Part shown: piece after piece, positions 1 through 64,000 of the stretch | Position numbering within the stretch: position 1 is the stretch's first letter | Layout of the letters: the number at the start of each line of letters is the position of its first letter | From: Luteimonas panaciterrae | GTDB lineage: Bacteria > Pseudomonadota > Gammaproteobacteria > Xanthomonadales > Xanthomonadaceae | Length of the DNA stretch: 64,000 nt | Reading direction: 5' to 3' | NCBI RefSeq assembly: GCF_020511115.1 | Contig: NZ_JAJAVH010000008.1 | Span: 124,001-188,000, forward strand | The notes under the pieces: model-generated | Database searches by the model: none | Told to the model about the DNA's origin: nothing | What the model saw: only the letters and a program-made list of their open reading frames with translations | Translations under genes and position numbers: made by a program

Positions 1-702
1 ATCGGTATCGGTCCAGATGTGCGAACGATAGCTGAGGTAGCCGTTCGGCTTGCCCTCGGTGAACGGTGAATCGGCGAACAGCGCGGTCGCGATCGGCTGC
101 AATGCCAGCGATACGCGGAACTTCTTCACCATGTCGGCTTCGGACACGTAGTCCAGATTTACCTGCACGGTGCAGGTGCGCGTCATCATGTCGAGGCCGA
201 GCTGGCCGACCTTCGGCATGTAAGAACGCATGATCTGGTAGCGCCCTTTCGGCATCCACGGCATGTCCTCGCGCTTCCACTTCGGCTGGAAGCCCATGCC
301 GAGGAAGCCGAGCTGCAATTCGTCGGCGACGGTTTTCACTTCCTTCAGATGCGTCGCGACTTCACTGCAGGTGTCGTGGATGCATTCCAGCGGCGCGCCG
401 GAGAGTTCGAGCTGCCCCGCCGGTTCCAGTGTCACGGAGGCGCTGTCGCGCACCAGCGCGATCACGCGCTCCTTTTCCTCCACCGGCGTCCAGCCGAAGC
501 GCGTCAGGCCCTTGAGCAGGGCTTCGATGCCGCGCTCGCCGTCGAACGTCGGCGGGCGCAGATCGTCGAGGCGGAAACCGAACTTCTCGTGTTCGGTGCC
601 GATGCGCCAGTCTTCCTTCGGCTTCTCGCCCGCGGCGACATAGGCGACCAATTGATCGCGCGCGGTGATGGGCGTATCGCTGACGTGGCTCGGACTCGAC
701 AT
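1..702 (-). CDS. gshA: Glutamate-cysteine ligase (5' part, 3' end beyond window)
   Basis: The 234 codons visible read as the N-terminal half of the plant/proteobacterial-type glutamate-cysteine ligase, which joins Glu and Cys as the first, ATP-dependent step of cytosolic glutathione synthesis. Recognisable family stretches are [10 protein letters not shown] (around residue 40), [16 protein letters not shown] (around 95-110) and [13 protein letters not shown] (around 180-192). The start is the ATG at 700-702 ([11 protein letters not shown]); the frame stays open to base 1, so the C-terminal part lies to the left. No strong Shine-Dalgarno sequence is seen. It is transcribed alone, 156 bp downstream of the response regulator gene, and a 16-bp perfect palindrome lies just upstream of the start. 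Family assignment is firm; the missing half cannot be judged. Confidence 0.93.
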
Positions 703-722
703 GCGGACTGCTCTGGCTGAGC

Positions 723-738
723 GCCTGTCGCGACAGGC
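723..738. promoter_or_regulatory. 16-bp perfect palindrome upstream of gshA
   Basis: GCCTGTCGCGACAGGC is a perfect 16-bp palindrome centred about 28 bp before the gshA start codon, in the 156-bp gap between gshA and the response regulator gene. The position fits an operator for a dimeric regulator overlapping the promoter or leader. One perfect 16-mer palindrome is expected by chance in about 64 kb, so only the location gives it weight. Confidence 0.3.
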
Positions 739-858
739 ACTACGGTGGGGGACGATATGCGGGCCTCCCCCCTGGAAGGCAAGCGGCACTATAGCGACTG
801 GCTTGCGAAACGGCGTTGTGAAGATGGGATACCGGTGTTCCACCGATGGCACATAGGC

Positions 859-1467
859 CTACAACCAGCCTTTCTGCCGCGCCAGCCGGTACGCTTCGAT
901 GCGGTTGCCGACGCCGAGCTTGCCGATCGCCTCCGACAGGTAATTGCGCACGGTGCCGTGCGAGAGCTGCAGCTTCGCGGCGATTTCAGCCGCGGACTGC
1001 CCCTCGCCCGCCAGCCGCAGCACTTGGCGTTCACGGTCGTTGAGCGGGTCGGCGTCGCTCCAGGCATCCACCGCCAATTGCGGATCGATGGCGCGGCCAC
1101 CGCGATGCACCTTGCGCAGCGCCTCGGCCAGGTTCTCGGCCGGCGCGTCCTTGAGCAGATAACCGGAGACGCCAGCCTCCAGGGCGCGGCGCAGGAAGCC
1201 GGCACGGCCGAAGGTGGTGACGATCACCACCTTGGTCGGCAAGGCATGGCGTTGGATGCGCTGCGCCAATTCCAGGCCGCTCAGGCCCGGCATTTCGATG
1301 TCGGTGACCAGGACATCCGGCTTCAGGCGTTGCAGTTCACGCCAGGCACTCTCGCCGTCGGCGGCGGCGCCCAGCACTTCGATATCGGGTTCCAATCCCA
1401 ACAACGCGGTCAAGGCGCCGCGCACCATCGCTTGGTCTTCGGCGAGCAGGATGCGGATCATGTCCAT
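859..1467 (-). CDS. DesR-like LuxR/NarL-family response regulator
   Basis: A 202-residue two-component response regulator. The receiver domain covers residues 4-120, with Asp56 in VTDIEMPG as the likely phosphorylation site and Lys in the LLKDAP loop. A LuxR-type helix-turn-helix covers about 137-202 (LNDRERQVLRLAGEG...TVRNYLSEAIGKLGV). Length and order match NarL/DesR regulators. It is the last gene of a minus-strand operon, 3 bp after the kinase stop, so the pair is almost certainly co-translated. By analogy to Bacillus DesKR and the LiaSR/VraSR group, it probably controls the linked ABC transporter in response to membrane stress. That role is inferred from context. An in-frame second ATG lies two codons in. 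Confidence 0.92.
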   Translation of the reverse strand: MDMIRILLAEDQAMVRGALTALLGLEPDIEVLGAAADGESAWRELQRLKPDVLVTDIEMPGLSGLELAQRIQRHALPTKVVIVTTFGRAGFLRRALEAGVSGYLLKDAPAENLAEALRKVHRGGRAIDPQLAVDAWSDADPLNDRERQVLRLAGEGQSAAEIAAKLQLSHGTVRNYLSEAIGKLGVGNRIEAYRLARQKGWL

Positions 1468-1470
1468 CCA

Positions 1471-2691
1471 TCATACGACGCGTCGCTTGGGTGTTTCCGT
1501 GGCGGCGTCTTCTTCAACGGCGTCCTCTTTGAACGCGGCATCGGACTGCGGCTGCGCCGCATCCGGTTTGACCGGTACGCGTACCTGCAGGCGCGTGCCC
1601 TGCCCTTTGGGCGATTCGATCCGCAAGCTACCACCAAGTTTCGACACGCGTTCGCGCATGCCACCAAGACCATTGCCTTCATCCACGATGCCGCCGCGTC
1701 CGTTGTCGGCGATGCGCAATTGCACGATGCCCGCCTCGCACGCAAAAGCGATCTGCGCATGCGTGGCCTGCGCGTGACGGGCGATGTTGGTGGCCGCTTC
1801 GCGTATCACCAGGGCGAGGCTGCGTTCGATCTCCGGGGGCAGTGCCGGCGGCGCTTCGTACTGCAGATGCACCATCGACGATTCCAGCAGCAGTCGCGCC
1901 GAAGCCAACTCGGCGGCGAGATCGGCGGCACGGATACCGGTCACCGCGCTGCGCACCTCGGCCAGGGCGTGGCGGGCGACGCGTTCGGCTTCCTCCACTT
2001 CGCGGCGCGCGGCCGGCAAATCCCGCTCGAGCAGTTTGCGCGAGAGTTCCAGCTTCAACGTGATCAGCGACAGTGTATGCCCGAGCAGATCATGCAGGTC
2101 GCGACCGATGCGCTCGCGCTCGGCAGTCGCCGCCAGACGCCGCACCTCCTCATGGGAGAGCTTCAGCGCCACATCCTTTTCCTGGCTCTTGCGCTCCACG
2201 TTGACGATGATGCCGATGATCAACGTCAGCACCGGCACCCAGAGCATGGCCCGCAAGGGATAGTCCAACAGCCACGCCACCACGAAGAAGGCGGCGTTGA
2301 GCAACAGCAGATGCCACAGGTAGACGAGCAAGCGACGGTTGTAGGCGCTGCGCAGCATCACGCAGCCGAACACGAAATAGCTGATGCCTGCGGGATAGAC
2401 CGGCATCAGCACCAGGCACAGCACGGCCATGCCTACCGCGTAGAAGTCGGAGGCGCGCCGCGATGCGAGCAAGGTCTTGGCGTAGAGCAGCACGAACACC
2501 GGATAGCTCGCCGCGGTGATCAGCGTCCATCTCCAGGTATAGCCGGACCCGAACAGTGGAGTGATGAACACCCAGGCCGACCATAGCAAGTGGACGCCTT
2601 CGATCCACGGCGATTTGCCCCGGCGCCTGGCTTCGGACACGGCGGAATCCGGCGCGGGAGTGAACCATGCAGAGAGGAAGCGAGGGATCAC
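1471..2691 (-). CDS. DesK-like membrane sensor histidine kinase
   Basis: A 406-residue sensor kinase with about five hydrophobic segments in residues 35-165, then a HisKA_3 dimerisation domain with the phospho-acceptor His200 in RIGRDLHDLLGHTLSL, and a C-terminal HATPase domain (N box REAATNIARHA, G box DNGRGG). This is the NarX/DesK type of kinase that pairs with LuxR-class regulators such as its downstream neighbour. No periplasmic sensor domain is visible, so sensing is probably through the membrane segments. The start is a GTG at 2689-2691; there is no in-frame ATG before the first membrane segment. The tail after the ATPase domain (about 380-406) is acidic and Ala-rich. The preceding ABC permease gene ends 39 bp upstream. 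Confidence 0.92.
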   Translation of the reverse strand: MIPRFLSAWFTPAPDSAVSEARRRGKSPWIEGVHLLWSAWVFITPLFGSGYTWRWTLITAASYPVFVLLYAKTLLASRRASDFYAVGMAVLCLVLMPVYPAGISYFVFGCVMLRSAYNRRLLVYLWHLLLLNAAFFVVAWLLDYPLRAMLWVPVLTLIIGIIVNVERKSQEKDVALKLSHEEVRRLAATAERERIGRDLHDLLGHTLSLITLKLELSRKLLERDLPAARREVEEAERVARHALAEVRSAVTGIRAADLAAELASARLLLESSMVHLQYEAPPALPPEIERSLALVIREAATNIARHAQATHAQIAFACEAGIVQLRIADNGRGGIVDEGNGLGGMRERVSKLGGSLRIESPKGQGTRLQVRVPVKPDAAQPQSDAAFKEDAVEEDAATETPKRRVV

Positions 2692-2730
2692 GGGCGTGGG
2701 CCGGCCGATCGATGTCGCGATGATGCCATC

Positions 2731-3524
2731 TCAGCCATGCCGACGCAGACGCCGCGCCGCCAGCAGCAGGAAGACGACGGTGAAGCCGAGCAATGCCAGG
2801 ACATGCGGCCAGAGCGCGGCGGATTCGAAACCGACGGCCGCCTGCGACAGCTTATTGAGGTGATAACTCGGCCACAGCGGCGCCAGTTGCTGCAGGAACC
2901 GTGGCAGCACCGACAACGGAAACCAAAGACCGGAGAGGAAGGCCATCGGGAGATAGAGCAGATTCGCCATCGCCGGCGCGCCCTGGCCACTGACCAGGCA
3001 ACCGAGCAGCAGCCCCATCGCGCAGAATGGCAGCGTGCCCAGCATGCCGGTGGCGAGCAGGTGCGCGATCTGCAGCGGTTGGAGCCGCACATCCGCGGCG
3101 AACACCGCCAGCACCACCAATAAACCGACGATCAGCCCTGCCACCAGCATCGCCATGATCATCTTGCCGAGCAGATACGCCGCCGGCGGCATCGGTAGCG
3201 CACGCTTGAGCATGAGCAAGCCGTTGTCGCGTTCCAGGGCCAGGGCGATGCCGAAGCCGAACAGGCCAGGCGCCATCACCCCGAAAGTCGCGTAGGCAGC
3301 CAGCAGGTAGCGTGGCGCATCAGGATTGCCATGCCTGCCGCCGAGGACGATGCCGAACATCGTGTAGAACACCAGCGGAAACAGCAGCGTCGGCAACATG
3401 AAACCGGGGCTGCGCAAGTAGCGAAGACATTCGCTGCGCATTTCCTGCAGGTAGGCCTGCAGCACGCGGCTGGCCGGCATCGATGCTTTCGCGGGCGTGG
3501 CGGCGGTCCAGTCGAACGTTTGCA

Positions 3525-3525
<1 letters not shown>
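2731..3525 (-). CDS. ABC-2 type transporter permease
   Basis: A 264-residue integral membrane protein with six predicted membrane spans (for example near 45-64, 73-96 and 122-143, and a final one at about 240-258), matching the ABC-2 permease family that exports drugs, lipids or polysaccharides. Its ATG shares one base with the stop of the upstream ATPase gene (TGATG), which points to translational coupling and a joint complex. The two downstream genes encode a DesK/DesR pair, an arrangement known for transporters that answer cell-envelope or lipid stress. The substrate cannot be read from the sequence. Confidence 0.9.
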
Positions 3526-4451
<926 letters not shown>

Positions 4452-4661
4452 CGTGGTTTCAAAGTGGAAGTCGTGGCGCCAAATTAGGCCGCCGCCCTCT
4501 TTGGAGGCAGTTGCGGCGATCAGCCATCGCGCATGACAAACGTCAGGTGAATAGATGGCCAACCTTGCGTAAGCTTGTCCGGCATCACACCGAGGGGGAA
4601 CTCGGTTGGCGACCGCTGATGCATACCGCCACAATCCGTCTTTTCCCGTTTCCGGATCACG

Positions 4662-5921
4662 ATGAATACTTCCGCCGACCTGCTGAAGGAACTCCGCATC
4701 GACCGCAAGGCACCCCCGCCGCCGCCTTCACGGCGCGGCCTGTGGACGACCTTGATCGTGATCGCCGTCATCGCGTTGCTTGCCGTCGGTGGCTGGCTGT
4801 TCTTGACACGTGACAAGGGCGTCGAGGTACGCACCGCGACAGCCGTGGCGATCGGCAGCGGCGGAGCATCGGCATCCGTGCTCGACGCCACCGGCTATGT
4901 GGTGGCGCGGCGCACGGCGACGGTTTCGGCCAAGATCACCGGCAAGGTGCGCGAGGTATTGATCGAGGAGGGCCAGCGCGTCGAGGAAGGCCAGGTGATG
5001 GCTACGCTCGATCCGGTCAGTGAAACCGCTGATCGCACGCTGGCGTCGGCACAGCTGTCGGCGTCGCAAAGCGAGATCGGGCGCGTGCAGGCGCAGTTGA
5101 AGGAGGCCGAAGTCAACGCTTCTCGGCTGTCGACGCTGGTGAGCCAGCAACTGGTGTCGAAGTCGCAATACGACCAGGCCGTCGCACAGCGCGACTCCCT
5201 GCGCGCGCAGCTGGTGACCGCGCAACGCAACGCCAAGGTCGCGTCGGACCAGCTCGCGATCGCAGACATCAATCTCGACTACACCGTGGTGCGTGCGCCG
5301 TTCGCCGGCATCGTCACCGCCAAGGCGGCGCAGCCGGGCGAAATCGTGTCGCCGCTATCCGCCGGCGGCGGGTTCACGCGCACCGGTATCGGCACCATCG
5401 TCGACATGGATTCGCTGGAGGTAGAAGTTGACGTCGGCGAGGCGTTCATCGGTCGCGTGCAGCCGAAGATGCCGGTGGAGGCCACACTCAACGCCTATCC
5501 GGACTGGAAGATTCCCGCCGAGGTGATCGCGATCATCCCCGCCGCCGACCGCGGCAAGGCCACCGTGAAGGTGCGCATCGCATTGAAGGTGAAGGACCCG
5601 CGCATCGTCCCGGACATGGGCGTCAACGTCAGCTTCCTCGAAAACGAAAAGCCCGCCACCGCGTCGCCGCTGCAGACACGCGGCGTGCGCGTGTCCGCCA
5701 CCGCCATCACGCAGCGCGAGGGCATCAACGTCGCCTTCGCGTTAAAAGGCGGCGACGCTGGCACGGTGGAGCAGCGCGAACTCAAGCTCGGCCGCACGAT
5801 CGGCGACGACCGGCAGGTACTATCGGGCCTGTCGGCCGGCGACGAGGTCATCCTGTCCCCGCCCGCTGAGCTCAAGGACGGAAGCAAGGTCCGGGTGGCC
5901 GGCGCGGACGCCGAAAAATAA
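4662..5921 (+). CDS. MacA/HlyD-family periplasmic adaptor subunit
   Basis: A 419-residue membrane-fusion (adaptor) protein. A single N-terminal membrane anchor spans about residues 29-48; then come a biotinyl/lipoyl-like half-motif (TVSAKITGKVREVLIEEGQRVEEGQVMATLD), a coiled-coil hairpin at about 125-195 and the second lipoyl half plus beta-barrel (DYTVVRAPFAGIVTAKAAQPGEIV). The fold links an inner-membrane pump to an outer-membrane channel. Here the following genes encode an MacB/LolD-type ATPase and two FtsX-like permeases, so it most likely serves that ABC exporter. No outer-membrane factor is encoded nearby, so TolC would come from elsewhere. It is divergent from the ABC-2/DesKR operon. 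Confidence 0.92.
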   Translation: MNTSADLLKELRIDRKAPPPPPSRRGLWTTLIVIAVIALLAVGGWLFLTRDKGVEVRTATAVAIGSGGASASVLDATGYVVARRTATVSAKITGKVREVLIEEGQRVEEGQVMATLDPVSETADRTLASAQLSASQSEIGRVQAQLKEAEVNASRLSTLVSQQLVSKSQYDQAVAQRDSLRAQLVTAQRNAKVASDQLAIADINLDYTVVRAPFAGIVTAKAAQPGEIVSPLSAGGGFTRTGIGTIVDMDSLEVEVDVGEAFIGRVQPKMPVEATLNAYPDWKIPAEVIAIIPAADRGKATVKVRIALKVKDPRIVPDMGVNVSFLENEKPATASPLQTRGVRVSATAITQREGINVAFALKGGDAGTVEQRELKLGRTIGDDRQVLSGLSAGDEVILSPPAELKDGSKVRVAGADAEK

Positions 5922-6013
5922 TTTCGAATCGGGGCTGCGGGATGTCGATTTCCCGTCCTCTCGATCGTCGTAGTGGTTGTGAAGGCCCGGCGGACGCCGG
6001 GAGCGGCATCGCT

Positions 6014-6071
6014 GGGGCTACGTCCTCCAGCCGAGCAATCAACAGCAGCCCCCTGCCGGGGACGTAGCCCC
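6014..6071. repeat. Inverted repeat with 12-bp arms between adaptor and ATPase genes
   Basis: The arms ggggctacgtcc (6014-6025) and ggacgtagcccc (6060-6071) are perfect complements separated by 34 bp. The right arm runs into a second small palindrome (GTAGCCCCGGCCTAC, 6064-6078). The whole structure fills most of the 172-bp gap before the ATPase gene, whose Shine-Dalgarno GAGGTAG follows at once. It looks like a REP/BIME-type element and could stabilise or attenuate the operon mRNA. Confidence 0.6.
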
Positions 6072-6093
6072 GGCCTACATTTGAGGTAGAGCG

Positions 6094-6786
<693 letters not shown>

Positions 6787-6839
6787 GACATTGACTCCCT
6801 CCTCTGCAACGCATGGGAAGGAGAACCTCGGAGGATTCC

Positions 6840-8006
6840 ATGAAGTATCTCCATCTGGTCTGGGCGGAACTGTTCCGGCGCAAGACGCGCACGTTCCTCA
6901 CCCTTTTCTCGATCGTGGCAGCGTTCCTGCTGTTCGGGCTGCTCGACGGCGTGCGCGAAAGCTTCGCAGAGGCCGGGCAGAGCGCGAACGGCGCCAAGCG
7001 CCTGCAGACCGGCGCCAAGCTGTCCTTCATCCAGCCGCTGCCGATGGCGCTCAACGATCGCATCGCGCGCGTCGACGGCGTCAAGGGCGTGGCCTATGCG
7101 AACTGGTTCGGCGGCGCCTATCGGGATCCGCATAACCAAATCTTCAGCTTCGCCGTATCGCCGAACTACCTCGACCAGTTCCCGGAAATCGACGTCGCGC
7201 CGGCCGAACGCAAGGCCTTCGACAGCACCCGCACCGGCATCCTGGTGGGCGAGGATCTGATGCGGCGCTTCGGCTGGAAGGTCGGACAGAAGGTGCCGCT
7301 GCAATCGACCATCTTTCCCAATAGCGACGGCAGCAAGAACTGGAGCTTCGACATCGTCGGCGTGATGCGGGCGAAGGACAAGAAGACCGGCGGCTGGTAC
7401 GGCCAGATGCTGCTGATGCAGTGGAAGTACTTCGACGAGTCCACGCCCTACAACCGTGGCCAGACCGGCTGGTACGTGATCAGCCTCAACGACGCCAACC
7501 AGGCCGACCGCGTCGCCAGGGCGATCGACGCGCTGTCGGCCAACTCCGATCATGAAACCAAGACCCAGACCGAAGCGGCCGCCGCGGCTTCGTGGATGAA
7601 GCAGATGGCCGACATCGGCCTGATCGTCAGCTCGATCATGGGCGCGGTGTTCTTCACCCTGCTGCTGCTCACCGGCAACACCATGGCGCAGGCGGTGCGC
7701 GAGCGGATCCCGGAACTCGCGGTGCTGAAGACGATCGGCTTCTCCAATCACAGCGTATTGTTCATGGTGTTGGCCGAATCGGTATTGATGGTGCTGATCG
7801 GCGGCGTGCTCGGCGTGACGCTGTCGGTGGTGCTGGGACCGATCGTCGGCGGCCTCAGCAACGGTGCCGTGCAAATTCCGCCGGTGGGCTGGAGAAGTTG
7901 GTTGCTCGGCATCGGTCTGATGCTGGGGATCGGATTGCTGGTCGGCGCATTGCCTGCGCTGCGGGCGATGCGATTGAACATCGTCGATGCGCTGGCCGGA
8001 CGCTGA
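6840..8006 (+). CDS. FtsX/MacB-like ABC transporter permease (first of two)
   Basis: A 388-residue permease with one N-terminal membrane span (about 15-35), a long periplasmic MacB_PCD-like domain, and three C-terminal spans (GAVFFTLLLLTGNTMAQAV, FMVLAESVLMVLIGGVLGV and SWLLGIGLMLGIGLLVGAL). Conserved FtsX features include RIPELAVLKTIGFS and the C-terminal PALRAMRLNIVDALAG. The ATG at 6840 is preferred over an in-frame codon at 6813 because GGAGG-like bases (6830-6834) stand just before it. It pairs with the next gene, 12 bp downstream, to form a heterodimeric permease. Confidence 0.93.
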   Translation: MKYLHLVWAELFRRKTRTFLTLFSIVAAFLLFGLLDGVRESFAEAGQSANGAKRLQTGAKLSFIQPLPMALNDRIARVDGVKGVAYANWFGGAYRDPHNQIFSFAVSPNYLDQFPEIDVAPAERKAFDSTRTGILVGEDLMRRFGWKVGQKVPLQSTIFPNSDGSKNWSFDIVGVMRAKDKKTGGWYGQMLLMQWKYFDESTPYNRGQTGWYVISLNDANQADRVARAIDALSANSDHETKTQTEAAAAASWMKQMADIGLIVSSIMGAVFFTLLLLTGNTMAQAVRERIPELAVLKTIGFSNHSVLFMVLAESVLMVLIGGVLGVTLSVVLGPIVGGLSNGAVQIPPVGWRSWLLGIGLMLGIGLLVGALPALRAMRLNIVDALAGR

Positions 8007-8018
8007 GGAGAAATTGAC

Positions 8019-9332
8019 ATGAAGACATTTCTGCGCGTTTTTCTTCTCATCTTGACCGTACTGGTCAGCATCGCGGCCTGGTTGATGCTGCCGTGGTACA
8101 TCCTGCTCGGCATCGCGGTCCTGTTCGTGCTGTGGCTGCTGTTCACCCGGCGCGGCCAACAGACCGGATCTGTCACCCAAGTTGGCCTCAGTACGCTGAA
8201 GCAGCGCATCGCCGCTTCCTTGGTGGTGGTAATCGGCATCGCCGGCGTAGTCGGCGTATTGGTGGCGCTGCTGGCGATGGCCGAAGGTTATCGGGAAACG
8301 TTGCGCAAGAGCGGCAGCGAGGACAGCGCCATCGTGATGCGCGGTGCTTCCGCGGCCGAGGTGATGTCCACGCTCAGCCGCGACAGCATCGTCGCCATCA
8401 ACGACGCGCCCGGCGTCGCCCGTGACGCGCAAGGCCGCGCATTGATCTCGCCCGAGCTGATCGTAGCCGCCAATCTGCCGTTGAAGGACGGCAGCGGTGA
8501 TGATGGCAGCGTGCAGGTACGCGGCGTGGGCGATCAGGCCTGGGCTGTGCGTCCATCCGTGAAGATCGTTTCCGGCCGCAAATTCGAAACCGGCCGCCGC
8601 GAGCTGGTGGCCGGCAGCGGCGCGCAGCGTCAGTTCGCGGGACTCGAACCTGGCCATGTAATCAAGCTCGGCAGCCAGGACTGGACCGTGGTCGGCATCT
8701 TCCATTCCGGTGATGCCATGGATTCGGAAATATGGGGCGATGCCGAAGTCGTCGCGTCCACCTATAACCGTGGCAGCTCGCGCAGCTCGGTCACCGCCAA
8801 GCTGAGCTCCGCCGCCGCGTTCAAAGGGTTCAAGGCTGCGCTCGCCAACGATCCGCGCCTGGATGTGGACACAACCACCACTCTCGAATATTTCAATAAG
8901 CAATCCGAACAGATGACCACCGTCTTGCGCGCGATCGGCATCGTGGTCGGCGTGATCATGGCGCTTGGCGCGGTGTTCGGCGCGCTCAATACCATGTACG
9001 CCAGCGTCGCCGCACGCCAGCGGGAAATCGGCACCTTGCGCGCAATCGGCTTCCGCGGCGTGCCAGTGGTGGTGGCAGTGATGCTGGAAACGCTGTTGCT
9101 GGCGTTGCTCGGCGGCGTGATTGGCGGCCTGCTGGCCTGGCTCATCTTCAACGGCTACACCGCCTCCACCATCGCCGGCGGCGTCGGCCAGCTGACCTTC
9201 CAGTTCAAGGTCTCACCACAACTGCTGTGGACCGGTGTGAAGTGGGCCATGGCGATCGGTTTCATCGGCGGCCTGTTCCCCGCCGTGCGCGCGGCGCACC
9301 TGCCGGTCACCGAAGCATTGCGCAGCGCGTGA
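8019..9332 (+). CDS. FtsX/MacB-like ABC transporter permease (second of two)
   Basis: A 437-residue permease of the same family. It differs from its partner by an extra hydrophobic N-terminal stretch (about residues 5-45, probably two spans) before the usual first FtsX span (IAASLVVVIGIAGVVGVLVAL), then a periplasmic domain and three C-terminal spans ending in FPAVRAAHLPVTEALRSA. The motif AARQREIGTLRAIGFRG is the family hallmark. The ATG has a GAGGAG ribosome-binding site in the preceding 12-bp spacer. It ends the four-gene exporter operon and is followed at once by a strong stem-loop. Confidence 0.93.
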   Translation: MKTFLRVFLLILTVLVSIAAWLMLPWYILLGIAVLFVLWLLFTRRGQQTGSVTQVGLSTLKQRIAASLVVVIGIAGVVGVLVALLAMAEGYRETLRKSGSEDSAIVMRGASAAEVMSTLSRDSIVAINDAPGVARDAQGRALISPELIVAANLPLKDGSGDDGSVQVRGVGDQAWAVRPSVKIVSGRKFETGRRELVAGSGAQRQFAGLEPGHVIKLGSQDWTVVGIFHSGDAMDSEIWGDAEVVASTYNRGSSRSSVTAKLSSAAAFKGFKAALANDPRLDVDTTTTLEYFNKQSEQMTTVLRAIGIVVGVIMALGAVFGALNTMYASVAARQREIGTLRAIGFRGVPVVVAVMLETLLLALLGGVIGGLLAWLIFNGYTASTIAGGVGQLTFQFKVSPQLLWTGVKWAMAIGFIGGLFPAVRAAHLPVTEALRSA

Positions 9333-9349
9333 GGCTGGCAACAGCACAT

Positions 9350-9380
9350 CGCCTTCGCACGCGTACAGCGTGCGAAGGCG
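9350..9380 (+). terminator. Stem-loop with 13-bp perfect stem after exporter operon
   Basis: CGCCTTCGCACGC (9350-9362) and its exact complement (9368-9380) enclose a 5-nt loop, 17 bp after the second permease stop. There is no T-tract, so it may act as an mRNA 3'-end stabiliser or a Rho-associated terminator rather than a classical intrinsic one. Confidence 0.55.
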
Positions 9381-9429
9381 AACCGGCCCGGTTTCGTGCG
9401 ACGATCGCGGTGTCCGAAAAGAAAGCCGC

Positions 9430-9747
9430 ATGACCGAAGACATCCACAATCCCAGCATCCGGCATCTCGACGTTCGCGCGCTCGATGCACGCCTGCACGA
9501 TCTGCAGAAGCGCGCCTTCCAGCACTACGAGGCCGCCGCCGCACATGCGGAGGCCGAGCCTTCGCGAGCCGATGCGATCTATGCCGAAACGGAGCGCACG
9601 GTCGCGCCGTTGATCGCCGAAGCCAGGACCATCAGCGAGGAGCTCGCGCGTCGCCTGCGCGTGCGAGCGCACCGGTATCGGCTTGCCGCGCTCGTGGTCG
9701 CGGTCTTCGGAGTCGCTCTGGCGATCTGGCTGGCGACGAAGGGCTGA
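9430..9747 (+). CDS. Small hypothetical protein with C-terminal membrane anchor
   Basis: A 105-residue protein of unknown function. Residues 1-80 are charged and predicted helical (many Arg, Glu and Ala; possible coiled coil), and residues 86-103 form one hydrophobic segment (LAALVVAVFGVALAIWLA), so it is probably a tail-anchored inner-membrane protein facing the cytosol. The ATG at 9430 is chosen because the upstream codons look non-coding; a purine stretch (aaaagaaag) precedes it. It stands alone between the exporter operon and the convergent MocA/XdhC genes (9 bp to the MocA stop). No family recognised. Confidence 0.65.
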   Translation: MTEDIHNPSIRHLDVRALDARLHDLQKRAFQHYEAAAAHAEAEPSRADAIYAETERTVAPLIAEARTISEELARRLRVRAHRYRLAALVVAVFGVALAIWLATKG

Positions 9748-9755
9748 GCCAAGCG

Positions 9756-10370
9756 CTACGACGGCTGATCCGCATCGAGCCAGCCTCGGGCGATGGCGCT
9801 TTCGACATCGGCTTCGGTGTCGAGATCGAACTCCAGATCCGGCGCACGCAGCGTCCACACCGCGTCGTCGGGCAGCAATCGCAGGCGTCCGCCGAGACCG
9901 TGATCCGCCTGCAACCGCGCGGCCTCGGCCAGCAGTGACGGCGTGACCACGGCCGGAACTCCGCGCTTGTCCGCGTGCGATGTCGCCGCGCAACCCGATG
10001 ATGCGCTGGCAGCACCTGTCAGCAATTGCTGGAGGTGTGTGATTTCGAGTGCCGATTGATCGCAGGCGAGGATCAACGTCGGCGCGCGATGTCCGACCAA
10101 TGCGGCCGCGGCGGCGCGCAAACTACTGGCCATACCGCTTTGCCAATCCTCATTGATGACGATCTCGCAGGCGATGTCCGCCAGCGCGAGCTCGCAAGCA
10201 TCACGATGTGCGCCGAGCACCACCAGCAGGCGTTGCGGATTCGTCCCGGATGCCAGACGCGCGGCGCGATGCAACAGCGTTTCGTCCGCGCGCCGCAGCA
10301 ATTGCTTCGGGCGCCCCAGGCGACGGCTGCCACCCGCCGCCAACACGATGGCGGCATGCGATGCGGTCAA
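9756..10370 (-). CDS. MocA-like molybdenum cofactor nucleotidyltransferase
   Basis: A 204-residue nucleotidyltransferase (NTP_transf_3/MobA-like). The NTP-binding N-terminus LAAGGSRRLGRPKQLL and later LACDQ and DLDTEADVESA motifs match MocA, which attaches CMP to molybdopterin and so makes the MCD cofactor used by XDH/isoquinoline oxidoreductase-type enzymes. Context supports this: it follows an XdhC-like gene and lies 2.2 kb from two Mo-hydroxylase cassettes. The start is TTG at 10368-10370 and overlaps the XdhC stop (TTGA), indicating translational coupling; no in-frame ATG exists before the NTP-binding motif. Confidence 0.85.
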   Translation of the reverse strand: MTASHAAIVLAAGGSRRLGRPKQLLRRADETLLHRAARLASGTNPQRLLVVLGAHRDACELALADIACEIVINEDWQSGMASSLRAAAAALVGHRAPTLILACDQSALEITHLQQLLTGAASASSGCAATSHADKRGVPAVVTPSLLAEAARLQADHGLGGRLRLLPDDAVWTLRAPDLEFDLDTEADVESAIARGWLDADQPS

Positions 10371-11392
10371 GCCACCGCCTCGGCGGGACGAGGATCAGGG
10401 TTGGAGGTGAGTTCTTCGCCAGACGCACGCCCCGGTTCCACCTCATGCAGATACGCCTGCAGTTGCGCGGCGATGCTCAGCGCGATCGCTTGTGGCCCCT
10501 GCCCGCCCAGCTTGAGGCCAATCGGCGAACGCAGGCGTGGCGTCAACACGGCGCGATGCGATGCCGGCAGCACGCGGAACAGATCCTCTCGGCGGCGCAC
10601 CGGACCAAGCAGACCGACGAAGGGAATTGCATTCGCCGCCAACGCATCGAGCGCTTCGCGGTCGAGTTCGAAGTTGTGATGCATGACCAGCGCGGCATCG
10701 AACACCTGGTCCGCACGCACGGCATCCGCCGGCGTGGCATCGAGATGCCGATCCGCGAAGCGCGCCTGTCCGCGCCAGCGTTCGCGACGCTCGGCCAGCG
10801 TGGTCTTCCAGCCCATCTCGCGCAGCAGGGGTAACAACATCGGCGTTTCCGGGCCGGCACCGAGCACCAACACCTCGGGTGGGGCATCGATGCGCAGCGA
10901 CCACGCCGTTGTCGTCGATCCCCACGCCACCGTCGTCGTCGCGATGCGCCAATCGCGCACCGTTCCCGCTGCGATGCATGCAACGGCGCCGTCGCGATCG
11001 ATCTTCAAGTCCAGCGGCGCGCGCCCGCGCTGCCATGCGGCGAACGGCGCTTCCGCATCCGGCAGCTGCCGCAGCGGCAGCAACGCCAGACGCAACAGAC
11101 CACGGCACCCGACCGCCGAACCGGACAGCATGTCCTCGTCCTCGCGCGTGTCGATTTCCAGCCAATGCAGTTGCCCTTCCCGTGCGGGCTCGCTGGCGAT
11201 GCGCTCGATCGCCGGTTCAAGACAACCCCCGCTGAGCCAACCGACTTGCCCGTCGCTGGCGCCGAACAGCGCCATCGCGCCCGCGCGCGCGTACGTGGAG
11301 CCTTCGGTCTCCAGCACGACCACCAGCGTCGCCGCATCGCCGCGCTGCAAGGCCTGCAGCGCCGCTTCCATCACCATTCGATGTTCAGACAT
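10367..11392 (-). CDS. XdhC/CoxI-family molybdoenzyme maturation factor
   Basis: A 341-residue protein with an XdhC_CoxI domain at the N-terminus (VVVLETEGSTYARAGAMALF and GWLSGGCLEP, with the conserved GGCLE) and a C-terminal Rossmann-like domain (LVLGAGPETPMLLPLLREMGW...LTPRLRSPIGLKLGG). The family binds and sulfurates or inserts the molybdenum cofactor into hydroxylases. The ATG at 11390-11392 (MSEHRMV) is chosen; a longer frame upstream is Arg/Cys-rich and unlike the family. It is cotranscribed with the MocA-like gene and presumably matures the two Mo subunits encoded at 13015 and 16762. Confidence 0.9.
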   Translation of the reverse strand: MSEHRMVMEAALQALQRGDAATLVVVLETEGSTYARAGAMALFGASDGQVGWLSGGCLEPAIERIASEPAREGQLHWLEIDTREDEDMLSGSAVGCRGLLRLALLPLRQLPDAEAPFAAWQRGRAPLDLKIDRDGAVACIAAGTVRDWRIATTTVAWGSTTTAWSLRIDAPPEVLVLGAGPETPMLLPLLREMGWKTTLAERRERWRGQARFADRHLDATPADAVRADQVFDAALVMHHNFELDREALDALAANAIPFVGLLGPVRRREDLFRVLPASHRAVLTPRLRSPIGLKLGGQGPQAIALSIAAQLQAYLHEVEPGRASGEELTSNPDPRPAEAVA

Positions 11393-11486
11393 GAGGCTTG
11401 CGCAATTCCGACGCGGACGGGGCTGAGGCAACGATAGCGCCGGCCAGCCTCGAATGCCTATCCCCCGGTATCTCCGTCCGCAAAAC

Positions 11487-12401
11487 TCAGCGTCGCATGC
11501 GCCGGAACTGGTTCGGCGCGACGCCTTCATGCCGCTTGAACGCGGTGGTGAAGTGGCTGTGGCTGGCGAAGCCGGTGGCCATGGCGATGGCGGTGATGCT
11601 CTGTCGCGTCCCGGCGAGCAGCGCCCTGGCGTGTGCCAGTCGCCGTTGGATCACGTATTGCGCGGGCGTGGTGCCGAAGGTGCCGCGGAACGCAACCAAG
11701 AGCCGGTGCACGCTCATCCCGGCCAGCGAGGCCAGCGTTTCCAGAACGATGCGTTTCGACAGATTCGCTTCGATGTAGTCCTCCAGCCACTGCCGTGTCT
11801 GCGGAGATAATTCGGCCGAATCGCCCTGCGCCGATGCATCGGCGGCCGCGCCGCCGTACTTGTCGAGCAGATGCAGCCCGATCATCTGGCTCAGCGAGGC
11901 ACTCATCATCCTCGACAGATCATCGTCCCGGCCTACCTGTTCGGCGAGCCGCTGCGCGGCGAAGTAGAGGAATTCGTCGCGATGCATCAGCCGCGGCGGG
12001 ATGTCGTGGAAATCGCGCGCGCGCCCGGTGAGTTCCTCGAAATACTCCGGCGCGATGCGGATCTCGGCGCAACGGTAACCACCGCCGCGAGCTTGGCTCG
12101 CGTACTTGCGGCCGGCGGGAATCAGCAACACATCGCCGACCGCCGTCGGCATGCGTCGCGCTTCGTGCCCTTCGATCTCGGCCACCAGATCGTGCATCTC
12201 GCCTTCGAAATGCACGATCAGCGTGTGTTCCTCGCCGTGGATCGCCCAATCGGTCGGCGAAAGAATCTGCTCCGAAAGCAGCGACAGTTCGAGCCCAGGC
12301 CAGGCAGCGAGCGTTTCGGTGCGGGGATTGATGTCTGCGGTCTCCACGGAAACATCGTCCGGAGAATTTGCAAGCATCGTGGACATTTTGGAAGCCCTCA
12401 T
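11487..12401 (-). CDS. AraC-family transcriptional regulator
   Basis: A 304-residue regulator with a cupin-like N-terminal sensor region (about 30-130; GDVLLIPAGRKYAS) and a C-terminal AraC double helix-turn-helix at about 205-302 (LETLASLAGMSVHRLLVAFRG...ITAIAMATGFASHSHFTTAFKRHEGVAPNQFRR). It is divergent from the first Mo-hydroxylase cassette with 139 bp between the starts, and an 8-bp-arm palindrome lies in that gap. It is therefore the obvious candidate activator of the cassette, perhaps sensing the substrate. It also precedes the XdhC/MocA genes on the same strand (94 bp gap). Effector unknown. Confidence 0.92.
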   Translation of the reverse strand: MRASKMSTMLANSPDDVSVETADINPRTETLAAWPGLELSLLSEQILSPTDWAIHGEEHTLIVHFEGEMHDLVAEIEGHEARRMPTAVGDVLLIPAGRKYASQARGGGYRCAEIRIAPEYFEELTGRARDFHDIPPRLMHRDEFLYFAAQRLAEQVGRDDDLSRMMSASLSQMIGLHLLDKYGGAAADASAQGDSAELSPQTRQWLEDYIEANLSKRIVLETLASLAGMSVHRLLVAFRGTFGTTPAQYVIQRRLAHARALLAGTRQSITAIAMATGFASHSHFTTAFKRHEGVAPNQFRRMRR

Positions 12402-12442
12402 CCAAGTCCCGTGGCCATCATATCCGGCATCGGGTCACAGAC

Positions 12443-12462
12443 GGTGATGCGCAGGCATCACC
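12443..12462. promoter_or_regulatory. Palindrome in AraC / Mo-hydroxylase divergent promoter region
   Basis: ggtgatgc (12443-12450) and gcatcacc (12455-12462) form a perfect inverted repeat with a 4-bp spacer, 42 bp upstream of the AraC start and 78 bp upstream of the 2Fe-2S gene. A TTGACG hexamer at 12467-12472 could be a -35 box for the plus-strand operon, but no convincing -10 was found. It is a candidate operator only. Confidence 0.35.
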
Positions 12463-12540
12463 ATTCTTGACGAACAAAAATGCCGCAGTCGCACATCGCT
12501 GGCCGCGGCCGCCTAGCCAACCGTCCATCCGGAGAAAGCC

Positions 12541-13002
12541 ATGGCCATCACGTTGAACATCAACGGCAAGGAACACAGCGTCGACGCCCCCGAAGACAAG
12601 CCCCTGCTCTGGGTGCTGCGCGACGATCTGCATATGACCGGCACCAAGTTCGGCTGCGGCGCGGCGTTGTGCGGCGCCTGCACCGTGCTGGTTGACGGCA
12701 GCCCGCGCCGCGCCTGCGTGATGCCGGCCTCCGCCGCCGCCGGCAAGCAGATCACCACTGTTGAAGGCATCGGCGCCACGCCGGTCGGCAAGAAGGTGCA
12801 GGACACCTGGGTGGCATTGAACGTGCCGCAATGCGGCTACTGCCAGTCCGGCCAGGTGGTGGCGGCCACGGCGCTACTCACCCTCAACCCCAAGCCGAAC
12901 GATCGCGACATCGACGAGGCGATGTCGGGAAACATCTGCCGCTGCGGCATGTATCCACGCATCCGCCGTGCGATCCATGAGATCGCCGACAACGCAGCCT
13001 GA
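12541..13002 (+). CDS. [2Fe-2S] subunit of Mo hydroxylase (isoquinoline 1-oxidoreductase alpha-like), copy 1
   Basis: A 153-residue small subunit of the xanthine-oxidase/isoquinoline 1-oxidoreductase family. The plant-ferredoxin-type cluster is bound by Cys39, Cys44, Cys47 and Cys59 and the second, helical cluster by Cys98, Cys101, Cys133 and Cys135 (CGYCQSGQ...CRCG). The subunit passes electrons from the Mo site to an outside acceptor. It lacks a signal peptide and would travel with its twin-arginine partner. Shine-Dalgarno GGAGAAAG lies just upstream. It opens a three-gene operon (12 bp to the Mo subunit, then a cytochrome) and has a close paralogue at 16131. Confidence 0.95.
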   Translation: MAITLNINGKEHSVDAPEDKPLLWVLRDDLHMTGTKFGCGAALCGACTVLVDGSPRRACVMPASAAAGKQITTVEGIGATPVGKKVQDTWVALNVPQCGYCQSGQVVAATALLTLNPKPNDRDIDEAMSGNICRCGMYPRIRRAIHEIADNAA

Positions 13003-13014
13003 GGAGGTAGCGCC

Positions 13015-15228
13015 ATGAAAGACGATACCAAGACACCTCTCGACGCACCCGGCACCTCGCGCCGCCGCTTCCTCAAGGCGACCGCCGTGGCCGGTGGTGG
13101 CCTGCTGATCGGCTTCCACCTCGTGCCGAGCGGACGCGCAGCGATGGCGGCGGAAACTGCCGGCGGAAAACCACTGCAACCGAACGCCTTCGTGCGCATC
13201 ACTCCCGACGATCAGGTTACCGTCATCGTCGGCCATTCCGAACTCGGCCAGGGCACGTTGACGGCGATCTCGATGATGGTGGCCGAGGAACTCGACGCCG
13301 ACTGGTCGCGCGTGCGCTACGAGCAGGCGCCGGCCGATCCGGCCTACAACCAGCCGGTGTTCCACACCCAGATCACCGGCGGCAGCATGTCGACCGGTTC
13401 GGAATACATGCAGCAGCGTCAGGCCGGCGCCGCCGCGCGTGCGTTGCTGGTCGCCGCCGCCGCCAAGCGCTGGGGCGTGGATGCCGCGAGTCTGCGTACC
13501 GAAGCCGGCAAGGTCCATGACGATGCCGGCAAGCGCAGCGCGCGCTACGGCGAACTGGTCGACGAAGCAGCGGCGCTGCCCGCGCCCGCGCTCGACACAC
13601 TCAAGCTCAAGGACCGCAAGGATTTCAAGATCATCGGCAAGCCGCGGCAGCGGATGGATGCGGCGATCAAGGTCGACGGCAGCGCCCAGTTCGGCCTCGA
13701 CGTCTATCTGCCGGGCATGTTGACCGCGATGCGCGTGCGGCCGCCGGTATTTGGCGGCAAGCTGCGAAGCTTCGACGCCAAGCAGGCGAAAGCGGTGCCC
13801 GGTGTGGTCGATGTGCTGCAGATTCCCACCGGCATCGCCATCATCGCCAAGGATTACTGGTCGGCCAAGAAAGGACGCGACGCTCTCGTCGTCGATTGGG
13901 ACCCGACCGCCGGCGAGCGCCGCTCCACCGCGCAGATGCGCGCCGACTACGCCAAGCTGATGGATGCGCCGGGCGCGCTGGTGGCGCGCAACGATGGCGA
14001 CATCGCCGCCGCGCAAAAGAACGCCAAGCAGACCCTGACGGCCGAATTCCCGTTCCCGTTCCTCGCGCACGTGCCGATGGAGCCGTACAACGCCGTGGTC
14101 GACCTGAAGGATGACGGCTGCGAGGTCTGGATCGGCACGCAGTGGCAGAGCGGCGACCAGTTGGCCATCGCGCAGGTGCTCGGGCTGAAGCCGGAGCAGG
14201 TGAAGCTCCACACCATGCTGGTCGGCGGCGGCTTCGGCCGGCGCACCAATCCGCCGATCGCGGCGGAAGCGGCGGAAGTGGCCAAGGCCGCGCGCGCGGC
14301 CGGCATCCAAGCCCCGGTCAAACTGATGTGGACGCGCGAGGACGACGTTCACGGCGGCTTCTATCGCCCGTTCGTGCATGCCCGCCTCAGCGCGACGCTG
14401 GACGAACACGGCCGGTTGTCGTCGTGGAGCGACCGTCACGCCGCGCAGGCGTTCCTGCCGGGCACGCCGTTCGAGGCGGCGATGAAGAACGGCATCGATC
14501 CGTCGAACAGCGAAGGCGCGGAGGACATGCCCTACGCCGTGCCGAACATGCACTTCAGCATCCACCAGCCCAAGTCCGACATTCCGCAGTGGTGGTGGCG
14601 TTCGGTCGGCCACTCCTTCAACGGCTTCATCGTCGAAACCTTCATCGACGAGCTGGCGCACGCCGCCGGCAAGGATCCTTATCAGTTTCGACGCGACCAT
14701 CTCAAGGACGACCCGAAAAACACGCGCCTGCTCGGCGTGCTCGACGTCGTCACCAGCGCCGCGGGCTGGGACAAACCCTTGCCCAAGGGCGTGCATCGCG
14801 GTATCGCCGCGCATGCTTCCTACGGTTCCTTCGCCGGCCAGGTCATCGAGGTGAGCGTCGATGCCGACAAGCGGCTCACCGTGCACCGGGTGGTGGCTGT
14901 GATCGATTGCGGCGTGGTGATCAATCCCGATCTGGTCAGGGCGCAGGTGGAATCGGCCGTGATCTTCGGCCTGTCTGGCGCGCTGTTCCAGGAAATCACG
15001 CTGAAGGACGGTGTCGTCGAGCAGAACAACTACGACGATTACCCGGTGCTGCGCATGTACCAGACGCCGAGGATCGATGTGCATCTGGTCAACAGCGACG
15101 CGCCGCCCTCCGGTTGCGGGGAACCCGGCACCGAATGTGTCGCGCCGGCGCTCGCCAACGCGATCTTCGCTGCCACTGGCCAGCGCCTGCGCACCCTGCC
15201 GCTCAAACACCACCTGCAGATCGCCTGA
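13015..15228 (+). CDS. Mo-cofactor-binding subunit (isoquinoline 1-oxidoreductase beta-like), copy 1
   Basis: A 737-residue large subunit of the IorB type. A twin-arginine leader (SRRRFLKATAVAGGGLLIGF, residues about 15-34) suggests export in folded form to the periplasm. Cofactor motifs include VGGGFGRRTNPP (around residue 400) and the catalytic-glutamate loop CGEPGTECVAPALANAI near the C-terminus. The family hydroxylates N-heterocycles or oxidises aldehydes using MCD. No FAD subunit is encoded, consistent with cytochrome-linked members, and a di-haem cytochrome gene follows after 10 bp. Start ATG has GAGGAGG upstream. Substrate not deducible; about half-identical by eye to the second copy at 16762. 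Confidence 0.94.
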   Translation: MKDDTKTPLDAPGTSRRRFLKATAVAGGGLLIGFHLVPSGRAAMAAETAGGKPLQPNAFVRITPDDQVTVIVGHSELGQGTLTAISMMVAEELDADWSRVRYEQAPADPAYNQPVFHTQITGGSMSTGSEYMQQRQAGAAARALLVAAAAKRWGVDAASLRTEAGKVHDDAGKRSARYGELVDEAAALPAPALDTLKLKDRKDFKIIGKPRQRMDAAIKVDGSAQFGLDVYLPGMLTAMRVRPPVFGGKLRSFDAKQAKAVPGVVDVLQIPTGIAIIAKDYWSAKKGRDALVVDWDPTAGERRSTAQMRADYAKLMDAPGALVARNDGDIAAAQKNAKQTLTAEFPFPFLAHVPMEPYNAVVDLKDDGCEVWIGTQWQSGDQLAIAQVLGLKPEQVKLHTMLVGGGFGRRTNPPIAAEAAEVAKAARAAGIQAPVKLMWTREDDVHGGFYRPFVHARLSATLDEHGRLSSWSDRHAAQAFLPGTPFEAAMKNGIDPSNSEGAEDMPYAVPNMHFSIHQPKSDIPQWWWRSVGHSFNGFIVETFIDELAHAAGKDPYQFRRDHLKDDPKNTRLLGVLDVVTSAAGWDKPLPKGVHRGIAAHASYGSFAGQVIEVSVDADKRLTVHRVVAVIDCGVVINPDLVRAQVESAVIFGLSGALFQEITLKDGVVEQNNYDDYPVLRMYQTPRIDVHLVNSDAPPSGCGEPGTECVAPALANAIFAATGQRLRTLPLKHHLQIA

Positions 15229-15238
15229 GGAGGACGCC

Positions 15239-15886
15239 ATGAACGTACGCAATCGCCCGCTGCGCATCGTCGCCCTGCTCGGGATCGTCTCCGCCGTCGC
15301 CGCTGCAATGGCCATCGCTGCGGAAAACGCCCCCAAGCCTGCCAAGTCCGTCAGCGATCCTGCGCTGTTCGATCCGATCGCCAGCGTGGTCATGCATCCG
15401 CGCTGCATGAACTGCCATCAGGTCGACTTCCCGCGCCAGACCGACGCCGGCATCCGCCATACCCAACTGGTGGTGCGCGGCACCGGCGGCACCAGCGCGC
15501 ACGATGGTGGCCACGGCGCGCCGACCCTGCAATGCCAGACCTGCCACCAGGCCAGCAACACCGCCGACGGTCGCGTGCCCGGCACGCCGAACTGGCAGCT
15601 GGCGCCGGCATCGATGAAATGGGAAGGGCTGTCGAAGGCGCAGATCTGCGAACAGCTCAAGGATCCCGAGCGCAACGGCCATCGCACCACCGCCAAGTCC
15701 GTGGTCGAGCACATGGGCGCCTACGGCAGCCACACCGATCCGCTGGTATTGTGGGCGTGGAATCCCGGCGCCCATCGCAGCACCCCACCGATCAGCCACG
15801 CCGAGTTCGTCAAGGCGCTGGAAGCCTGGGCCGAAGCCGGCATGCCCTGCCCGTCAACGACCGACGCGCGCACCGCGGCGCGTTGA
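15239..15886 (+). CDS. Di-haem c-type cytochrome-like protein, copy 1
   Basis: A 215-residue exported protein with an N-terminal signal (residues 1-28, cleaved near AIAAEN) and two haem c motifs, CMNCH at 56-60 and CQTCH at 99-103. The rest is mostly Trp/His/Pro-rich without other known domains (NWQLAPASMKWEGLSKAQIC). In IorAB-type systems a c-type cytochrome takes the electrons from the 2Fe-2S subunit; the operon position (10 bp after the Mo subunit) supports that job in the periplasm. The ATG at 15239 follows a GAGGAGG site; the longer open frame upstream overlaps the Mo subunit and is not coding. Confidence 0.88.
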   Translation: MNVRNRPLRIVALLGIVSAVAAAMAIAAENAPKPAKSVSDPALFDPIASVVMHPRCMNCHQVDFPRQTDAGIRHTQLVVRGTGGTSAHDGGHGAPTLQCQTCHQASNTADGRVPGTPNWQLAPASMKWEGLSKAQICEQLKDPERNGHRTTAKSVVEHMGAYGSHTDPLVLWAWNPGAHRSTPPISHAEFVKALEAWAEAGMPCPSTTDARTAAR

Positions 15887-15895
15887 TGCGCTGCG

Positions 15896-15933
15896 GCATC
15901 GCGGCCGACCGCATGACCGGCCGCGATGCTTTG
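15896..15933 (+). terminator. Candidate terminator after first Mo-hydroxylase cassette
   Basis: gcatcgcggccg (15896-15907) pairs perfectly with 15918-15929, giving a 12-bp GC-rich stem with a 10-nt loop followed by TTTG, only 9 bp after the cytochrome stop. The T-tract is short. It would separate the two cassettes into different transcription units. Confidence 0.55.
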
Positions 15934-15961
15934 CAGGATCGTGCCGGATTCTTGCAGGATC
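15931..15961. repeat. Direct repeat ttgcaggatc, 21-bp period
   Basis: The 10-mer ttgcaggatc occurs at 15931-15940 and 15952-15961, exactly 21 bp (two helical turns) apart, in the 244-bp gap before the second cassette. This spacing is typical of tandem binding sites for AraC-like activators. No matching copy was noticed upstream of the first cassette. Confidence 0.4.
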
Positions 15962-16130
15962 AGGCTATCCCGGCGTGAGCGCGCGATAGTGTCGCATGGC
16001 AATCTCCTTACATTCGGCGGCGGTGTCCCGCCCCCATTCGCGCACATTCCCTGGTGATCCCCCGATCACACCAGTCGGATGCCAGCGGGGGTAACATCCC
16101 GTCACCCCAGCCGTCGCCAGGGAGACGACC

Positions 16131-16583
16131 ATGAAACTGCACGTCAACGGGACCGAGCGCGAAGTCGACGCGCCGGCCGACATGCCGCTGCTTTGGGTGC
16201 TGCGCGATCTGCTCGGCATGACCGGCACCAAGTTCGGTTGCGGCATCGCGCAATGCGGCGCCTGCACCGTCCACATCGACGGCGCGCCGCTGCGTGCCTG
16301 CGTCACGCCGGTCTCGGCCGTGGAAGGCAAGAAGATCACCACCATCGAAGGATTGTCGGCGGACGGCACCCATCCGGTGCAGAAGGCCTGGGCCGAACTC
16401 GACGTGGTGCAGTGCGGTTACTGCCAGTCCGGCCAGATCATGTCGGCCGCCGCGCTGTTGGCACAGGTGCCCAAGCCGACCGATGCCGACATCGACCAGG
16501 CACTGTCCGGCAACCTCTGCCGCTGCGGCACCTACCAGCGCATCCGCGCCGCGGTGCATCGCGCGGCCGAACTGAACACCTGA
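16131..16583 (+). CDS. [2Fe-2S] subunit of Mo hydroxylase, copy 2
   Basis: A 150-residue paralogue of the protein at 12541, with the same two cluster motifs ([15 protein letters not shown] plus later Cys for cluster one, CGYCQSGQ and CRCGTYQR for cluster two) and the same FGCG spacing. It begins a second cassette of identical gene order. Shine-Dalgarno GGAGACG stands before the ATG. The Mo-subunit gene follows after 178 bp, unlike the 12 bp in copy 1, and that gap holds a repeat element, which suggests an insertion within the operon. Confidence 0.95.
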
Positions 16584-16595
16584 TTCCATCCAAAG

Positions 16596-16621
16596 CCTTT
16601 TCCCTGCACGCAGGAGAAAGG
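16596..16621. repeat. CCCTCTCCCGC-type palindrome inside second cassette
   Basis: ccttttccctgc (16596-16607) and gcaggagaaagg (16610-16621) form an imperfect 12-bp stem. A further half-element (caagcgggagaaggga) lies at about 16732-16747, so the 178-bp gap between the 2Fe-2S and Mo genes is largely repeat-derived. Related hairpins are at 47879 and 63641. Confidence 0.5.
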
Positions 16622-16761
16622 TTGGAGTGAGGGGCGCGGCCCGACATCCTCGAACACCGCACACCCTGACTCCGTCTCCCTCATCCGGCCTACGGGCCAC
16701 CCCTCAACCGCTTGTGGCGACTTCGATCCGGCAAGCGGGAGAAGGGAATCTGGAGGTTCTC

Positions 16762-18945
16762 ATGAACGCAGTCCTCGATCCGGCCCGTCGCAACTTCCTC
16801 AAGACCAGCGCGCTTGTCGGCGGCGGCCTGGTGATCGGCTTCGTGGTCCCCGGCGCGAAGCGCTTCGCCCTGGCGCAGGAACCGGCCGCGGCCGCAACCG
16901 CCTTCGCGCCCAACGCCTTCCTGCGCATCGGCACCGACGACAGCGTGACCGTGCTGCTGGCCCACTCGGAAATGGGCCAGGGCATCTGGACCACGCTGCC
17001 GATGCTGATCGCCGAGGAGCTCGACGCAGACTGGTCGAAGATCAAGGTCGAGCACGCGCCCGCTGGCGATCCCTACAAGAGCACGTTGTTCGGCATCCAG
17101 ATGACTGGCGGTTCCTCCACGACCTACAGCGAATTCGACCGCTACCGCCAGGCCGGCGCCACCGCACGCGCCCTGCTCGTGCAGGCCGCCGCCGCGCGCC
17201 TGAAAGTACCGGCCGACCAGATCCGCACCGAGAACGGCCACGTCATCGCCGGCGATCAACGCCTGCGCTACGGCGAACTCACCGACGAAGCGTCAAAGCT
17301 AACGGCACCCGATCCGAAATCGCTGAAGCTCAAGGAACCGAAGGACTGGAAGATCATCGGCAAGCCGACCAACCGCCTCGACACGCCGGAAAAGATCACC
17401 GGCCGTGCCCAGTTCGGCATGGACGTGCAGTTCGAAGGCCTGCGCACCGCCGTGGTGGCGCGCTCGCCGGTGTTCGGCGGCAAGGTGAAGTCCTTCGATG
17501 CCACCGCGGCGAAAGCGGTGCCTGGCGTGCGCGACGTGGTGCAGGTGCCGAGCGGCGTGGCCGTGATCGCCGATCACTACTGGGCCGCCAAGCTCGGCCG
17601 CGATGCGCTGAAGGTCGAATGGGACCTCGGCCCGCACGCGACGCTCGACACCGCCGCCCTGCGCGATCAGTTCACCAAGCTGGCGACCACACTCGGCGCG
17701 GTCGCCGCGCAGGCGGGCGATGCCGTCGCCGCAATGGCGAACGCGAAGAAAACCGTGGAAGTCGAATATGCGGTGCCCTATCTCGCGCATGCGCCGATGG
17801 AGCCGCTCAACTGCACGGTGAAGATCGACAGCGACAAGTGCGAAATCTGGACCGGTACCCAATTCCAGACCATCGATCAGCAAGTCGGCGCCAGGATCAC
17901 CGGTTTGAAGCCGGAACAGGTCTTCGTCCATACCGCCTTCCTCGGCGGTGGCTTCGGCCGTCGCGCCACGCCGGCCTCCGATTTCGTCACCGAAGCGGTC
18001 GAAGTGGCGAAAGCCGCGAAGGCGCCGGTGAAGACGGTCTGGTCGCGCGAGGACGACATCCGCGGCGGCTACTACCGCCCCGCCTACGTGCAGCATGCCA
18101 AGGTCGGCCTCGACGCCGACGGCAAGCCGATCGCATGGCTGCAGACCCTGGTCGGGCAGTCGATCATCGCCGGCACGCCGTTCGCGTCGGCGATGATCAA
18201 GAACGGCGTCGATGCCACTTCCGTGGAAGGTGTCGCCGATTCGCCATACCTGGCGGGCACGCCGGCGCATCGCGTCGACCTGCACTCGCCGGACACCGGC
18301 ATCCCGGTGCTGTGGTGGCGTTCGGTCGGCCACAGCTACAACGGCTTCGTGATGGAGAGCCTGGTCGACGAACTCGCGCACGCCGCCGGCAAGGACCCGC
18401 TCGAATACCGCCGCACGCTGCTCAAGGACCATCCACGCCATCTCGCCGCGCTGAACCTCGCCGCCGAGAAATTCGGCTGGGACAAGCCGCTGGCGAAAGG
18501 CCGCGGCAAGGGCATCGCCGTGCACGAATCCTTCGGCAGCTACGTCGCGCAGGCGGCGGAAGTCTCGGTGGAAGACGGCACAATCAAGGTACATCGCGTG
18601 GTCTGCGCGATCGACTGCGGCCTCGCCGTGAACCCCAGTGCCGTGGAAGCGCAGATGCAATCCGGCATCGCCTTCGGCCTCGGTGCCGCCCTGCACTCCA
18701 AGCTCACCTTCAAGGAAGGTCGCGTGCAGGAATCCAACTACCACGACTACACCGTCCTGCGCATGCACGAGATGCCGGTGGTGGAAGTCCACATCGTGCC
18801 GAGCACGGAAAAAATGGGGGGCGTCGGCGAACCCGGCACGCCGCCGATCGCACCGGCGGTGGCGAACGCGGTGTTCGCGCTCACCGGACAGCGACTGCGC
18901 GAACTGCCATTGCAGCTTGCAGCCACGCCCGCGACGAAAGCTTGA
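16762..18945 (+). CDS. Mo-cofactor-binding subunit (isoquinoline 1-oxidoreductase beta-like), copy 2
   Basis: A 727-residue paralogue of the subunit at 13015, with a twin-arginine leader ([20 protein letters not shown], residues 8-27), the cofactor loop [12 protein letters not shown] and the catalytic-glutamate loop [17 protein letters not shown]. The start is set by the GGAGG at 16752-16756 before ATG 16762; an upstream open frame is not coding. Compared with copy 1 the glutamate loop lacks the Cys (CGEPGTEC versus VGEPGTPP), so the two enzymes may differ in substrate. It is followed after 14 bp by its own cytochrome gene. Confidence 0.94.
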
Positions 18946-18959
18946 AGAGGAGAACGACG

Positions 18960-19532
18960 ATGAAGCGTTCCGCCCTACTGTGTCTCGCCGTGCTCGCCCT
19001 CGCCGCCTGCGGCCAACGCGTCAGCCCGGAACAGAAGGCCAAGGCGATCGAAGCCTTCGCCACCGTCGAGAAAGTGTTCCAGCATCCGCGCTGCAGCAAC
19101 TGCCACATCCCCGGTGACCAGCCGCTGCAGTTCGATGCCCAGACCCCGCACGCCATGAGCGTCGTCCGCGGCCCCGAAGGCAAGGGCGCGCCCGGCCTGC
19201 CTTGCAGCACCTGCCACGGCGTGCAGAACTCCCCCGCCAGCTACGGCCCGCATGCCCCGCCCGGCGCACCGAACTGGCACCTGCCCCCGCCCGATCACAA
19301 GATGGCCTGGATCGGACTGCCGGCGAAGGAACTGTGCGAGATGATCCAGGACAAGTCGAAGAACGGCGACCGCGACTTCGCCGCGCTGCTCAAGCATGTC
19401 AGCGAGGACAAGCTGGTGTTGTGGGGGTGGCAGCCGGGTGGCGAACGCAAGCCGGTGTCGGTGCCGCATGATCAGTTTGTGGCGGCGTTCAAGACTTGGG
19501 CTGATGCTGGTGGGCCTTGTCCGGAAGGTTGA
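18960..19532 (+). CDS. Di-haem c-type cytochrome-like lipoprotein, copy 2
   Basis: A 190-residue protein with a lipoprotein signal (lipobox LAAC, Cys17) and two haem c motifs, CSNCH at 45-49 and CSTCH at 82-86. It is a clear relative of the protein at 15239 (shared [54 protein letters not shown]) but is anchored by lipid rather than secreted. It probably accepts electrons from the second Mo hydroxylase. ATG 18960 follows a GAGGAG site. The longer frame upstream lies inside the Mo-subunit gene and is a shadow. Confidence 0.87.
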
Positions 19533-19570
19533 GCTTTCGGTTCTTCGCTGCTTGCCATTGGTAGGAGCAA

Positions 19571-19657
19571 AGGCGTTTCGCCCCTGAAGGGGCGAGTTCA
19601 TTTCTTTTGGGGCTTACCAAAAGAAATGAACTCGGCCGCGTAGCGGACGAAACGCTT
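19571..19657. repeat. 87-bp nested inverted repeat (17-bp perfect inner stem)
   Basis: gagttcatttcttttgg (19594-19610) pairs exactly with 19617-19633 around a 6-nt loop; outside it gcgtttcg (19573-19580) pairs with cgaaacgc (19648-19655). The result is a long hairpin with an AT-rich inner stem, unlike the neighbouring genes in base use. It lies 60 bp after the second cytochrome gene. It resembles a dispersed non-coding repeat and could also end that transcript. Confidence 0.7.
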
Positions 19658-19771
19658 TTGATTTTCGACAGCAACAGCCAAGAGCAAAGACACTGGATGA
19701 CCAGCCATTCGGCTGTTAAAAACCCACCTTCGCGGGAATGACGAGCAACGGCAACGGCAACAGCCAAATGG

Positions 19772-19796
19772 ATCCCAGCTTCCGCTGGGATGACGA
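19772..19796. repeat. REP-like palindrome (ATCCCAGC..GCTGGGATGACG)
   Basis: atcccagc (19772-19779) and gctgggat (19784-19791) flank ttcc, followed by the TGACG tail seen in the other copies. A degenerate relative (cgcgggaatgacga) is at about 19731-19744. It lies in the 271-bp gap before rarD. Member of the dispersed family also at 40167, 43412, 46693, 55046 and 55709. Confidence 0.65.
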
Positions 19797-19803
19797 GCGA
19801 AGG

Positions 19804-20718
19804 CTACGTCGCCTCAGCCACTACCCGCCGCCGCGACCGCCACCACCCCTCACCAGCAAAAATGGCCAAACTGATCCAAATAAACACAAACCCAATCAAC
19901 CGATCCCGATCAAACGGCTCATGCAACACAAACACCCCGATCAAGAACTGCAACGTCGGCGCAATGTACTGCATCAACCCGATGATCGAATAAGGCACCC
20001 GCCGCACCGCATAAGCGAACCCGATCAACGGCAACGCCGTCAGCGCGCCCGCCAGCACCAGTAGCGCATCCATCCCGGTGCCCCATCCGGCGGAGAAGAA
20101 CTGACCGGCCCCATGCGTCTCGCTCCACACCAACAGAGCGAGCGCCGGCAGGAATAGATACAGGCTCTCGATCCCGAGCCCGGGAATCGAATCCACCGCC
20201 ACTATCTTGCGCACCAGTCCGTACAACCCGAACGAGCCGGCCAGCGCCAACGCGATCCACGGAAAACTGCCGTAGTTGAACGTCAGCCACAGCACGCCGA
20301 TCGTCGCGATCCCCGCCGCCAGCCACTGCGCCGACGTCAGCTTCTCGCGCAGCAACAGCACGCCCAGCACCACGTTGAGCAGCGGATTGATGAAGTAACC
20401 GAGACTCGTCTCCACGACATGCCCCGCGTTCACCGCCCAGATGTACAGGCTCCAGTTGAACGCGATCAGCGTTCCGCTCAACGCCAGCAAGCCGGCGACG
20501 CGCGGCTGCGACAGCAACGCACGCCACCATTGCACGCCCTGCTTCCAGCACAGCCAGCCGACGACCAGGATCGTGCTCCACACCACGCGATGCAGCACGA
20601 TCTGCAGCGACGGCACCGCCTTCAGGGCATGCCAGTACAACGGCATCAAACCCCAGAGCACGAAGGAAGCGGCCGCGGTCCACAAACCGCGGCGATCGAG
20701 GGCGAGCGTGGGCGTCAT
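19804..20718 (-). CDS. rarD: EamA-family transporter RarD
   Basis: A 304-residue inner-membrane protein with about ten hydrophobic spans and the RarD hallmarks (GLMPLYWHALKAVPSLQIVLHR at 18-40, TSLGYFINPLLNVVLGVLLLRE, and IGLMQYIAPTLQFLIGV near the C-terminus). RarD proteins are drug/metabolite-transporter superfamily members whose substrate is not known (E. coli RarD was named for chloramphenicol sensitivity). It overlaps the upstream EamA gene by 4 bp (ATGA), so the two are translated together. Start is ATG 20716-20718. Confidence 0.93.
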   Translation of the reverse strand: MTPTLALDRRGLWTAAASFVLWGLMPLYWHALKAVPSLQIVLHRVVWSTILVVGWLCWKQGVQWWRALLSQPRVAGLLALSGTLIAFNWSLYIWAVNAGHVVETSLGYFINPLLNVVLGVLLLREKLTSAQWLAAGIATIGVLWLTFNYGSFPWIALALAGSFGLYGLVRKIVAVDSIPGLGIESLYLFLPALALLVWSETHGAGQFFSAGWGTGMDALLVLAGALTALPLIGFAYAVRRVPYSIIGLMQYIAPTLQFLIGVFVLHEPFDRDRLIGFVFIWISLAIFAGEGWWRSRRRVVAEAT

Positions 20719-21650
20719 GCCGTTTCCTCGGCGGGGCGCTGCGTCGTCACCGTCTGCTTCTGCGCGCGCAGTTTGCCGAGCGTGATCGCGACCACGCCGA
20801 GCAGGATCACAGCCATCGCACCGATGTCGTGCGCGGTGAAGCGTTCACCCGCCAGCATCACACCGAGAACCACCGCGATCACCGGATTGACGTAGGCGTA
20901 GCTGCCGGCCAGCGCCGGACGCACGTTGTGCAGCAACCAGATGTACGCGGAGAACCCGATCAGCGAACCGAACAACAGCAGATAGCCCACCGACGCCAGC
21001 GCCTTGGGCGTGGGCACCGCCGCGAAGCGTTCGCCCAACAGCAACCCGACCACCAGCATCACGGCACCGCCGCACAGCATCTGCGCCGCCGCGCCCATGA
21101 AGGGCGTGGGCAGATCGCGGCCTCGGCTCCACACCGAACCGAATGCCCACACCACCGAGGCCACGAGCAACGCCACCAGCCCCCACGGCGTCGCCGTGAG
21201 GCTGCCACCGGCGTTGAGCCACAGCACGCCCACGAAGCCGATGCCCAGCCCCAGCCATTCGATGCGTGTCGGAGACTGGCCGCGCATCGCCGAGAACAGA
21301 CCGATCCACAGCGGTGCCGAACCCACCGCCATCGCGGCCAGGCCCGAGGACACCGACTGCTCCGCGATGCACACCAAGCCATTGCCGCCACCCAGCAGCA
21401 ACACGCCCATCAAGGCGCTGTTGCGCCACTGCCGTAGCGTCGGCGCCGGCATGCCGCGCAGCCGCAGGACGGCATACATCAAGCTGCCGGCGATCAGGAA
21501 GCGGATGCCTCCCATCAGCAGAGGCGGGAATCCGCCTTCGAGCGCGAAGCGAATGCCGAGGTAGGTCGACCCCCAGACCACGTACACGGCGGCAAGCGCG
21601 AGCGCGACGGCTAGGCCGCGCGGCATGGCGGAGACGGAAGAGGCAGACAT
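20715..21650 (-). CDS. EamA/DMT-family exporter (YedA-like)
   Basis: A 311-residue protein of ten predicted membrane spans with the YedA-type start (AAVYVVWGSTYLGIRFALEGGFPPLLMGGIRF) and two EamA repeats; the second contains YAYVNPVIAVVLGVMLAGE, diagnostic of this exporter group. It probably exports amino acids or related metabolites. An Lrp/AsnC regulator is encoded divergently 151 bp away, an arrangement often seen for amino-acid exporters, so the regulator may control it. Cotranscribed with rarD. Confidence 0.92.
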   Translation of the reverse strand: MSASSVSAMPRGLAVALALAAVYVVWGSTYLGIRFALEGGFPPLLMGGIRFLIAGSLMYAVLRLRGMPAPTLRQWRNSALMGVLLLGGGNGLVCIAEQSVSSGLAAMAVGSAPLWIGLFSAMRGQSPTRIEWLGLGIGFVGVLWLNAGGSLTATPWGLVALLVASVVWAFGSVWSRGRDLPTPFMGAAAQMLCGGAVMLVVGLLLGERFAAVPTPKALASVGYLLLFGSLIGFSAYIWLLHNVRPALAGSYAYVNPVIAVVLGVMLAGERFTAHDIGAMAVILLGVVAITLGKLRAQKQTVTTQRPAEETA

Positions 21651-21801
21651 GTGGGGTTCCAGAGTCGGAGCTGCGAGTCGCGCGGCGCGCGATCGGTTTC
21701 AACAGCTCCATGGGTGCAGACTAGCGGGACAGCAAGCACACTGCTTGAAATTTCGTGCATCCAAACGCGAAAATTTTGCATAGCTGGCTTGAGGACGATT
21801 C

Positions 21802-22296
21802 ATGGCAGCGACACCTCCGATTCTCGACGAGTTCGACCACAAGCTGCTCGAGCTGCTGCAGCGCGACGCCGACACCACGCTGTCGGTGCTCGGCGATGCG
21901 GTCGGCCTATCAGCGAGCGCCGTGCAGCGCCGGCTGACGCGCTATCGCAAGAGCGGGCTGCTGCGTCAGGTGGCGGTGCTCGATCCGGCGCAACTCGGCA
22001 ATCTCACCCTGGCCGCCGTGCTGGTGACGCTGGAACGCGAATCGGCCAAGAAACACACCGCCTTCCATGCCCGCATGCGCGCCGCGCCGGAAGTGCAGCA
22101 GTGCTACGTGCTGGCCGGCGACTGGGATTATCTGGTGATCCTGGCCACCACCAGCATCGCCCATTGCCGCGAGGTCGCCGAGCGCCTGTTCTACGACGAG
22201 GGCAACATCAAGCGCTACGACACCCGGTTCGTGTTCGACACGGTGAAGCTGGGCCTGCAGCTACCGACCCGGCCGCCGCCGCGCCGGCGCAAGTAG
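21802..22296 (+). CDS. Lrp/AsnC-family transcriptional regulator
   Basis: A 164-residue regulator: an AsnC-type winged helix-turn-helix at residues 8-65 (LDEFDHKLLELLQRDADTTLSVLGDAVGLSASAVQRR) and a C-terminal RAM ligand-binding domain at about 75-150 (VLAGDWDYLVILATTSIAHC). Such proteins sense amino acids and bind DNA as oligomers. It is divergent from the EamA exporter pair, which it probably regulates. GAGGA Shine-Dalgarno precedes ATG 21802. The tail is Pro/Arg-rich. Confidence 0.92.
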   Translation: MAATPPILDEFDHKLLELLQRDADTTLSVLGDAVGLSASAVQRRLTRYRKSGLLRQVAVLDPAQLGNLTLAAVLVTLERESAKKHTAFHARMRAAPEVQQCYVLAGDWDYLVILATTSIAHCREVAERLFYDEGNIKRYDTRFVFDTVKLGLQLPTRPPPRRRK

Positions 22297-22314
22297 GACC
22301 GCGCCGGCGAAGCA

Positions 22315-23160
22315 TCAGGCCGCATTGCCGCGGCCGGCATGCTCGCGCTGCAGCAGGCGGTCCTTCAGCGGCAAGCCCCAGCGATAACCGCCGAGCGAAC
22401 CGTCGCCGCGAATCACGCGATGACAGGGCACGATCACCGCGATGCGGTTGTGCGCGCAGGCACTGGCGACCGCGCGCGTGGCGCGCGGCTCGCCCAGCCC
22501 CGCCGCGACTTCGGCATAGCTGCGCGTCTGTCCGGCCGGGATCTTCATCAGTGCATCCCAAACGCGCTTCTGGAACGCCGTGCCGAGCAGATCGACCGGC
22601 ACCTGCGTGCGTTTGCCTGCGAGTGCATCCGCCACCGCGCGCACGCGCGGGGCCAGGAATTCGTCGCGTCCGGCATCGACGCGCTCAAGGTTCGCGTTCG
22701 GGAATTCGGTGCGCAGTTTCGCTTCGAGTTCGGCATTCTCGCCCGAAGAGGCCACGACCTCGACCATGCAGATTCCGCGCTCGGTGGCGGCGACGAGCGC
22801 ACGGCCCAGCGCGGTGTCGATGACGCTCCAGCGGATCGCTTCACCGGCGCCGCCGGCGCGATAGCGCGCGGGCGTCATGCCGAGCTTGACCGCGCCGCCC
22901 TCGTACACGCGCGAGGGCGAGCCGTAGCCGGCGTCGTAAAGCGCGCCACTGATGTCGTCGCCTTCGCGCAAGGCCGCCTTCAGCAGTTCGAGTTTGCGCT
23001 GCGCGCTGTATTCGGCCGGGCTGAGGCCGAACTGCGCGCGGAAACGCCGCTGCAGATGCGAAGCGCTCAGGCCTACCGCGCCGGCCAGTTCGGCGAGCGA
23101 GAGATCGTCGCCTTCGAGCAGTTTGCGGGCGCGTTCTAGTTTGTCGTTGATTTTGTCCAC
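22315..23160 (-). CDS. Ada-like AraC/methylated-DNA cysteine methyltransferase
   Basis: A 281-residue fusion of an AraC-type helix-turn-helix (about 10-105; LSLAELAGAVGLSASHLQRRFRAQFGLSPAEY) and an O6-methylguanine-DNA methyltransferase domain (about 120-275) with active-site Cys near 246 in VPCHRVIR. It repairs O6-alkylguanine by self-alkylation and may regulate its own gene. The N-terminal zinc domain of full-length Ada, which takes methyl groups from phosphotriesters, is absent, so the classic Ada methyl switch is missing. The start is GTG 23158-23160; no suitable ATG is in frame. It is convergent with the Lrp gene. Confidence 0.9.
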   Translation of the reverse strand: MDKINDKLERARKLLEGDDLSLAELAGAVGLSASHLQRRFRAQFGLSPAEYSAQRKLELLKAALREGDDISGALYDAGYGSPSRVYEGGAVKLGMTPARYRAGGAGEAIRWSVIDTALGRALVAATERGICMVEVVASSGENAELEAKLRTEFPNANLERVDAGRDEFLAPRVRAVADALAGKRTQVPVDLLGTAFQKRVWDALMKIPAGQTRSYAEVAAGLGEPRATRAVASACAHNRIAVIVPCHRVIRGDGSLGGYRWGLPLKDRLLQREHAGRGNAA

Positions 23161-23174
23161 GGCATGAACGATAA

Positions 23175-23193
23175 CGGGCGCCCGAGGCGCCCG
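23175..23193. terminator. GC-rich stem-loop between prc and the Ada-like gene
   Basis: cgggcgcc (23175-23182) and ggcgcccg (23186-23193) form a perfect 8-bp stem with a 3-nt loop, 66 bp beyond the prc stop on the minus strand and 15 bp before the Ada-like start. Only a weak T-rich stretch (ttatcgtt) follows. It could end prc transcription or sit in the leader of the Ada-like gene. Confidence 0.35.
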
Positions 23194-23258
23194 CTATCCG
23201 ATTCTTGCACTGTCCTTCCCTCGCTCATGCGGGAGAAGAAAACCTGATCCGACAGCGA

Positions 23259-25445
23259 TCAGTCAGCCCAATGTCCCGGCGTTTTCGCTTCAGGCAACAC
23301 CTGTCCGGCCAGCGTGCGATCGTTGTGCAGCAGCTGGATCGCATCGCCGAGAATCGACGCGGATTCGCGCAGCAGCGGATCAGGTGCCTTCTCCGCCGCC
23401 TTCTCGCGCGCTGCGTCCTTGGCGATGTCGCGTTCGCTGTACGTCAGGCCATCGTCGGCGGCATCGTCGGCCAGCGGATCGAGCGGCAGACCAAGCGCCT
23501 TGCGCTGCTCCTGACGCGACTTGCGCTTGGCGTCCTGACGATCGCGCTCGGCGCGGCGCTCGGCTTCGTTGAGCGAGATGTATTTCTTCGCTTCCTCGGC
23601 GCGGAATTCGGCGACGTCTTCCTCGACCCACTGGAATTCCTTGTCGTTCGCCACGCGCGCCTTGTGCAGGGTATCGAGCCTGGGCAGCAGGATCGCGAAG
23701 TTGCCGTACTGCGTGTGCGGCACGCCGGCGATGCGGGTCCACGGCAAGGCGTTGTCGTAGGTGCTCTCGCCGAACTTGGAGGCGTCGACCATCACCGGGA
23801 ACTGGATGTCCGGCACCACGCCCTTGTTCTGCGTGCTGCTGCCGCCGGGCAGGAAGAACTGCGCGATGGTCAGCTTCACCTGGCCGTAGCGCTTCTGTTC
23901 GTTGCCGGGCCAGCGGTCGAGGTCGACCAGGTTCTGCACGGTGCCCTTGCCGAAGGTGGTCTCGCCGATCACCAGACCGCGGCCGTAATCCTGGATGGCG
24001 CCCGCAAAGATTTCCGAAGCGGACGCGGAGCCGCGATTGACCAGCACGGCCAGCGGGCCGTCCCAGGAAACACCGGACTCGTCGTCGCTGTCCACGCCGA
24101 CGCGACCGCCGGATTCGCGCACCTGCACCACCGGGCCCTTGTCGATGAACAGGCCGGTGAGTTCCACCGCTTCGTTGAGCGAACCGCCGCCGTTGTTGCG
24201 CAGGTCCAGCACCACGCCGTCGACCTTCTGCGCCTTGAACTGCTGCAGCAGCTTCGCCACGTCGCGCGTGGCCGAGGCGTAATCGCCGTTGTTCTTCCGG
24301 CGGCCATCGAAATCCTGATAGAACGCTTCAAGCTTGACCACGCCGATGCGGCGCTGCGGCTCGCCGTTGCCGGCGGGCAGATCGAGGATCTGCGATTTCG
24401 CCGCCTGCTCTTCCAGGCGGATGCGGGCGCGCGTGAGCACCACGCGCACCGGCTTGCTGTCGAGCGTGGCTTCGGCCGGCACGATGTCCAGGCGCACCTG
24501 CGTGCCGCTCTTGCCCTTGATCTTCTCGACCACGTCGTCAATGCGCCAGCCGATCACGTCTTCCATCGTGCCGCTGGTGCCCTGGCCGACGCCGACAATG
24601 CGATCGCCCGGCTTGAACTTCTTGCTGAGCGCGGCGGGGCCGCCGACGATCAGCTCGCGGATCACCACCACGTCGTCCTGCTTCTGCAGTTGCGCGCCGA
24701 TGCCTTCCAGCGACAGCGACATGCTCTGGTTGAAGCGTTCGGCCTCGCGCGGATCGAAGTAGTCGGTATGCGGATCGATCGAGGACGCGTAGGCATTGAG
24801 GAAGCTGGAGAACGCGTCGTTGCCGTCGAGCTGGGCGATCGACGAAGCGTTGTTGGCGTAGCGCTTGTCGAGCGTCTTGCGGATGTCCTCCGGCTTCTTG
24901 CCGGCCAGCTTCAGGCGCAGCCAGTCGTTGCGCACGGACTGTTTCCACAGCGCGTCGAGTTCGGCCTCGTCCTTCGCCCACGGCGCGTCCTTGCGTTCGT
25001 AGTACCAACGGTCGTTACCGTTGAAGTCGAAGATGTCCTGATTGAGCAGCGCGCGCGCATAGGCGAGGCGCTGGCTCACGCGCTGCTTGTAGACGGCGAA
25101 GATGGCGAAGGCCGGATCGAGCTGGCCGTTCTTGACGGAATCGCCGAGGGTGTTCTTGTAGGGCTCGAACTTGGCGATGTCGGCGGCGGTGAAGAACACC
25201 TTGCTGCCGTCGAGCGCCTCGAGATAACGCTTGAAGATGTCCCCCGACAGATGCGCGTCCAGCGAACCGGGGCGATACGCGTAGCGGCTGTCGGACAGCA
25301 GTCCGTAGACCAGCTTGGACGTGGTGGCCTGATCGGCGCTGGCGGACGAGGGAATGGCCTTGTCTTCGCCGCGCGCCATCAGCACCAGTGGTACCGAGAG
25401 GGCCAGGGCAATCAGGGAAATGGACAGCGGGCGGGACAGATTCAT
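23259..25445 (-). CDS. prc: Carboxy-terminal (tail-specific) processing protease
   Basis: A 728-residue periplasmic S41 protease of the Prc/Tsp type. Signal peptide at 1-24 (MNLSRPLSISLIALALSVPL); N-terminal Tsp domain; PDZ domain at about 215-310; S41 catalytic core with Ser near 475 (NRGSASASEIF) and Lys near 500 (TTFGKGTVQN); C-terminal DUF3340-like helical region, highly charged. It degrades proteins with non-polar C-termini and in E. coli trims FtsI and controls MepS. ATG 25443-25445 is chosen since it gives the signal peptide; the frame upstream is Arg/Pro-rich and not part of the protein. A 263-bp non-coding gap separates it from lipA. Confidence 0.95.
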   Translation of the reverse strand: MNLSRPLSISLIALALSVPLVLMARGEDKAIPSSASADQATTSKLVYGLLSDSRYAYRPGSLDAHLSGDIFKRYLEALDGSKVFFTAADIAKFEPYKNTLGDSVKNGQLDPAFAIFAVYKQRVSQRLAYARALLNQDIFDFNGNDRWYYERKDAPWAKDEAELDALWKQSVRNDWLRLKLAGKKPEDIRKTLDKRYANNASSIAQLDGNDAFSSFLNAYASSIDPHTDYFDPREAERFNQSMSLSLEGIGAQLQKQDDVVVIRELIVGGPAALSKKFKPGDRIVGVGQGTSGTMEDVIGWRIDDVVEKIKGKSGTQVRLDIVPAEATLDSKPVRVVLTRARIRLEEQAAKSQILDLPAGNGEPQRRIGVVKLEAFYQDFDGRRKNNGDYASATRDVAKLLQQFKAQKVDGVVLDLRNNGGGSLNEAVELTGLFIDKGPVVQVRESGGRVGVDSDDESGVSWDGPLAVLVNRGSASASEIFAGAIQDYGRGLVIGETTFGKGTVQNLVDLDRWPGNEQKRYGQVKLTIAQFFLPGGSSTQNKGVVPDIQFPVMVDASKFGESTYDNALPWTRIAGVPHTQYGNFAILLPRLDTLHKARVANDKEFQWVEEDVAEFRAEEAKKYISLNEAERRAERDRQDAKRKSRQEQRKALGLPLDPLADDAADDGLTYSERDIAKDAAREKAAEKAPDPLLRESASILGDAIQLLHNDRTLAGQVLPEAKTPGHWAD

Positions 25446-25708
25446 GCGTTCACTCGATGATGGGCCGCGTCGGCGAACGTGTGGAGGCGCCGCTGCGGCC
25501 CTGGAAACCCGGCGGAGCCGGGCTGGAGGGTGTCCGGAGCCAATCGAATGCGCCACGGACGGTAGTACCACTATAGGGTCCGGTTTAGACGACGCAACAG
25601 TCCGAAAGTTGCGCCTTGGACCACTCTACCCGTGGCGATTGGAACGGTTGTGAATGAAACGTAGGCGGATCGTCCTCGTGCGGAGCCTCGCCCCGCTCCC
25701 ATTCAGGC

Positions 25709-26725
25709 TCAGGCGGCGACGCCTGCCTCGGCCGCCTGCCGGTCGGCATGATAGGAGGAGCGCACCAGCGGCCCCGAGGCGACGTGGGTGAAGCCCAGCG
25801 ACATGCCGTAGGTCTCCAGCGCCTTGAACTCCTCCGGCGTCCAGTAGCGCAGCACCGGGTGGTGGTGCGCGCTGGGCTGCAGGTACTGGCCTATGGTGAC
25901 CATGTCCACATCGTGCGCGCGCAGGTCGCGCAGCGTGGCCTGTACCTGCTCCATGGTTTCGCCCAGCCCCAGCATGATGCCGGACTTGGTGGGCACCTCC
26001 GGATGCTGGCGCTTGAACTGCTGTAGCAGGGTCAGCGACCACTGGTAATCGGCGCCGGGGCGGACGTTGCGGTACAGGTCCGGCACGGTCTCGACGTTGT
26101 GGTTGAACACGTCCGGCGGATTGGTGGCCAGGATTTCCAGCGCGCGCTCCATGCGGCCCTTGCCGCGGAAGTCCGGCGTGAGGATCTCGATCTTGGTGTT
26201 CGGCGTCTTGGCGCGGATCTGGGCGATGCAGTCGACGAAGTGCTGGGCGCCGCCGTCACGCAGGTCGTCGCGGTCGACGCTGGTCACCACCACGTATTTC
26301 AGTCCCATGTCGGCGATGGTGTTGGCCAGATTCACCGGCTCGAACGGATCGGGCGGCTTGGGGCGGCCGTGGGCGACGTCGCAGAAGCTGCAGCGGCGCG
26401 TGCAGACCTCGCCGAGGATCATGAAGGTGGCGGTGCCGTGGCCGAAGCATTCGTGAATATTGGGGCAGCTCGCTTCCTCGCAGACCGTGACCAGGCGGTT
26501 CTCGCGCAGCTTGGCCTTGAGCGCGGCCACCGCGCCGTTGCTGGGAATGCGCACGCGAATCCACGATGGCTTGCGCAGCACGGGCGCGTCGACGAATTGC
26601 ACCGGCGAACGCGCGATCTTGTCGCCGGCGACTTGTTTCACTCCCGCCTGCAGCGGACTCGCCTGTTGCGCCGCATCGGCGGAGACGACTTGGAGGGGAA
26701 TCGCGCGGGGGGTGGTTTCGCTCAT
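25709..26725 (-). CDS. lipA: Lipoyl synthase
   Basis: A 338-residue radical-SAM enzyme that inserts two sulfurs into protein-bound octanoate to make lipoate. The auxiliary cluster Cys are 82, 87 and 93 ([12 protein letters not shown]) and the radical-SAM Cys are 108, 112 and 115 (CTRRCSFC); the family C-terminus ([12 protein letters not shown] with the conserved RSSY) is present. It acts on octanoyl groups placed by LipB, encoded 39 bp upstream, giving the usual ybeD-lipB-lipA order. ATG at 26723-26725. Confidence 0.97.
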
Positions 26726-26764
26726 CGGAATCTCGGGAATCAGAAGCGGCGCCTGGCGACAGGC

Positions 26765-27451
26765 TCAGGCGGCTTGCGACAGATCGGGCAAACGCGGCTC
26801 GGCGTGCAGTTCGAGCCCGAACTGGCGGCCCAGCTCGGCCAGCAGCGGCGCCTTGACGGCGTCCAGGCCGGACGGTCCGCCCAAGTCTAGCACCGAGGTC
26901 ACTTGCAGCCCGGCGTAGCCGCAGGGGTTGATGCGGTGGAACGGCTCCAGATCCATCGCCACGTTGAAGGCCAGCCCGTGGAAGGTGCAGCCGCGGCGCA
27001 CGCGGATGCCGAGGGCGGCGACCTTGGCCTCATTCACGTACACGCCGGGCGCGCCGTCGCGGCGTTCGGCATGGATGTTCCAGATGGCCAGGGTGTCGAT
27101 GATGGCCTGTTCGATGCGGGTGACGTAGTCGCGCACGCCCACTTTCAGACGCTTCAGGTCGAGCAGCGGGTAGACCACGATCTGCCCCGGCCCGTGATAG
27201 GTGACCTGGCCGCCGCGATCGACGTGCAGCACCGGAATCTCGCCCGGCATCAGCACGTGTTCGTCCTTCCCGGCCTGGCCGAGCGTGAAGACCGGATCGT
27301 GCTCGACCACCCACAACTCGTCGGGCGTGCCCTCGCCGCGCGCATCGGTGAAACGCTGCATCGCGCGCCAGACCGGCTCGTAGGGCTGCCGGCCAAGGTC
27401 GCGGACCACGGCGTGACGCAACTCCGTTCCGATGGCGCCTACAGCGTCCAT
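26765..27451 (-). CDS. lipB: Lipoyl(octanoyl) transferase
   Basis: A 228-residue transferase that moves octanoyl from acyl-carrier protein to lipoyl domains. Family motifs: [41 protein letters not shown] (with the conserved Lys) and [13 protein letters not shown] (active-site Cys). Cytosolic. Its ATG lies inside the end of ybeD (13-bp overlap), pointing to translational coupling, and lipA follows 39 bp later. Confidence 0.97.
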
Positions 27452-27717
27452 TTCACTTCCGGGTGCGCGCGCAGGGCCTCGTGCGCGGCCTCGTACTGGA
27501 CGCGGCTGTCGGCACGAAAGCGCAGCTTCACCGAGACGAACCTGCCACCGCTGGATTCGCGCCAGCTGATGGTTTCGTGCAGCACGTCGATGCCGGCGGC
27601 GGTCAGCAACCTGGGGATTTCCGTTTCCAGTCCCGCGCTCGCCGCGCCCATCGCGGTGATCTCGAACTCGCCCGGGAACTGGAATCCGTGCTCGGGGTTA
27701 TCGGATATGATGTTCAT
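27439..27717 (-). CDS. ybeD: DUF493 family protein YbeD
   Basis: A 92-residue small alpha/beta protein (DUF493) with the typical [16 protein letters not shown] start and ACT-like length. Its function is unknown, though it is nearly always encoded just before lipB as here. In E. coli the same gene links dacA to lipB; here a plus-strand CsgG-like gene lies between ybeD and dacC instead. Confidence 0.93.
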
Positions 27718-27831
27718 GCCTCGATTATGCGGCCAGGGGGGCGTGATCCCAAGATCGCGCCAGGGTTCGCGGGCAACAGGAAGTTGAACACATCGTTCGT
27801 TTTTTCATTGGGACATAGGGGTAGTAACAGA

Positions 27832-28782
27832 ATGAAAACCTTCACTGGCCACGCGCTGGCCATCGCGTGCTGCTGTCTGCTGCTCACCAGCCAGGACGCC
27901 TTCGCCAGAAAGAGCGCGCAACAGGAGCGCTCCGAGAAGACCACGCAGATCCCCACCTGCGGCAAGAAACTGGGCACGATCACCGTGCTCGAGCCGGAAA
28001 ACCACTGGTGGTCCTCCTACCAGCTCGAATCGCCGGCTGCGCTGATCAAGCTATTCGTCAGCAAATCCAAGTGCTTCACCCTGGTCGACCGCGGCAAGGG
28101 CCTGGCGGCGATGCAGGCCGAGCGCGATCTCGCCTCCAGCGGTGAGCTGCGCAACCGTTCCAACCTGGGCAAGGGCCAGATGAAGGCGGCCGACTACGCC
28201 CTGGTGCCCGACCTGATCTCCAAGAATTCCGACGCCGGCGGCACCAACATCGGCGGCGCGCTGGGCGGGCTGCTCGGCGGCCGCGCCGGCCGCATCCTGG
28301 GCGGGGTCGACCTGAAGAAAAAGACCGCCGACGTGCTGCTGACCGTCACCGACATGCGCTCGTCCGAGCAGCTGGCGATGGCCGAAGGCCATGCCACCAA
28401 GACCGACATCGGCTTCAGCGGCGGCGGTTCCGGCTGGCTGTCGAGTACCCTCGCCGGCGGCGTGGGCGTGTCGAGCTACTCGAACACCGAGATCGGCCAG
28501 GTGATGACGCTCGCCTACCTGCAGGCCTACACCGACCTCGTCGCCGAACTGGGCGGCCTGCCCGAGAACGCCTCCGCCGCCAACGCGCAGCAGGCCGTGA
28601 CCGTGAACAAGCCCGGCCGCCTGCTCAAGCAGTCCAATGGCAAGGGCGGCGCGGTGCGCGATCTCGATCCGGGCATGATGCTCTACCCCACCGGCAACAA
28701 GGACGGCGCGATGTGGGAAGTCGAGGACGAACTTGGCAACAAGGGCTGGGTCAGCTCGAACCTGATCGAACTCTCGCGCTGA
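27832..28782 (+). CDS. Exported CsgG-like protein with C-terminal SH3 domain
   Basis: A 316-residue exported protein. Residues 1-25 form a signal peptide with CCC in the hydrophobic core and a likely SPase I site after AFA; no clear lipobox. Residues about 35-245 resemble the CsgG/curli-assembly fold family (ITVLEPENHW, CFTLVDRGKGLAAMQAERDLASSGELR, a Gly-rich stretch GGALGGLLGGRAGRILGG, then KTADVLLTVTDMRSSEQLAMAEGHA), and about 255-316 a bacterial SH3 domain ending NKGWVSSNLIELS. CsgG-like proteins act at the outer membrane; the SH3 suggests contact with peptidoglycan, which fits the cell-wall genes beside it. It lies opposite in strand to ybeD and dacC. Function otherwise unknown. Confidence 0.82.
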   Translation: MKTFTGHALAIACCCLLLTSQDAFARKSAQQERSEKTTQIPTCGKKLGTITVLEPENHWWSSYQLESPAALIKLFVSKSKCFTLVDRGKGLAAMQAERDLASSGELRNRSNLGKGQMKAADYALVPDLISKNSDAGGTNIGGALGGLLGGRAGRILGGVDLKKKTADVLLTVTDMRSSEQLAMAEGHATKTDIGFSGGGSGWLSSTLAGGVGVSSYSNTEIGQVMTLAYLQAYTDLVAELGGLPENASAANAQQAVTVNKPGRLLKQSNGKGGAVRDLDPGMMLYPTGNKDGAMWEVEDELGNKGWVSSNLIELSR

Positions 28783-28803
28783 TCTCCGTCGTCATGACAC
28801 ACG

Positions 28804-28832
28804 AAAGGCCGGCAATGCCGGCCTTTTGTTTT
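28804..28832 (+). terminator. Rho-independent terminator
   Basis: aaaggccggc / gccggccttt with a 3-nt loop (28804-28826) followed by TGTTTTG, 22 bp after the CsgG-like stop. It is a classical intrinsic terminator, and because the stem is symmetrical it may also stop dacC transcription from the other strand. Confidence 0.88.
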
Positions 28833-28854
28833 GTGCGCGATGCGTGAAACGGGA

Positions 28855-30102
28855 TTATTCGGAATCCCACCACATCCAGAACGAATCCCACAGGCGGCCG
28901 AAGAATCCAGCCTCCTCGATGCCGTCGAGCGCGACCAGCGGCGCGGTGGCGATCACCTTGCCGGCCAGCGCGACCTTCACCGTGCCGACCTTCTGGCCCT
29001 TCTTGATCGGCGCGACCAGCGTCTTGGGCACGTCCATGGTCGGCTTGAGCTGTGCGTACTTGCCGCGCGGGATACCGACGAGCAGTTCCTGCGCCACACC
29101 GAGCTGCACTTCCTCGGTCTGGCCCTTCCACACGCGCTGCTTCGAGATCACCTTGTTGGCGTCGTAGAGCTTGTGGGTTTCGTAGAAGCGGAAACCCCAG
29201 TTGAGCAGCGCCTGCGAATCCACCGCGCGCTGGTTCTCGCTGCTGTCGCCCATCACCACGCTGATCAGGCGCTGATCGCCGCGCTTGGCCGAGGCCATCA
29301 GGCAGTAACCGGCGGAAGAAGTGTGACCGGTCTTGATGCCGTCGACGCTCGGATCGCGCCACAGCAGCAGGTTGCGGTTGGTCTGCGGATTCATCGCGCC
29401 GACCTTGAATTCCTTGATCTTGTTGAAGCTGTAGGCCTCAGGGAAATCACGCACCAGGGCGCGACCGAGCAGCGCCAGATCGTGCGCCGTGGAGTAATGC
29501 CCTTCCGCCGCCAGGCCGGTGGCGTTGACAAAGTGCGAGTTCTTCATGCCGATGCGCTGGGCATAGGCGTTCATCAGGTTGGCGAACGCGCCTTCGCTGC
29601 CCGCGGCGTGTTCGGCGAGCGCGATGGCGGCATCGTTGCCCGACTGCACCACCATGCCCTTTTCCATCTCGATCAGCGGCGCGGTCTTGTTGACCTCGAA
29701 GCCGCTGTAGCTGCCGTCGGTGCCGGCACCGCCGGTGCGCCAGGCGTTCTCGCTCATCAGCACCTGATCGTCGCGCTTGATCTTGCCGGCCTTCAGTTCG
29801 GCGGCCAGCACATAGGACGTCATCACCTTGGTGATGCTGGCCGGTTCCACGCGCAGATCGGCGTTGTCGCCCGCCAGCACCTGCCCGGTGGCGTAATCCA
29901 GCAGCACCCAGGCCTTGGAGACCTTCGGCGCCGGCGCCGGCGGGATAGGCAGGTTATCGCTCAGCGCGGTCGTAGCGGCGGCCGCGGGCTTGGCGGCCGG
30001 CTGTGGCGTCTGGGCGACGGCCAGGCCCACGGCGAAAGTGAACGAGGTGGTGAACAGCGCGGCGGCGAACAGCGCACCACGTGCGACAACGGCGGTTTTC
30101 AT
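28855..30102 (-). CDS. dacC: D-alanyl-D-alanine carboxypeptidase (PBP5/6 type)
   Basis: A 415-residue low-molecular-weight penicillin-binding protein that removes the terminal D-Ala of peptidoglycan stem peptides in the periplasm. Signal peptide 1-30; active-site SITK at 89-92, SGN in VQSGNDAA, and KTG in DGIKTGHTSSAGY; a C-terminal PBP5 beta domain (about 305-395) and an amphipathic C-terminal anchor (FFGRLWDSFWMWW). An Ala/Pro-rich linker of about 30 residues after the signal is longer than usual. ATG 30100-30102 chosen for the signal peptide. It follows rlpA by 141 bp. The dacA/dacC name choice is arbitrary. Confidence 0.94.
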   Translation of the reverse strand: MKTAVVARGALFAAALFTTSFTFAVGLAVAQTPQPAAKPAAAATTALSDNLPIPPAPAPKVSKAWVLLDYATGQVLAGDNADLRVEPASITKVMTSYVLAAELKAGKIKRDDQVLMSENAWRTGGAGTDGSYSGFEVNKTAPLIEMEKGMVVQSGNDAAIALAEHAAGSEGAFANLMNAYAQRIGMKNSHFVNATGLAAEGHYSTAHDLALLGRALVRDFPEAYSFNKIKEFKVGAMNPQTNRNLLLWRDPSVDGIKTGHTSSAGYCLMASAKRGDQRLISVVMGDSSENQRAVDSQALLNWGFRFYETHKLYDANKVISKQRVWKGQTEEVQLGVAQELLVGIPRGKYAQLKPTMDVPKTLVAPIKKGQKVGTVKVALAGKVIATAPLVALDGIEEAGFFGRLWDSFWMWWDSE

Positions 30103-30243
30103 CGACAACGGAACTCCAAAGACGATCACGGCGCCGGACTCGACGCCAAATTGAATAAAGCATTGGAAAGTCCGCACATCGAACCGCGCCGTCAACGCGG
30201 TGAGGTGTGCGGGCTCTTGCGGAGGGACCCGCGTCCCTAAATT

Positions 30244-31743
30244 CTAATCGCGAACGACCTGCGGCTGGCCGAATCCCAGACCAACGACGCGGCTCGACAG
30301 TTCCGCGACACGCCCGTTATCGACCGGACCGACGCGCAGCCGCCAGATCGGCTTGCCGGCGGAAGTGCCGTCGAACAGGCGCGCGTCGGACACGCCGGCG
30401 CCCTTGAGCATCGACAGCGCGCGTTCCGCGTTGGCCCGCGCGCCGAAGGCGGCGACCTGCAGCGTCACACCGTCTTTCGCGGCCATCCGCACCGACGGCG
30501 CGGGTTCCGTCGCGGCGGCAATGGATTCCTTCGCGACCGGAACCTCGGCGCGGCGGGCCTCCATCCGGGCCTCTTTCCGCGCTTCCTTGGCCGGCTTGTG
30601 CGTCGCGGCCAGCCGGGCTTCGGGCGATGCCGAGCCGTAGGGATCCGGCTTCCCGGCCTTGCCGGTCGCCACACGGGCGCGGCGAGCCTTCATCCAGGCA
30701 TCGAATTCGTCGGCGGTCATGGCGCGGCCGTCCTGGCGCATGTCGAAACGCCAGTCGAGATCGCTGGAAGCGGGCGGCGGCGTCTTGTCGGTGCTGGATG
30801 CCGCCGTTCGCGAGCCGGCGCTGGCGACAGTGGTCGGCTGCCGTTCGCTGGCGTTGGCGCTAGCGATCGGCAGGGCCTGCACCAAGGTGTCGATGGCGCT
30901 GGAAGAGGCGGTCGTCGCGCTCGAAGCCGCACCCGCGCGCAGCGACGCGGGCTTGCCGGTGGCGATGCGCACACCCGGCGGAAGCCCGGTCGTGCCGCTA
31001 TCGGCAACGGGCTTCGCAGCCGGCTCGCGCCGCGAGGCGACGGCATCGTAATCGTTGCGCGCGTTCTCACCGGGACTCAGACCGACCACTTCGACATTGC
31101 CAGTGCCGCGCGGATGGATGCCGAGCTTCACCGCCGCCGCGTAACTCAGATCGATCAGGCGCCCGTCGTGGAACGGCCCGCGATCGTTGACGCGAACCAC
31201 CACCGACTTGCCGTTGTCGAGATTGGTCACGCGCGCGAAGCTCGGCAGCGGCAGCGTCTTGTGCGCCGCGGTGAAGGCGTACATGTCGTACACCTCGAGA
31301 TTGGAGGTGCGGCGGCCGTGGAATTTGTTGCCGTAGTACGAGGCGGTGCCCTTCTCGTCGTAGCCCTTGGCGCTGTCGAGCACCCGGTACGATTTGCCCA
31401 GCACCTTGTACGGCGTGCGGTTGCCGTAGGAAGACCGCGGTTCGTCGACGACATCGGGCTCGGGAATCGCATCGACGTCCGGAATATGGTCCGGCGCGCT
31501 GTCGGCGACGCCCGGCGCATACAAACCGCCGCGCGTGTAGTTGCCGCGCTTGCTCGGATCTTCCTGCGCCGGCGCATACGGCGAACGCTTGTTGCGCCCC
31601 GACGGGAGCGCCGAACGTCCGATCGAGCCTTTCTCAGGCAGCGCCACGGCTTCGGAAGCGGATTTCTTGGGGTTGCTGGCGCAAGACGCCAGCACGAGCG
31701 GCATCGAGACCAGGATCGCCGACGAGAGCAGCAGTCGTCTCAT
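30244..31743 (-). CDS. rlpA: RlpA-like septal ring lytic transglycosylase with SPOR domain
   Basis: A 499-residue lipoprotein (lipobox VLASC around residue 21) with the double-psi beta-barrel RlpA domain at about 125-215 (GTASYYGNKFHGRRTSNLE...VVVRVNDRGPFHDGRLIDLSYAAA, including the catalytic Asp/His region) and a C-terminal SPOR domain (about 420-497) that binds denuded glycan at the septum. Between them is a 200-residue low-complexity Ala/Ser/Arg region, longer than in E. coli RlpA. It cleaves naked glycan strands during daughter-cell separation. Its ATG overlaps the mltB stop by 4 bp. Confidence 0.94.
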   Translation of the reverse strand: MRRLLLSSAILVSMPLVLASCASNPKKSASEAVALPEKGSIGRSALPSGRNKRSPYAPAQEDPSKRGNYTRGGLYAPGVADSAPDHIPDVDAIPEPDVVDEPRSSYGNRTPYKVLGKSYRVLDSAKGYDEKGTASYYGNKFHGRRTSNLEVYDMYAFTAAHKTLPLPSFARVTNLDNGKSVVVRVNDRGPFHDGRLIDLSYAAAVKLGIHPRGTGNVEVVGLSPGENARNDYDAVASRREPAAKPVADSGTTGLPPGVRIATGKPASLRAGAASSATTASSSAIDTLVQALPIASANASERQPTTVASAGSRTAASSTDKTPPPASSDLDWRFDMRQDGRAMTADEFDAWMKARRARVATGKAGKPDPYGSASPEARLAATHKPAKEARKEARMEARRAEVPVAKESIAAATEPAPSVRMAAKDGVTLQVAAFGARANAERALSMLKGAGVSDARLFDGTSAGKPIWRLRVGPVDNGRVAELSSRVVGLGFGQPQVVRD

Positions 31744-32903
31744 GACGTGCCGCTGCCAACCGTACCGTTACGGATGGCCTGCGCCAGCTGATAGACGGCG
31801 AGCGAGTACATCGGGGAACGATTGTAGCGGCTGATGACGTAGAAGTTCCGATAGCCGAACCAGTACTCCTTGCCCGCCTCGCCATCGAGCGAGAGCAGCG
31901 TGGCGCCCTCGACCACCGGCTCGCCGGGCTGCGGGCGATAGCCGCGCGCGGCGAAATAGGCCTGCGGATAGATCGGGTCCAGCGCCTTCGGGTCACCTTC
32001 CGGCACGAAATCGGCAGCCTCGGGCGCGCGCGTCACGCGTGCGACCACCGCGCCGCCGCGCTCCCAGCCATGCGCGACGAAATAGTTGGCGATGGAGGCG
32101 AACACGTCGGGTTTGTGCGTGAGCAGATCGCGCCGGCCATCGCCGTCGCCATCCTTGCCCCAGTTGCGCCAGCTCGACGGCATGAACTGGCCCATGCCCA
32201 TGGCGCCGGCATAGCTGCCTTTCAGCGTCAGGATATCGAGCTGCGGCTCTTCCTTCACCAGCCCGAACAGCTGCGCCAATTCGCCCGCGAAGAACGGTGC
32301 GCGCTTGGGATGCCAGAACGCCAGCGTGTACAGCGCGTCGATCACGCGATAGCTGCCGGTGTTCTTCCCGTAATTGGTTTCCACGCCGATGATCGCGACG
32401 ATCATCTCCGCGGGCACGCCGGTCTCGGCGCTGATGCGGTCGAGCGCCTCGCGATTCTCGGCGTAGAACGCGCGGCCGCCCTCGATGCGCGCGTCGGTCA
32501 TGAAGATCGGGCGATAGTCGCGCCACGGCTTCACCGCTTCGGCCGGGCGCGTGATCGCGTCGATGATCTTCTGCTGATACACCGCCTGCGCCAGCGTCGA
32601 ACGGATGAAGTTCGGATCGACGCCGTAGGTCTGCGCGGTGTAATCGACGAAGGCGGCGACGCGCTGCTCCATCGGGATCGCCGGATCGGTCACCGACGGC
32701 GGCGCCACCGGACGTTCCGGCGGCTGCGGCACTTTCGGCAGCAACGTCTGCGTGACTGGCGTCGTCACCGCTGTCGGTGCGGCGACCTTGCTAGTCGAGG
32801 AAGGAGGGACCGCCTGCGTCGCGCACGCGGCCAGCGCGAGCGGGATCAGAACGATGAACGGTGCGGAGGCGTGCAATGCGGAGGCGTGGGCGCGTCGGAT
32901 CAT
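31740..32903 (-). CDS. mltB: Lytic murein transglycosylase B
   Basis: A 387-residue SLT_2-family lipoprotein (lipobox LAAC, Cys27). The catalytic Glu is in IGVETNYGKNTG (around residue 176), followed by family motifs FAGELAQLFGL, LKGSYAGAMGMGQFMPSSW and DLLTHKPDVFASIANYF. It cleaves the glycan backbone to form anhydro-muropeptides at the outer membrane. A Pro/Thr-rich linker lies at about 30-70. It sits between rodA and rlpA, as in other gammaproteobacteria. Confidence 0.95.
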   Translation of the reverse strand: MIRRAHASALHASAPFIVLIPLALAACATQAVPPSSTSKVAAPTAVTTPVTQTLLPKVPQPPERPVAPPSVTDPAIPMEQRVAAFVDYTAQTYGVDPNFIRSTLAQAVYQQKIIDAITRPAEAVKPWRDYRPIFMTDARIEGGRAFYAENREALDRISAETGVPAEMIVAIIGVETNYGKNTGSYRVIDALYTLAFWHPKRAPFFAGELAQLFGLVKEEPQLDILTLKGSYAGAMGMGQFMPSSWRNWGKDGDGDGRRDLLTHKPDVFASIANYFVAHGWERGGAVVARVTRAPEAADFVPEGDPKALDPIYPQAYFAARGYRPQPGEPVVEGATLLSLDGEAGKEYWFGYRNFYVISRYNRSPMYSLAVYQLAQAIRNGTVGSGTS

Positions 32904-32986
32904 CGGCGCGAGGGTAGCACGCGTGCGCGATGACGGCTGACCGCGTGTTCAGCCTCGATTGTTAAGCACGATCGCTAAATCGAGTG

Positions 32987-34099
32987 CTACGCATGAATCG
33001 GCCGATGATTGCGCACCGCCATCACCACGCCGATGCCGGCCAGCAATGACACCGCCGCGGTTCCGCCGTAACTGAGCAATGGCATCGGCACGCCGACCAC
33101 GGGCAACAGGCCGGAAATCATGCCGCCGTTGACGATCACGTAGACGAAGAAGGCGAGGCCGAGACTGCCCGCGAGCAATCGCGAATAGCCGTCGCGCGAT
33201 TCGGCCGCGATCCACAGACATCGGCCGACGATGAACAGGTACAGCGCCAGCACCACGGCGACGCCCATCCAGCCGAATTCCTCCGACAACACCGCGAAGA
33301 TGAAGTCGGTGGTGTGCTCGGGCAGGTAGTTCAGATGTGATTGCGAGCCCTGCCCCCAGCCCTGCCCGGTCATGCCACCGGAGCCGATCGCGATCTTCGA
33401 CTGGATGATGTTCCAGCCGGTGCCGAGCGGATCGGATTCGGGATCGAGGAAGGTGAGGATGCGGTCCTTCTGATACGGCCGCAGGAACCAGAACCAGGCG
33501 ATCGGCGCCGCCGCCGCGATGCCGCCGAAGCCGAGCGCGAACCACCACCACGGCAATCCGGCCAGGAATAGCACGAACGCGCCGCTGATCGCGACCAGCA
33601 TCGCCGTGCCGAAATCCGGTTGCAGCATCACGAGCCCCGTCGGCACGAGGATGATGACGGCGGTGATCAGCACGGTGCCGATGCGCGGCGGCAGCCACTG
33701 ACGATCGAGATACCAGGCCGCCATCATCGGCAGGCTGAGTTTGAGCAGTTCGGAAGGCTGGAAATAGAACAGTTTGAGATCGAGCCAGTGCCGGCCGTGC
33801 TTGCCGGTGCCGATCGCCAGCACGAGCAATAGCGGGATCAGCGTGGCGGCGAACACCGTCGGCGTGAGATCGCGCAGGCGCAGCGGCGACATCCACGACA
33901 GCGCCCACATCGCGCCGAGACCAACCACGTAACGCGCGCTCTGCGCGATCACCAGCTGCATGCCGTTGTCGCCGCCGGCGCTGTAGAGCACGGCGAGCGC
34001 GATCGCCATCAGGGCGACGAGTGGCGCGATCAAAGCCCAATCGAGCGTACGGGTAACGCGGAGGAACAGGTCGAGGAGCCAACGCAAGATGATGCTCAA
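32987..34099 (-). CDS. rodA: Rod shape-determining peptidoglycan glycosyltransferase RodA
   Basis: A 370-residue SEDS-family membrane protein (about ten spans) that polymerises glycan strands with PBP2 during elongation. Family motifs: KLFYFQPSELLKLSLPMMAAWYL, VMLQPDFGTAMLVAISGAFVLF, the loop ending GWGQGSQSHLNYLPEHTTDFIFAVLSEEFGW, and GVPMPLLSYGGTAAVSLLAGIG. The start is TTG 34097-34099, overlapping the mrdA stop (TTGA) with no in-frame ATG nearby; coupling to mrdA is likely. Confidence 0.96.
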   Translation of the reverse strand: MSIILRWLLDLFLRVTRTLDWALIAPLVALMAIALAVLYSAGGDNGMQLVIAQSARYVVGLGAMWALSWMSPLRLRDLTPTVFAATLIPLLLVLAIGTGKHGRHWLDLKLFYFQPSELLKLSLPMMAAWYLDRQWLPPRIGTVLITAVIILVPTGLVMLQPDFGTAMLVAISGAFVLFLAGLPWWWFALGFGGIAAAAPIAWFWFLRPYQKDRILTFLDPESDPLGTGWNIIQSKIAIGSGGMTGQGWGQGSQSHLNYLPEHTTDFIFAVLSEEFGWMGVAVVLALYLFIVGRCLWIAAESRDGYSRLLAGSLGLAFFVYVIVNGGMISGLLPVVGVPMPLLSYGGTAAVSLLAGIGVVMAVRNHRPIHA

Positions 34100-36204
34100 T
34101 GCGTGGCTCCTGTTTGCGCGGCGGAAGCATCTGTTGTGATCGCCGCCGGATCGATGTCTTCTCCAACCGCATCGGCCGTTTCGATCGGCTCAACCGCGGA
34201 GGGCAACACGGACGAAGGCGCCGCGCCCGACACCGGCAGGAACCGGCGTGTCCGCTCCCGCACCGCGTCCTCGGGCTTCGGCGGCAACATGCCCGCTTCC
34301 GCGGCGGCGACCGCTTCCGCGCCGATCGCGGTGAAGGGAATGCTGTCCGGATCGCGCTCGGGCAATTTGCCGAGCAGCCAGGTGTCGAACACCTTGCGTG
34401 CCACCGGCGCGGCGGCGCTGCCGCCGAAGCCGCCGTGCTCGACGATCACGGCGATCGCGATCTGCGGATCCTCCGCAGGTGCGTAGCCGACGAACCAGGC
34501 CTGATGGCGCAGATGCAGCGGCAGGCTGTGCGGATTGAGGCTGACATTGCCGCGGCGGCTGATCTTCTGCGCCGTGCCGGTCTTGCCGGCCATGCGATAC
34601 GGCGCACCGCGCGCCATCGCGCGGCCGGTGCCGCCCGGATCGTAGATCGTGCCTTCCATGCCGCCCTGGATTTCGCGCACGTAGCCGACATGCGACGTGA
34701 GCGCCGTCGGCGCCGGCTGCGGTATCGGCGTCCACGGCTTGTCGAAACCGTCGCGGCGATCGCGCGCCAGATGCGGGCGATGCCCCTGCCCGTTGTCGGC
34801 GATCGCGGCCACGCCGCGCGCGAGCTGCAGCGTGGTCGCGATCCAGTAGCCCTGGCCGATGCCGGAGATCACCGTCTCGCCGGCATACCACGGCTCCTTG
34901 CTGTGCTTGGCCTTCCACTGCGGTGACGGCACGATGCCGTCGTTCTCGCCCATCATGTCGATGCCGGTCGGCTGGCCGAATCCGTAGCGGCGCATATAGC
35001 TGTCGAAACGGGCGATGCCCATGTCGTAGGCGAGCTTGTAGTAGTAGTAGTTCACCGATTGCGCGATCGACTTGCGCAGATTGGTCATGCCGGCGCCGCC
35101 GTGCGCGTCGCGATAGCCGCGCTTCTGTCCCGGAATGTGGAACTCGCCGGTGGAGTACACCTGGGATTGCGGCGTGCGCAGGCCGCTCTCCAGGCCGGCC
35201 AGGGCCACGAACGGCTTGATCGTCGATCCCGGCGGACCACCGCCGAGCACGTTGCGGTTGAACAGCGGCCGCGACGGGTTGTCCATCAGGCGCCGGTAGT
35301 CGGTGTTGGAGATGCCGTTGACGAACAGATTCGGGTCGTAGCTGGGCAGGCTGACCATGGCGAGGATCTCGCCGGTCTTGGGATCGATCGCCACGGCGGC
35401 GCCGTCGTTGTCGCCGAAGGCGTCCACCATCGCGCGCTGCAGATCGGCATCCACGGACAGACGCAGATCGGTGCCGGCGGTGGCGGGCACGCGTCCGACA
35501 CGGCCCAGCGGCCGCCCCTCGACGTTGGTCTTCACTTCCTCGAAGCCGATCTTGCCACGCAGTATTTCGTCGTAGAAACGCTCGATGCCCGAACGCCCGG
35601 TATGCGTGAACACGCCGTGCTCGGCGCCGAAGGCGGCAATGTCCTTCTCGTCGGTGCGGCCGACGTAGCCGACGATATGCGCGAACAGCTCGCCGTAGGG
35701 ATAGCGACGCGTGAGATACGGCTCGACCGTCACGCCGGGGAAGCGCCACTGGTCGACGGCGAAGCGCGAGATTTCCTCGGGCGTGAGCCGCAGCTTCAGC
35801 GTGACGGCGTTGAAGCCGCGCTTGGCCTTGCGCACGCGCTCGAACTGGGCGATGTCGTCGGGCGTGAGCGCGATGATCTTCGACAGATGCTCGATCAACA
35901 CCTTCGTGTCGCCGGCCGTCTCCGGCACCACGTCCAAGCGGAATGCCGGCACGTTGTCGGCGAGGATGCGGCCCTTGCGGTCGTAGATCAGCCCGCGCGC
36001 CGGCACCACGGGACGCGGCTTGACGCGATTGGCTTCCGAGCGCTTGGCGTAGTCGGCGTGATCGACTACCTGCAGCTTGAAGTACCACCCCGCCAATCCG
36101 CCCAGGCACAGCACCACGACCGCGAATCCGAGCAGGGCGCGCAGGCGGAACTGCGCCGATTCCGCGTGCTGGTTCTTGATCCGTTGGCGTTGTGGCCGCC
36201 GCAT
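34096..36204 (-). CDS. mrdA: Penicillin-binding protein 2 (peptidoglycan transpeptidase)
   Basis: A 702-residue high-molecular-weight class B PBP. One membrane span at about 25-45; PBP dimerisation (pedestal) domain at about 60-240; transpeptidase domain with active-site STIK (GPPGSTIKPFVALAGL, around residue 335), SVN (IAQSVNYYYYKLAYDMG) and KTGTAQ near 548. It crosslinks peptidoglycan during elongation together with RodA. ATG 36202-36204 is taken; a GTG one codon upstream is possible. The C-terminal 70 residues are an acidic, Ala/Pro-rich tail (with EPIETADAVGEDIDPAA) beyond the usual family end. It follows mreD by a few bases. Confidence 0.96.
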   Translation of the reverse strand: MRRPQRQRIKNQHAESAQFRLRALLGFAVVVLCLGGLAGWYFKLQVVDHADYAKRSEANRVKPRPVVPARGLIYDRKGRILADNVPAFRLDVVPETAGDTKVLIEHLSKIIALTPDDIAQFERVRKAKRGFNAVTLKLRLTPEEISRFAVDQWRFPGVTVEPYLTRRYPYGELFAHIVGYVGRTDEKDIAAFGAEHGVFTHTGRSGIERFYDEILRGKIGFEEVKTNVEGRPLGRVGRVPATAGTDLRLSVDADLQRAMVDAFGDNDGAAVAIDPKTGEILAMVSLPSYDPNLFVNGISNTDYRRLMDNPSRPLFNRNVLGGGPPGSTIKPFVALAGLESGLRTPQSQVYSTGEFHIPGQKRGYRDAHGGAGMTNLRKSIAQSVNYYYYKLAYDMGIARFDSYMRRYGFGQPTGIDMMGENDGIVPSPQWKAKHSKEPWYAGETVISGIGQGYWIATTLQLARGVAAIADNGQGHRPHLARDRRDGFDKPWTPIPQPAPTALTSHVGYVREIQGGMEGTIYDPGGTGRAMARGAPYRMAGKTGTAQKISRRGNVSLNPHSLPLHLRHQAWFVGYAPAEDPQIAIAVIVEHGGFGGSAAAPVARKVFDTWLLGKLPERDPDSIPFTAIGAEAVAAAEAGMLPPKPEDAVRERTRRFLPVSGAAPSSVLPSAVEPIETADAVGEDIDPAAITTDASAAQTGATH

Positions 36205-36208
36205 CACA

Positions 36209-36685
36209 TCAGTTTCTTCCCAGACGCAGCGCGTCGAACAACAGGAACAGCGGCGCCCACAACAGCATCCCGATCAGCGGCGCCCACCAGTAGCCCCATG
36301 GCAGCTGCGGCGCGCCCAGCGCCAGATGCACGGCCGCGGTCACCACGCGATCGTTGAGCAGCAGGCCACCGATCGCCAGCGCCTGCTGCGACAGCGGAAA
36401 GAAGCGCAGCTGCGAACGGAAGCGCTGCAGGATGAAGGCCATCACCGTCAGGCGCAGCGCTTGTTCGCCGAGGATGCCGCCAAAAACGAGATCGCCGAGC
36501 AGCCCCATGAGGAAGGCGAAGCCGAGACCGGCGCGTTCCGGCGTCTCGATCACCCAGTACGCCACCACCAGCGCCAGCCAGTACGGGCGGAACGGCTGCA
36601 GCACCGTCGGCATCGGCAACAGGCCCAGCAGCAAGGCCAGCAGCACGCTGACCGGCAGCAGCCAGGCGCGGCGCGGGCGGCTCAT
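36209..36685 (-). CDS. mreD: Rod shape-determining protein MreD
   Basis: A 158-residue inner-membrane protein of five or six spans with the typical LLLGLLPMPTVLQPFRPYWLALVVAYWV stretch and FLMGLLGDLVFGGILGEQAL. It is part of the MreBCD-RodA-PBP2 elongasome; its own role is not defined. Its ATG overlaps the mreC stop by 4 bp, and mrdA follows immediately. Confidence 0.94.
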   Translation of the reverse strand: MSRPRRAWLLPVSVLLALLLGLLPMPTVLQPFRPYWLALVVAYWVIETPERAGLGFAFLMGLLGDLVFGGILGEQALRLTVMAFILQRFRSQLRFFPLSQQALAIGGLLLNDRVVTAAVHLALGAPQLPWGYWWAPLIGMLLWAPLFLLFDALRLGRN

Positions 36686-37704
36686 CGACGCGGCTCCTGG
36701 GTTTTAGCGTCTCCCCCTGCGGCGGCAGGAGGAGTCTGGGCATTCGGAAGTTCCACTCGCGTCGCCGCGGCCCCAGTCACCGCTGGATTTTCGGCTGCCG
36801 CCGAGGCCGCAGGCGTCGCGAGCGGCGGCGCCGTCACCACGCTGCGCAGCAGCAGCACGTCGCGGCCGCGATCGAGCTGCGCCGCCGGCTTGAGCTTGCC
36901 GACCAGGAACGCGCGGCTGTCGTCCGGATGCAATTCCGCCACCGTGCCGACCGGGAATCCGGCCGGGAAACGCCCGCCGATGCCGGAGGTGATGATGGCA
37001 TCGCCCTCCTGCACATCGCCGGAGAGCGGGATGTTGGCCAGATCGAGCTCGTCGCTGCGGCCCTTGCCGTAGGCGATCAGGCGCACACCATTGCGCGCCA
37101 CCGCCACCGGCACGGCGTGGTCGGGATCGGTGATCAGCAGCACCGTGGCCGTGGTCGATGTGGCTTCGATGATCTGGCCGACCAGGCCGCCTGCATCGAT
37201 CACGCTCTGCCCCAGGCGCACGCCGTTGCGGGTACCGGCGTTGAGAATCAGGCGCTGCCGGGTCGGATCAAGGTCGATGTCGAGGATCGGCGCCAGCTGC
37301 ACGTCGAGCTGGCCACGCTGGGCCGCGCCGAGCAGGCCCCGCAGACGCTCGTTCTCCGCCGCCGCCACCTGCAATCGCGCCTGCCGCGCGTTGCCGACCA
37401 GGATCTCGTTGCGCAGGCGGCGGTTTTCCTCGGTGAGCCGTGTTCGCGTCACCGCGTCGTCACGCATGCTCTCGCCCAGCCGCGCCGGCAGACCGGCCAG
37501 CCACCACAACGGCTGCACGGCGACGTTGACCTGGGCACGCACCGCCGACAGCCAGCCGCCGCGATGGTCGAACACGATCAGCGCGATCGACAGCGCGAGG
37601 AACGCCAGCAACCGCAGCGTGCCCGCGACATCGCCGCTGTTGTTCGGAGTTGGACTGGCGTAGGCGGGCACGAGGCGTGGCGAACGATTCTTATGGCGCG
37701 TCAT
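36682..37704 (-). CDS. mreC: Rod shape-determining protein MreC
   Basis: A 340-residue bitopic protein: membrane span at about 30-48 (LLAFLALSIALIVFDHRGGWL), coiled coil at about 80-120, periplasmic MreC beta domains (LDIDLDPTRQRLILNAGTRNGVRLGQSVIDAGGLVGQI; DEGDAIITSGIGGRFPAGFPVG-like segment), then an Ala/Pro-rich tail. It scaffolds the elongasome and activates PBP2. The ATG at 37702-37704 lies within a REP-like palindrome and lacks a clear ribosome-binding site; a GTG at 37669-37671 (VPAYASPTPN) is an alternative start. Confidence 0.93.
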   Translation of the reverse strand: MTRHKNRSPRLVPAYASPTPNNSGDVAGTLRLLAFLALSIALIVFDHRGGWLSAVRAQVNVAVQPLWWLAGLPARLGESMRDDAVTRTRLTEENRRLRNEILVGNARQARLQVAAAENERLRGLLGAAQRGQLDVQLAPILDIDLDPTRQRLILNAGTRNGVRLGQSVIDAGGLVGQIIEATSTTATVLLITDPDHAVPVAVARNGVRLIAYGKGRSDELDLANIPLSGDVQEGDAIITSGIGGRFPAGFPVGTVAELHPDDSRAFLVGKLKPAAQLDRGRDVLLLRSVVTAPPLATPAASAAAENPAVTGAAATRVELPNAQTPPAAAGGDAKTQEPRR

Positions 37705-37726
37705 CCCGAGCGTAGCGCGGGATGCG
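37699..37726. repeat. Degenerate REP-like palindrome covering the mreC start
   Basis: cgtcatcccg (37699-37708) and cgggatgcg (37718-37726) form a 7-bp stem (CATCCCG/CGGGATG) with a 9-nt loop. It has the CGTCATCCC signature of the REP-like family of this window, and the proposed mreC ATG lies in one arm. Confidence 0.45.
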
Positions 37727-37799
37727 TTTCAGGCAAAAGTGAATGTCGCCGCAGCAGTTCCTTCGCTGCGTCCGGTATGGCTTGGTTGGCAGCCCCGAT

Positions 37800-37818
37800 G
37801 CGGCGCACGAAGCGCCGC
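37800..37818 (-). terminator. Stem-loop just after mreB
   Basis: gcggcgc (37800-37806) and gcgccgc (37812-37818) form a perfect 7-bp stem with a 5-nt loop, 8 bp beyond the mreB stop on the minus strand, in the 122-bp gap before mreC. There is no T-tract, so it may lower rather than end read-through and thereby set a higher MreB level than MreC/MreD. Confidence 0.4.
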
Positions 37819-37826
37819 AGGTGGGC

Positions 37827-39211
<1,385 letters not shown>

Positions 39212-40144
39212 ATGGCTGCACTGATCTGCGGTTCCCTGGCCTACGACACCATCATGGTGTTCCCCGACCAGTTCAAGAACCACATCCTGCCGGACAAGGT
39301 GCACATCCTGAACGTGTCGTTCCTGGTGCCGCGCATGCGCCGCGAGTTCGGCGGCTGCGCCGGCAACATCGCCTACAACCTCAAGCTGCTGGGCGGCGAT
39401 CCGATCCCGATGGCCACCGTCGGCCAGGATTTCGGCCCGTACCGCGAACATTTCCAGGAACTGCAGATCAACCTCGATCGCGTCAAGGAAATCCCGGAGC
39501 TGTTCACTCCGCAGGCCTTCATCACCACCGATCACGACAACAACCAGATCACCGCCTTCCATCCGGGCGCGATGATGCGCTCCTACGAGAACCACGTCCG
39601 CGACGTGCCGAACGTGAGCATCGGCATCGTCAGCCCCGACGGCTACGAGGGCATGCTGCAGAACGCCAAGGAATTCAGCGAGGCCGGCATCCCCTTCATC
39701 TTCGATCCCGGCCAGGCCATGCCGCTGTTCAACGGCGCCGAGCTGCGCGCCTTCATCGACCAGGCCGACTACGTCACCGTCAACGACTACGAATCCAACC
39801 TGCTGCAGGAACGCACCGGCTACAGCGAGAAGGAGATCGCAGGCAAGGTGAAGGCCTACATCGCCACGCGCGGCCCCAAGGGCGCGGTGATCTACGCCGG
39901 CGGCAAGATCTACGACGTGCCGCCCGCGCACGAGCGCCGCGTCACCGATCCCACCGGCTGCGGCGACGCCTTCCGCGCCGGCCTGCTGTTCGGCATCGAG
40001 AAGGACTACGACTGGATGACCATCGGCCGCATCGGCAACCTGATGGGCGCGCTGAAGGTGGAGCACCCGGGCACGCAGAACCAGCGCTTCGACTACGAGG
40101 AATTCGCCGAGCAGTTCAAGCAGCAGTTCGGCTACGCGCTGTAG
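39212..40144 (+). CDS. PfkB-family sugar/nucleoside kinase
   Basis: A 310-residue ribokinase-fold kinase. The first PfkB signature is FGGCAGNIAYNLKLLGG (46-62) and the second DPTGCGDAFRAGLLFGI (around 247-263), with the catalytic Asp in GCGD. It most resembles adenosine- or ribose-type kinases of Proteobacteria and would phosphorylate a sugar or nucleoside hydroxyl with ATP in the cytosol; the exact substrate is uncertain. The ATG at 39212 (MAALICGS) is chosen because the upstream frame is Arg-rich and not family-like. It is divergent from mreB. Confidence 0.88.
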   Translation: MAALICGSLAYDTIMVFPDQFKNHILPDKVHILNVSFLVPRMRREFGGCAGNIAYNLKLLGGDPIPMATVGQDFGPYREHFQELQINLDRVKEIPELFTPQAFITTDHDNNQITAFHPGAMMRSYENHVRDVPNVSIGIVSPDGYEGMLQNAKEFSEAGIPFIFDPGQAMPLFNGAELRAFIDQADYVTVNDYESNLLQERTGYSEKEIAGKVKAYIATRGPKGAVIYAGGKIYDVPPAHERRVTDPTGCGDAFRAGLLFGIEKDYDWMTIGRIGNLMGALKVEHPGTQNQRFDYEEFAEQFKQQFGYAL

Positions 40145-40166
40145 CGTTCTTCGTTATGTAAAAGCC

Positions 40167-40192
40167 GTCATCCCAGCGCAAGCTGGGATGAC
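40167..40192. repeat. REP-like palindrome
   Basis: gtcatcccagc (40167-40177) and gctgggatgac (40182-40192), an 11-bp perfect stem with a 4-nt loop, 22 bp after the PfkB gene. Same family as at 19772, 43412, 46693, 55046 and 55709. It could also act at the mRNA 3' end. Confidence 0.75.
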
Positions 40193-40259
40193 AATCCCTA
40201 AAGTCGTCAGTCTCCTCGCGTAAACAACGGTCCCGTCAGAGATTTCCAGGAGAACCGCA

Positions 40260-41258
40260 ATGCTTCGTGTCGCTTCCGCGCTTCTTCTGCTGACGCTGTT
40301 TGCCGGCTCCGCGCAAGCCAAAGGCCTCGGCCTGCGCGTTCTGGAAACCAAGGAGCCGGTCACCGGCACCACCGTCCCGTTCGCGGTCGTCTATCCGGCC
40401 TCCAACGCCAAGCCCGATGCGGTCACGCAGATGGGGCCGTACGCGGTGCAGGCGCAGATGGACGCGCCGATCGCGAAGGGCCGCTTCCCGCTGATCCTGC
40501 TCTCGCACGGCCACGGCGGCAGCAAGTTCGGGCACCACGATCTTGCCGAAGCGCTGGCGCGACACGGCTACGTCGTCGCGATGCCGGACCAGACCGGCGA
40601 CAGCTTTAACGATCAATCCGGCGCGGGCACCGACCGCGTGCTGCTCGGCCGCGCCTGGCAGGCCAGCGAGGTGATCACGGCGGCGCTGGCCGATCCGCAG
40701 CTGAAAGCGCATCTCGACCCCAAGCGGATCGGCGCGGCCGGCTTTTCGGCTGGCGGCTATACCGCCCTGCTCCTGCTGGGCGCCCACGCGAATTTCTGGC
40801 GATTCAAGGACTTCTGCGAAAAGTATCCGGGCACCCCGGAGGTCTGCCCGAACGGATCGCAGGCGCCGCCGAACTGGAATCCGTACACCCTCAAGGATCC
40901 GCCGCCGACCGTCGACCCGCGCGTGCGCGCCGCCTTCTCGATGGCGCCGTTGAGCCTGATCATCCCGGACGACGGACTCAAGGACGTGCGCAATCCCGTG
41001 TTCCTGTACGCCGCCGCCAAGGACCAGGTGCTGCTGCCGGACGAAAACGCCAGACGCATCCGACCGCTGCTGCCCAATCTCTATCGCTACCGCGAGATCG
41101 AAGGCGCCGGGCATTACGTCTTCCTGCCGCCGTGCTCGGAAGAACTGGCCAAGGCGGTTCCGGTGATCTGCACCGATCCAGCCGGCATCGATCGCGCCGC
41201 CGCGCATCGCCAGATCAACCGGGACGCGGTCGCCTTCTTCGACAAGACCCTGAAGTGA
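40260..41258 (+). CDS. Secreted alpha/beta hydrolase (dienelactone hydrolase-like)
   Basis: A 332-residue hydrolase with a signal peptide (1-20, cleaved near AQA) and an alpha/beta hydrolase core. The nucleophile elbow is GFSAGGYTALLLLG (around residue 162), with the upstream oxyanion region LLSHGHGGSKFGHHDLAEALA; the catalytic His is likely in EGAGHYVFLPPCS. It resembles platelet-activating-factor-acetylhydrolase-like or dienelactone-hydrolase-like secreted esterases; substrate unknown. Good Shine-Dalgarno (CAGGAGAA) before ATG 40260. Next gene, an S9 peptidase, follows by 111 bp. Confidence 0.88.
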   Translation: MLRVASALLLLTLFAGSAQAKGLGLRVLETKEPVTGTTVPFAVVYPASNAKPDAVTQMGPYAVQAQMDAPIAKGRFPLILLSHGHGGSKFGHHDLAEALARHGYVVAMPDQTGDSFNDQSGAGTDRVLLGRAWQASEVITAALADPQLKAHLDPKRIGAAGFSAGGYTALLLLGAHANFWRFKDFCEKYPGTPEVCPNGSQAPPNWNPYTLKDPPPTVDPRVRAAFSMAPLSLIIPDDGLKDVRNPVFLYAAAKDQVLLPDENARRIRPLLPNLYRYREIEGAGHYVFLPPCSEELAKAVPVICTDPAGIDRAAAHRQINRDAVAFFDKTLK

Positions 41259-41369
41259 ACGCGCGCCGGCGCGCTGCGGCCGCCGGCGGCATCCGCAGCA
41301 ACTGACATCCGCACCAATCGGTTGCACGAGCCGTAACCGCGTCACACAATTCCCGGCGGCCAGGGGCAG

Positions 41370-43397
41370 ATGGAAAGGGCCGCCATGTACAACTTCCGGA
41401 ATCTGCGCGCATTCGCGCCGCTACTGCTATGTCTCGCGGCGACGCCGCTGCGCGCCGCGCCGCCACCGGTCGAGGCCTACGGCCGCCTGCCCGCCATCGA
41501 GGAACTCGAACTGTCGCCTTCCGGCGACCGCTTCGCCTTCATCGCCACCGACGGCAACAAGCGCCGCCTGTACGTGCGCGAAGTGGACGGAGACAAAACA
41601 CTGCTCACGCTCGTGGACGTCGGCACGGTGAAAGTGCGCGATCTCGACTGGGCCGGCGAGAACTTCATCGCCATCACCATCAGCGATCGCTACAACCTCG
41701 GCATGTGGTACGGTGGCGCGTATGAACTCGCCCAGGTGATGGTCCTGGACGTGGCGAACAGGCAGCTCAAGCCGCTGCTCAAGGATTCGCGATTCCTGGG
41801 CTCGGTCAACGGCCGCTACGGCTACACGCAACGCGATGGCCGCTGGGTCGGCTTCTTCTCCGCGCCGCTGATGTCCAACTCCACCGGATTGTCGGGCGAG
41901 CGTACCCTGCTCGACGGTGATCCGGATCTGGTCAGCGTCGATCTGGAATCCGGCGGTTTCCGCAGGCTCGCCGAAAGCAGTTCCGGTAACGGCGCCGGCT
42001 GGCTGGTCGGCCGGGACGGCACCGTGCTCGCCACCGCGCGCTACGAGGACAAGAGCGCGGATTGGCGCCTGTACGCCGGCACGATGTCCGGCAAGCTGAT
42101 CGAAAAACGCAAGGACACGCTCGGCGAGAACTGGATCATCGGACAGGGCCGCACGGCCGGCACCGTTCTGTACGCGGTGCACGACGAACAAGGCGCCACC
42201 CACTACATGGAAGCATCGCTCGCCACGGGCGAGAAAAAGGAAATCCTCACCGGCGATCCCGTGCGCAGTTTCAAATTCGACCCTGTCACCGGGCTGCTGA
42301 CCGGTACCCTGCGCGAAGGCGACAACCCCGAGCTGGTCATGTTCGACCCCAAGCAGCAGGCCCTGCTCGACGCCACGCGCCGCGCCTTCCCGCAGCTGCA
42401 AGTCGGCTTCGAATCATGGAGCGACGACTTCAAGCGCCTGGTGGTGAAAACCGAAGGACCAGGCGACGCCGGCAGCTGGTGGCTGGTCGACGCCCGCACC
42501 GCCGGCAAACCCGCCAAGGCCGACTACCTGGGCGAGCAATATCCGAGCGTGAAGCCCGAGCAGGTCGGCCCCTTCAAGATGATCGATTACAAGGCCGCCG
42601 ACGGCACGAAGCTGCAAGGCGTCCTCACCTTGCCGCCAGGCCGCGAACCGAAGAAGCTCCCGCTCGTGGTGCTGCCGCACGGCGGCCCGCAGGCGCGCGA
42701 CTACCCGTCCTTCGATTTCTGGGCGCAGGCCTACGCCAGTCGCGGCTATGCCGTCTGGCAACCGAACTTCCGCGGCTCCGCCGGCTACGGCGTCGACCTG
42801 GTCAACGCGGGCCACGGCGAATTCGGACGCAAGATGCAGACCGACATTTCCGACGGCGTGGCCGAACTGGCGCGACAGGGCATCATCGATCCGCAGCGCG
42901 CCTGCATCGTCGGCGCCAGCTACGGCGGCTATGCCGCGCTGGCCGGCGTCACCTTGCAGCAAGGGCTGTATCGCTGCGCCGTCGCGGTGGCGGGCGTCAC
43001 CGATCTCAAGGATTTCCTCACCGAACGCCGCACCCGCCTGGGTGCCGACGGCATGCGCTACTGGATGCAGTATCTCGGCGCGAAGAACACCGGCGACGAC
43101 CTGCTCGAAACACTCTCCCCGGCCCGGCTCGCCGCGCGCGCCGACGCACCGGTACTGCTGATCCACGGCAAGGACGACACGATCGTGCCGATCCGTCAAA
43201 GCCAGCTGATGAAGCGCGCGATGGAAAAAGCCAACAAACCCGTGGAGATGATTACTCTCAACGGCGAGGATCATTACCTGTCACGCGAAGCCACGCGCAT
43301 CGACATGCTGCGCGCGGCGGTGGCGTTCGTGGAGAAGCACAACCCTGCGGAAGCCGGAACGCAGGTCGCGCCAGAAGCGCAGGCGGCAGCCGACTGA
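41370..43397 (+). CDS. Secreted S9-family prolyl-oligopeptidase-type peptidase
   Basis: A 675-residue serine peptidase of the S9C (acylaminoacyl-peptidase-like) group. Signal peptide in the first 30 residues, a beta-propeller region (about 50-410) and the C-terminal catalytic alpha/beta hydrolase domain with the nucleophile in GASYGGYAALAG (around residue 520), Asp in LLIHGKDDTIVPIRQS and His in LNGEDHYLS. It cleaves short peptides in the periplasm. An alternative ATG at 41385 (MYNFRNLRAF), preceded by GGAAAGGG, gives a tidier signal peptide. Confidence 0.92.
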   Translation: MERAAMYNFRNLRAFAPLLLCLAATPLRAAPPPVEAYGRLPAIEELELSPSGDRFAFIATDGNKRRLYVREVDGDKTLLTLVDVGTVKVRDLDWAGENFIAITISDRYNLGMWYGGAYELAQVMVLDVANRQLKPLLKDSRFLGSVNGRYGYTQRDGRWVGFFSAPLMSNSTGLSGERTLLDGDPDLVSVDLESGGFRRLAESSSGNGAGWLVGRDGTVLATARYEDKSADWRLYAGTMSGKLIEKRKDTLGENWIIGQGRTAGTVLYAVHDEQGATHYMEASLATGEKKEILTGDPVRSFKFDPVTGLLTGTLREGDNPELVMFDPKQQALLDATRRAFPQLQVGFESWSDDFKRLVVKTEGPGDAGSWWLVDARTAGKPAKADYLGEQYPSVKPEQVGPFKMIDYKAADGTKLQGVLTLPPGREPKKLPLVVLPHGGPQARDYPSFDFWAQAYASRGYAVWQPNFRGSAGYGVDLVNAGHGEFGRKMQTDISDGVAELARQGIIDPQRACIVGASYGGYAALAGVTLQQGLYRCAVAVAGVTDLKDFLTERRTRLGADGMRYWMQYLGAKNTGDDLLETLSPARLAARADAPVLLIHGKDDTIVPIRQSQLMKRAMEKANKPVEMITLNGEDHYLSREATRIDMLRAAVAFVEKHNPAEAGTQVAPEAQAAAD

Positions 43398-43411
43398 TGT
43401 CGTCAACGCTC

Positions 43412-43437
43412 GTCATTCCCATCAAGCCGGGAATGAC
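43412..43437. repeat. REP-like palindrome
   Basis: gtcattccc (43412-43420) and gggaatgac (43429-43437), 9-bp perfect arms, 14 bp after the S9 peptidase stop and between the two convergent genes. Confidence 0.65.
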
Positions 43438-43497
43438 AAGCAAGAACGGAAGCGCACGATTCGTTCGCGGCCTTGCCTGCGAACGAATCAAATCATC

Positions 43498-45816
43498 TCA
43501 GCGCCGATGTTGACCGCCGAACTCCGGCCCTTCTTGGGTCGGCCCCTGCAGTTGCGTGGAGGCAGGCGCCGGCAGACTCTTCACGCTTTCGAGCGCCGGT
43601 GTCGTGGTCGCCTGCTGCACGCTGATGCTGAGTCTGTCCGAAGCGGGCGTGCGCGCGGCAATGTTCGATTCCTGACCGATGAAGAGGTTCTGCTGGCCGT
43701 TCACCGGCTGACCCAGGGTGACGTATCCGATCTTGGGCAGCCCGTTCTTTTCCGCCAGCACAGCCAGGCTCGCCGCGGTCTCCAGCACCGGCAACGCCTT
43801 GTTGCCCGGCGGAAGATTGCGGTTGAGCTCTTCCACCTTCTCCTTCGCCTGAGTGAACAGCTGTTGTGCTTCGCCGGAGCGCGTCCTCAGCGCCTGGTTC
43901 ACCTTGACCAAGGGATCCTGGCTCTCCAACGGAGCCGCCGATCGCGGCAGGGCCGCCCTCTCGATCGCCCGGTCGGCGTAATCCGGATAGGTTGGAATCG
44001 GCGCGGGTTTCGTCGCGCGGTCGGATTTCGACGAGCCGCCACCGAAGCGAAAGGTCAGGCCGATGCCGACGCCGACGTCGTTGCCCTTCCCGTACACGTT
44101 GCCGGAGACGGTCAGATTGTCGCGGGTGTAGTCCGCGCCGAGCCGGAAGGTGGTCTTCTCGCCCTTCCTGTCCTCGATCGAGAAACTTCCCTTCAGATGT
44201 TCGTTCTCGCGGAACATCTTGGAGATCTCGACGCCAGCCAGGAATTTCTTGTCGTTCGGATCGACGGACACGTTCGCGCCGACGCTCGAGCCCAGCTTGT
44301 CGAAGACGTAGCTACCGTTGGCACCGAAATGGGGCTTGTCGCCGTTGATGCCGAAGTTGCCGTTGAGCTTCAAGTTCGGACCGGCGATGCCGAGATTGGC
44401 ATCGAACTGCTTGCCGACGCTGTTGTACTTGCCGCTGGCCAGACCCGACCACGTATCCGAGAACGCGAACGCCGATTCGGCGGACAACGAATAGCCGTTC
44501 GGCTGCCCGGTAAAGTTGAAGTTGAGATGGTTGCGCTTGTCGAACGCGAGCTTGGCATCCAGCGACTGCGTGTTGGCGGCGCCATTGCGCAGATAATCGA
44601 AATTGAAGCGGCCTTCCTCGCCGAACGCGTACCAGCCGTTCAAACCCAGCGACGATCCCTTCGGTTCGAACGAGCTCTTGAGGCCAAAGCCGAAGCGATC
44701 CTGCTTGCCCACGTCGAGATTGAAGTCGGTCTTGCCCAGTTCTTCGTTCCAGAGGAACCGTCCGGCGATATTGCCGTTCTCGCCGAGCCTGCTCTTGCCG
44801 TTCACATCCAGCAGGCCCATGCCCTTGATGTCGCTGGCGAGCAGGTTGAGCTGCTGACGGCCGTTGCCGTAATCGAAATTGAGCTGCGTCTTGCCGAGCG
44901 ATTCGTCCCAGAGGAAACGGCCGTTGAAGTTGCCGTCCTTGCCGATCAGGCCCTTGCCGCCGATGTCGACGAAATCCATGCCCTGCGTTCGGCTGGCGAG
45001 CAGATCGAACTGTTGGCGGCTGTTCTTGTAGTCGAAATCGAGTGCGGTCTTGCCGAGCGACTCGTCCCAGGTGAAGCGGCCGTTGAAATCGCCGTCCTTG
45101 CCGATGCGGCCCTTGCCGGTGACATCGAGCAGGCTCAGGCCCTTGGTGTTGCTGGCGAGCAGGTCGAACTGTTGCCGGCCGTTGGTGTAATCGAAATCGA
45201 GCGCGGTCTTGCCGAGCGATTCGTCCCAGGTGAACTGGCCGTTGAAATTGCCGTTCTTGCCGAGCTGTCCCTTGCCGGTCAGATCGAACAGGCGCACACC
45301 CTGCGTGCTGCTGGCGAGCAGATCGAACTGCTGCCGGCCATTGGTGTAGTTGCCGCTCAGCGCGTAGACGTCGGTGCCGGTATTGCCCGCCAGGCCGCCC
45401 TGGAACTTGTGCTCGCCCTGACTGCCCTTGCCGCCGGCGGCGAAGAGAAGATCGTTGCCATGCAGTCCGAGGCCGCCGACGAAGGTGCTGTTGCCGCGAT
45501 TGGCGCCGAACAGCAGATCATGCGTGCGGGTATCGAAATTGCCGGAATAGTTGCCCAGCAATGTCGTGCCGGAGCCCGGATCGGCGTGGCGGCCGAACGC
45601 GTCGAGCACCCACTGGTTCTGCTCGTTGAGTCCGAGGCGCGAGGTGTAGCCGCTGCCGGTCCCGGGCAACGAGAACTGCGGCCAGGTCAGGCCCAGCTGC
45701 GGCGTCGCGGTCTTGAAGACATCGGGAATCTGCGCAGCCGATTGCTGGCTGCCCGGATCGGCCGGCTTGGGCGGATCCTGTTGGTTTTTGGGCTTTTTAT
45801 CGTCGTGGTCATCCAT
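43498..45816 (-). CDS. Repeat-rich protein with C-terminal XVIPCD-like domain; candidate type IV secretion effector
   Basis: A 772-residue protein without signal peptide or membrane anchor. The start is ATG 45814-45816 (MDDHDDKKPKN) because GGAG lies six bases before it; the TTG and ATG just upstream are badly spaced. Residues 1-45 are polar and Pro/Gln-rich; about 60-155 Gly/Asn-rich; 157-368 hold four tandem 53-residue repeats; about 370-595 continue as alternating, Gly-rich beta strands resembling an outer-membrane barrel and ending VGIGLTFRFGGG; 596-628 is a Pro-rich linker; 629-745 is a helix-rich domain with GLPKIGYVTLG (692-702) and LFIGQ (711-715) that I match to the XVIPCD signal of Xanthomonadales VirD4-dependent effectors. 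No enzymatic motif. If right, it is an antibacterial effector of unknown mechanism. The family tail is the main evidence; the rest is inference. Confidence 0.72.
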   Translation of the reverse strand: MDDHDDKKPKNQQDPPKPADPGSQQSAAQIPDVFKTATPQLGLTWPQFSLPGTGSGYTSRLGLNEQNQWVLDAFGRHADPGSGTTLLGNYSGNFDTRTHDLLFGANRGNSTFVGGLGLHGNDLLFAAGGKGSQGEHKFQGGLAGNTGTDVYALSGNYTNGRQQFDLLASSTQGVRLFDLTGKGQLGKNGNFNGQFTWDESLGKTALDFDYTNGRQQFDLLASNTKGLSLLDVTGKGRIGKDGDFNGRFTWDESLGKTALDFDYKNSRQQFDLLASRTQGMDFVDIGGKGLIGKDGNFNGRFLWDESLGKTQLNFDYGNGRQQLNLLASDIKGMGLLDVNGKSRLGENGNIAGRFLWNEELGKTDFNLDVGKQDRFGFGLKSSFEPKGSSLGLNGWYAFGEEGRFNFDYLRNGAANTQSLDAKLAFDKRNHLNFNFTGQPNGYSLSAESAFAFSDTWSGLASGKYNSVGKQFDANLGIAGPNLKLNGNFGINGDKPHFGANGSYVFDKLGSSVGANVSVDPNDKKFLAGVEISKMFRENEHLKGSFSIEDRKGEKTTFRLGADYTRDNLTVSGNVYGKGNDVGVGIGLTFRFGGGSSKSDRATKPAPIPTYPDYADRAIERAALPRSAAPLESQDPLVKVNQALRTRSGEAQQLFTQAKEKVEELNRNLPPGNKALPVLETAASLAVLAEKNGLPKIGYVTLGQPVNGQQNLFIGQESNIAARTPASDRLSISVQQATTTPALESVKSLPAPASTQLQGPTQEGPEFGGQHRR
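44713..45348 (-). repeat. Four tandem 159-bp repeats coding 53-residue units
   Basis: Residues 157-209, 210-262, 263-315 and 316-368 of the large protein follow the pattern Y-x-N-x-R-Q-Q-x-x-L-L-A-S ... LGK-x-G-x-F-x-G-x-F-x-W-D-E-S-L-G-K-T. Units 1 and 2 are nearest to each other at the DNA level; unit 4 is the most divergent. Each unit would form about four beta strands. The near identity in DNA favours unequal recombination and copy-number change. Confidence 0.9.
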
Positions 45817-45912
45817 TGCCATCTCCAACCATCCATGGTTTCGATAGATTCAGTCCTATTAGCTATGACATAGCAGCTGAATACTTGTCAAGAAAACAGG
45901 CTTGCAGGACTG

Positions 45913-46647
45913 TCATTTTTCCCATTTCGGGAGCTTGCTTCGATCCAATCCCGCCACTTCGAACGCCGCCGAACGGATGCCGCCGGCCTGGACCGGGAAT
46001 TCGATCACAATCAGTTTCGCGCCCTTGGTCATCCGCCACAGCGCGCGCTCGTCGTTGATGAACATCGCGATCGCCTCGTCGGTCTTGGGACGCAGCGCTG
46101 CCATCGTCTTCGGCACGGCATCATCCACCTTCACCTTGACCTTGCAGCCGCCGTAGCAATCGAAATCACCGGCCTGCAGCACGAGATAGCTGCTCCGCCC
46201 CCATGCCGGATTGTCGCGAAAGATCAGGCGAACGGGCTTGGCGCCGCTGCCGTCGGTATCGACGTCCTCTTTCGAATAGATCGCCGCGGACAATTGCTGT
46301 CCGCCCTTCACGTTCTCGGTGTTGTAACTCCACAGCGCGGTGACTCGCGCCTGCTCGCGCGCGGCTTCGGCCTTGGCCTTGATCTCTTCGTATCGAGGAC
46401 GAATGCGCTTGGCGGCCTCGGTGTTGGGAAACTGATCGAACAGCACGTCGGCCTGCGCCTTCGCCAGCGGCCAGTTTTCCTTGGCGACGGCATCGTCGAA
46501 TCCGGTGGCGTTTTCCTTCGCCGCATTTTCGCTGGCCGCGGCTGTGGCGGCGGCCTGTGCCGCGGCATCGGCGGCGCGGTCGCGGCAACCATTCGCGATG
46601 GCGATCGCGAACAGGATGGCCGCATACGGGAAAATTTTCGGATTCAT
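45913..46647 (-). CDS. Lipoprotein of unknown function, upstream of candidate effector
   Basis: A 244-residue predicted lipoprotein: signal at 1-20, Cys21 as the likely acylated residue (AIANGC, a loose lipobox), then an Ala/Glu-rich helical or coiled region (about 25-110) and a beta-rich C-terminal domain with CYGGC (around residue 160) and Trp-containing motifs. ATG 46645-46647 is chosen because GGAG lies 7 bp before it. It is cotranscribed in orientation with the large XVIPCD-like protein 97 bp downstream. Immunity proteins of this effector class are often periplasmic lipoproteins encoded beside the effector, so it is a possible immunity factor, but no family was recognised and it could equally be an unrelated conserved lipoprotein. 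Confidence 0.65.
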   Translation of the reverse strand: MNPKIFPYAAILFAIAIANGCRDRAADAAAQAAATAAASENAAKENATGFDDAVAKENWPLAKAQADVLFDQFPNTEAAKRIRPRYEEIKAKAEAAREQARVTALWSYNTENVKGGQQLSAAIYSKEDVDTDGSGAKPVRLIFRDNPAWGRSSYLVLQAGDFDCYGGCKVKVKVDDAVPKTMAALRPKTDEAIAMFINDERALWRMTKGAKLIVIEFPVQAGGIRSAAFEVAGLDRSKLPKWEK

Positions 46648-46692
46648 GCGCGAACTCCGGTTCCTGGTCAAACCTTTCGACCTGATTCTATA

Positions 46693-46728
46693 GGCTCGTC
46701 ATTCCAACCTGCGCTGGAATGGCGAGCC
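46693..46728. repeat. REP-like palindrome with 14-bp arms
   Basis: ggctcgtcattcca (46693-46706) and tggaatggcgagcc (46715-46728) pair with one mismatch around an 8-nt spacer, just upstream of the lipoprotein start and after the downstream end of the preceding hydrolase gene's neighbour. Confidence 0.65.
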
Positions 46729-46758
46729 AGCCCTGCACTCACTTGGATCGAGGACATC

Positions 46759-47718
46759 TCAGCGCGCTTCGATCAACGCCATCACCGCCTCGGCGGCCTC
46801 GTCAGGCTGTTCGATGATCGTCGAATGGCCGCTGCCTTCGAGCAGCAATCGCCGCGCATGCGGAATCTGTTCGCCGTAGGCCGCCATCGCGCTGATATCG
46901 ATGACCCGATCGTGCGCGCCCCACACCAGCAGCGCGGGCTGCCGAATCTTCACGGCTTCGGTGCCGGGCAGGAACTGATCGGTGCCGCGACCGATGTGAT
47001 CGAGAATCGATTGCTCGAAAGCGCCATCGGCACGGCGGGATGCGATGACGATGTTCGACACCGGCCACGGAATCGGCGGCAACGCCCTGCGATCGTGCAC
47101 CACGATGCCGAGATAACGCTGCAGCGATGCCGCATCGGTGACGCCGAAAGGATTGCCGCCGGCCAAAACTTCAAGCGCGAAGGCATTTTCGTCGAAGCTC
47201 ACGCCGGACGCGTTGAACAAACCGACGCGCTCGATCAGCTCCGGATGCCGCGCGGCGGTGAGCGCGGCGATGCCGCCCCCCATCGAATGACCAAGCAGCA
47301 CCACCGGCGTGCCGCAGACCGCGCGGATGAAAGCGGCGACATTCTCGGACTGCGCCACGTAGCCGTAATTCGCATCGGCATCGCGCTGGCTTTCGCCCCA
47401 GCCCGGCAGATCGGGAATCACCAGGCGATAGCGGCCGCGCAGGCGCTGCGCGAGGCGATACCAGTTTTCCTTGCTGCCGGTGTAGCCGTGGATCATCACG
47501 ACGGTGGGTGCGCCGGCACGATCCGCGGCGCGCTCGGCGTAGACCCAGCGCTTGCCATTGATCTGCACGGTGTGCGCGCTCAATCCGGCCGCCCTGCGCT
47601 GCCGTGCGTACTCGGCGCGTATCAGCGCGAATGGATCGCGCCACAGGCGCCATGCGATCACCAGCACGCTCACGGCCACCACGAGGATGGCCGTGATTAG
47701 GAGGAGTTGCCAGCTCAT
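46759..47718 (-). CDS. Alpha/beta hydrolase with N-terminal membrane anchor
   Basis: A 319-residue alpha/beta hydrolase. An N-terminal hydrophobic segment (LLLITAILVVAVSVLVIAW, 4-22) looks like an uncleaved anchor. The core has HGYTGSKENWYRLAQRL (oxyanion), GHSMGGGIAALTAARHP with the nucleophile Ser around residue 148, Asp in LLVWGAHDRVIDIS, and His in EGSGHSTIIEQPD. This order matches lipase/esterase or MhpC-type enzymes; the substrate is not deducible. It is a single gene separated by 87 bp from the next one and by 210 bp from the M1 peptidase. Confidence 0.88.
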   Translation of the reverse strand: MSWQLLLITAILVVAVSVLVIAWRLWRDPFALIRAEYARQRRAAGLSAHTVQINGKRWVYAERAADRAGAPTVVMIHGYTGSKENWYRLAQRLRGRYRLVIPDLPGWGESQRDADANYGYVAQSENVAAFIRAVCGTPVVLLGHSMGGGIAALTAARHPELIERVGLFNASGVSFDENAFALEVLAGGNPFGVTDAASLQRYLGIVVHDRRALPPIPWPVSNIVIASRRADGAFEQSILDHIGRGTDQFLPGTEAVKIRQPALLVWGAHDRVIDISAMAAYGEQIPHARRLLLEGSGHSTIIEQPDEAAEAVMALIEAR

Positions 47719-47878
47719 CGCCAGGTATCCACGCCCTCATCCCCGCATGCAGGGATGAGGTGATGACGGAACCCGCAGTTCGTCGGCCGCTCAAGCGAAT
47801 CGAGCGTGGAAATCCACCGATGTTCGACGCTCGAAAACAAATCGACGCTTTCCATCAACAGGCTCCGGCTTCCCCTGG

Positions 47879-47906
47879 CCCTCTCCCCCGCAAGCGGAGG
47901 AGAGGG
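47879..47906. repeat. CCCTCTCC-type hairpin
   Basis: ccctctcc (47879-47886) and ggagaggg (47899-47906), with an inner ccg/cgg and CAAG loop, form a near-perfect hairpin 22 bp after the M1 peptidase stop. Same family as 16596 and 63641. Confidence 0.6.
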
Positions 47907-47928
47907 AACATTCTGCTCGCGATGATGG

Positions 47929-49875
47929 TTACTGAGCCGGCGTAGCCGTCGCGGGCGCAGTTGCCGGCTTGGCCTCGTCGATCAGTTTTTGCACGGTCCC
48001 CGTGGTGATCGGGTGATAACCGGGCTTGGCCTTGGCGAACACCTGCTTGGCCAGTTCCAGGCCTGCTTCGGTCTTCACCAATTCCTCGTACGTGGGAATG
48101 ATCAGCTTACGGCGACCGACCCGCTCCAGGAACGCCGCGATCGCGTCATTGGCTTGCGTGTAGCCGCTACGCACCGCCAGCGGATACCAGCGCTGCGCGA
48201 TCTCGCCGTTCGGCGTGCCGGTGAAGTGATAGGCGCCATCGAGCTGCGTGAGCTGATCGATCCTGAGCGTCTTCGGCATGCCTTCGAGGAAATGCACCCA
48301 TTCCTGCGTGCTCCAGGCGCCAGTGATCGCCGGCGGCGGCAGCTGGCCGCTGCCGAGCCAGCCCAAGCGCGCGGTCTTGACCACGCCGAAGCGCGCCGCC
48401 AACACCTGCGGCGCCGTCGGCGGAATGCCGGGCTCGTACAGCCAGGCGTCGAATTCGGCCTGCGTCACCTTGTTCGGGTACTTGTTGAGCAAGTTGGCCT
48501 TGGCGTAGTCGGCGAACTGCTGGCTGTTGATGCTCTGGAAAGCGAAATGATCGAAATAGCCGCGCAGGAACGCATCGAAATCGGCACGCCCGAAACGCTC
48601 CTCCAGGAACTGCAGGAACCAGGCCCCCTTGGTGTAGATCGTCGCGGAGGAATTGTCGTCCGGATTCTTTTCCGTGCCGGGTTTCTGCGCCAGCACCTGC
48701 GCTTCCGGCTTCACGCTCTTGAACTCTTCCTTGAGCTCGTCGCGCGCGATCACGCTCTCCATGTCGGCCTGTTCCTTGCCGTACAGTGCTTCGACGATGC
48801 GGTTCTCGACGTAGCTGGTGAAGCCTTCGTTGAGCCATCCGTCCTTGGCGCTAGCGAAGGTCACCAGATTGCCCGACCAGCTGTGCGCCAGTTCGTGCGC
48901 GACCAGTGAGACCAGCGACTTGTCGCCAACGATCACGGTCGGCGTGGCGAAGGTCAGGCGCGGATTCTCCATGCCGCCGTACGGGAACGAGGGCGGCAGC
49001 ACCAGGATGTCGTAGCGCTCCCAGCGATAGGGGCCGTAGAGCTTCTCGGCCGTCTCGATCATCTTCTCGGTGTCTTCGAATTCCTTGGCGGCCTTTTTCG
49101 CCATGGCGGGTTCTGCCCAGACGCCGGCACGCGGCGAGAGCGGCTCGAACACCAGATCGCCGGCCGCGATCGCCATCAGGTACGACGGGATCTTCTGCGG
49201 CATCTTGAAGTTGTAGTCGCCGTTGCGCTCCGCCTTCGGATTGTTGTCCGCGCTCATCAGCACCATCACGTCCGGACGCGAGACCACGTGCGCGGTGTAG
49301 GTGTAGCGCACGCTCGGCGTGTCCTGCAGCGGCACCCAGCTGCGCGCGTGGATCTGCTGCGACTGGCTGAACATGAAGGGCAGCTTCTTGCCCTCGGTCA
49401 TCGCCGCATCGAGCCACTGCAGGCCGGAAGCCTCTGGCGAGGTCGTGTAGGTCACGCGCACGTGCTGGTTCTGCGCCGGCGTCTCGATGGTGAACTTGCT
49501 GCCGAGGATGTCGTCACGCTTGGCCAGGCCATACTGCAATGGCTGCCATTGACCGGCCGCGTCCTCGCCCTCGACCTTGTCGATGCTCAGATCGCGTGTG
49601 TCCAGCACGAGCTGCTTGGCGGCCTTGTCCTTCCAGTCCAGCGTGTAGGTGGCGGTGCCGCTGAGGGTCTTGGTGTCGAAATCGATCTTGAGATCGAGCG
49701 CGAGATCGGTGATCGCGACCTTGTCGGCCTCCGCGTAAGAATGCTCGTCGCGTTCGACCGTCATCTTCGCCTCCGCGGGCTTGGCCGGTGTCGATGCCGG
49801 CGTTGGGGTGGATTCGCGCGAACAGCCCGCCGCCAGCATGGCCAGGCAGGACAACAACAGGGCGAAACGACGCAT
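47929..49875 (-). CDS. M1-family zinc metallopeptidase lipoprotein
   Basis: A 648-residue aminopeptidase of the leukotriene-A4-hydrolase/M1 type. Lipoprotein signal (AAGC near residue 17), N-terminal beta saddle domain, exopeptidase loop YGGMENPRLTF, the zinc site HELAHSWSGN around residue 328 with the third ligand Glu in NEGFTSYVE, and a C-terminal helical domain. It removes N-terminal residues from peptides, here in the periplasm. ATG 49873-49875 gives the signal; a longer frame upstream is not coding. Confidence 0.94.
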   Translation of the reverse strand: MRRFALLLSCLAMLAAGCSRESTPTPASTPAKPAEAKMTVERDEHSYAEADKVAITDLALDLKIDFDTKTLSGTATYTLDWKDKAAKQLVLDTRDLSIDKVEGEDAAGQWQPLQYGLAKRDDILGSKFTIETPAQNQHVRVTYTTSPEASGLQWLDAAMTEGKKLPFMFSQSQQIHARSWVPLQDTPSVRYTYTAHVVSRPDVMVLMSADNNPKAERNGDYNFKMPQKIPSYLMAIAAGDLVFEPLSPRAGVWAEPAMAKKAAKEFEDTEKMIETAEKLYGPYRWERYDILVLPPSFPYGGMENPRLTFATPTVIVGDKSLVSLVAHELAHSWSGNLVTFASAKDGWLNEGFTSYVENRIVEALYGKEQADMESVIARDELKEEFKSVKPEAQVLAQKPGTEKNPDDNSSATIYTKGAWFLQFLEERFGRADFDAFLRGYFDHFAFQSINSQQFADYAKANLLNKYPNKVTQAEFDAWLYEPGIPPTAPQVLAARFGVVKTARLGWLGSGQLPPPAITGAWSTQEWVHFLEGMPKTLRIDQLTQLDGAYHFTGTPNGEIAQRWYPLAVRSGYTQANDAIAAFLERVGRRKLIIPTYEELVKTEAGLELAKQVFAKAKPGYHPITTGTVQKLIDEAKPATAPATATPAQ

Positions 49876-49971
49876 GGGCGGTTCCGAAAGCTTAATGAGA
49901 GGCGGGGATTCTAGTGCACCCCACGCCCGCAATCGTTAGGCGTTCGTAGTGTGGACGCCGTCCACTGATGT

Positions 49972-50442
49972 TCAGACGACGGGCTGGCAGACATCCACCC
50001 AGGTCGCCCCGGTCAGTTCGGCCAGCCGCTCGGGGGATAGCCGCACGGCGCTGTTGGTCGCGCCCGCGGCCGGCACCACTTCGTCGAACGCGCGCAGCGA
50101 GACATCGCAATGCACGGGCAACGGTGTCGCCAAGCCGAACGGGCAGACGCCGCCGACCGGATGGCTGGTCAGCGCCAGCACTTGCGCCGGATCGAGCATT
50201 TTGGTCCGGCCGTTGAAGGCGGCTTTCATCTTGGCGTTGTCGATGCGCGCATCGCCGCGCACCACCACGAGGAAAGCGCGCTCGTCGGGACCGCGGAAGG
50301 CCAGTGTCTTGGCGATGCGTCCCGGCTCCACGCCGTGCACCTGCGCGGCTTCGAGCACCGTCGCGGTGGAGCCTTCGGATTCGATGACATGCAGATCGGG
50401 CGCTTTTTCCGCCAGGAACGCACGCACCGATTCCAGACTCAC
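49972..50442 (-). CDS. YbaK/EbsC-family aminoacyl-tRNA deacylase-like protein
   Basis: A 156-residue protein with the YbaK/ProRS-editing fold: IAKTLAFRGPDERAFLVVVRGDARIDNAKMKA and GGVCPFGLATPLPVHCDVSLRAFDEVVPAAGATNSAVRL carry the family GGVCPFG and GA..N motifs. Such trans-editing enzymes hydrolyse mis-charged tRNAs (for example Cys-tRNAPro or Ala-tRNAPro); which one here cannot be told. The start is GTG 50440-50442 with GAGG 8 bp before. It follows ubiE by 10 bp, so it is cotranscribed. Confidence 0.9.
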   Translation of the reverse strand: MSLESVRAFLAEKAPDLHVIESEGSTATVLEAAQVHGVEPGRIAKTLAFRGPDERAFLVVVRGDARIDNAKMKAAFNGRTKMLDPAQVLALTSHPVGGVCPFGLATPLPVHCDVSLRAFDEVVPAAGATNSAVRLSPERLAELTGATWVDVCQPVV

Positions 50443-50452
50443 CCGCGCGACC

Positions 50453-51217
50453 TCAGACCTTGTATCCGCTATGGATCGCCACGATGCCGGCGGAGAGATT
50501 CTTGTACTGGCAACGCGCGAAGCCCGCCTCCTCCATCATCGCCTTGAGTTCTTCCTGCGGCGGATGCTTGCGGATCGACTCGGCCAGATACTGATAGCTG
50601 TCGGCATCGTTCGCGAACAGCTTGCCCAGGCGCGGCAACACGTTGAAGGAGTGGAAGTCGTAGATCGGCTTGAACCAGTCCGCCTTCACTTCCGAGAATT
50701 CCAGCACCCGCGCCTGCCCGCCGACCTTCAGCACGCGCAGCATCTCGCGCAGCGCCGCCGGCTTATCGGTGACGTTGCGCAGACCGAACGCGATCGTGAC
50801 CAGATCGAAACTCGCATCCGGGAACGGCAGACGCTCGGCATTGCATTGCACATATTCGAAACCGCGCACGTTGCCGCGATCGGTCATGCGGTCGCGGCCC
50901 ACGCGCAGCATCTCACCGTTGATGTCGCCGAGCACCAGTTCACCCGTTTCGCCGACGCGATCCTTCAGCAGCGCGGCGATGTCGCCGGTGCCGCCGGCCA
51001 GGTCGAGCACGCGGTCGCCGCGCTTCACCTGCGCGGTGGCGACGAAATAGCGCTTCCAAACCCGATGGACGCCCATGCTCATCAGGTCGTTCATCAGGTC
51101 GTAGTTGCCCGCGACCGAGGAGAAGACCTGTCCCACCAGCTTCTGCTTCTCGGCGGTGGGCACTTCGCGGAACCCGAAATGGGTGGTATCGGGCTTCTTG
51201 TCTGCGGATTCGCTCAT
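50453..51217 (-). CDS. ubiE: Demethylmenaquinone/ubiquinone C-methyltransferase UbiE
   Basis: A 254-residue SAM-dependent methyltransferase with the UbiE signatures [41 protein letters not shown] (SAM motif I) and [31 protein letters not shown]. It adds a methyl group to the quinone ring during ubiquinone and menaquinone synthesis in the cytosol. ATG 51215-51217 (MSESADKK); a longer open frame upstream is not part of the gene. Divergent from the deaminase gene. Confidence 0.96.
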
Positions 51218-51340
51218 GGCGCGATTATCGCATCCCTGCCCGCGCCTGGGTCCGCCGTGCGCTCCCACCGTGCCTGGGGCGGCTCGACGCCATCGCGCGA
51301 TGGCGGCAGACTGCCCGCAACCTCCCCGCGCACATTCCCC

Positions 51341-51796
51341 ATGATCGCCACACCCGACTACCGCGCCCTGCTCGACACCGCCATTCGCGAGGCCCGTCAG
51401 GGGCTGGCCGAAGGCGGCATCCCGATCGGCGCGGCGCTCTACCACAACGACGGTCGCCTGCTCGGCTGCGGCCACAACCGCCGCGTGCAGGAAGGCGACC
51501 CGTCCGTGCACGGCGAGACCGACGCCTTCCGCAAGGCCGGCCGCCAACGCCGCTACAAGGACACCATCATGGTCACCACCCTCGCCCCCTGCTGGTACTG
51601 CAGCGGCCTGGTGCGCCAGTTCAACATCGGCACCGTGGTGGTGGGCGAATCGGTGAATTTCCCCGGCGGCATCGACTGGCTGCGCGAGAATGGCGTCAAC
51701 GTGATCGACCTTGCCGACCAGGAGTGCATCGAAATGCTCGGCGGCTGGATCGCCGCCAATCCCGAGGTGTGGAACGAGGACATCGGCGAGGATTGA
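51341..51796 (+). CDS. Cytosine deaminase-like nucleoside/nucleobase deaminase
   Basis: A 151-residue zinc deaminase of the cytidine-deaminase fold. Zinc ligands are His57 in VHGETDAF with catalytic Glu59, and Cys84 and Cys87 in APCWYCSG. The HGE (rather than HAE) form and the spacing are like fungal-type cytosine deaminase, so cytosine-to-uracil conversion is plausible; guanine or other bases are not excluded. ATG 51341 has no strong ribosome-binding site. Read-through of a long upstream frame is a shadow of ubiE. Confidence 0.88.
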
Positions 51797-51896
51797 GCCT
51801 GCTGCCGCTTCGTTCGGGCAGACATGACTTTTCACAGTGCTATTCCCGCGGACGCACGAGTAGATTTGGCCCAGGCCATGCACGCGGAGCGGGAGA

Positions 51897-52724
51897 ATGC
51901 GCGGACACTGGATCGGCGGAGCGATACTGCAGTTGGCGTTTTGCCTCAGCGCGCATGCACAAGGCGATCCGACCCAATCGCGCACGGTCCTGCGCCCGTC
52001 GGCGGCCGCAGTGGAAGTCCGCGCATCTTCGTACACGGCTGCGGACGGCACGACGCTGCCTTTCGACGTCTATTACGACGGCACGCACACGGGCAGGCGT
52101 GCAACCTTGATCCTGCTGAGCGGAAACGACGACCCGCGCAGCTGGGGAGGGTACGCCGACCTGGGCCGCCTTGCGGCACAACGCGGGTTTACCGCGATCG
52201 TGACGGCCAAACGCTATCCGCGCGGAAATGCCGGCACCGAATCGGCGTACGGCGATGTGTATTCGCTGCTCGAACAGCTCCAGGACCGCGTCGACGTCGC
52301 GGACCGGGAGCGGACCTGTCTATGGGGGTTTTCGGCGGGCGGGCGTCTGCTATCGCTGGCCTTCGCGCAACAAGCGCCCGCCTTGCGCTGCGCGATCGGC
52401 TTCTATCCGGTGCTCACCGCCGCTGCTGATGCGCCCTCCGACTGGAACCGCCGCTTCATTCCCGCCGATGCGGTGCTGGCGGGCGGCTCAGCGTCTTCGC
52501 CACCTATGCTGATCGTCCGTGCAGGCAAGGACACGCCGGAGATCAATCGAGGCATCGAATCCTTCGCATCGAATGCCCTGCGCCGCAACGTACCGGTCAC
52601 CGTCGTCAACCTGCCCGAAGCGCGGCACACATTCGATTGGCACGACGATACGGCATGGTCGCGACGCGCGATCGAGGATGCGTTCGAGTTTGCCAAGCGC
52701 GCTACCGTGCAAGTCCGGGATTGA
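51897..52724 (+). CDS. Secreted dienelactone hydrolase-like alpha/beta hydrolase
   Basis: A 275-residue hydrolase with a signal peptide (1-22, ending AHAQ) and the motif [20 protein letters not shown] holding the nucleophile Ser (around residue 146), plus a C-terminal catalytic pair (Asp in VRAGKDTPE, His in [15 protein letters not shown]). It belongs to the dienelactone-hydrolase/prolyl-oligopeptidase-like group; function unknown. ATG 51897 follows a GCGGGAG stretch. It is the third exported hydrolase of this fold in the window. Confidence 0.85.
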
Positions 52725-52757
52725 CGGAGGCGTGCGGAAGGACGCCATCCGCACCAG

Positions 52758-53219
52758 CTAGGATGGCTTGAGCACCATCAGCCAGAAGATCACGATCACG
52801 CTGATGAATGCAGGCCAGCCCAGCCAGAACCACCAGCGCATGACGCGATGATAGGCGGCCGGCAACGGCGTTCCGGCCGCCGACGCGGCGGTGGCGAGAT
52901 CACGCGCTCGCCACTGCAGCCAGAGCACCGGCAGCCAGCAGGCGCCGACCACGAAGAACAACAACAGCGCCGTCCTCAGCCAGAAGGCCGAATATGGATT
53001 TCCGAGCGCGTTCGCCAGCCATAGACCACTGATGAATTGCACCACCACTGCAGGCGCCGTGAAGCAGGCATCGGCGATCACCACCGTGCGTGCAGTCTCG
53101 GCGATGACCTTGGCATCGCCGCGCCTGTGCGCCAGCCACATGAAGAACGCGATGCCAAGGCCGGTACCGAGCAACAGCGTCGACGAGAGAATGTGAATCC
53201 ACTTCACCCACAGATACAT
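52758..53219 (-). CDS. DUF2269-family membrane protein
   Basis: A 153-residue four-span inner-membrane protein (LYLWVKWIHILSSTLLLGTGLGIAFFMWLAHRR at the N-terminus, with a conserved His in the first span), matching DUF2269. Function unknown. It ends a two-gene minus-strand unit and starts 3 bp after the stop of the SDR-like gene, so the two are probably cotranscribed and may work together in the membrane. Confidence 0.87.
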   Translation of the reverse strand: MYLWVKWIHILSSTLLLGTGLGIAFFMWLAHRRGDAKVIAETARTVVIADACFTAPAVVVQFISGLWLANALGNPYSAFWLRTALLLFFVVGACWLPVLWLQWRARDLATAASAAGTPLPAAYHRVMRWWFWLGWPAFISVIVIFWLMVLKPS

Positions 53220-53222
53220 CGC

Positions 53223-54530
53223 CTATCTCCTGTCGGCCAACACCCACAACACTCCCAACGCCGGCAAAACCGCCAGATTCTTCGCCAGGCCGCCCAGCGG
53301 CTCCAGCCACAGCGCAGGCAGCGCGATGCCGAAAACGAGGGTGTATGCCGCCACCCCGATCGCCATCAAGACGAGCACCAGACGCGGCCGCCATCCAATC
53401 AACAAGAGAACGGCCAACACCAGATCGAAGACAGCGGCCATGCGTGCCAGCACCACCGGCTCGATTCCTTGAAGCGGCGATCCCGCCACCAATCGCTCGA
53501 TGTCGGCAGAAGGCGTGAGCCAGCCTGTTATCGCCGACAACAACCACAAGACCACCATGCAAATCCGCAGCATCGGTGTGAGGAAATAAAGCTGGGCGTG
53601 CCAGCGATCCTGCACCTGGCTCGGCCGCGAGGCCAGCGTCTGCACCAATCCGCGCGGCGCGAAGTTGAACGCATCCCGCAGGCGTGCATGCGCGTCTGGA
53701 GTGGTCACGTTGCCTCGCCTCAACATGCGCCACATGGTTTCACCGACCGGACCGCTGCCCAAGCGCTCGAAGATGCCGACTTGCAGCGTCACCAGGACTT
53801 CTGGAACATGGATTTCACGTTTCCCCGAAATCCGTAGCCAGCGCCGCCATTCGCGCTGGTAATCACGCAATGGCATCGGTTCCGGGCCGCCGACTTCGTA
53901 GATGCCCGGCGGCGCCTCCAACGCAAGCGCTGCCAGATCTCCGAGATCTTCCGCCGCTACCGGCTGAATCGGCCAGCGACCATCGCCTGGCAGCACTTGC
54001 ATGCCGGGAAATCCCGCCAACGCGCGCAACAATGACGTCCCACCATACGACCCGGCCGCGGCATAGACCACCGACGGGCGCAGCACCACGGTTTGCAACG
54101 GCAATTGTCGCAACGCCTCGTCGAAACGATGCTTGGAAGCAATGAATTCACCATCCTCCGGCAATCCCAGCGCCGAGATCTGCACGAAGCGATCGATGCC
54201 ACGATCGATGCAGGCCTGAGCGAGCGCCAGCGGTGCCGCGACATGGATCGTCTCGAAGCGCTGGATGCCAGTCTCGCGCAAGATGCCGGAGGCGTTCACG
54301 ACCGCATCGACACCGTCAAGCACCTCGCGCCAGTCGTCAGGCTTCGTCATTCGAGTCAGATCGCAGGCGCGCTCATCCTCTCCAATCGGTTTGCCGACCG
54401 GCCGGACGCCGCGCAATACTCGATGGCCGCGCCCGCGCAAGGCCGCCACGATGAAGCCACCCAGAAAACCATTGGCGCCCACGACCAGAACGGTCCGTGT
54501 CGCCGGGTCGGATGCTTCGTCTGCACGCAT
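53223..54530 (-). CDS. NAD-dependent epimerase/SDR domain fused to DoxX-like membrane domain
   Basis: A 435-residue two-part protein. Residues about 10-285 are an atypical short-chain dehydrogenase/epimerase with the nucleotide-binding VLVVGANGFLGGFIVAALRGRG and an NmrA/complex-I-subunit-like sequence; about 300-430 are four hydrophobic spans with DoxX/DUF4267-like character. The fusion suggests a redox or quinone-related enzyme at the inner membrane. ATG 54528-54530 is used; a GTG two codons earlier is possible. Forms an operon with the DUF2269 gene. Substrate unknown. Confidence 0.83.
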   Translation of the reverse strand: MRADEASDPATRTVLVVGANGFLGGFIVAALRGRGHRVLRGVRPVGKPIGEDERACDLTRMTKPDDWREVLDGVDAVVNASGILRETGIQRFETIHVAAPLALAQACIDRGIDRFVQISALGLPEDGEFIASKHRFDEALRQLPLQTVVLRPSVVYAAAGSYGGTSLLRALAGFPGMQVLPGDGRWPIQPVAAEDLGDLAALALEAPPGIYEVGGPEPMPLRDYQREWRRWLRISGKREIHVPEVLVTLQVGIFERLGSGPVGETMWRMLRRGNVTTPDAHARLRDAFNFAPRGLVQTLASRPSQVQDRWHAQLYFLTPMLRICMVVLWLLSAITGWLTPSADIERLVAGSPLQGIEPVVLARMAAVFDLVLAVLLLIGWRPRLVLVLMAIGVAAYTLVFGIALPALWLEPLGGLAKNLAVLPALGVLWVLADRR

Positions 54531-54579
54531 GCGCACAAACTAGCAGAATCCCAATCCCCCTTTCGCAGAGGTATCCGCC

Positions 54580-55035
54580 ATGTCCCAGCATCTGGCTTCG
54601 ATCCATTGGTCCCGCGACGGCAGGCCCTTCGACTACAACGGTTATTCCCGCGACCATGAGTGGCGTTTCGACGGCGGGCAGCGCGTCCGGGCTTCGGCCT
54701 CACTCGATTATCTCGGCAGTGCGGAAAGCATCGATCCGGAAGAGGCGCTGGTGGCGGCACTGTCCTCGTGCCACATGCTGACCTTGCTCGCCATCGCCGC
54801 GAAGAAGGGCTGGACGATCGACAGCTACGAGGACGATGCGGTCGGCACGATGGGCAAGAACGAGGCCGGGCGCCTTGCCGTGACGCAGGTAGTCCTGCGT
54901 CCACGCATCACGTTCGCGGAAGGCAAGGCGCCGGATGCGGCCGGCCTGACCCATCTGCACGAGCAGGCGCACATACATTGCTTCATCGCCAACTCGGTGA
55001 AGACGGCGGTGACGGTCGAACCCAGGGACGCCTGA
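54580..55035 (+). CDS. OsmC/Ohr-family peroxidase-like protein
   Basis: A 151-residue OsmC-family protein with the two redox cysteines, Cys64 in ALSSCHML and a second near 134 in HIHCFIANSV. The family reduces organic hydroperoxides with thiols or dihydrolipoate. GAGG Shine-Dalgarno before ATG 54580. Divergent from the SDR-DoxX gene by 49 bp. OsmC versus Ohr cannot be decided by eye. Confidence 0.92.
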   Translation: MSQHLASIHWSRDGRPFDYNGYSRDHEWRFDGGQRVRASASLDYLGSAESIDPEEALVAALSSCHMLTLLAIAAKKGWTIDSYEDDAVGTMGKNEAGRLAVTQVVLRPRITFAEGKAPDAAGLTHLHEQAHIHCFIANSVKTAVTVEPRDA

Positions 55036-55045
55036 ACCTTTGCTT

Positions 55046-55073
55046 CGTCATCCCGGCAAAAGCCGGGATGACG
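55046..55073. repeat. REP-like palindrome with perfect 12-bp arms
   Basis: cgtcatcccggc (55046-55057) and gccgggatgacg (55062-55073) around AAAA, 10 bp after the OsmC stop and between convergent genes. The best-formed member of the family in this window together with 55709. Confidence 0.8.
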
Positions 55074-55094
55074 AGACAAGGCGTTGACGGACGA

Positions 55095-55544
55095 TCACGT
55101 CCCGACGTGGTAGTTGTTCTCGCACTCGGCGCAACCGATGTTCTCGAGCGCGATTGACAGCGCCGCGGTGTAGCTCTGTGCGCCATAGCCGTTGACGACA
55201 GCGAGCATCGGGCCGACTGGCGGCGCGATCACCGGTTCCTGCTGGCCGACGAAGTCGTCATGGACTTCGATGTAGGGCACTTTCAACCGCGCCAGCGCAT
55301 CGCGCAACGAAGCCTTCGATTGCGAGTAGGCGCCGGGATCGAGCAGCACGATTTCCGCACGGTCGTCCGCGAGATGGGCGAGACGATCCAAAAGCTCACG
55401 CTCGTCGGCGCATTGATAACGACACAAGGTACGGCCAGCGCGCGCGGCACGCGCGTGCAAGGCCTCAAGGATGCCCGGCAGCAGCGACGCGTCGTATTGC
55501 GTGGCGGCCTGCGGTTCCGACATCCGGATCATCACGATCGACAT
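55095..55544 (-). CDS. Type II 3-dehydroquinase (AroQ)-like protein, divergent
   Basis: A 149-residue protein that aligns with the second two-thirds of type II dehydroquinate dehydratase: LLDPGAYSQSKASLRDALARLKVPYIEVHDDF corresponds to the family NPGAYTHTS..ALRDAL....EVHLSN, and VNGYGAQSYTAALSIAL to its C-terminus. The catalytic His (H95) is kept but the N-terminal NGPNLNLLG...YG loop carrying the essential Arg and Tyr is absent. It is therefore probably not a normal shikimate-pathway enzyme and may bind a related ligand or be a decayed paralogue. ATG 55542-55544 is used (TTG two codons earlier possible). Confidence 0.7.
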   Translation of the reverse strand: MSIVMIRMSEPQAATQYDASLLPGILEALHARAARAGRTLCRYQCADERELLDRLAHLADDRAEIVLLDPGAYSQSKASLRDALARLKVPYIEVHDDFVGQQEPVIAPPVGPMLAVVNGYGAQSYTAALSIALENIGCAECENNYHVGT

Positions 55545-55708
55545 GGTCAAACATCACTCCGATGCGCGCTTCGCATCGCCGCCTCGCGGCGATCAGCGTC
55601 GCGCATCGAGGACAAGATTAGGAGTGGCGACCATAAAACCACTATGCGCGCGCTGGTTGCGCGGCATAAAACACTCGTAAAACCAGCTGGTAGTCACCTG
55701 CCAGTTAT

Positions 55709-55738
55709 CGTCATTCCCGCACCGAGGCGGGAATGACG
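55709..55738. repeat. REP-like palindrome with perfect 12-bp arms
   Basis: cgtcattcccgc (55709-55720) and gcgggaatgacg (55727-55738) with a 6-nt loop, 14 bp after the hslU stop. It could also work as the 3' stem-loop of the hslVU message. Confidence 0.8.
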
Positions 55739-55752
55739 GGTGAAACCATTCC

Positions 55753-57123
55753 TTACAGGATGTAGCGCGACAGATCCGGATCCCGCACCAGCTCGCCCAG
55801 GTGCGTATCTACATAGGCGCGATCGATCGACACGGTCCCACCCTTGTCCGGCGCGTCGAAACTGAGAGAGTCCAGCAACCGTTCGAGCACGGTATGCAGG
55901 CGGCGGGCGCCGATGTTCTCCTGGCGCTCGTTGACCTGCGCGGCGATCTCCGCAAGGCGATCCACGGCATCCGCTGTAAAGCCGAGTTGCACGCCTTCGG
56001 TCTTCAGCAACTCGACGTACTGCTTGGTCAAAGCCGCCTTCGGCTCGGTCAGGATGCGGACGAAATCGTCCTTGCTCAGCGCCGACAGTTCGACGCGGAT
56101 CGGGAAACGGCCCTGCATCTCCGGGATCAGATCCGACGGCTTGGCGAGATGGAACGCGCCGCTGGCGATGAACAGGATGTGGTCGGTCTTCACCGAGCCG
56201 TACTTGGTGCTGACCGTGGAACCCTCCACCAGCGGCAGCAGATCGCGCTGCACGCCTTCGCGCGAAACATCCGCGCCCATGCCTTCACTGCGCTTGGCGA
56301 CCTTGTCGATCTCGTCGATGAAGACGATGCCGTGCTGCTCGCAGGCCTCGATCGCGGCTTCGCGCACCTCGTCCTCGTTGACCAGCTTGGCGGCTTCCTC
56401 CTCGATCAGCTGCGGACGCGCGGCCTTGATGGTCAAGGTGCGCTTGTGTGTCTTGCCGCCGCCGAGATTGGAGAACATCTGCCGCAGCTGCTGGCCCATC
56501 TCTTCCATGCCCGGCGGCGTCATGATGTCGACGCCAACATTCGCGGAGAGTTCAAGCTCGATCTCGCGGTCGTCGAGCTCGCCGGCGCGCAGCTGCTTGC
56601 GGAATTTGGCGCGCGTGTCGTTGTCGGGCGCCTGGTAGTCCTCCGCCGGCTTCTCCGCGCCGAAGCCGAAGCCTCCCGGCATGCGTCGGGGCAGCAATGC
56701 GTCGAGGAGGCGATCCTCGGCGCGCTCCTCGGCCTGCGTGCGCACGCGTGTCTTGGCCTGCTCGCGATAGAGCTTGACAGCAGTGTCGGCGAGATCACGG
56801 ATGATCTGCTCCACGTCCTTGCCGACGTAACCGACTTCGGTGAAGCGCGTGGCCTCCACCTTCACGAACGGCGCGTTGGCGAGCGTGGCCAGGCGCCGCG
56901 CGATCTCAGTCTTGCCGACGCCGGTGGGGCCGATCATCAGGATGTTCTTCGGCATCACCTCGTTGCGCAGCTCGTCGGGCAGCTGTGCGCGGCGCCAGCG
57001 GTTGCGCAATGCGATCGCCACCGCGCGCTTGGCCGACTGCTGGCCGACGATGTGGCGGTCGAGTTCCTGCACGATCTCGCGCGGGGTCATGGTGGCGGAG
57101 TTGGTGTCGAACTTGTTGGGCAT
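55753..57123 (-). CDS. hslU: ATP-dependent protease ATPase subunit HslU
   Basis: A 456-residue AAA+ unfoldase that feeds substrates to the HslV peptidase. Walker A GPTGVGKT at 65-72, Walker [15 protein letters not shown], and the I-domain between (about 110-245). The ends ([17 protein letters not shown] and the C-terminal [15 protein letters not shown] that docks into HslV) are intact. It follows hslV by 75 bp in the usual hslVU order. Confidence 0.97.
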
Positions 57124-57198
57124 GGGATTCTTGAAGATGAAGGAATGGCGGCTCTTCTCATCCGGACACGGGAGAAGATGATCGAACGCGTCGTGACG

Positions 57199-57750
57199 TT
57201 ACAGTTCTTCGACCACCACGTTACGGTTGGTGTAGATGCAGATATCGCCCGCGATATTCAGGGCCTCGATCGCGATCTGCTTGGCATCGAGTTCGGTATG
57301 CGCGGACAACGCGCGCGCCGCGGACAACGCATAAGGGCCGCCCGAGCCGATCGCGACCAGTCCGTCCTCGGGCTCGATCACATCGCCCGTGCCGCTGATG
57401 ATCAACGAGGTTTCCTTGTCGGCGACTGCGAGCAGCGCCTCGAGCTTGCCGAAGCGGCGCTCGGTGCGCCAATCCTTCGCCAATTCGACGGCGGCGCGCA
57501 GCAGTTGGCCGTGCTTTTCCAGCTTCGATTCGAACAACTCGAACAACGTGAACGCATCGGCCGCGGCACCGGCGAAACCAGCCAGTACCTGACCATCCTT
57601 GCCGAGGCGGCGCACCTTGCGCGCATTGGCCTTCATCACGGTATGGCCGAGCGTGACCTGGCCGTCACCGGCGATGGCGACGTGGCCGTTGCGGCGCACC
57701 GAAACGATGGTGGTGGCGTGGAAGACGTTGGGGTTCTGGCTGGGGTCCAT
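57199..57750 (-). CDS. hslV: ATP-dependent protease peptidase subunit HslV
   Basis: A 183-residue N-terminal-nucleophile hydrolase. The catalytic Thr is expected at residue 13 (TTIVSVRR), exposed after removal of a 12-residue leader ([12 protein letters not shown]); E. coli HslV has only the initiator Met. [11 protein letters not shown]-like and [13 protein letters not shown] family segments are present (as [12 protein letters not shown] and [14 protein letters not shown]). ATG 57748-57750 with AGGAG 5-6 bp upstream. First gene of hslVU, 220 bp after xerC. Confidence 0.96.
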
Positions 57751-57809
57751 GCGAATCTCCTGGTTAAGCCCCTTGGTGGGGGCTAATGGAAAGGAGCGCA
57801 AGGGGGTGA

Positions 57810-57849
57810 GCCAAGGCACGCTAGCGCGGCACTGCCGCGCTGCCTTGGC
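57810..57849. repeat. Bulged 40-bp hairpin upstream of hslV
   Basis: Outer arms gccaaggc (57810-57817) / gccttggc (57842-57849) and inner arms agcgcggca (57823-57831) / tgccgcgct (57833-57841) form a two-stem hairpin with a 5-nt left bulge and a 1-nt loop. It lies in the xerC-hslV gap, 60 bp before hslV. No T-tract; could be the xerC 3' end or an hslV leader structure. A smaller hairpin (agcccc/ggggct, 57767-57783) follows. Confidence 0.5.
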
Positions 57850-57970
57850 GAACGCCCGGCCACGGATCTAGAGCCGCGCCGTCAGCGCGGCGATAGGCTG
57901 GGCGATCCGAAGCCACACTAATGTCGCGCCAAGGATGGCAGCACGACATTACCCACAGAGGCAGCTCGCC

Positions 57971-58858
57971 TTACTTGACTTCCGCCTTCCGCCTCTTCGC
58001 ACGCGGATGCGCCGCGTCATACACCTTCGCCAGATGCTGGAAATCCAGATGCGTATAAATCTGCGTGGTGGCGATGTCGGCATGCCCCAGCAATTCCTGC
58101 ACACCGCGCAGATCACCGGAGGATTCCAGCACATGACTCGCGAAACTGTGCCGCAGCATGTGCGGATGCACATGCTTGAACAATCCTTGCCGCACACCGA
58201 GCTGCTTGATGCGAATCTGCACCGCGCGGGGCGAGATCGCCGCGCCGTGGCGTCCCGGGAATACGGGCGCATCATTGGCGGCGCCCGTTTCCGTGCGCCA
58301 CGCGCGCAACGCCTCGCGCGCATGCGAGCCCACCGGCACGCTGCGCTGCTTGTTGCCTTTGCCGAGCACGGTGACGAGGCCTCCGTCGAGATCCAGATCG
58401 CGCCAACGCAGGTTGCACAGCTCGGACAAGCGCAGGCCCGAGGAATAGAACAGCTCCAGCAGCGCGCGATCGCGCAATCCCAGCATCGCATCGGTGGGCA
58501 GTTCGACCAGCTTCACGGCCTCGTCGGTATCGAGCACCTGCGGCAGCTTGCGCGGCGCCTTCGGTGCGCGCACCGAAGCGGCGGGATTGGCCTCGACGCG
58601 CCCGTGCTTGAGCAGCCATTGGTAGTAGCTGCGGCACGCCGACAGGCGACGCTGCAGGCTGGTCGCGGAAAGACCGCGACGCCGCTCGGCGGCGACGAAG
58701 GCGCGGATGTCCGCGTTCTGCAGCGCTTCCGGATTGTCCCTGCCCTGCGTCTGCGCCCACTGCGCGAGCGCGTCCAGATCGCGCTGGTAGGCATCCAGCG
58801 TGTGCGCCGAAAGCCGGCGCTCGACTTGCAGGTGCGAGATGAAATCGGCGATCGCCAT
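57971..58858 (-). CDS. xerC: Site-specific tyrosine recombinase XerC
   Basis: A 295-residue tyrosine recombinase. The N-terminal SAM-like DNA-binding domain covers 1-90 (ISHLQVERRLSAHTLDAYQRDLDALAQW) and the catalytic domain 105-285 with the first Arg in SGLRLSELCNLRW, HxxR in PHMLRHSFASHVL, second His in LLGHADIATTQIY, and the catalytic Tyr in that last segment. It acts with XerD at dif to resolve chromosome dimers. Length and the DUF484/dapF neighbours fit XerC rather than a phage integrase. Confidence 0.95.
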   Translation of the reverse strand: MAIADFISHLQVERRLSAHTLDAYQRDLDALAQWAQTQGRDNPEALQNADIRAFVAAERRRGLSATSLQRRLSACRSYYQWLLKHGRVEANPAASVRAPKAPRKLPQVLDTDEAVKLVELPTDAMLGLRDRALLELFYSSGLRLSELCNLRWRDLDLDGGLVTVLGKGNKQRSVPVGSHAREALRAWRTETGAANDAPVFPGRHGAAISPRAVQIRIKQLGVRQGLFKHVHPHMLRHSFASHVLESSGDLRGVQELLGHADIATTQIYTHLDFQHLAKVYDAAHPRAKRRKAEVK

Positions 58859-58888
58859 GTTCTATTCTCGCGGTGTTCGGGCGTCGCG

Positions 58889-59569
58889 CTACGGCGCCCG
58901 GTCGAACCGTCGCAACGACGCCGCGAACGCATCTCCCATCATGCGCAGGAACAGCGTGCCCATGCCGGGGTAAAAGCGATTCGGATCACGGCTGCCGACC
59001 GCGACCAGCGCGGTGCCATCCAGCGGCAATAGCGCGCTCGACAGCACTTCCTCGGCACGCATGCCGTACAGCAATGCGTTCTTCTCCGGCTGCAGACGTC
59101 CGCACAGCGGCTCGCCGTCGGCCAGGCAATCGCGGAACGGCGACAAACGTGTGTCGCCCTGGGCGATCGTCTGTAACCAGTCGAGGTCATCGAGACCCGC
59201 GATCGGCTTGAACAGCACGATCCGCACCAGATCGCCGTTGAAATCCTCGGCCAGCGCCGCGGCCATCGCGCGCACGGTGTCGGCGGCATTGTCCTGCTTG
59301 AGCAGCGCCAGCGTGAGCTGATGCGTGCGCACGGCCAGACGCTCGTTCTCCTGCGCGTTGCCGAACAACTCGTGCAGACGGCGCGTGAGCTCGCGATTCT
59401 TGTCGCGCAACACTTCGAGTTGGTAGCTGGCCAGCGACGCGGCCGGCCCTTCCTCGCGCGGCACCACCATGCTCAGGGCGAGGTCCGGGAACTGCTGCAG
59501 GAATTTCGGATGCCGGCGCAGCCATGCGGCGATTTCGTGCGCGCCCAGCTTCTCAGTGTTGTCGATCAT
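58889..59569 (-). CDS. DUF484 family protein
   Basis: A 226-residue cytosolic protein of DUF484, a GAF-like family almost always encoded between dapF and xerC (E. coli yigA position). It starts [32 protein letters not shown], with a helical stretch then a GAF-like core. Role unknown. ATG 59567-59569 overlaps the dapF stop by 4 bp (ATGA); a GTG three codons earlier is possible. Confidence 0.93.
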
Positions 59570-60411
59570 GCGGTCCACTCTCCCTCGAAAACGAATGCGG
59601 CCGGCCCGGCCATCGCGACTTGCGCGGCATCATCGGGCCAGCTGATGCGCAAGTCTCCTCCCGGCAGTGCGACGACGACGTCGCGATCGATGCGCCCGCG
59701 CCGCATCAGCACCGCCGCGGCGGCGCAGGCGCCGCTGCCGCAGGCCAGCGTCTCGCCGGCACCGCGCTCGTACACGCGCAGGCGGATGCGATCGCGCGCG
59801 ACCACCTGCGCGAAGCCGACGTTCACCGATTCTGGAAACCAGGGCGAGGCCTGCAGGGCGGGCCCGAGCCGCGCCACCGGCGCATGATCGATATCGTCGA
59901 CCTCGATCACGGCATGCGGATTGCCCATCGAGACGGCGCCGAAATGCACGCGCTCGCCGTCACTGAGTTCGGCCTCGTAGATATCGCGCGTCTCTCCGAA
60001 GCCGCGCATCGGCACGATCTCCGGCGCGAAGCGCGGGATGCCCATGGCGATGCGATAGCGGCCATCGCCGAGCACATCGACATCATGCGTGCCGGCCGGG
60101 CTATCGAGCGAGAAGCGTTCACCGCTCGCCGCGCCATCGCGCAGCAGCCAGGCAGCGATGCAGCGCGCGCCGTTGCCGCATTGCTGCGAGGTGGAGCCGT
60201 CCGAATTCCAGATGCGGTAGGCCGCTGCCGCCTGCGCGGTTCGCGGCGCTTCGATGGTTAGGATCTGATCGCAGCCGACGCCGGTGTGGCGATCGGCCAG
60301 GGCGCGACACAGTTCCGGTGACGGCGCCGTGCGCGCGCGCAGGTCGAGCACGACGAAATCGTTGCCCGCTCCGTGCATCTTGGTGAACCGCAGGGTTGTC
60401 GCGCTAGCCAT
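59566..60411 (-). CDS. dapF: Diaminopimelate epimerase
   Basis: A 281-residue cofactor-independent racemase converting LL- to meso-diaminopimelate for lysine and peptidoglycan synthesis. The two catalytic Cys are Cys78 in [10 protein letters not shown] and a second near 222 in [13 protein letters not shown]-terminus [13 protein letters not shown] is family-typical. It lies in the conserved lptM-dapF-DUF484-xerC order and supplies the wall precursor used by the machinery at 28.8-38.9 kb. Confidence 0.97.
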
Positions 60412-60483
60412 GTCGCGTCGTGGAAGGCATGGGCCTGACGAGCGGGGCTCCCTTTGAAGTGAGCCCGTTTGAAGCGAGCCCGT

Positions 60484-60765
60484 TCAAGGCTGGGTGGAAG
60501 GCGGCGATTCCGCCGGCGTCGTCGACTCCGTCGTGGGAGCCGGAGTCGTGGAAGCCGGGGTCGTCGTGGTGTCGGCGGGCGTTTCCGCGCCGCTGCTGGT
60601 TTCGCTCTTCTCGCCTTCCGTCGGCGTCGTACTGTCGGTAGCCGGCGCGGCGGGCGTCACCGGCGTGGGCGCCGGCTTCTCCGGCAGGACCAGCGGCCCT
60701 TTGTTGCCGCAGGCGGTCAGGGAGAAGGTGACGGCGAGCAGGAGCGGAATGAGAGATGGCTTCAT
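60484..60765 (-). CDS. lptM: LptM (YifL) lipoprotein, LPS translocon chaperone
   Basis: A 93-residue lipoprotein with lipobox LTAC (Cys19) and the LptM signature CGNKGPLVLPEKPAP right after it. LptM helps mature the LptD outer-membrane translocon. The remaining 60 residues are low complexity (Thr, Pro, Glu, Ser), about 30 residues longer than E. coli LptM. Its place before dapF matches E. coli. Confidence 0.9.
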   Translation of the reverse strand: MKPSLIPLLLAVTFSLTACGNKGPLVLPEKPAPTPVTPAAPATDSTTPTEGEKSETSSGAETPADTTTTPASTTPAPTTESTTPAESPPSTQP

Positions 60766-60900
60766 GGGGAGGAGTTTAGCCGCTCATGTCCACAGAAAGA
60801 CAACCCGGTGCGGGCGATCCGTGGCAATGCGATTCAGGCCACGCGATAGGCCGCAGGCTTCGGACAATGCGCTGCGGAGAATGCGCTCCAGGCGGAGCGC

Positions 60901-61260
60901 TCAGCGCCGCGGTTCCGGCCGCAACCACAGCCAGGTCGCCACCGCCGCCATGCAGGCGATGGCGAACGCGGCGATCCAGGGGCGCGAGAACCACAGCAGG
61001 ATCGCCGCGCAGAGGGTCATCGTGATGCTCGCCATCCATTTCGCGCGCCGGCTCACCGCGCCCTGCGCCTGCCAGTCGCGGATCGCCGGGCCGAAGCGCG
61101 GATGCGACAGCAGCCAACTGTGCAAGCGTTCGGAACCACGCGCCGCGGCCCAGGCGGAAATCAGCACGAACACGGTGGTCGGCAACCCCGGCACGAAGAT
61201 GCCGACGATGCCGATACCGAGGCTGACATAGGCGAGCAGCCACCAGGCCCAACGGGGCAT
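60901..61260 (-). CDS. DUF454 (YbaN-like) inner-membrane protein
   Basis: A 119-residue membrane protein with four hydrophobic segments. The motif LGIGIVGIFVPGLPTTVFVLISAWAAARGS near the N-terminus (10-40) is diagnostic of DUF454; SRRAKWMASITMTLC follows. Function unknown. ATG 61258-61260 (MPRWAWW) is chosen over a longer start because it starts directly before the first span. Stands alone. Confidence 0.9.
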   Translation of the reverse strand: MPRWAWWLLAYVSLGIGIVGIFVPGLPTTVFVLISAWAAARGSERLHSWLLSHPRFGPAIRDWQAQGAVSRRAKWMASITMTLCAAILLWFSRPWIAAFAIACMAAVATWLWLRPEPRR

Positions 61261-61352
61261 GTTCAGGACACCATGTTCAATAGCGCTGGGGCGCACGCGT
61301 TCATCCGTGCATTATGCGCGCGGACGAACGCGGGAAAGGCCTGATCGGAGCG

Positions 61353-63515
61353 TTATTGCTTGCCGACGTTCAACTGATCGAGCAGGAACGCGTACATCTC
61401 CGACAGTTCGCGATACTTGCGGAAGCGACCCGACTTGCCGCCGTGACCGGCGTCCATGTTGGTGCGGAACAGGATCGGCTGCTTACCTGTGTCGAGATCG
61501 CGCAGACGCGCCACATACTTGGCCGGCTCCCAGTACTGCACCTGCGAATCCCACAGGCCGGTGCCGACGAACATCGCCGGGTAGGCCTGCTTCTTGAGAT
61601 TGTCGTAGGGCGAGTAGGACAGCATGTACTCGTAGTAATCCTTCTTCTCGGGATTGCCCCATTCGTCGTATTCGTTGGTGGTGAGCGGGATGCTCGGATC
61701 GAGCATCGTGGTCACCACGTCGACGAACGGCACCTGCGAGAGGATCACGTGATACTTCTCCGGCGCCATGTTGGCGACCGCGCCCATCAGCAGGCCACCG
61801 GCGCTGCCGCCGTAAGCGGCGACGCGATCCTTGGCCGCGTAGCCTTCCTTCACCAGATAATCGGTGACGTCGATGAAGTCGGTGAAGGTGTTCTTCTTCT
61901 TGAACAGCTTGCCCTCGTCGTACCACTTGCGGCCCATCTCCTGCCCGCCGCGGATGTGCGCGATGGCATAGACCATGCCGCGGTCGAGCAGACTCACCGT
62001 GGTGAGGCTGAAGCTCGGGTCCATCGACGCACCGTAGCTGCCGTAGGCGTACTGCAGCAGCGCGGCCTTGCCGTTCTTCTCGAAGCCCTTCTTGTAGACG
62101 ATCGAGACCGGAATCTTGGTGCCGTCGCGCGCCGTGGCCCACAGCCGCTCGGTCACATATTGCGACGGGTCGTAGCCGAGTACCGGCTGCTGTTTCAGCT
62201 GGCGACGCTCGCCGGTCTGCGTGTTGAGTTCGTAGGTAGTGGCCGGCGTGGTCATCGAGGTGTAGCTGTAGCGCAGCCAGGGCGTATCGTACTCCGGGTT
62301 GATGTCCAGGCTCATCGAATAGGCCGGCTCGTCGGCAGCGACGTGGCTTTCCTTGCCGTCGGCGGCGATCAGGCGGATACGCTCCAATGCATCAGAGCGC
62401 TCGGCGATCGCGGTGAAACCGTCGAACAGGTCGAAGCCTTCGATGAAGACGTCGTCGCGATGCGCGATCCAGTCCTTCCAGTCCTTGCGCGAGGTGCTGC
62501 CGTCGGGCGCCGTCACCAGCTTGAAGTTCTTGGCACCGTCGGCATTGGTGCGGATCACCCAGCGACCGCCCAGATGCTCGGCGTCGTACTCAACGTCGCG
62601 TTCGCGCGGCGCCAGCACCGTGAATTTGTCGGGATCGGCGGCCGGCGCGCAACGCAGTTCGCTCGACACCGTGCTGCTGACGCCAATGCAGATGTACTTG
62701 TCGTCGCGCGTGCGCGAGATGCCCATGTAGAAGCTGTCGTCCTTTTCCTCGTAGACCAGCTTGTCCTCGCTCGCCGGGGTGCCGAGGACGTGTTTTTTCA
62801 CGCGCACGGTGAGCAGGGTTTCGGGATCGTTCTCGACGTAGAACAGCGTCTTGTTGTCATCGGCCCAGACCAGGTTGGGCGAGATGCCCTTGATCTCGTC
62901 CGGATACAGCTCGCCGGTCTCCAGATTCTTGAACCGGATGTTGTACTGACGGCGGCCGACGGCATCCTCGGCCCAGGCGAGCAGCTTGTTGTCCTGGCTG
63001 ACTTCGTAGTCGCCGACGCTGAAGTAATCCTTGCCCTTCGCCATCGCATTGACGTCGAGCAGTACCTGCTCGCCGGTCTTGTCGGTCTGCTGGGTCGCGG
63101 CGAGCACGCTCAGCGGCGTGGTGCCGTCGGCATCCTTGCGGCGAGCGTGGATCGGATAGTCCTGGCCGGTCTCGAAACGCGTGTAGTACCAGTAGCCGCG
63201 CTCGCGGAACGGCACGGAACTGTCGTCCTGCTTGATGCGCGCCACGATCTCGTTGTAGAGCTTGTCCTGCAACGGCTTGAGCGGCGCCATCACCTGATCG
63301 ACGTAGGCGTTCTCCGCCTTCAGATACCCCAGCATGGCTTCGTTCTTGCGCGCGTCGTCGCGCAGCCAGTAGTACTCGTCCTGCCGTTCGGCACCGAACG
63401 GCGCCTTGACCGTGTGCGGCTTCTTCTCGACATCGGGCGGTGCGGGCAGTTCGGCGGCGGACAGATTCGTGGTCATCATGGAGACGGCGGCAAGAAGAAG
63501 GAGTGTCGGTTTCAT
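61353..63515 (-). CDS. ptrB: Secreted oligopeptidase B (S9A serine peptidase)
   Basis: A 720-residue S9A peptidase that cleaves short peptides after Lys or Arg. Signal peptide 1-21 (MKPTLLLLAAVSMMTTNLSA), beta-propeller at about 95-430 and C-terminal catalytic domain: Ser in AAYGGSAGGLLMGAV, Asp in GTGLWDSQVQYW, His in MDAGHGGKSGRFRKYRE. The signal distinguishes it from cytosolic E. coli PtrB and places it in the periplasm. A further peptidase of the same superfamily follows on the same strand to the right. Confidence 0.94.
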   Translation of the reverse strand: MKPTLLLLAAVSMMTTNLSAAELPAPPDVEKKPHTVKAPFGAERQDEYYWLRDDARKNEAMLGYLKAENAYVDQVMAPLKPLQDKLYNEIVARIKQDDSSVPFRERGYWYYTRFETGQDYPIHARRKDADGTTPLSVLAATQQTDKTGEQVLLDVNAMAKGKDYFSVGDYEVSQDNKLLAWAEDAVGRRQYNIRFKNLETGELYPDEIKGISPNLVWADDNKTLFYVENDPETLLTVRVKKHVLGTPASEDKLVYEEKDDSFYMGISRTRDDKYICIGVSSTVSSELRCAPAADPDKFTVLAPRERDVEYDAEHLGGRWVIRTNADGAKNFKLVTAPDGSTSRKDWKDWIAHRDDVFIEGFDLFDGFTAIAERSDALERIRLIAADGKESHVAADEPAYSMSLDINPEYDTPWLRYSYTSMTTPATTYELNTQTGERRQLKQQPVLGYDPSQYVTERLWATARDGTKIPVSIVYKKGFEKNGKAALLQYAYGSYGASMDPSFSLTTVSLLDRGMVYAIAHIRGGQEMGRKWYDEGKLFKKKNTFTDFIDVTDYLVKEGYAAKDRVAAYGGSAGGLLMGAVANMAPEKYHVILSQVPFVDVVTTMLDPSIPLTTNEYDEWGNPEKKDYYEYMLSYSPYDNLKKQAYPAMFVGTGLWDSQVQYWEPAKYVARLRDLDTGKQPILFRTNMDAGHGGKSGRFRKYRELSEMYAFLLDQLNVGKQ

Positions 63516-63640
63516 AGGTAGGGCTCGCGAGTGTGCGATGCAATGGTGTGTGGCCCCTCCCCCTGCTTGTAGGGGGCGGCTGGGAGGGTGCTGTGAGGGC
63601 GAAACGCCGAATTTGCCGCGCGAAAAGCCCCACCCCAGCC

Positions 63641-63662
63641 CTCCCTTCCATTCGGAAGGGAG
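63641..63662. repeat. CCCTCTCC-type hairpin between peptidase genes
   Basis: ctcccttcc (63641-63649) and ggaagggag (63654-63662), 9-bp perfect arms with a 4-nt loop, 13 bp beyond the stop of the partial peptidase gene. Member of the second repeat family (16596, 47879). Confidence 0.55.
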
Positions 63663-63674
63663 AGAGCGGATTCC

Positions 63675-64000
63675 TTACTTGGTCAGTTCCTTCCAGAGGA
63701 ATGTGTACGCCAGCGCGTTCATGTGTGCCTGCTGCGCGTTGTTCGCCGCGCCGCCATGCCCGCCTTCGATGTTCTCGTAATAGCGCACGTCCTTACTGGC
63801 GGCCTGCATCTTCGCCATCATCTTGCGCGCATGGCCGGGATGGACGCGGTCGTCCTTGGTGGAGGTCATGAAGATCGTCGGCGGGTAGGTCTTGGCCGGG
63901 TCGAACAGGTGATACGGCGAGAAGGTCTTGATGAAATTCCAGTCCGCCGTGTCCGGATCGCCGTACTCGGCCATCCACGAGGCGCCGGCCAGCAGATGGC
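63675..64000 (-). CDS. Prolyl-oligopeptidase-family serine peptidase (C-terminal part)
   Basis: The last 108 codons of a serine peptidase whose 5' end lies past base 64000. The visible part begins HLLAGASWMAEYGDPD and holds TFSPYHLFDP, the Asp motif TSTKDDRVHPGHARKM and the His motif YYENIEGGHGGAANN, all typical of S9 prolyl-oligopeptidases (S9A). The Ser is outside the window. It is 159 bp upstream of oligopeptidase B on the same strand, so the two are likely tandem paralogues. Confidence 0.85.
   Translation of the reverse strand, partial: HLLAGASWMAEYGDPDTADWNFIKTFSPYHLFDPAKTYPPTIFMTSTKDDRVHPGHARKMMAKMQAASKDVRYYENIEGGHGGAANNAQQAHMNALAYTFLWKELTK

Follow-up and report, generated by a model that had tools for sequence, protein, structure and literature searches.

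Gene content of the locus

In this study, we analysed a stretch of 64,000 nucleotides from Luteimonas panaciterrae (contig NZ_JAJAVH010000008.1, positions 124,001 to 188,000; hereafter the window), which contains two tandem three-gene cassettes with all six genes intact (copy 1, 12541-15886; copy 2, 16131-19532). As the original prediction had it, the order in both is 2Fe-2S subunit, Tat-exported Mo subunit and di-haem CxxCH protein. The genes at the locus are as follows.

9756-10370, minus strand: MocA-like molybdenum cofactor cytidylyltransferase (NTP transferase; PF12804 above cut-off)
10367-11530, minus strand: XdhC-type Moco insertion/sulfuration factor (PF13478, PF02625)
11487-12401, minus strand: AraC-type regulator, divergent from copy 1 (PF12833)
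12541-13002, plus strand: copy 1 2Fe-2S subunit, IorA-like, 153 aa (PF00111 and PF01799 above cut-off; 8 Cys)
13015-15228, plus strand: copy 1 Mo subunit (Mo1), IorB-like, 737 aa (PF02738, PF20256 and TIGR01409 above cut-off)
15239-15886, plus strand: copy 1 di-haem c-type cytochrome (Cyt1), 215 aa (two CxxCH; Sec-type signal without lipobox, by eye)
16131-16583, plus strand: copy 2 2Fe-2S subunit, IorA-like, 150 aa (PF00111 and PF01799 above cut-off; 8 Cys)
16762-18945, plus strand: copy 2 Mo subunit (Mo2), IorB-like, 727 aa (PF02738 and PF20256 above cut-off; motif VGEPGTPP)
18960-19532, plus strand: copy 2 di-haem c-type cytochrome (Cyt2), 190 aa (two CxxCH; lipoprotein signal LAAC, by eye)

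The start of Mo2 was placed at the ATG at 16762, and a GTG upstream at 16627 is a possible alternative. Between the two copies, identity is 62 % for the 2Fe-2S subunits, 50 % for the Mo subunits and 40 % for the cytochromes. A promoter scan returned no promoter-like site where 1.0 was expected; a terminator scan returned four terminator-like sites against 5.1 expected, none of them between the cassettes. The AraC-type regulator, which lies between the XdhC gene and copy 1, is an addition to the earlier description of the locus.

The MocA-like protein scored best in NCBIfam against TIGR03310 (83.8 bits, under the cut-off of 186). XdhC and MocA genes adjoin the cassette in 16 of 21 copy-2-type loci, in keeping with the proposal that they are maturation genes; they do not make up the complete maturation route on their own, as had also been proposed, since moaA is located at G000:C21 and core cofactor synthesis is thus encoded elsewhere in the genome.

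Both cassettes encode predicted molybdenum hydroxylases of the IorAB type

The 2Fe-2S subunits contain Fer2 and Fer2_2 domains and exactly eight cysteines each, which is the number required for two clusters, and from domains and cysteines in the sequence we assign two [2Fe-2S] clusters to each of them. Both Mo subunits contain MoCoBD_1 and MoCoBD_2 domains and a GE motif with the catalytic Glu, as is characteristic of the xanthine oxidase family. The NCBIfam Tat-signal model TIGR01409 matches both above its cut-off (21.1 and 18.5 against 16.7 bits), the Pfam Tat-signal models match both below theirs, and the corresponding motifs are SRRRFLK in Mo1 and ARRNFLK in Mo2. The absence of an FAD subunit claimed for the locus was borne out by a domain scan of 19 proteins in and around the cassettes (4662-25571), none of which has an FAD-subunit domain; together with the Tat signal on the Mo subunit, this is the IorAB-type arrangement.

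For both Mo subunits the nearest solved structure is 8gy3_C, from a Gluconobacter aldehyde dehydrogenase (E=6.2e-88 for Mo2). An AF2 model of Mo1 (mean pLDDT 89.5) has this chain as its best PDB match with a TM score of 0.85, and it reaches a TM score of about 0.6 with PaoC, quinoline 2-oxidoreductase and xanthine oxidase. Judged by their domains and motifs, both cassettes are therefore molybdenum hydroxylases of the xanthine oxidase family and of the IorAB or membrane-bound aldehyde dehydrogenase type.

A di-haem cytochrome family linked to the Mo genes

The third gene of each cassette encodes a c-type cytochrome, which places the cytochrome with the enzyme as in systems of the 8gy3 and PaoEFG type. 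In an alignment of 68 family members, from which the two most distant of 70 rows (L251 and L252) had been left out, the CxxCH motifs, His74 and His158 are each invariant (68/68), and Met126 (61/68), Cys137 (61/68) and Cys204 (60/68) are strongly conserved. Both window cytochromes carry all the features of the family, including a WxLxP motif, as the family is defined here from our own unpublished comparison. Inspection of the N termini also agrees with the earlier distinction between a secreted Cyt1 and a lipid-anchored Cyt2, and a crude pattern finds a lipobox in 18 of 21 relatives of the copy 2 type. The family is widespread and was found here in Pseudomonadota and Bacteroidota.

Among 40 larger regions hand-picked from the search hits, the cytochrome gene adjoins Mo and 2Fe-2S genes in 36, and four have no Mo gene. 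With flanks of 1.5 kb, 29 of the 30 loci from the order (window copy 2 included) and 26 of the 28 from the phylum show the cytochrome next to Mo genes. Such linkage supports well the proposal, made already in the original prediction, that the di-haem cytochrome is the probable electron acceptor of its Mo enzyme. Seen from the Mo subunit, a di-haem cytochrome is nearby at only one of 29 loci when flanks of 1.5 kb are taken and at seven of 80 when they reach up to 5 kb, so that the cytochrome is not obligatory for this type of enzyme.

No Pfam or NCBIfam model scored above its cut-off for the family, and a PDB search with a nine-row family profile gave no convincing solved relative (best E 0.48). 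The 8gy3 chains were absent from the matches of this profile up to E=10, a comparison of sequences alone, and we therefore place the di-haem cytochrome outside the 8gy3 cytochrome family, as a protein that works like the 8gy3 cytochrome rather than as a member. An AF2 model built from the nine rows (pLDDT 64.7) gave no fold match. A literature search recognised no paper on the family, which does not prove that none exists. The family thus often accompanies periplasmic Mo dehydrogenases, yet neither a Pfam/NCBIfam model above cut-off nor a solved relative was found for it, and the present locus puts its secreted and lipid-anchored versions side by side for functional comparison.

Origin of the two copies

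Relatives of copy 2 with 67-88 % identity are scattered in the family and the order, usually beside MocA-XdhC. Of the two versions copy 2, with its lipid-anchored cytochrome, is the older one, and its distribution is wide but patchy. For copy 1, no relative above 55 % was found in anything searched; it is a deeply diverged relative, so far seen in this species only. In a 49-row tree of Mo subunits, Mo2 is nested within a copy-2 clade of 21 rows (SH-aLRT 100) and Mo1 falls outside it. This tree included 21 of the 24 copy-2-clade rows. Another Mo tree, in which Mo1 likewise falls outside the clade, omitted the duplicate short loci L191-L199, five of the six of L139-L190, the loci before L047, L081-L109, and matches of less than 250 bits or less than 550 residues.

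The original prediction had suggested duplication with divergence to two substrates. In the form examined here, copy 2 would have been duplicated locally within the lineage of the window, after which copy 1 would have diverged very fast to a second substrate. The tandem position, the identical gene order and the uniform GC and GC3 would fit a local duplication, and the branch of Mo1 is long (about 1.0) and could mislead the Mo tree, in which its exact position is weakly supported. However, that tree rejects Mo1 as the sister of its own Mo2 and the nearest orthologue L205 (AU p=0.00014, lnL 84.9 lower), a constrained group that L205 joined after the tree had been seen, and it does not reject an old paralogy with Mo1 as the sister of the whole copy-2 clade (p=0.114). 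Separate clustering of the copies, the outcome named beforehand as speaking against the prediction, is thus seen in part, for the Mo subunit only: the tests gave p=0.083 and 0.44 on the weak cytochrome tree and p=0.38 and 0.56 on the weak 2Fe-2S tree, and with the first value of each pair duplication is not rejected. The clade support and the slot of the congener described below, which is occupied by other genes without any remnant of copy 1, also speak against duplication, and we regard it as very unlikely. As to the composition of copy 1, its GC and GC3 match those of copy 2 and give no sign of a recent foreign origin, so that a foreign island was rejected on this ground.

The AraC-linked slot and the substrate question

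DNA similarity between the window and the closest congener at this locus (L205) stops at 12396 and restarts at 16106. The approximate breakpoints are thus the 5' end of the AraC gene and a point 25 bases ahead of the copy-2 2Fe-2S gene, and they delimit one further feature.

12397-16105, no strand: segment in whose position the closest congener has other genes; the counterpart in L205, at about 2845-5440, is an SDR gene and an aldehyde dehydrogenase gene

In this congener (genome G025), the proteins encoded between AraC and copy 2, in place of copy 1, are an SDR that matches NF009385 at 495 bits (cut-off 296) and an aldehyde dehydrogenase that matches PF00171 at 285 bits. The best NCBIfam match of the latter is the benzaldehyde dehydrogenase MdlD, at 369 bits and under the cut-off of 550. 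Neither protein has a close homologue in the genome of the window, where the best SDR and aldehyde dehydrogenase matches are at 35 % and 38 %. Ten other homologues of the AraC regulator (E<=1e-40) were found in 198 genomes of the family, each divergent beside an SDR gene; an aldehyde dehydrogenase adjoins one of these ten AraC-SDR pairs, and the aldehyde hint taken from the slot therefore comes from one genome.

In view of this slot, aldehydes are favoured over N-heterocycles as substrates, and since copy 1 stands where the closest congener has an SDR and an NAD(P)-dependent aldehyde dehydrogenase, copy 1 probably deals with the same inducer, or with a related aldehyde, via the periplasm. The slot thus gives a clue to the substrate which the name of the family conceals. 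That name, 'Isoquinoline 1-oxidoreductase subunit' in the annotation, would suggest that the enzymes are N-heterocycle hydroxylases of the isoquinoline, quinoline or nicotinate type; the xanthine oxidase fold is compatible with both chemistries, and the characterised substrate of IorAB from Brevundimonas (Pseudomonas) diminuta 7, which has the IorA/IorB plan in common with our cassettes by description rather than by sequence, is an N-heterocycle, a point in which it differs. However, an aldehyde dehydrogenase is by far the nearest structure, the partner in the congener's slot is also an aldehyde dehydrogenase, and the ten further window genes scanned (up to 25.6 kb) included none recognised as acting in ring cleavage or on N-heterocycles. 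Furthermore, related clusters that combine iorAB with a cytochrome gene are described as acting on aldehydes or aldoses. Neighbours and nearest structures thus appear to favour aldehydes, and hydroxylation of N-heterocycles seems unlikely.

Proposed working of the cassettes

Taken together, we consider it probable that both cassettes encode periplasmic Mo dehydrogenases, likely for aldehydes, each with its own cytochrome, of which copy 2 is the older and copy 1 a diverged, AraC-linked version. According to this model, the Mo subunit and the 2Fe-2S subunit would fold together in the cytoplasm, the cofactor being made and inserted via MocA and XdhC, and the folded enzyme would then, as its motifs suggest, be exported by Tat. 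In the periplasm it would hydroxylate its substrate, most likely an aldehyde, and two electrons would pass via the two 2Fe-2S clusters to the enzyme's own di-haem cytochrome c, which would feed the respiratory chain. The two copies may have different substrates. If copy 1 took the place of the SDR and aldehyde dehydrogenase, the slot difference would be a compact natural experiment in which aldehyde oxidation has moved from the cytoplasm to the periplasm.

The active-site motifs CGEPGTEC (copy 1; C701-G-E703-P-G-T-E-C708) and VGEPGTPP (copy 2) were confirmed in the translations, and the former invites another reading, in which copy 1 is not catalytically equivalent, the cysteine pair around Glu703 giving it altered chemistry or control by a redox switch. 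CGEPGTEC is rare, being present in one of 398 genomes, the window's own, and among 157 Mo rows it is confined to the gene in the window and the duplicate locus of that gene; a cysteine at either position occurs in one of 53 aligned Mo rows, where Val/Ile/Leu and Pro are usual. Against this, the catalytic Glu703 is kept in 52 of the 53 rows (the remaining row has a gap), and Mo1 retains almost every other well conserved residue. Of the columns conserved to 85 % or more it deviates at eight, and the two cysteine columns, whose conservation is lower, do not belong to these. The pair is also known from one sequence only and hence carries no conservation evidence, and we think a non-equivalent copy 1 quite improbable. 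We give an equally small chance to the fuller proposal that C701 and C708 might form a disulfide lock or thiol switch around Glu703 and that the whole cassette replaced the cytoplasmic SDR and aldehyde dehydrogenase. If true, one species would have given up an NAD-linked route in the cytoplasm for one in the periplasm that is linked to a cytochrome, with the regulator unchanged.

Comparison with known systems

Returning to the two cassettes as aldehyde dehydrogenases with their own cytochromes, this type of system is already known, and copy 1 is an odd and so far solitary version of it. The Gluconobacter oxydans enzyme 8gy3, a membrane-bound aldehyde dehydrogenase, has like our cassettes a Mo subunit with a Tat-type N-terminus and the xanthine-oxidase fold, matched along its whole length, although identity is about 28 %. 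It has no FAD subunit, its small 2Fe-2S subunit is a separate protein, and its cytochrome subunit is larger and multi-haem, unlike the small di-haem family described here.

Other systems are likened to ours by gene make-up or description and not by sequence. In the account given in PMC6365646, clusters of the same plan, with iorA-like, iorB-like and cytochrome c genes and a probably periplasmic site, are important in mutant fitness for deoxyribose use in P. simiae (PS417_10890-10880, deoxyribose dehydrogenase, which requires Moco genes) and for vanillin use in P. putida (PP_3621-3623, vanillin dehydrogenase); the same account places no cytochrome gene near the iorB of IorAB. PaoEFG of Pseudomonas taiwanensis and P. 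putida is described as a periplasmic aldehyde oxidoreductase of 2Fe-2S, Mo and cytochrome c subunits (PMC12064950) that oxidises HMF (PMC12064950, PMC11144800), and the parts of PMC12064950 dealing with it mention no tandem of two full cassettes.

Members of the same di-haem family, with 39-45 % identity to Cyt1, are found in plasmid cassettes of Rhizobium etli, Methylobacterium, Paracoccus yeei and Azospirillum, and it is these relatives that bear the isoquinoline name in their records. Their genes adjoin 2Fe-2S and Mo genes in all four records opened. They differ from the present locus in that each opened stretch has a single cassette, and their gene order varies, being 2Fe-2S, cytochrome and Mo in R. 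etli.

Organization of the cassettes

The locus belongs to a known kind of system in which one member, copy 1, is an unusual orphan, and its points of interest are a difference in the slot between the AraC gene and copy 2, a widespread, uncharacterised di-haem cytochrome and a unique cysteine pair. The original prediction of two cassettes holds, as all six genes are present and intact in the order 2Fe-2S subunit, Mo subunit, di-haem cytochrome. The features are:

4662-9332, upstream of the cluster: HlyD-type membrane fusion protein, ABC ATPase and two MacB/FtsX-like permeases, an ordinary export set
9756-10370 (-), MocA
10367-11530 (-), XdhC
11487-12401 (-), AraC gene
12541-15886, copy 1, with Mo subunit Mo1 and cytochrome Cyt1 (15239-15886)
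16131-19532, copy 2, with Mo2 and Cyt2
22315-23160, AraC-type HTH fused to an O6-methylguanine-DNA methyltransferase domain, Ada-like

By Pfam and NCBIfam, the first and second genes of each cassette encode a 2Fe-2S and a Mo-binding subunit of the xanthine oxidase family; both proteins fall far below the subfamily-specific NCBIfam cut-offs, and the models therefore give no substrate name. The third product has two CxxCH motifs, and no Pfam or NCBIfam model scores above its cut-off. The predicted lack of an FAD subunit was borne out by the 19 proteins scanned (4662-25571), none of which has such a domain. Between the copies, identity is 62% for the 2Fe-2S subunit, 50% for the Mo subunit and 40% for the cytochrome.

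Relationship of the Mo subunits

The closest solved structure for Mo1 and Mo2 is 8gy3_C, the large subunit of a Gluconobacter aldehyde dehydrogenase; an AF2 model of Mo1 (53 rows, pLDDT 89.5) matches it with TM 0.85, and PaoC, quinoline 2-oxidoreductase and xanthine oxidase with TM near 0.6. Matches to Mo1 (E<=1e-180) occur in 45 of 247 family genomes and 13 of 54 genera, own included, so that copy 2 is widespread but patchy; those listed are all 47-55% identical, except Mo1 itself. The top-scoring relatives are copy-2-type proteins of the same family (up to 55%), none nearer was found in 274 genomes of the class, and a pattern-based scan of genome contigs gave at most 52% among the best 80 of 168 matches.

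It had been proposed that the cassettes arose by duplication and divergence, with phylogeny as the check. In a 125-row Mo tree, Mo2 lies deep inside a 24-row copy-2-type clade (SH-aLRT 100), while Mo1 falls outside it on a long branch whose exact position is weakly supported; a 49-row tree agrees, with the same weakness. For the Mo subunit, a tree constrained to join Mo1 to Mo2 and the closest Mo2 orthologue was rejected (AU p=0.00014), so that copy 2 is unlikely to have been duplicated within this lineage. Placing Mo1 as sister of the entire copy-2 clade was not rejected (AU p=0.114), and the cytochrome and 2Fe-2S trees reject neither history. Copy 1 would thus be an old paralogue that this species has retained, or else was acquired from outside the genomes sampled. 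Among 182 further loci, some of which overlap and many of which have short flanks, none carries two cytochromes of the family, and a double full cassette therefore looks rare.

Double Mo genes are not rare (e.g. loci L200, L178 and L181). At L200:5289-11056 (genome G987), 2Fe-2S, Mo and cytochrome genes are followed by a second Mo subunit, 72% identical to Mo2, that has no 2Fe-2S or cytochrome partner of its own. The window's genome has a third IorB-like gene (G000:C45:186499-188724; L219:5943-8722) with a 2Fe-2S partner, near a zinc alcohol dehydrogenase and a flavodoxin-fold protein; no di-haem cytochrome lies within the 15 kb fetched round it.

The motif CGEPGTEC occurs in 1 of 398 phylum genomes, the window's own, and across 157 Mo rows is confined to the window gene and a duplicate locus of it. 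No row but Mo1 in the 53-row alignment has Cys at either flanking position, and this unique pair rests on one sequence.

The AraC-linked slot

MocA and XdhC adjoin the cassette in 16 of 21 copy-2-type loci, divergently in 14, and an AraC gene joins them only in the window and in locus L205 of congener G025 (72% identical). Judged at this locus only, G025 is the nearest congener (Mo2 87-88%). In L205, an SDR and an NAD(P)-aldehyde dehydrogenase occupy the slot, not copy 1; DNA similarity stops at 12396, at the AraC gene's 5' end, and restarts at 16106, 25 bases short of the 2Fe-2S gene of copy 2.

Of 198 family genomes, 11, counting the window's own, have a homologue of the AraC protein (E<=1e-40). 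An SDR is the divergent neighbour in all ten others (L275-L283 and L205), the nine besides L205's being 55-82% identical to it, whereas no close SDR occurs in the window's genome, where the best match is 35%; the regulator's neighbour therefore differs in this genome alone among the 11. The aldehyde dehydrogenase adjoins only one of the ten, L205's, and the window's genome has no close one (best 38%). We infer that copy 1 replaced the SDR and aldehyde dehydrogenase; it may now be a target of the AraC regulator and act on a compound related to theirs.

Proposed function

By family knowledge, the substrate would be hydroxylated at Mo and electrons would pass through two 2Fe-2S clusters to the co-encoded cytochrome and then the respiratory chain. 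Both copies would draw on XdhC and MocA, but these would not complete the maturation route alone: core Moco synthesis is encoded elsewhere (moaA). Published work describes clusters of the same 2Fe-2S, Mo, cytochrome c plan that use deoxyribose and vanillin (PMC6365646) or, as PaoEFG, HMF (PMC12064950, PMC11144800). By analogy with these, we favour aldehydes (or aldoses) as the substrates of both copies.

The di-haem cytochrome family

Cyt1 has matches in 9 of 61 near relatives (its own genome plus 6 of 36 congeners and 2 of 24 other genomes from the order) and in 38 of 398 phylum genomes; Cyt2 has matches in 35 of 299 genomes from the order, own included in each count. Searches by tblastn also matched Cyt1 in 49 plasmid records (Rhizobium, Sulfitobacter, Sinorhizobium, Paracoccus and others); among the 30 listed, 17 name the match 'Isoquinoline 1-oxidoreductase subunit', 8 have no feature there and 5 are wholly unannotated.

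In an alignment of 68 cytochromes (Cyt1 numbering), both CxxCH motifs, His74 and His158 are invariant and Met126 is kept in 61, making these three residues candidate axial ligands; Cys137 (61/68) and Cys204 (60/68) may form a disulfide. By a crude pattern, a lipobox is present in 18 of 21 copy-2-type cytochromes versus 3 of 47 other rows, which suggests that lipid anchoring is mainly a copy-2-lineage trait and that Cyt1, with a plain predicted signal, resembles the family majority. In a smaller, nine-row alignment, a short His/Gly-rich insertion separates His74 from the second CxxCH in Cyt1 but is absent from Cyt2 and the seven other rows.

Among loci listed, with the window's copy 2 counted and 1.5 kb flanks, Mo genes lie near the cytochrome gene in 29 of 30 from the order and 26 of 28 from the phylum. 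In 40 larger regions (7-12 kb), our selection from the Cyt1 phylum and Cyt2 order matches, both Mo and 2Fe-2S genes are near in 36; the other four (L222, L251, L252 and L255) carry family members without Mo genes nearby, and that of L255 has MdoG and a glycosyltransferase as its neighbours, as in periplasmic glucan synthesis. The family also accompanies a second, distant Mo-subunit class, in the order Mo, 2Fe-2S, cytochrome, at L225 (924 aa, MoCoBD_1 and MoCoBD_2) and at L230, L233, L256 and L257, these four assigned by a weak BLAST match and similar size.
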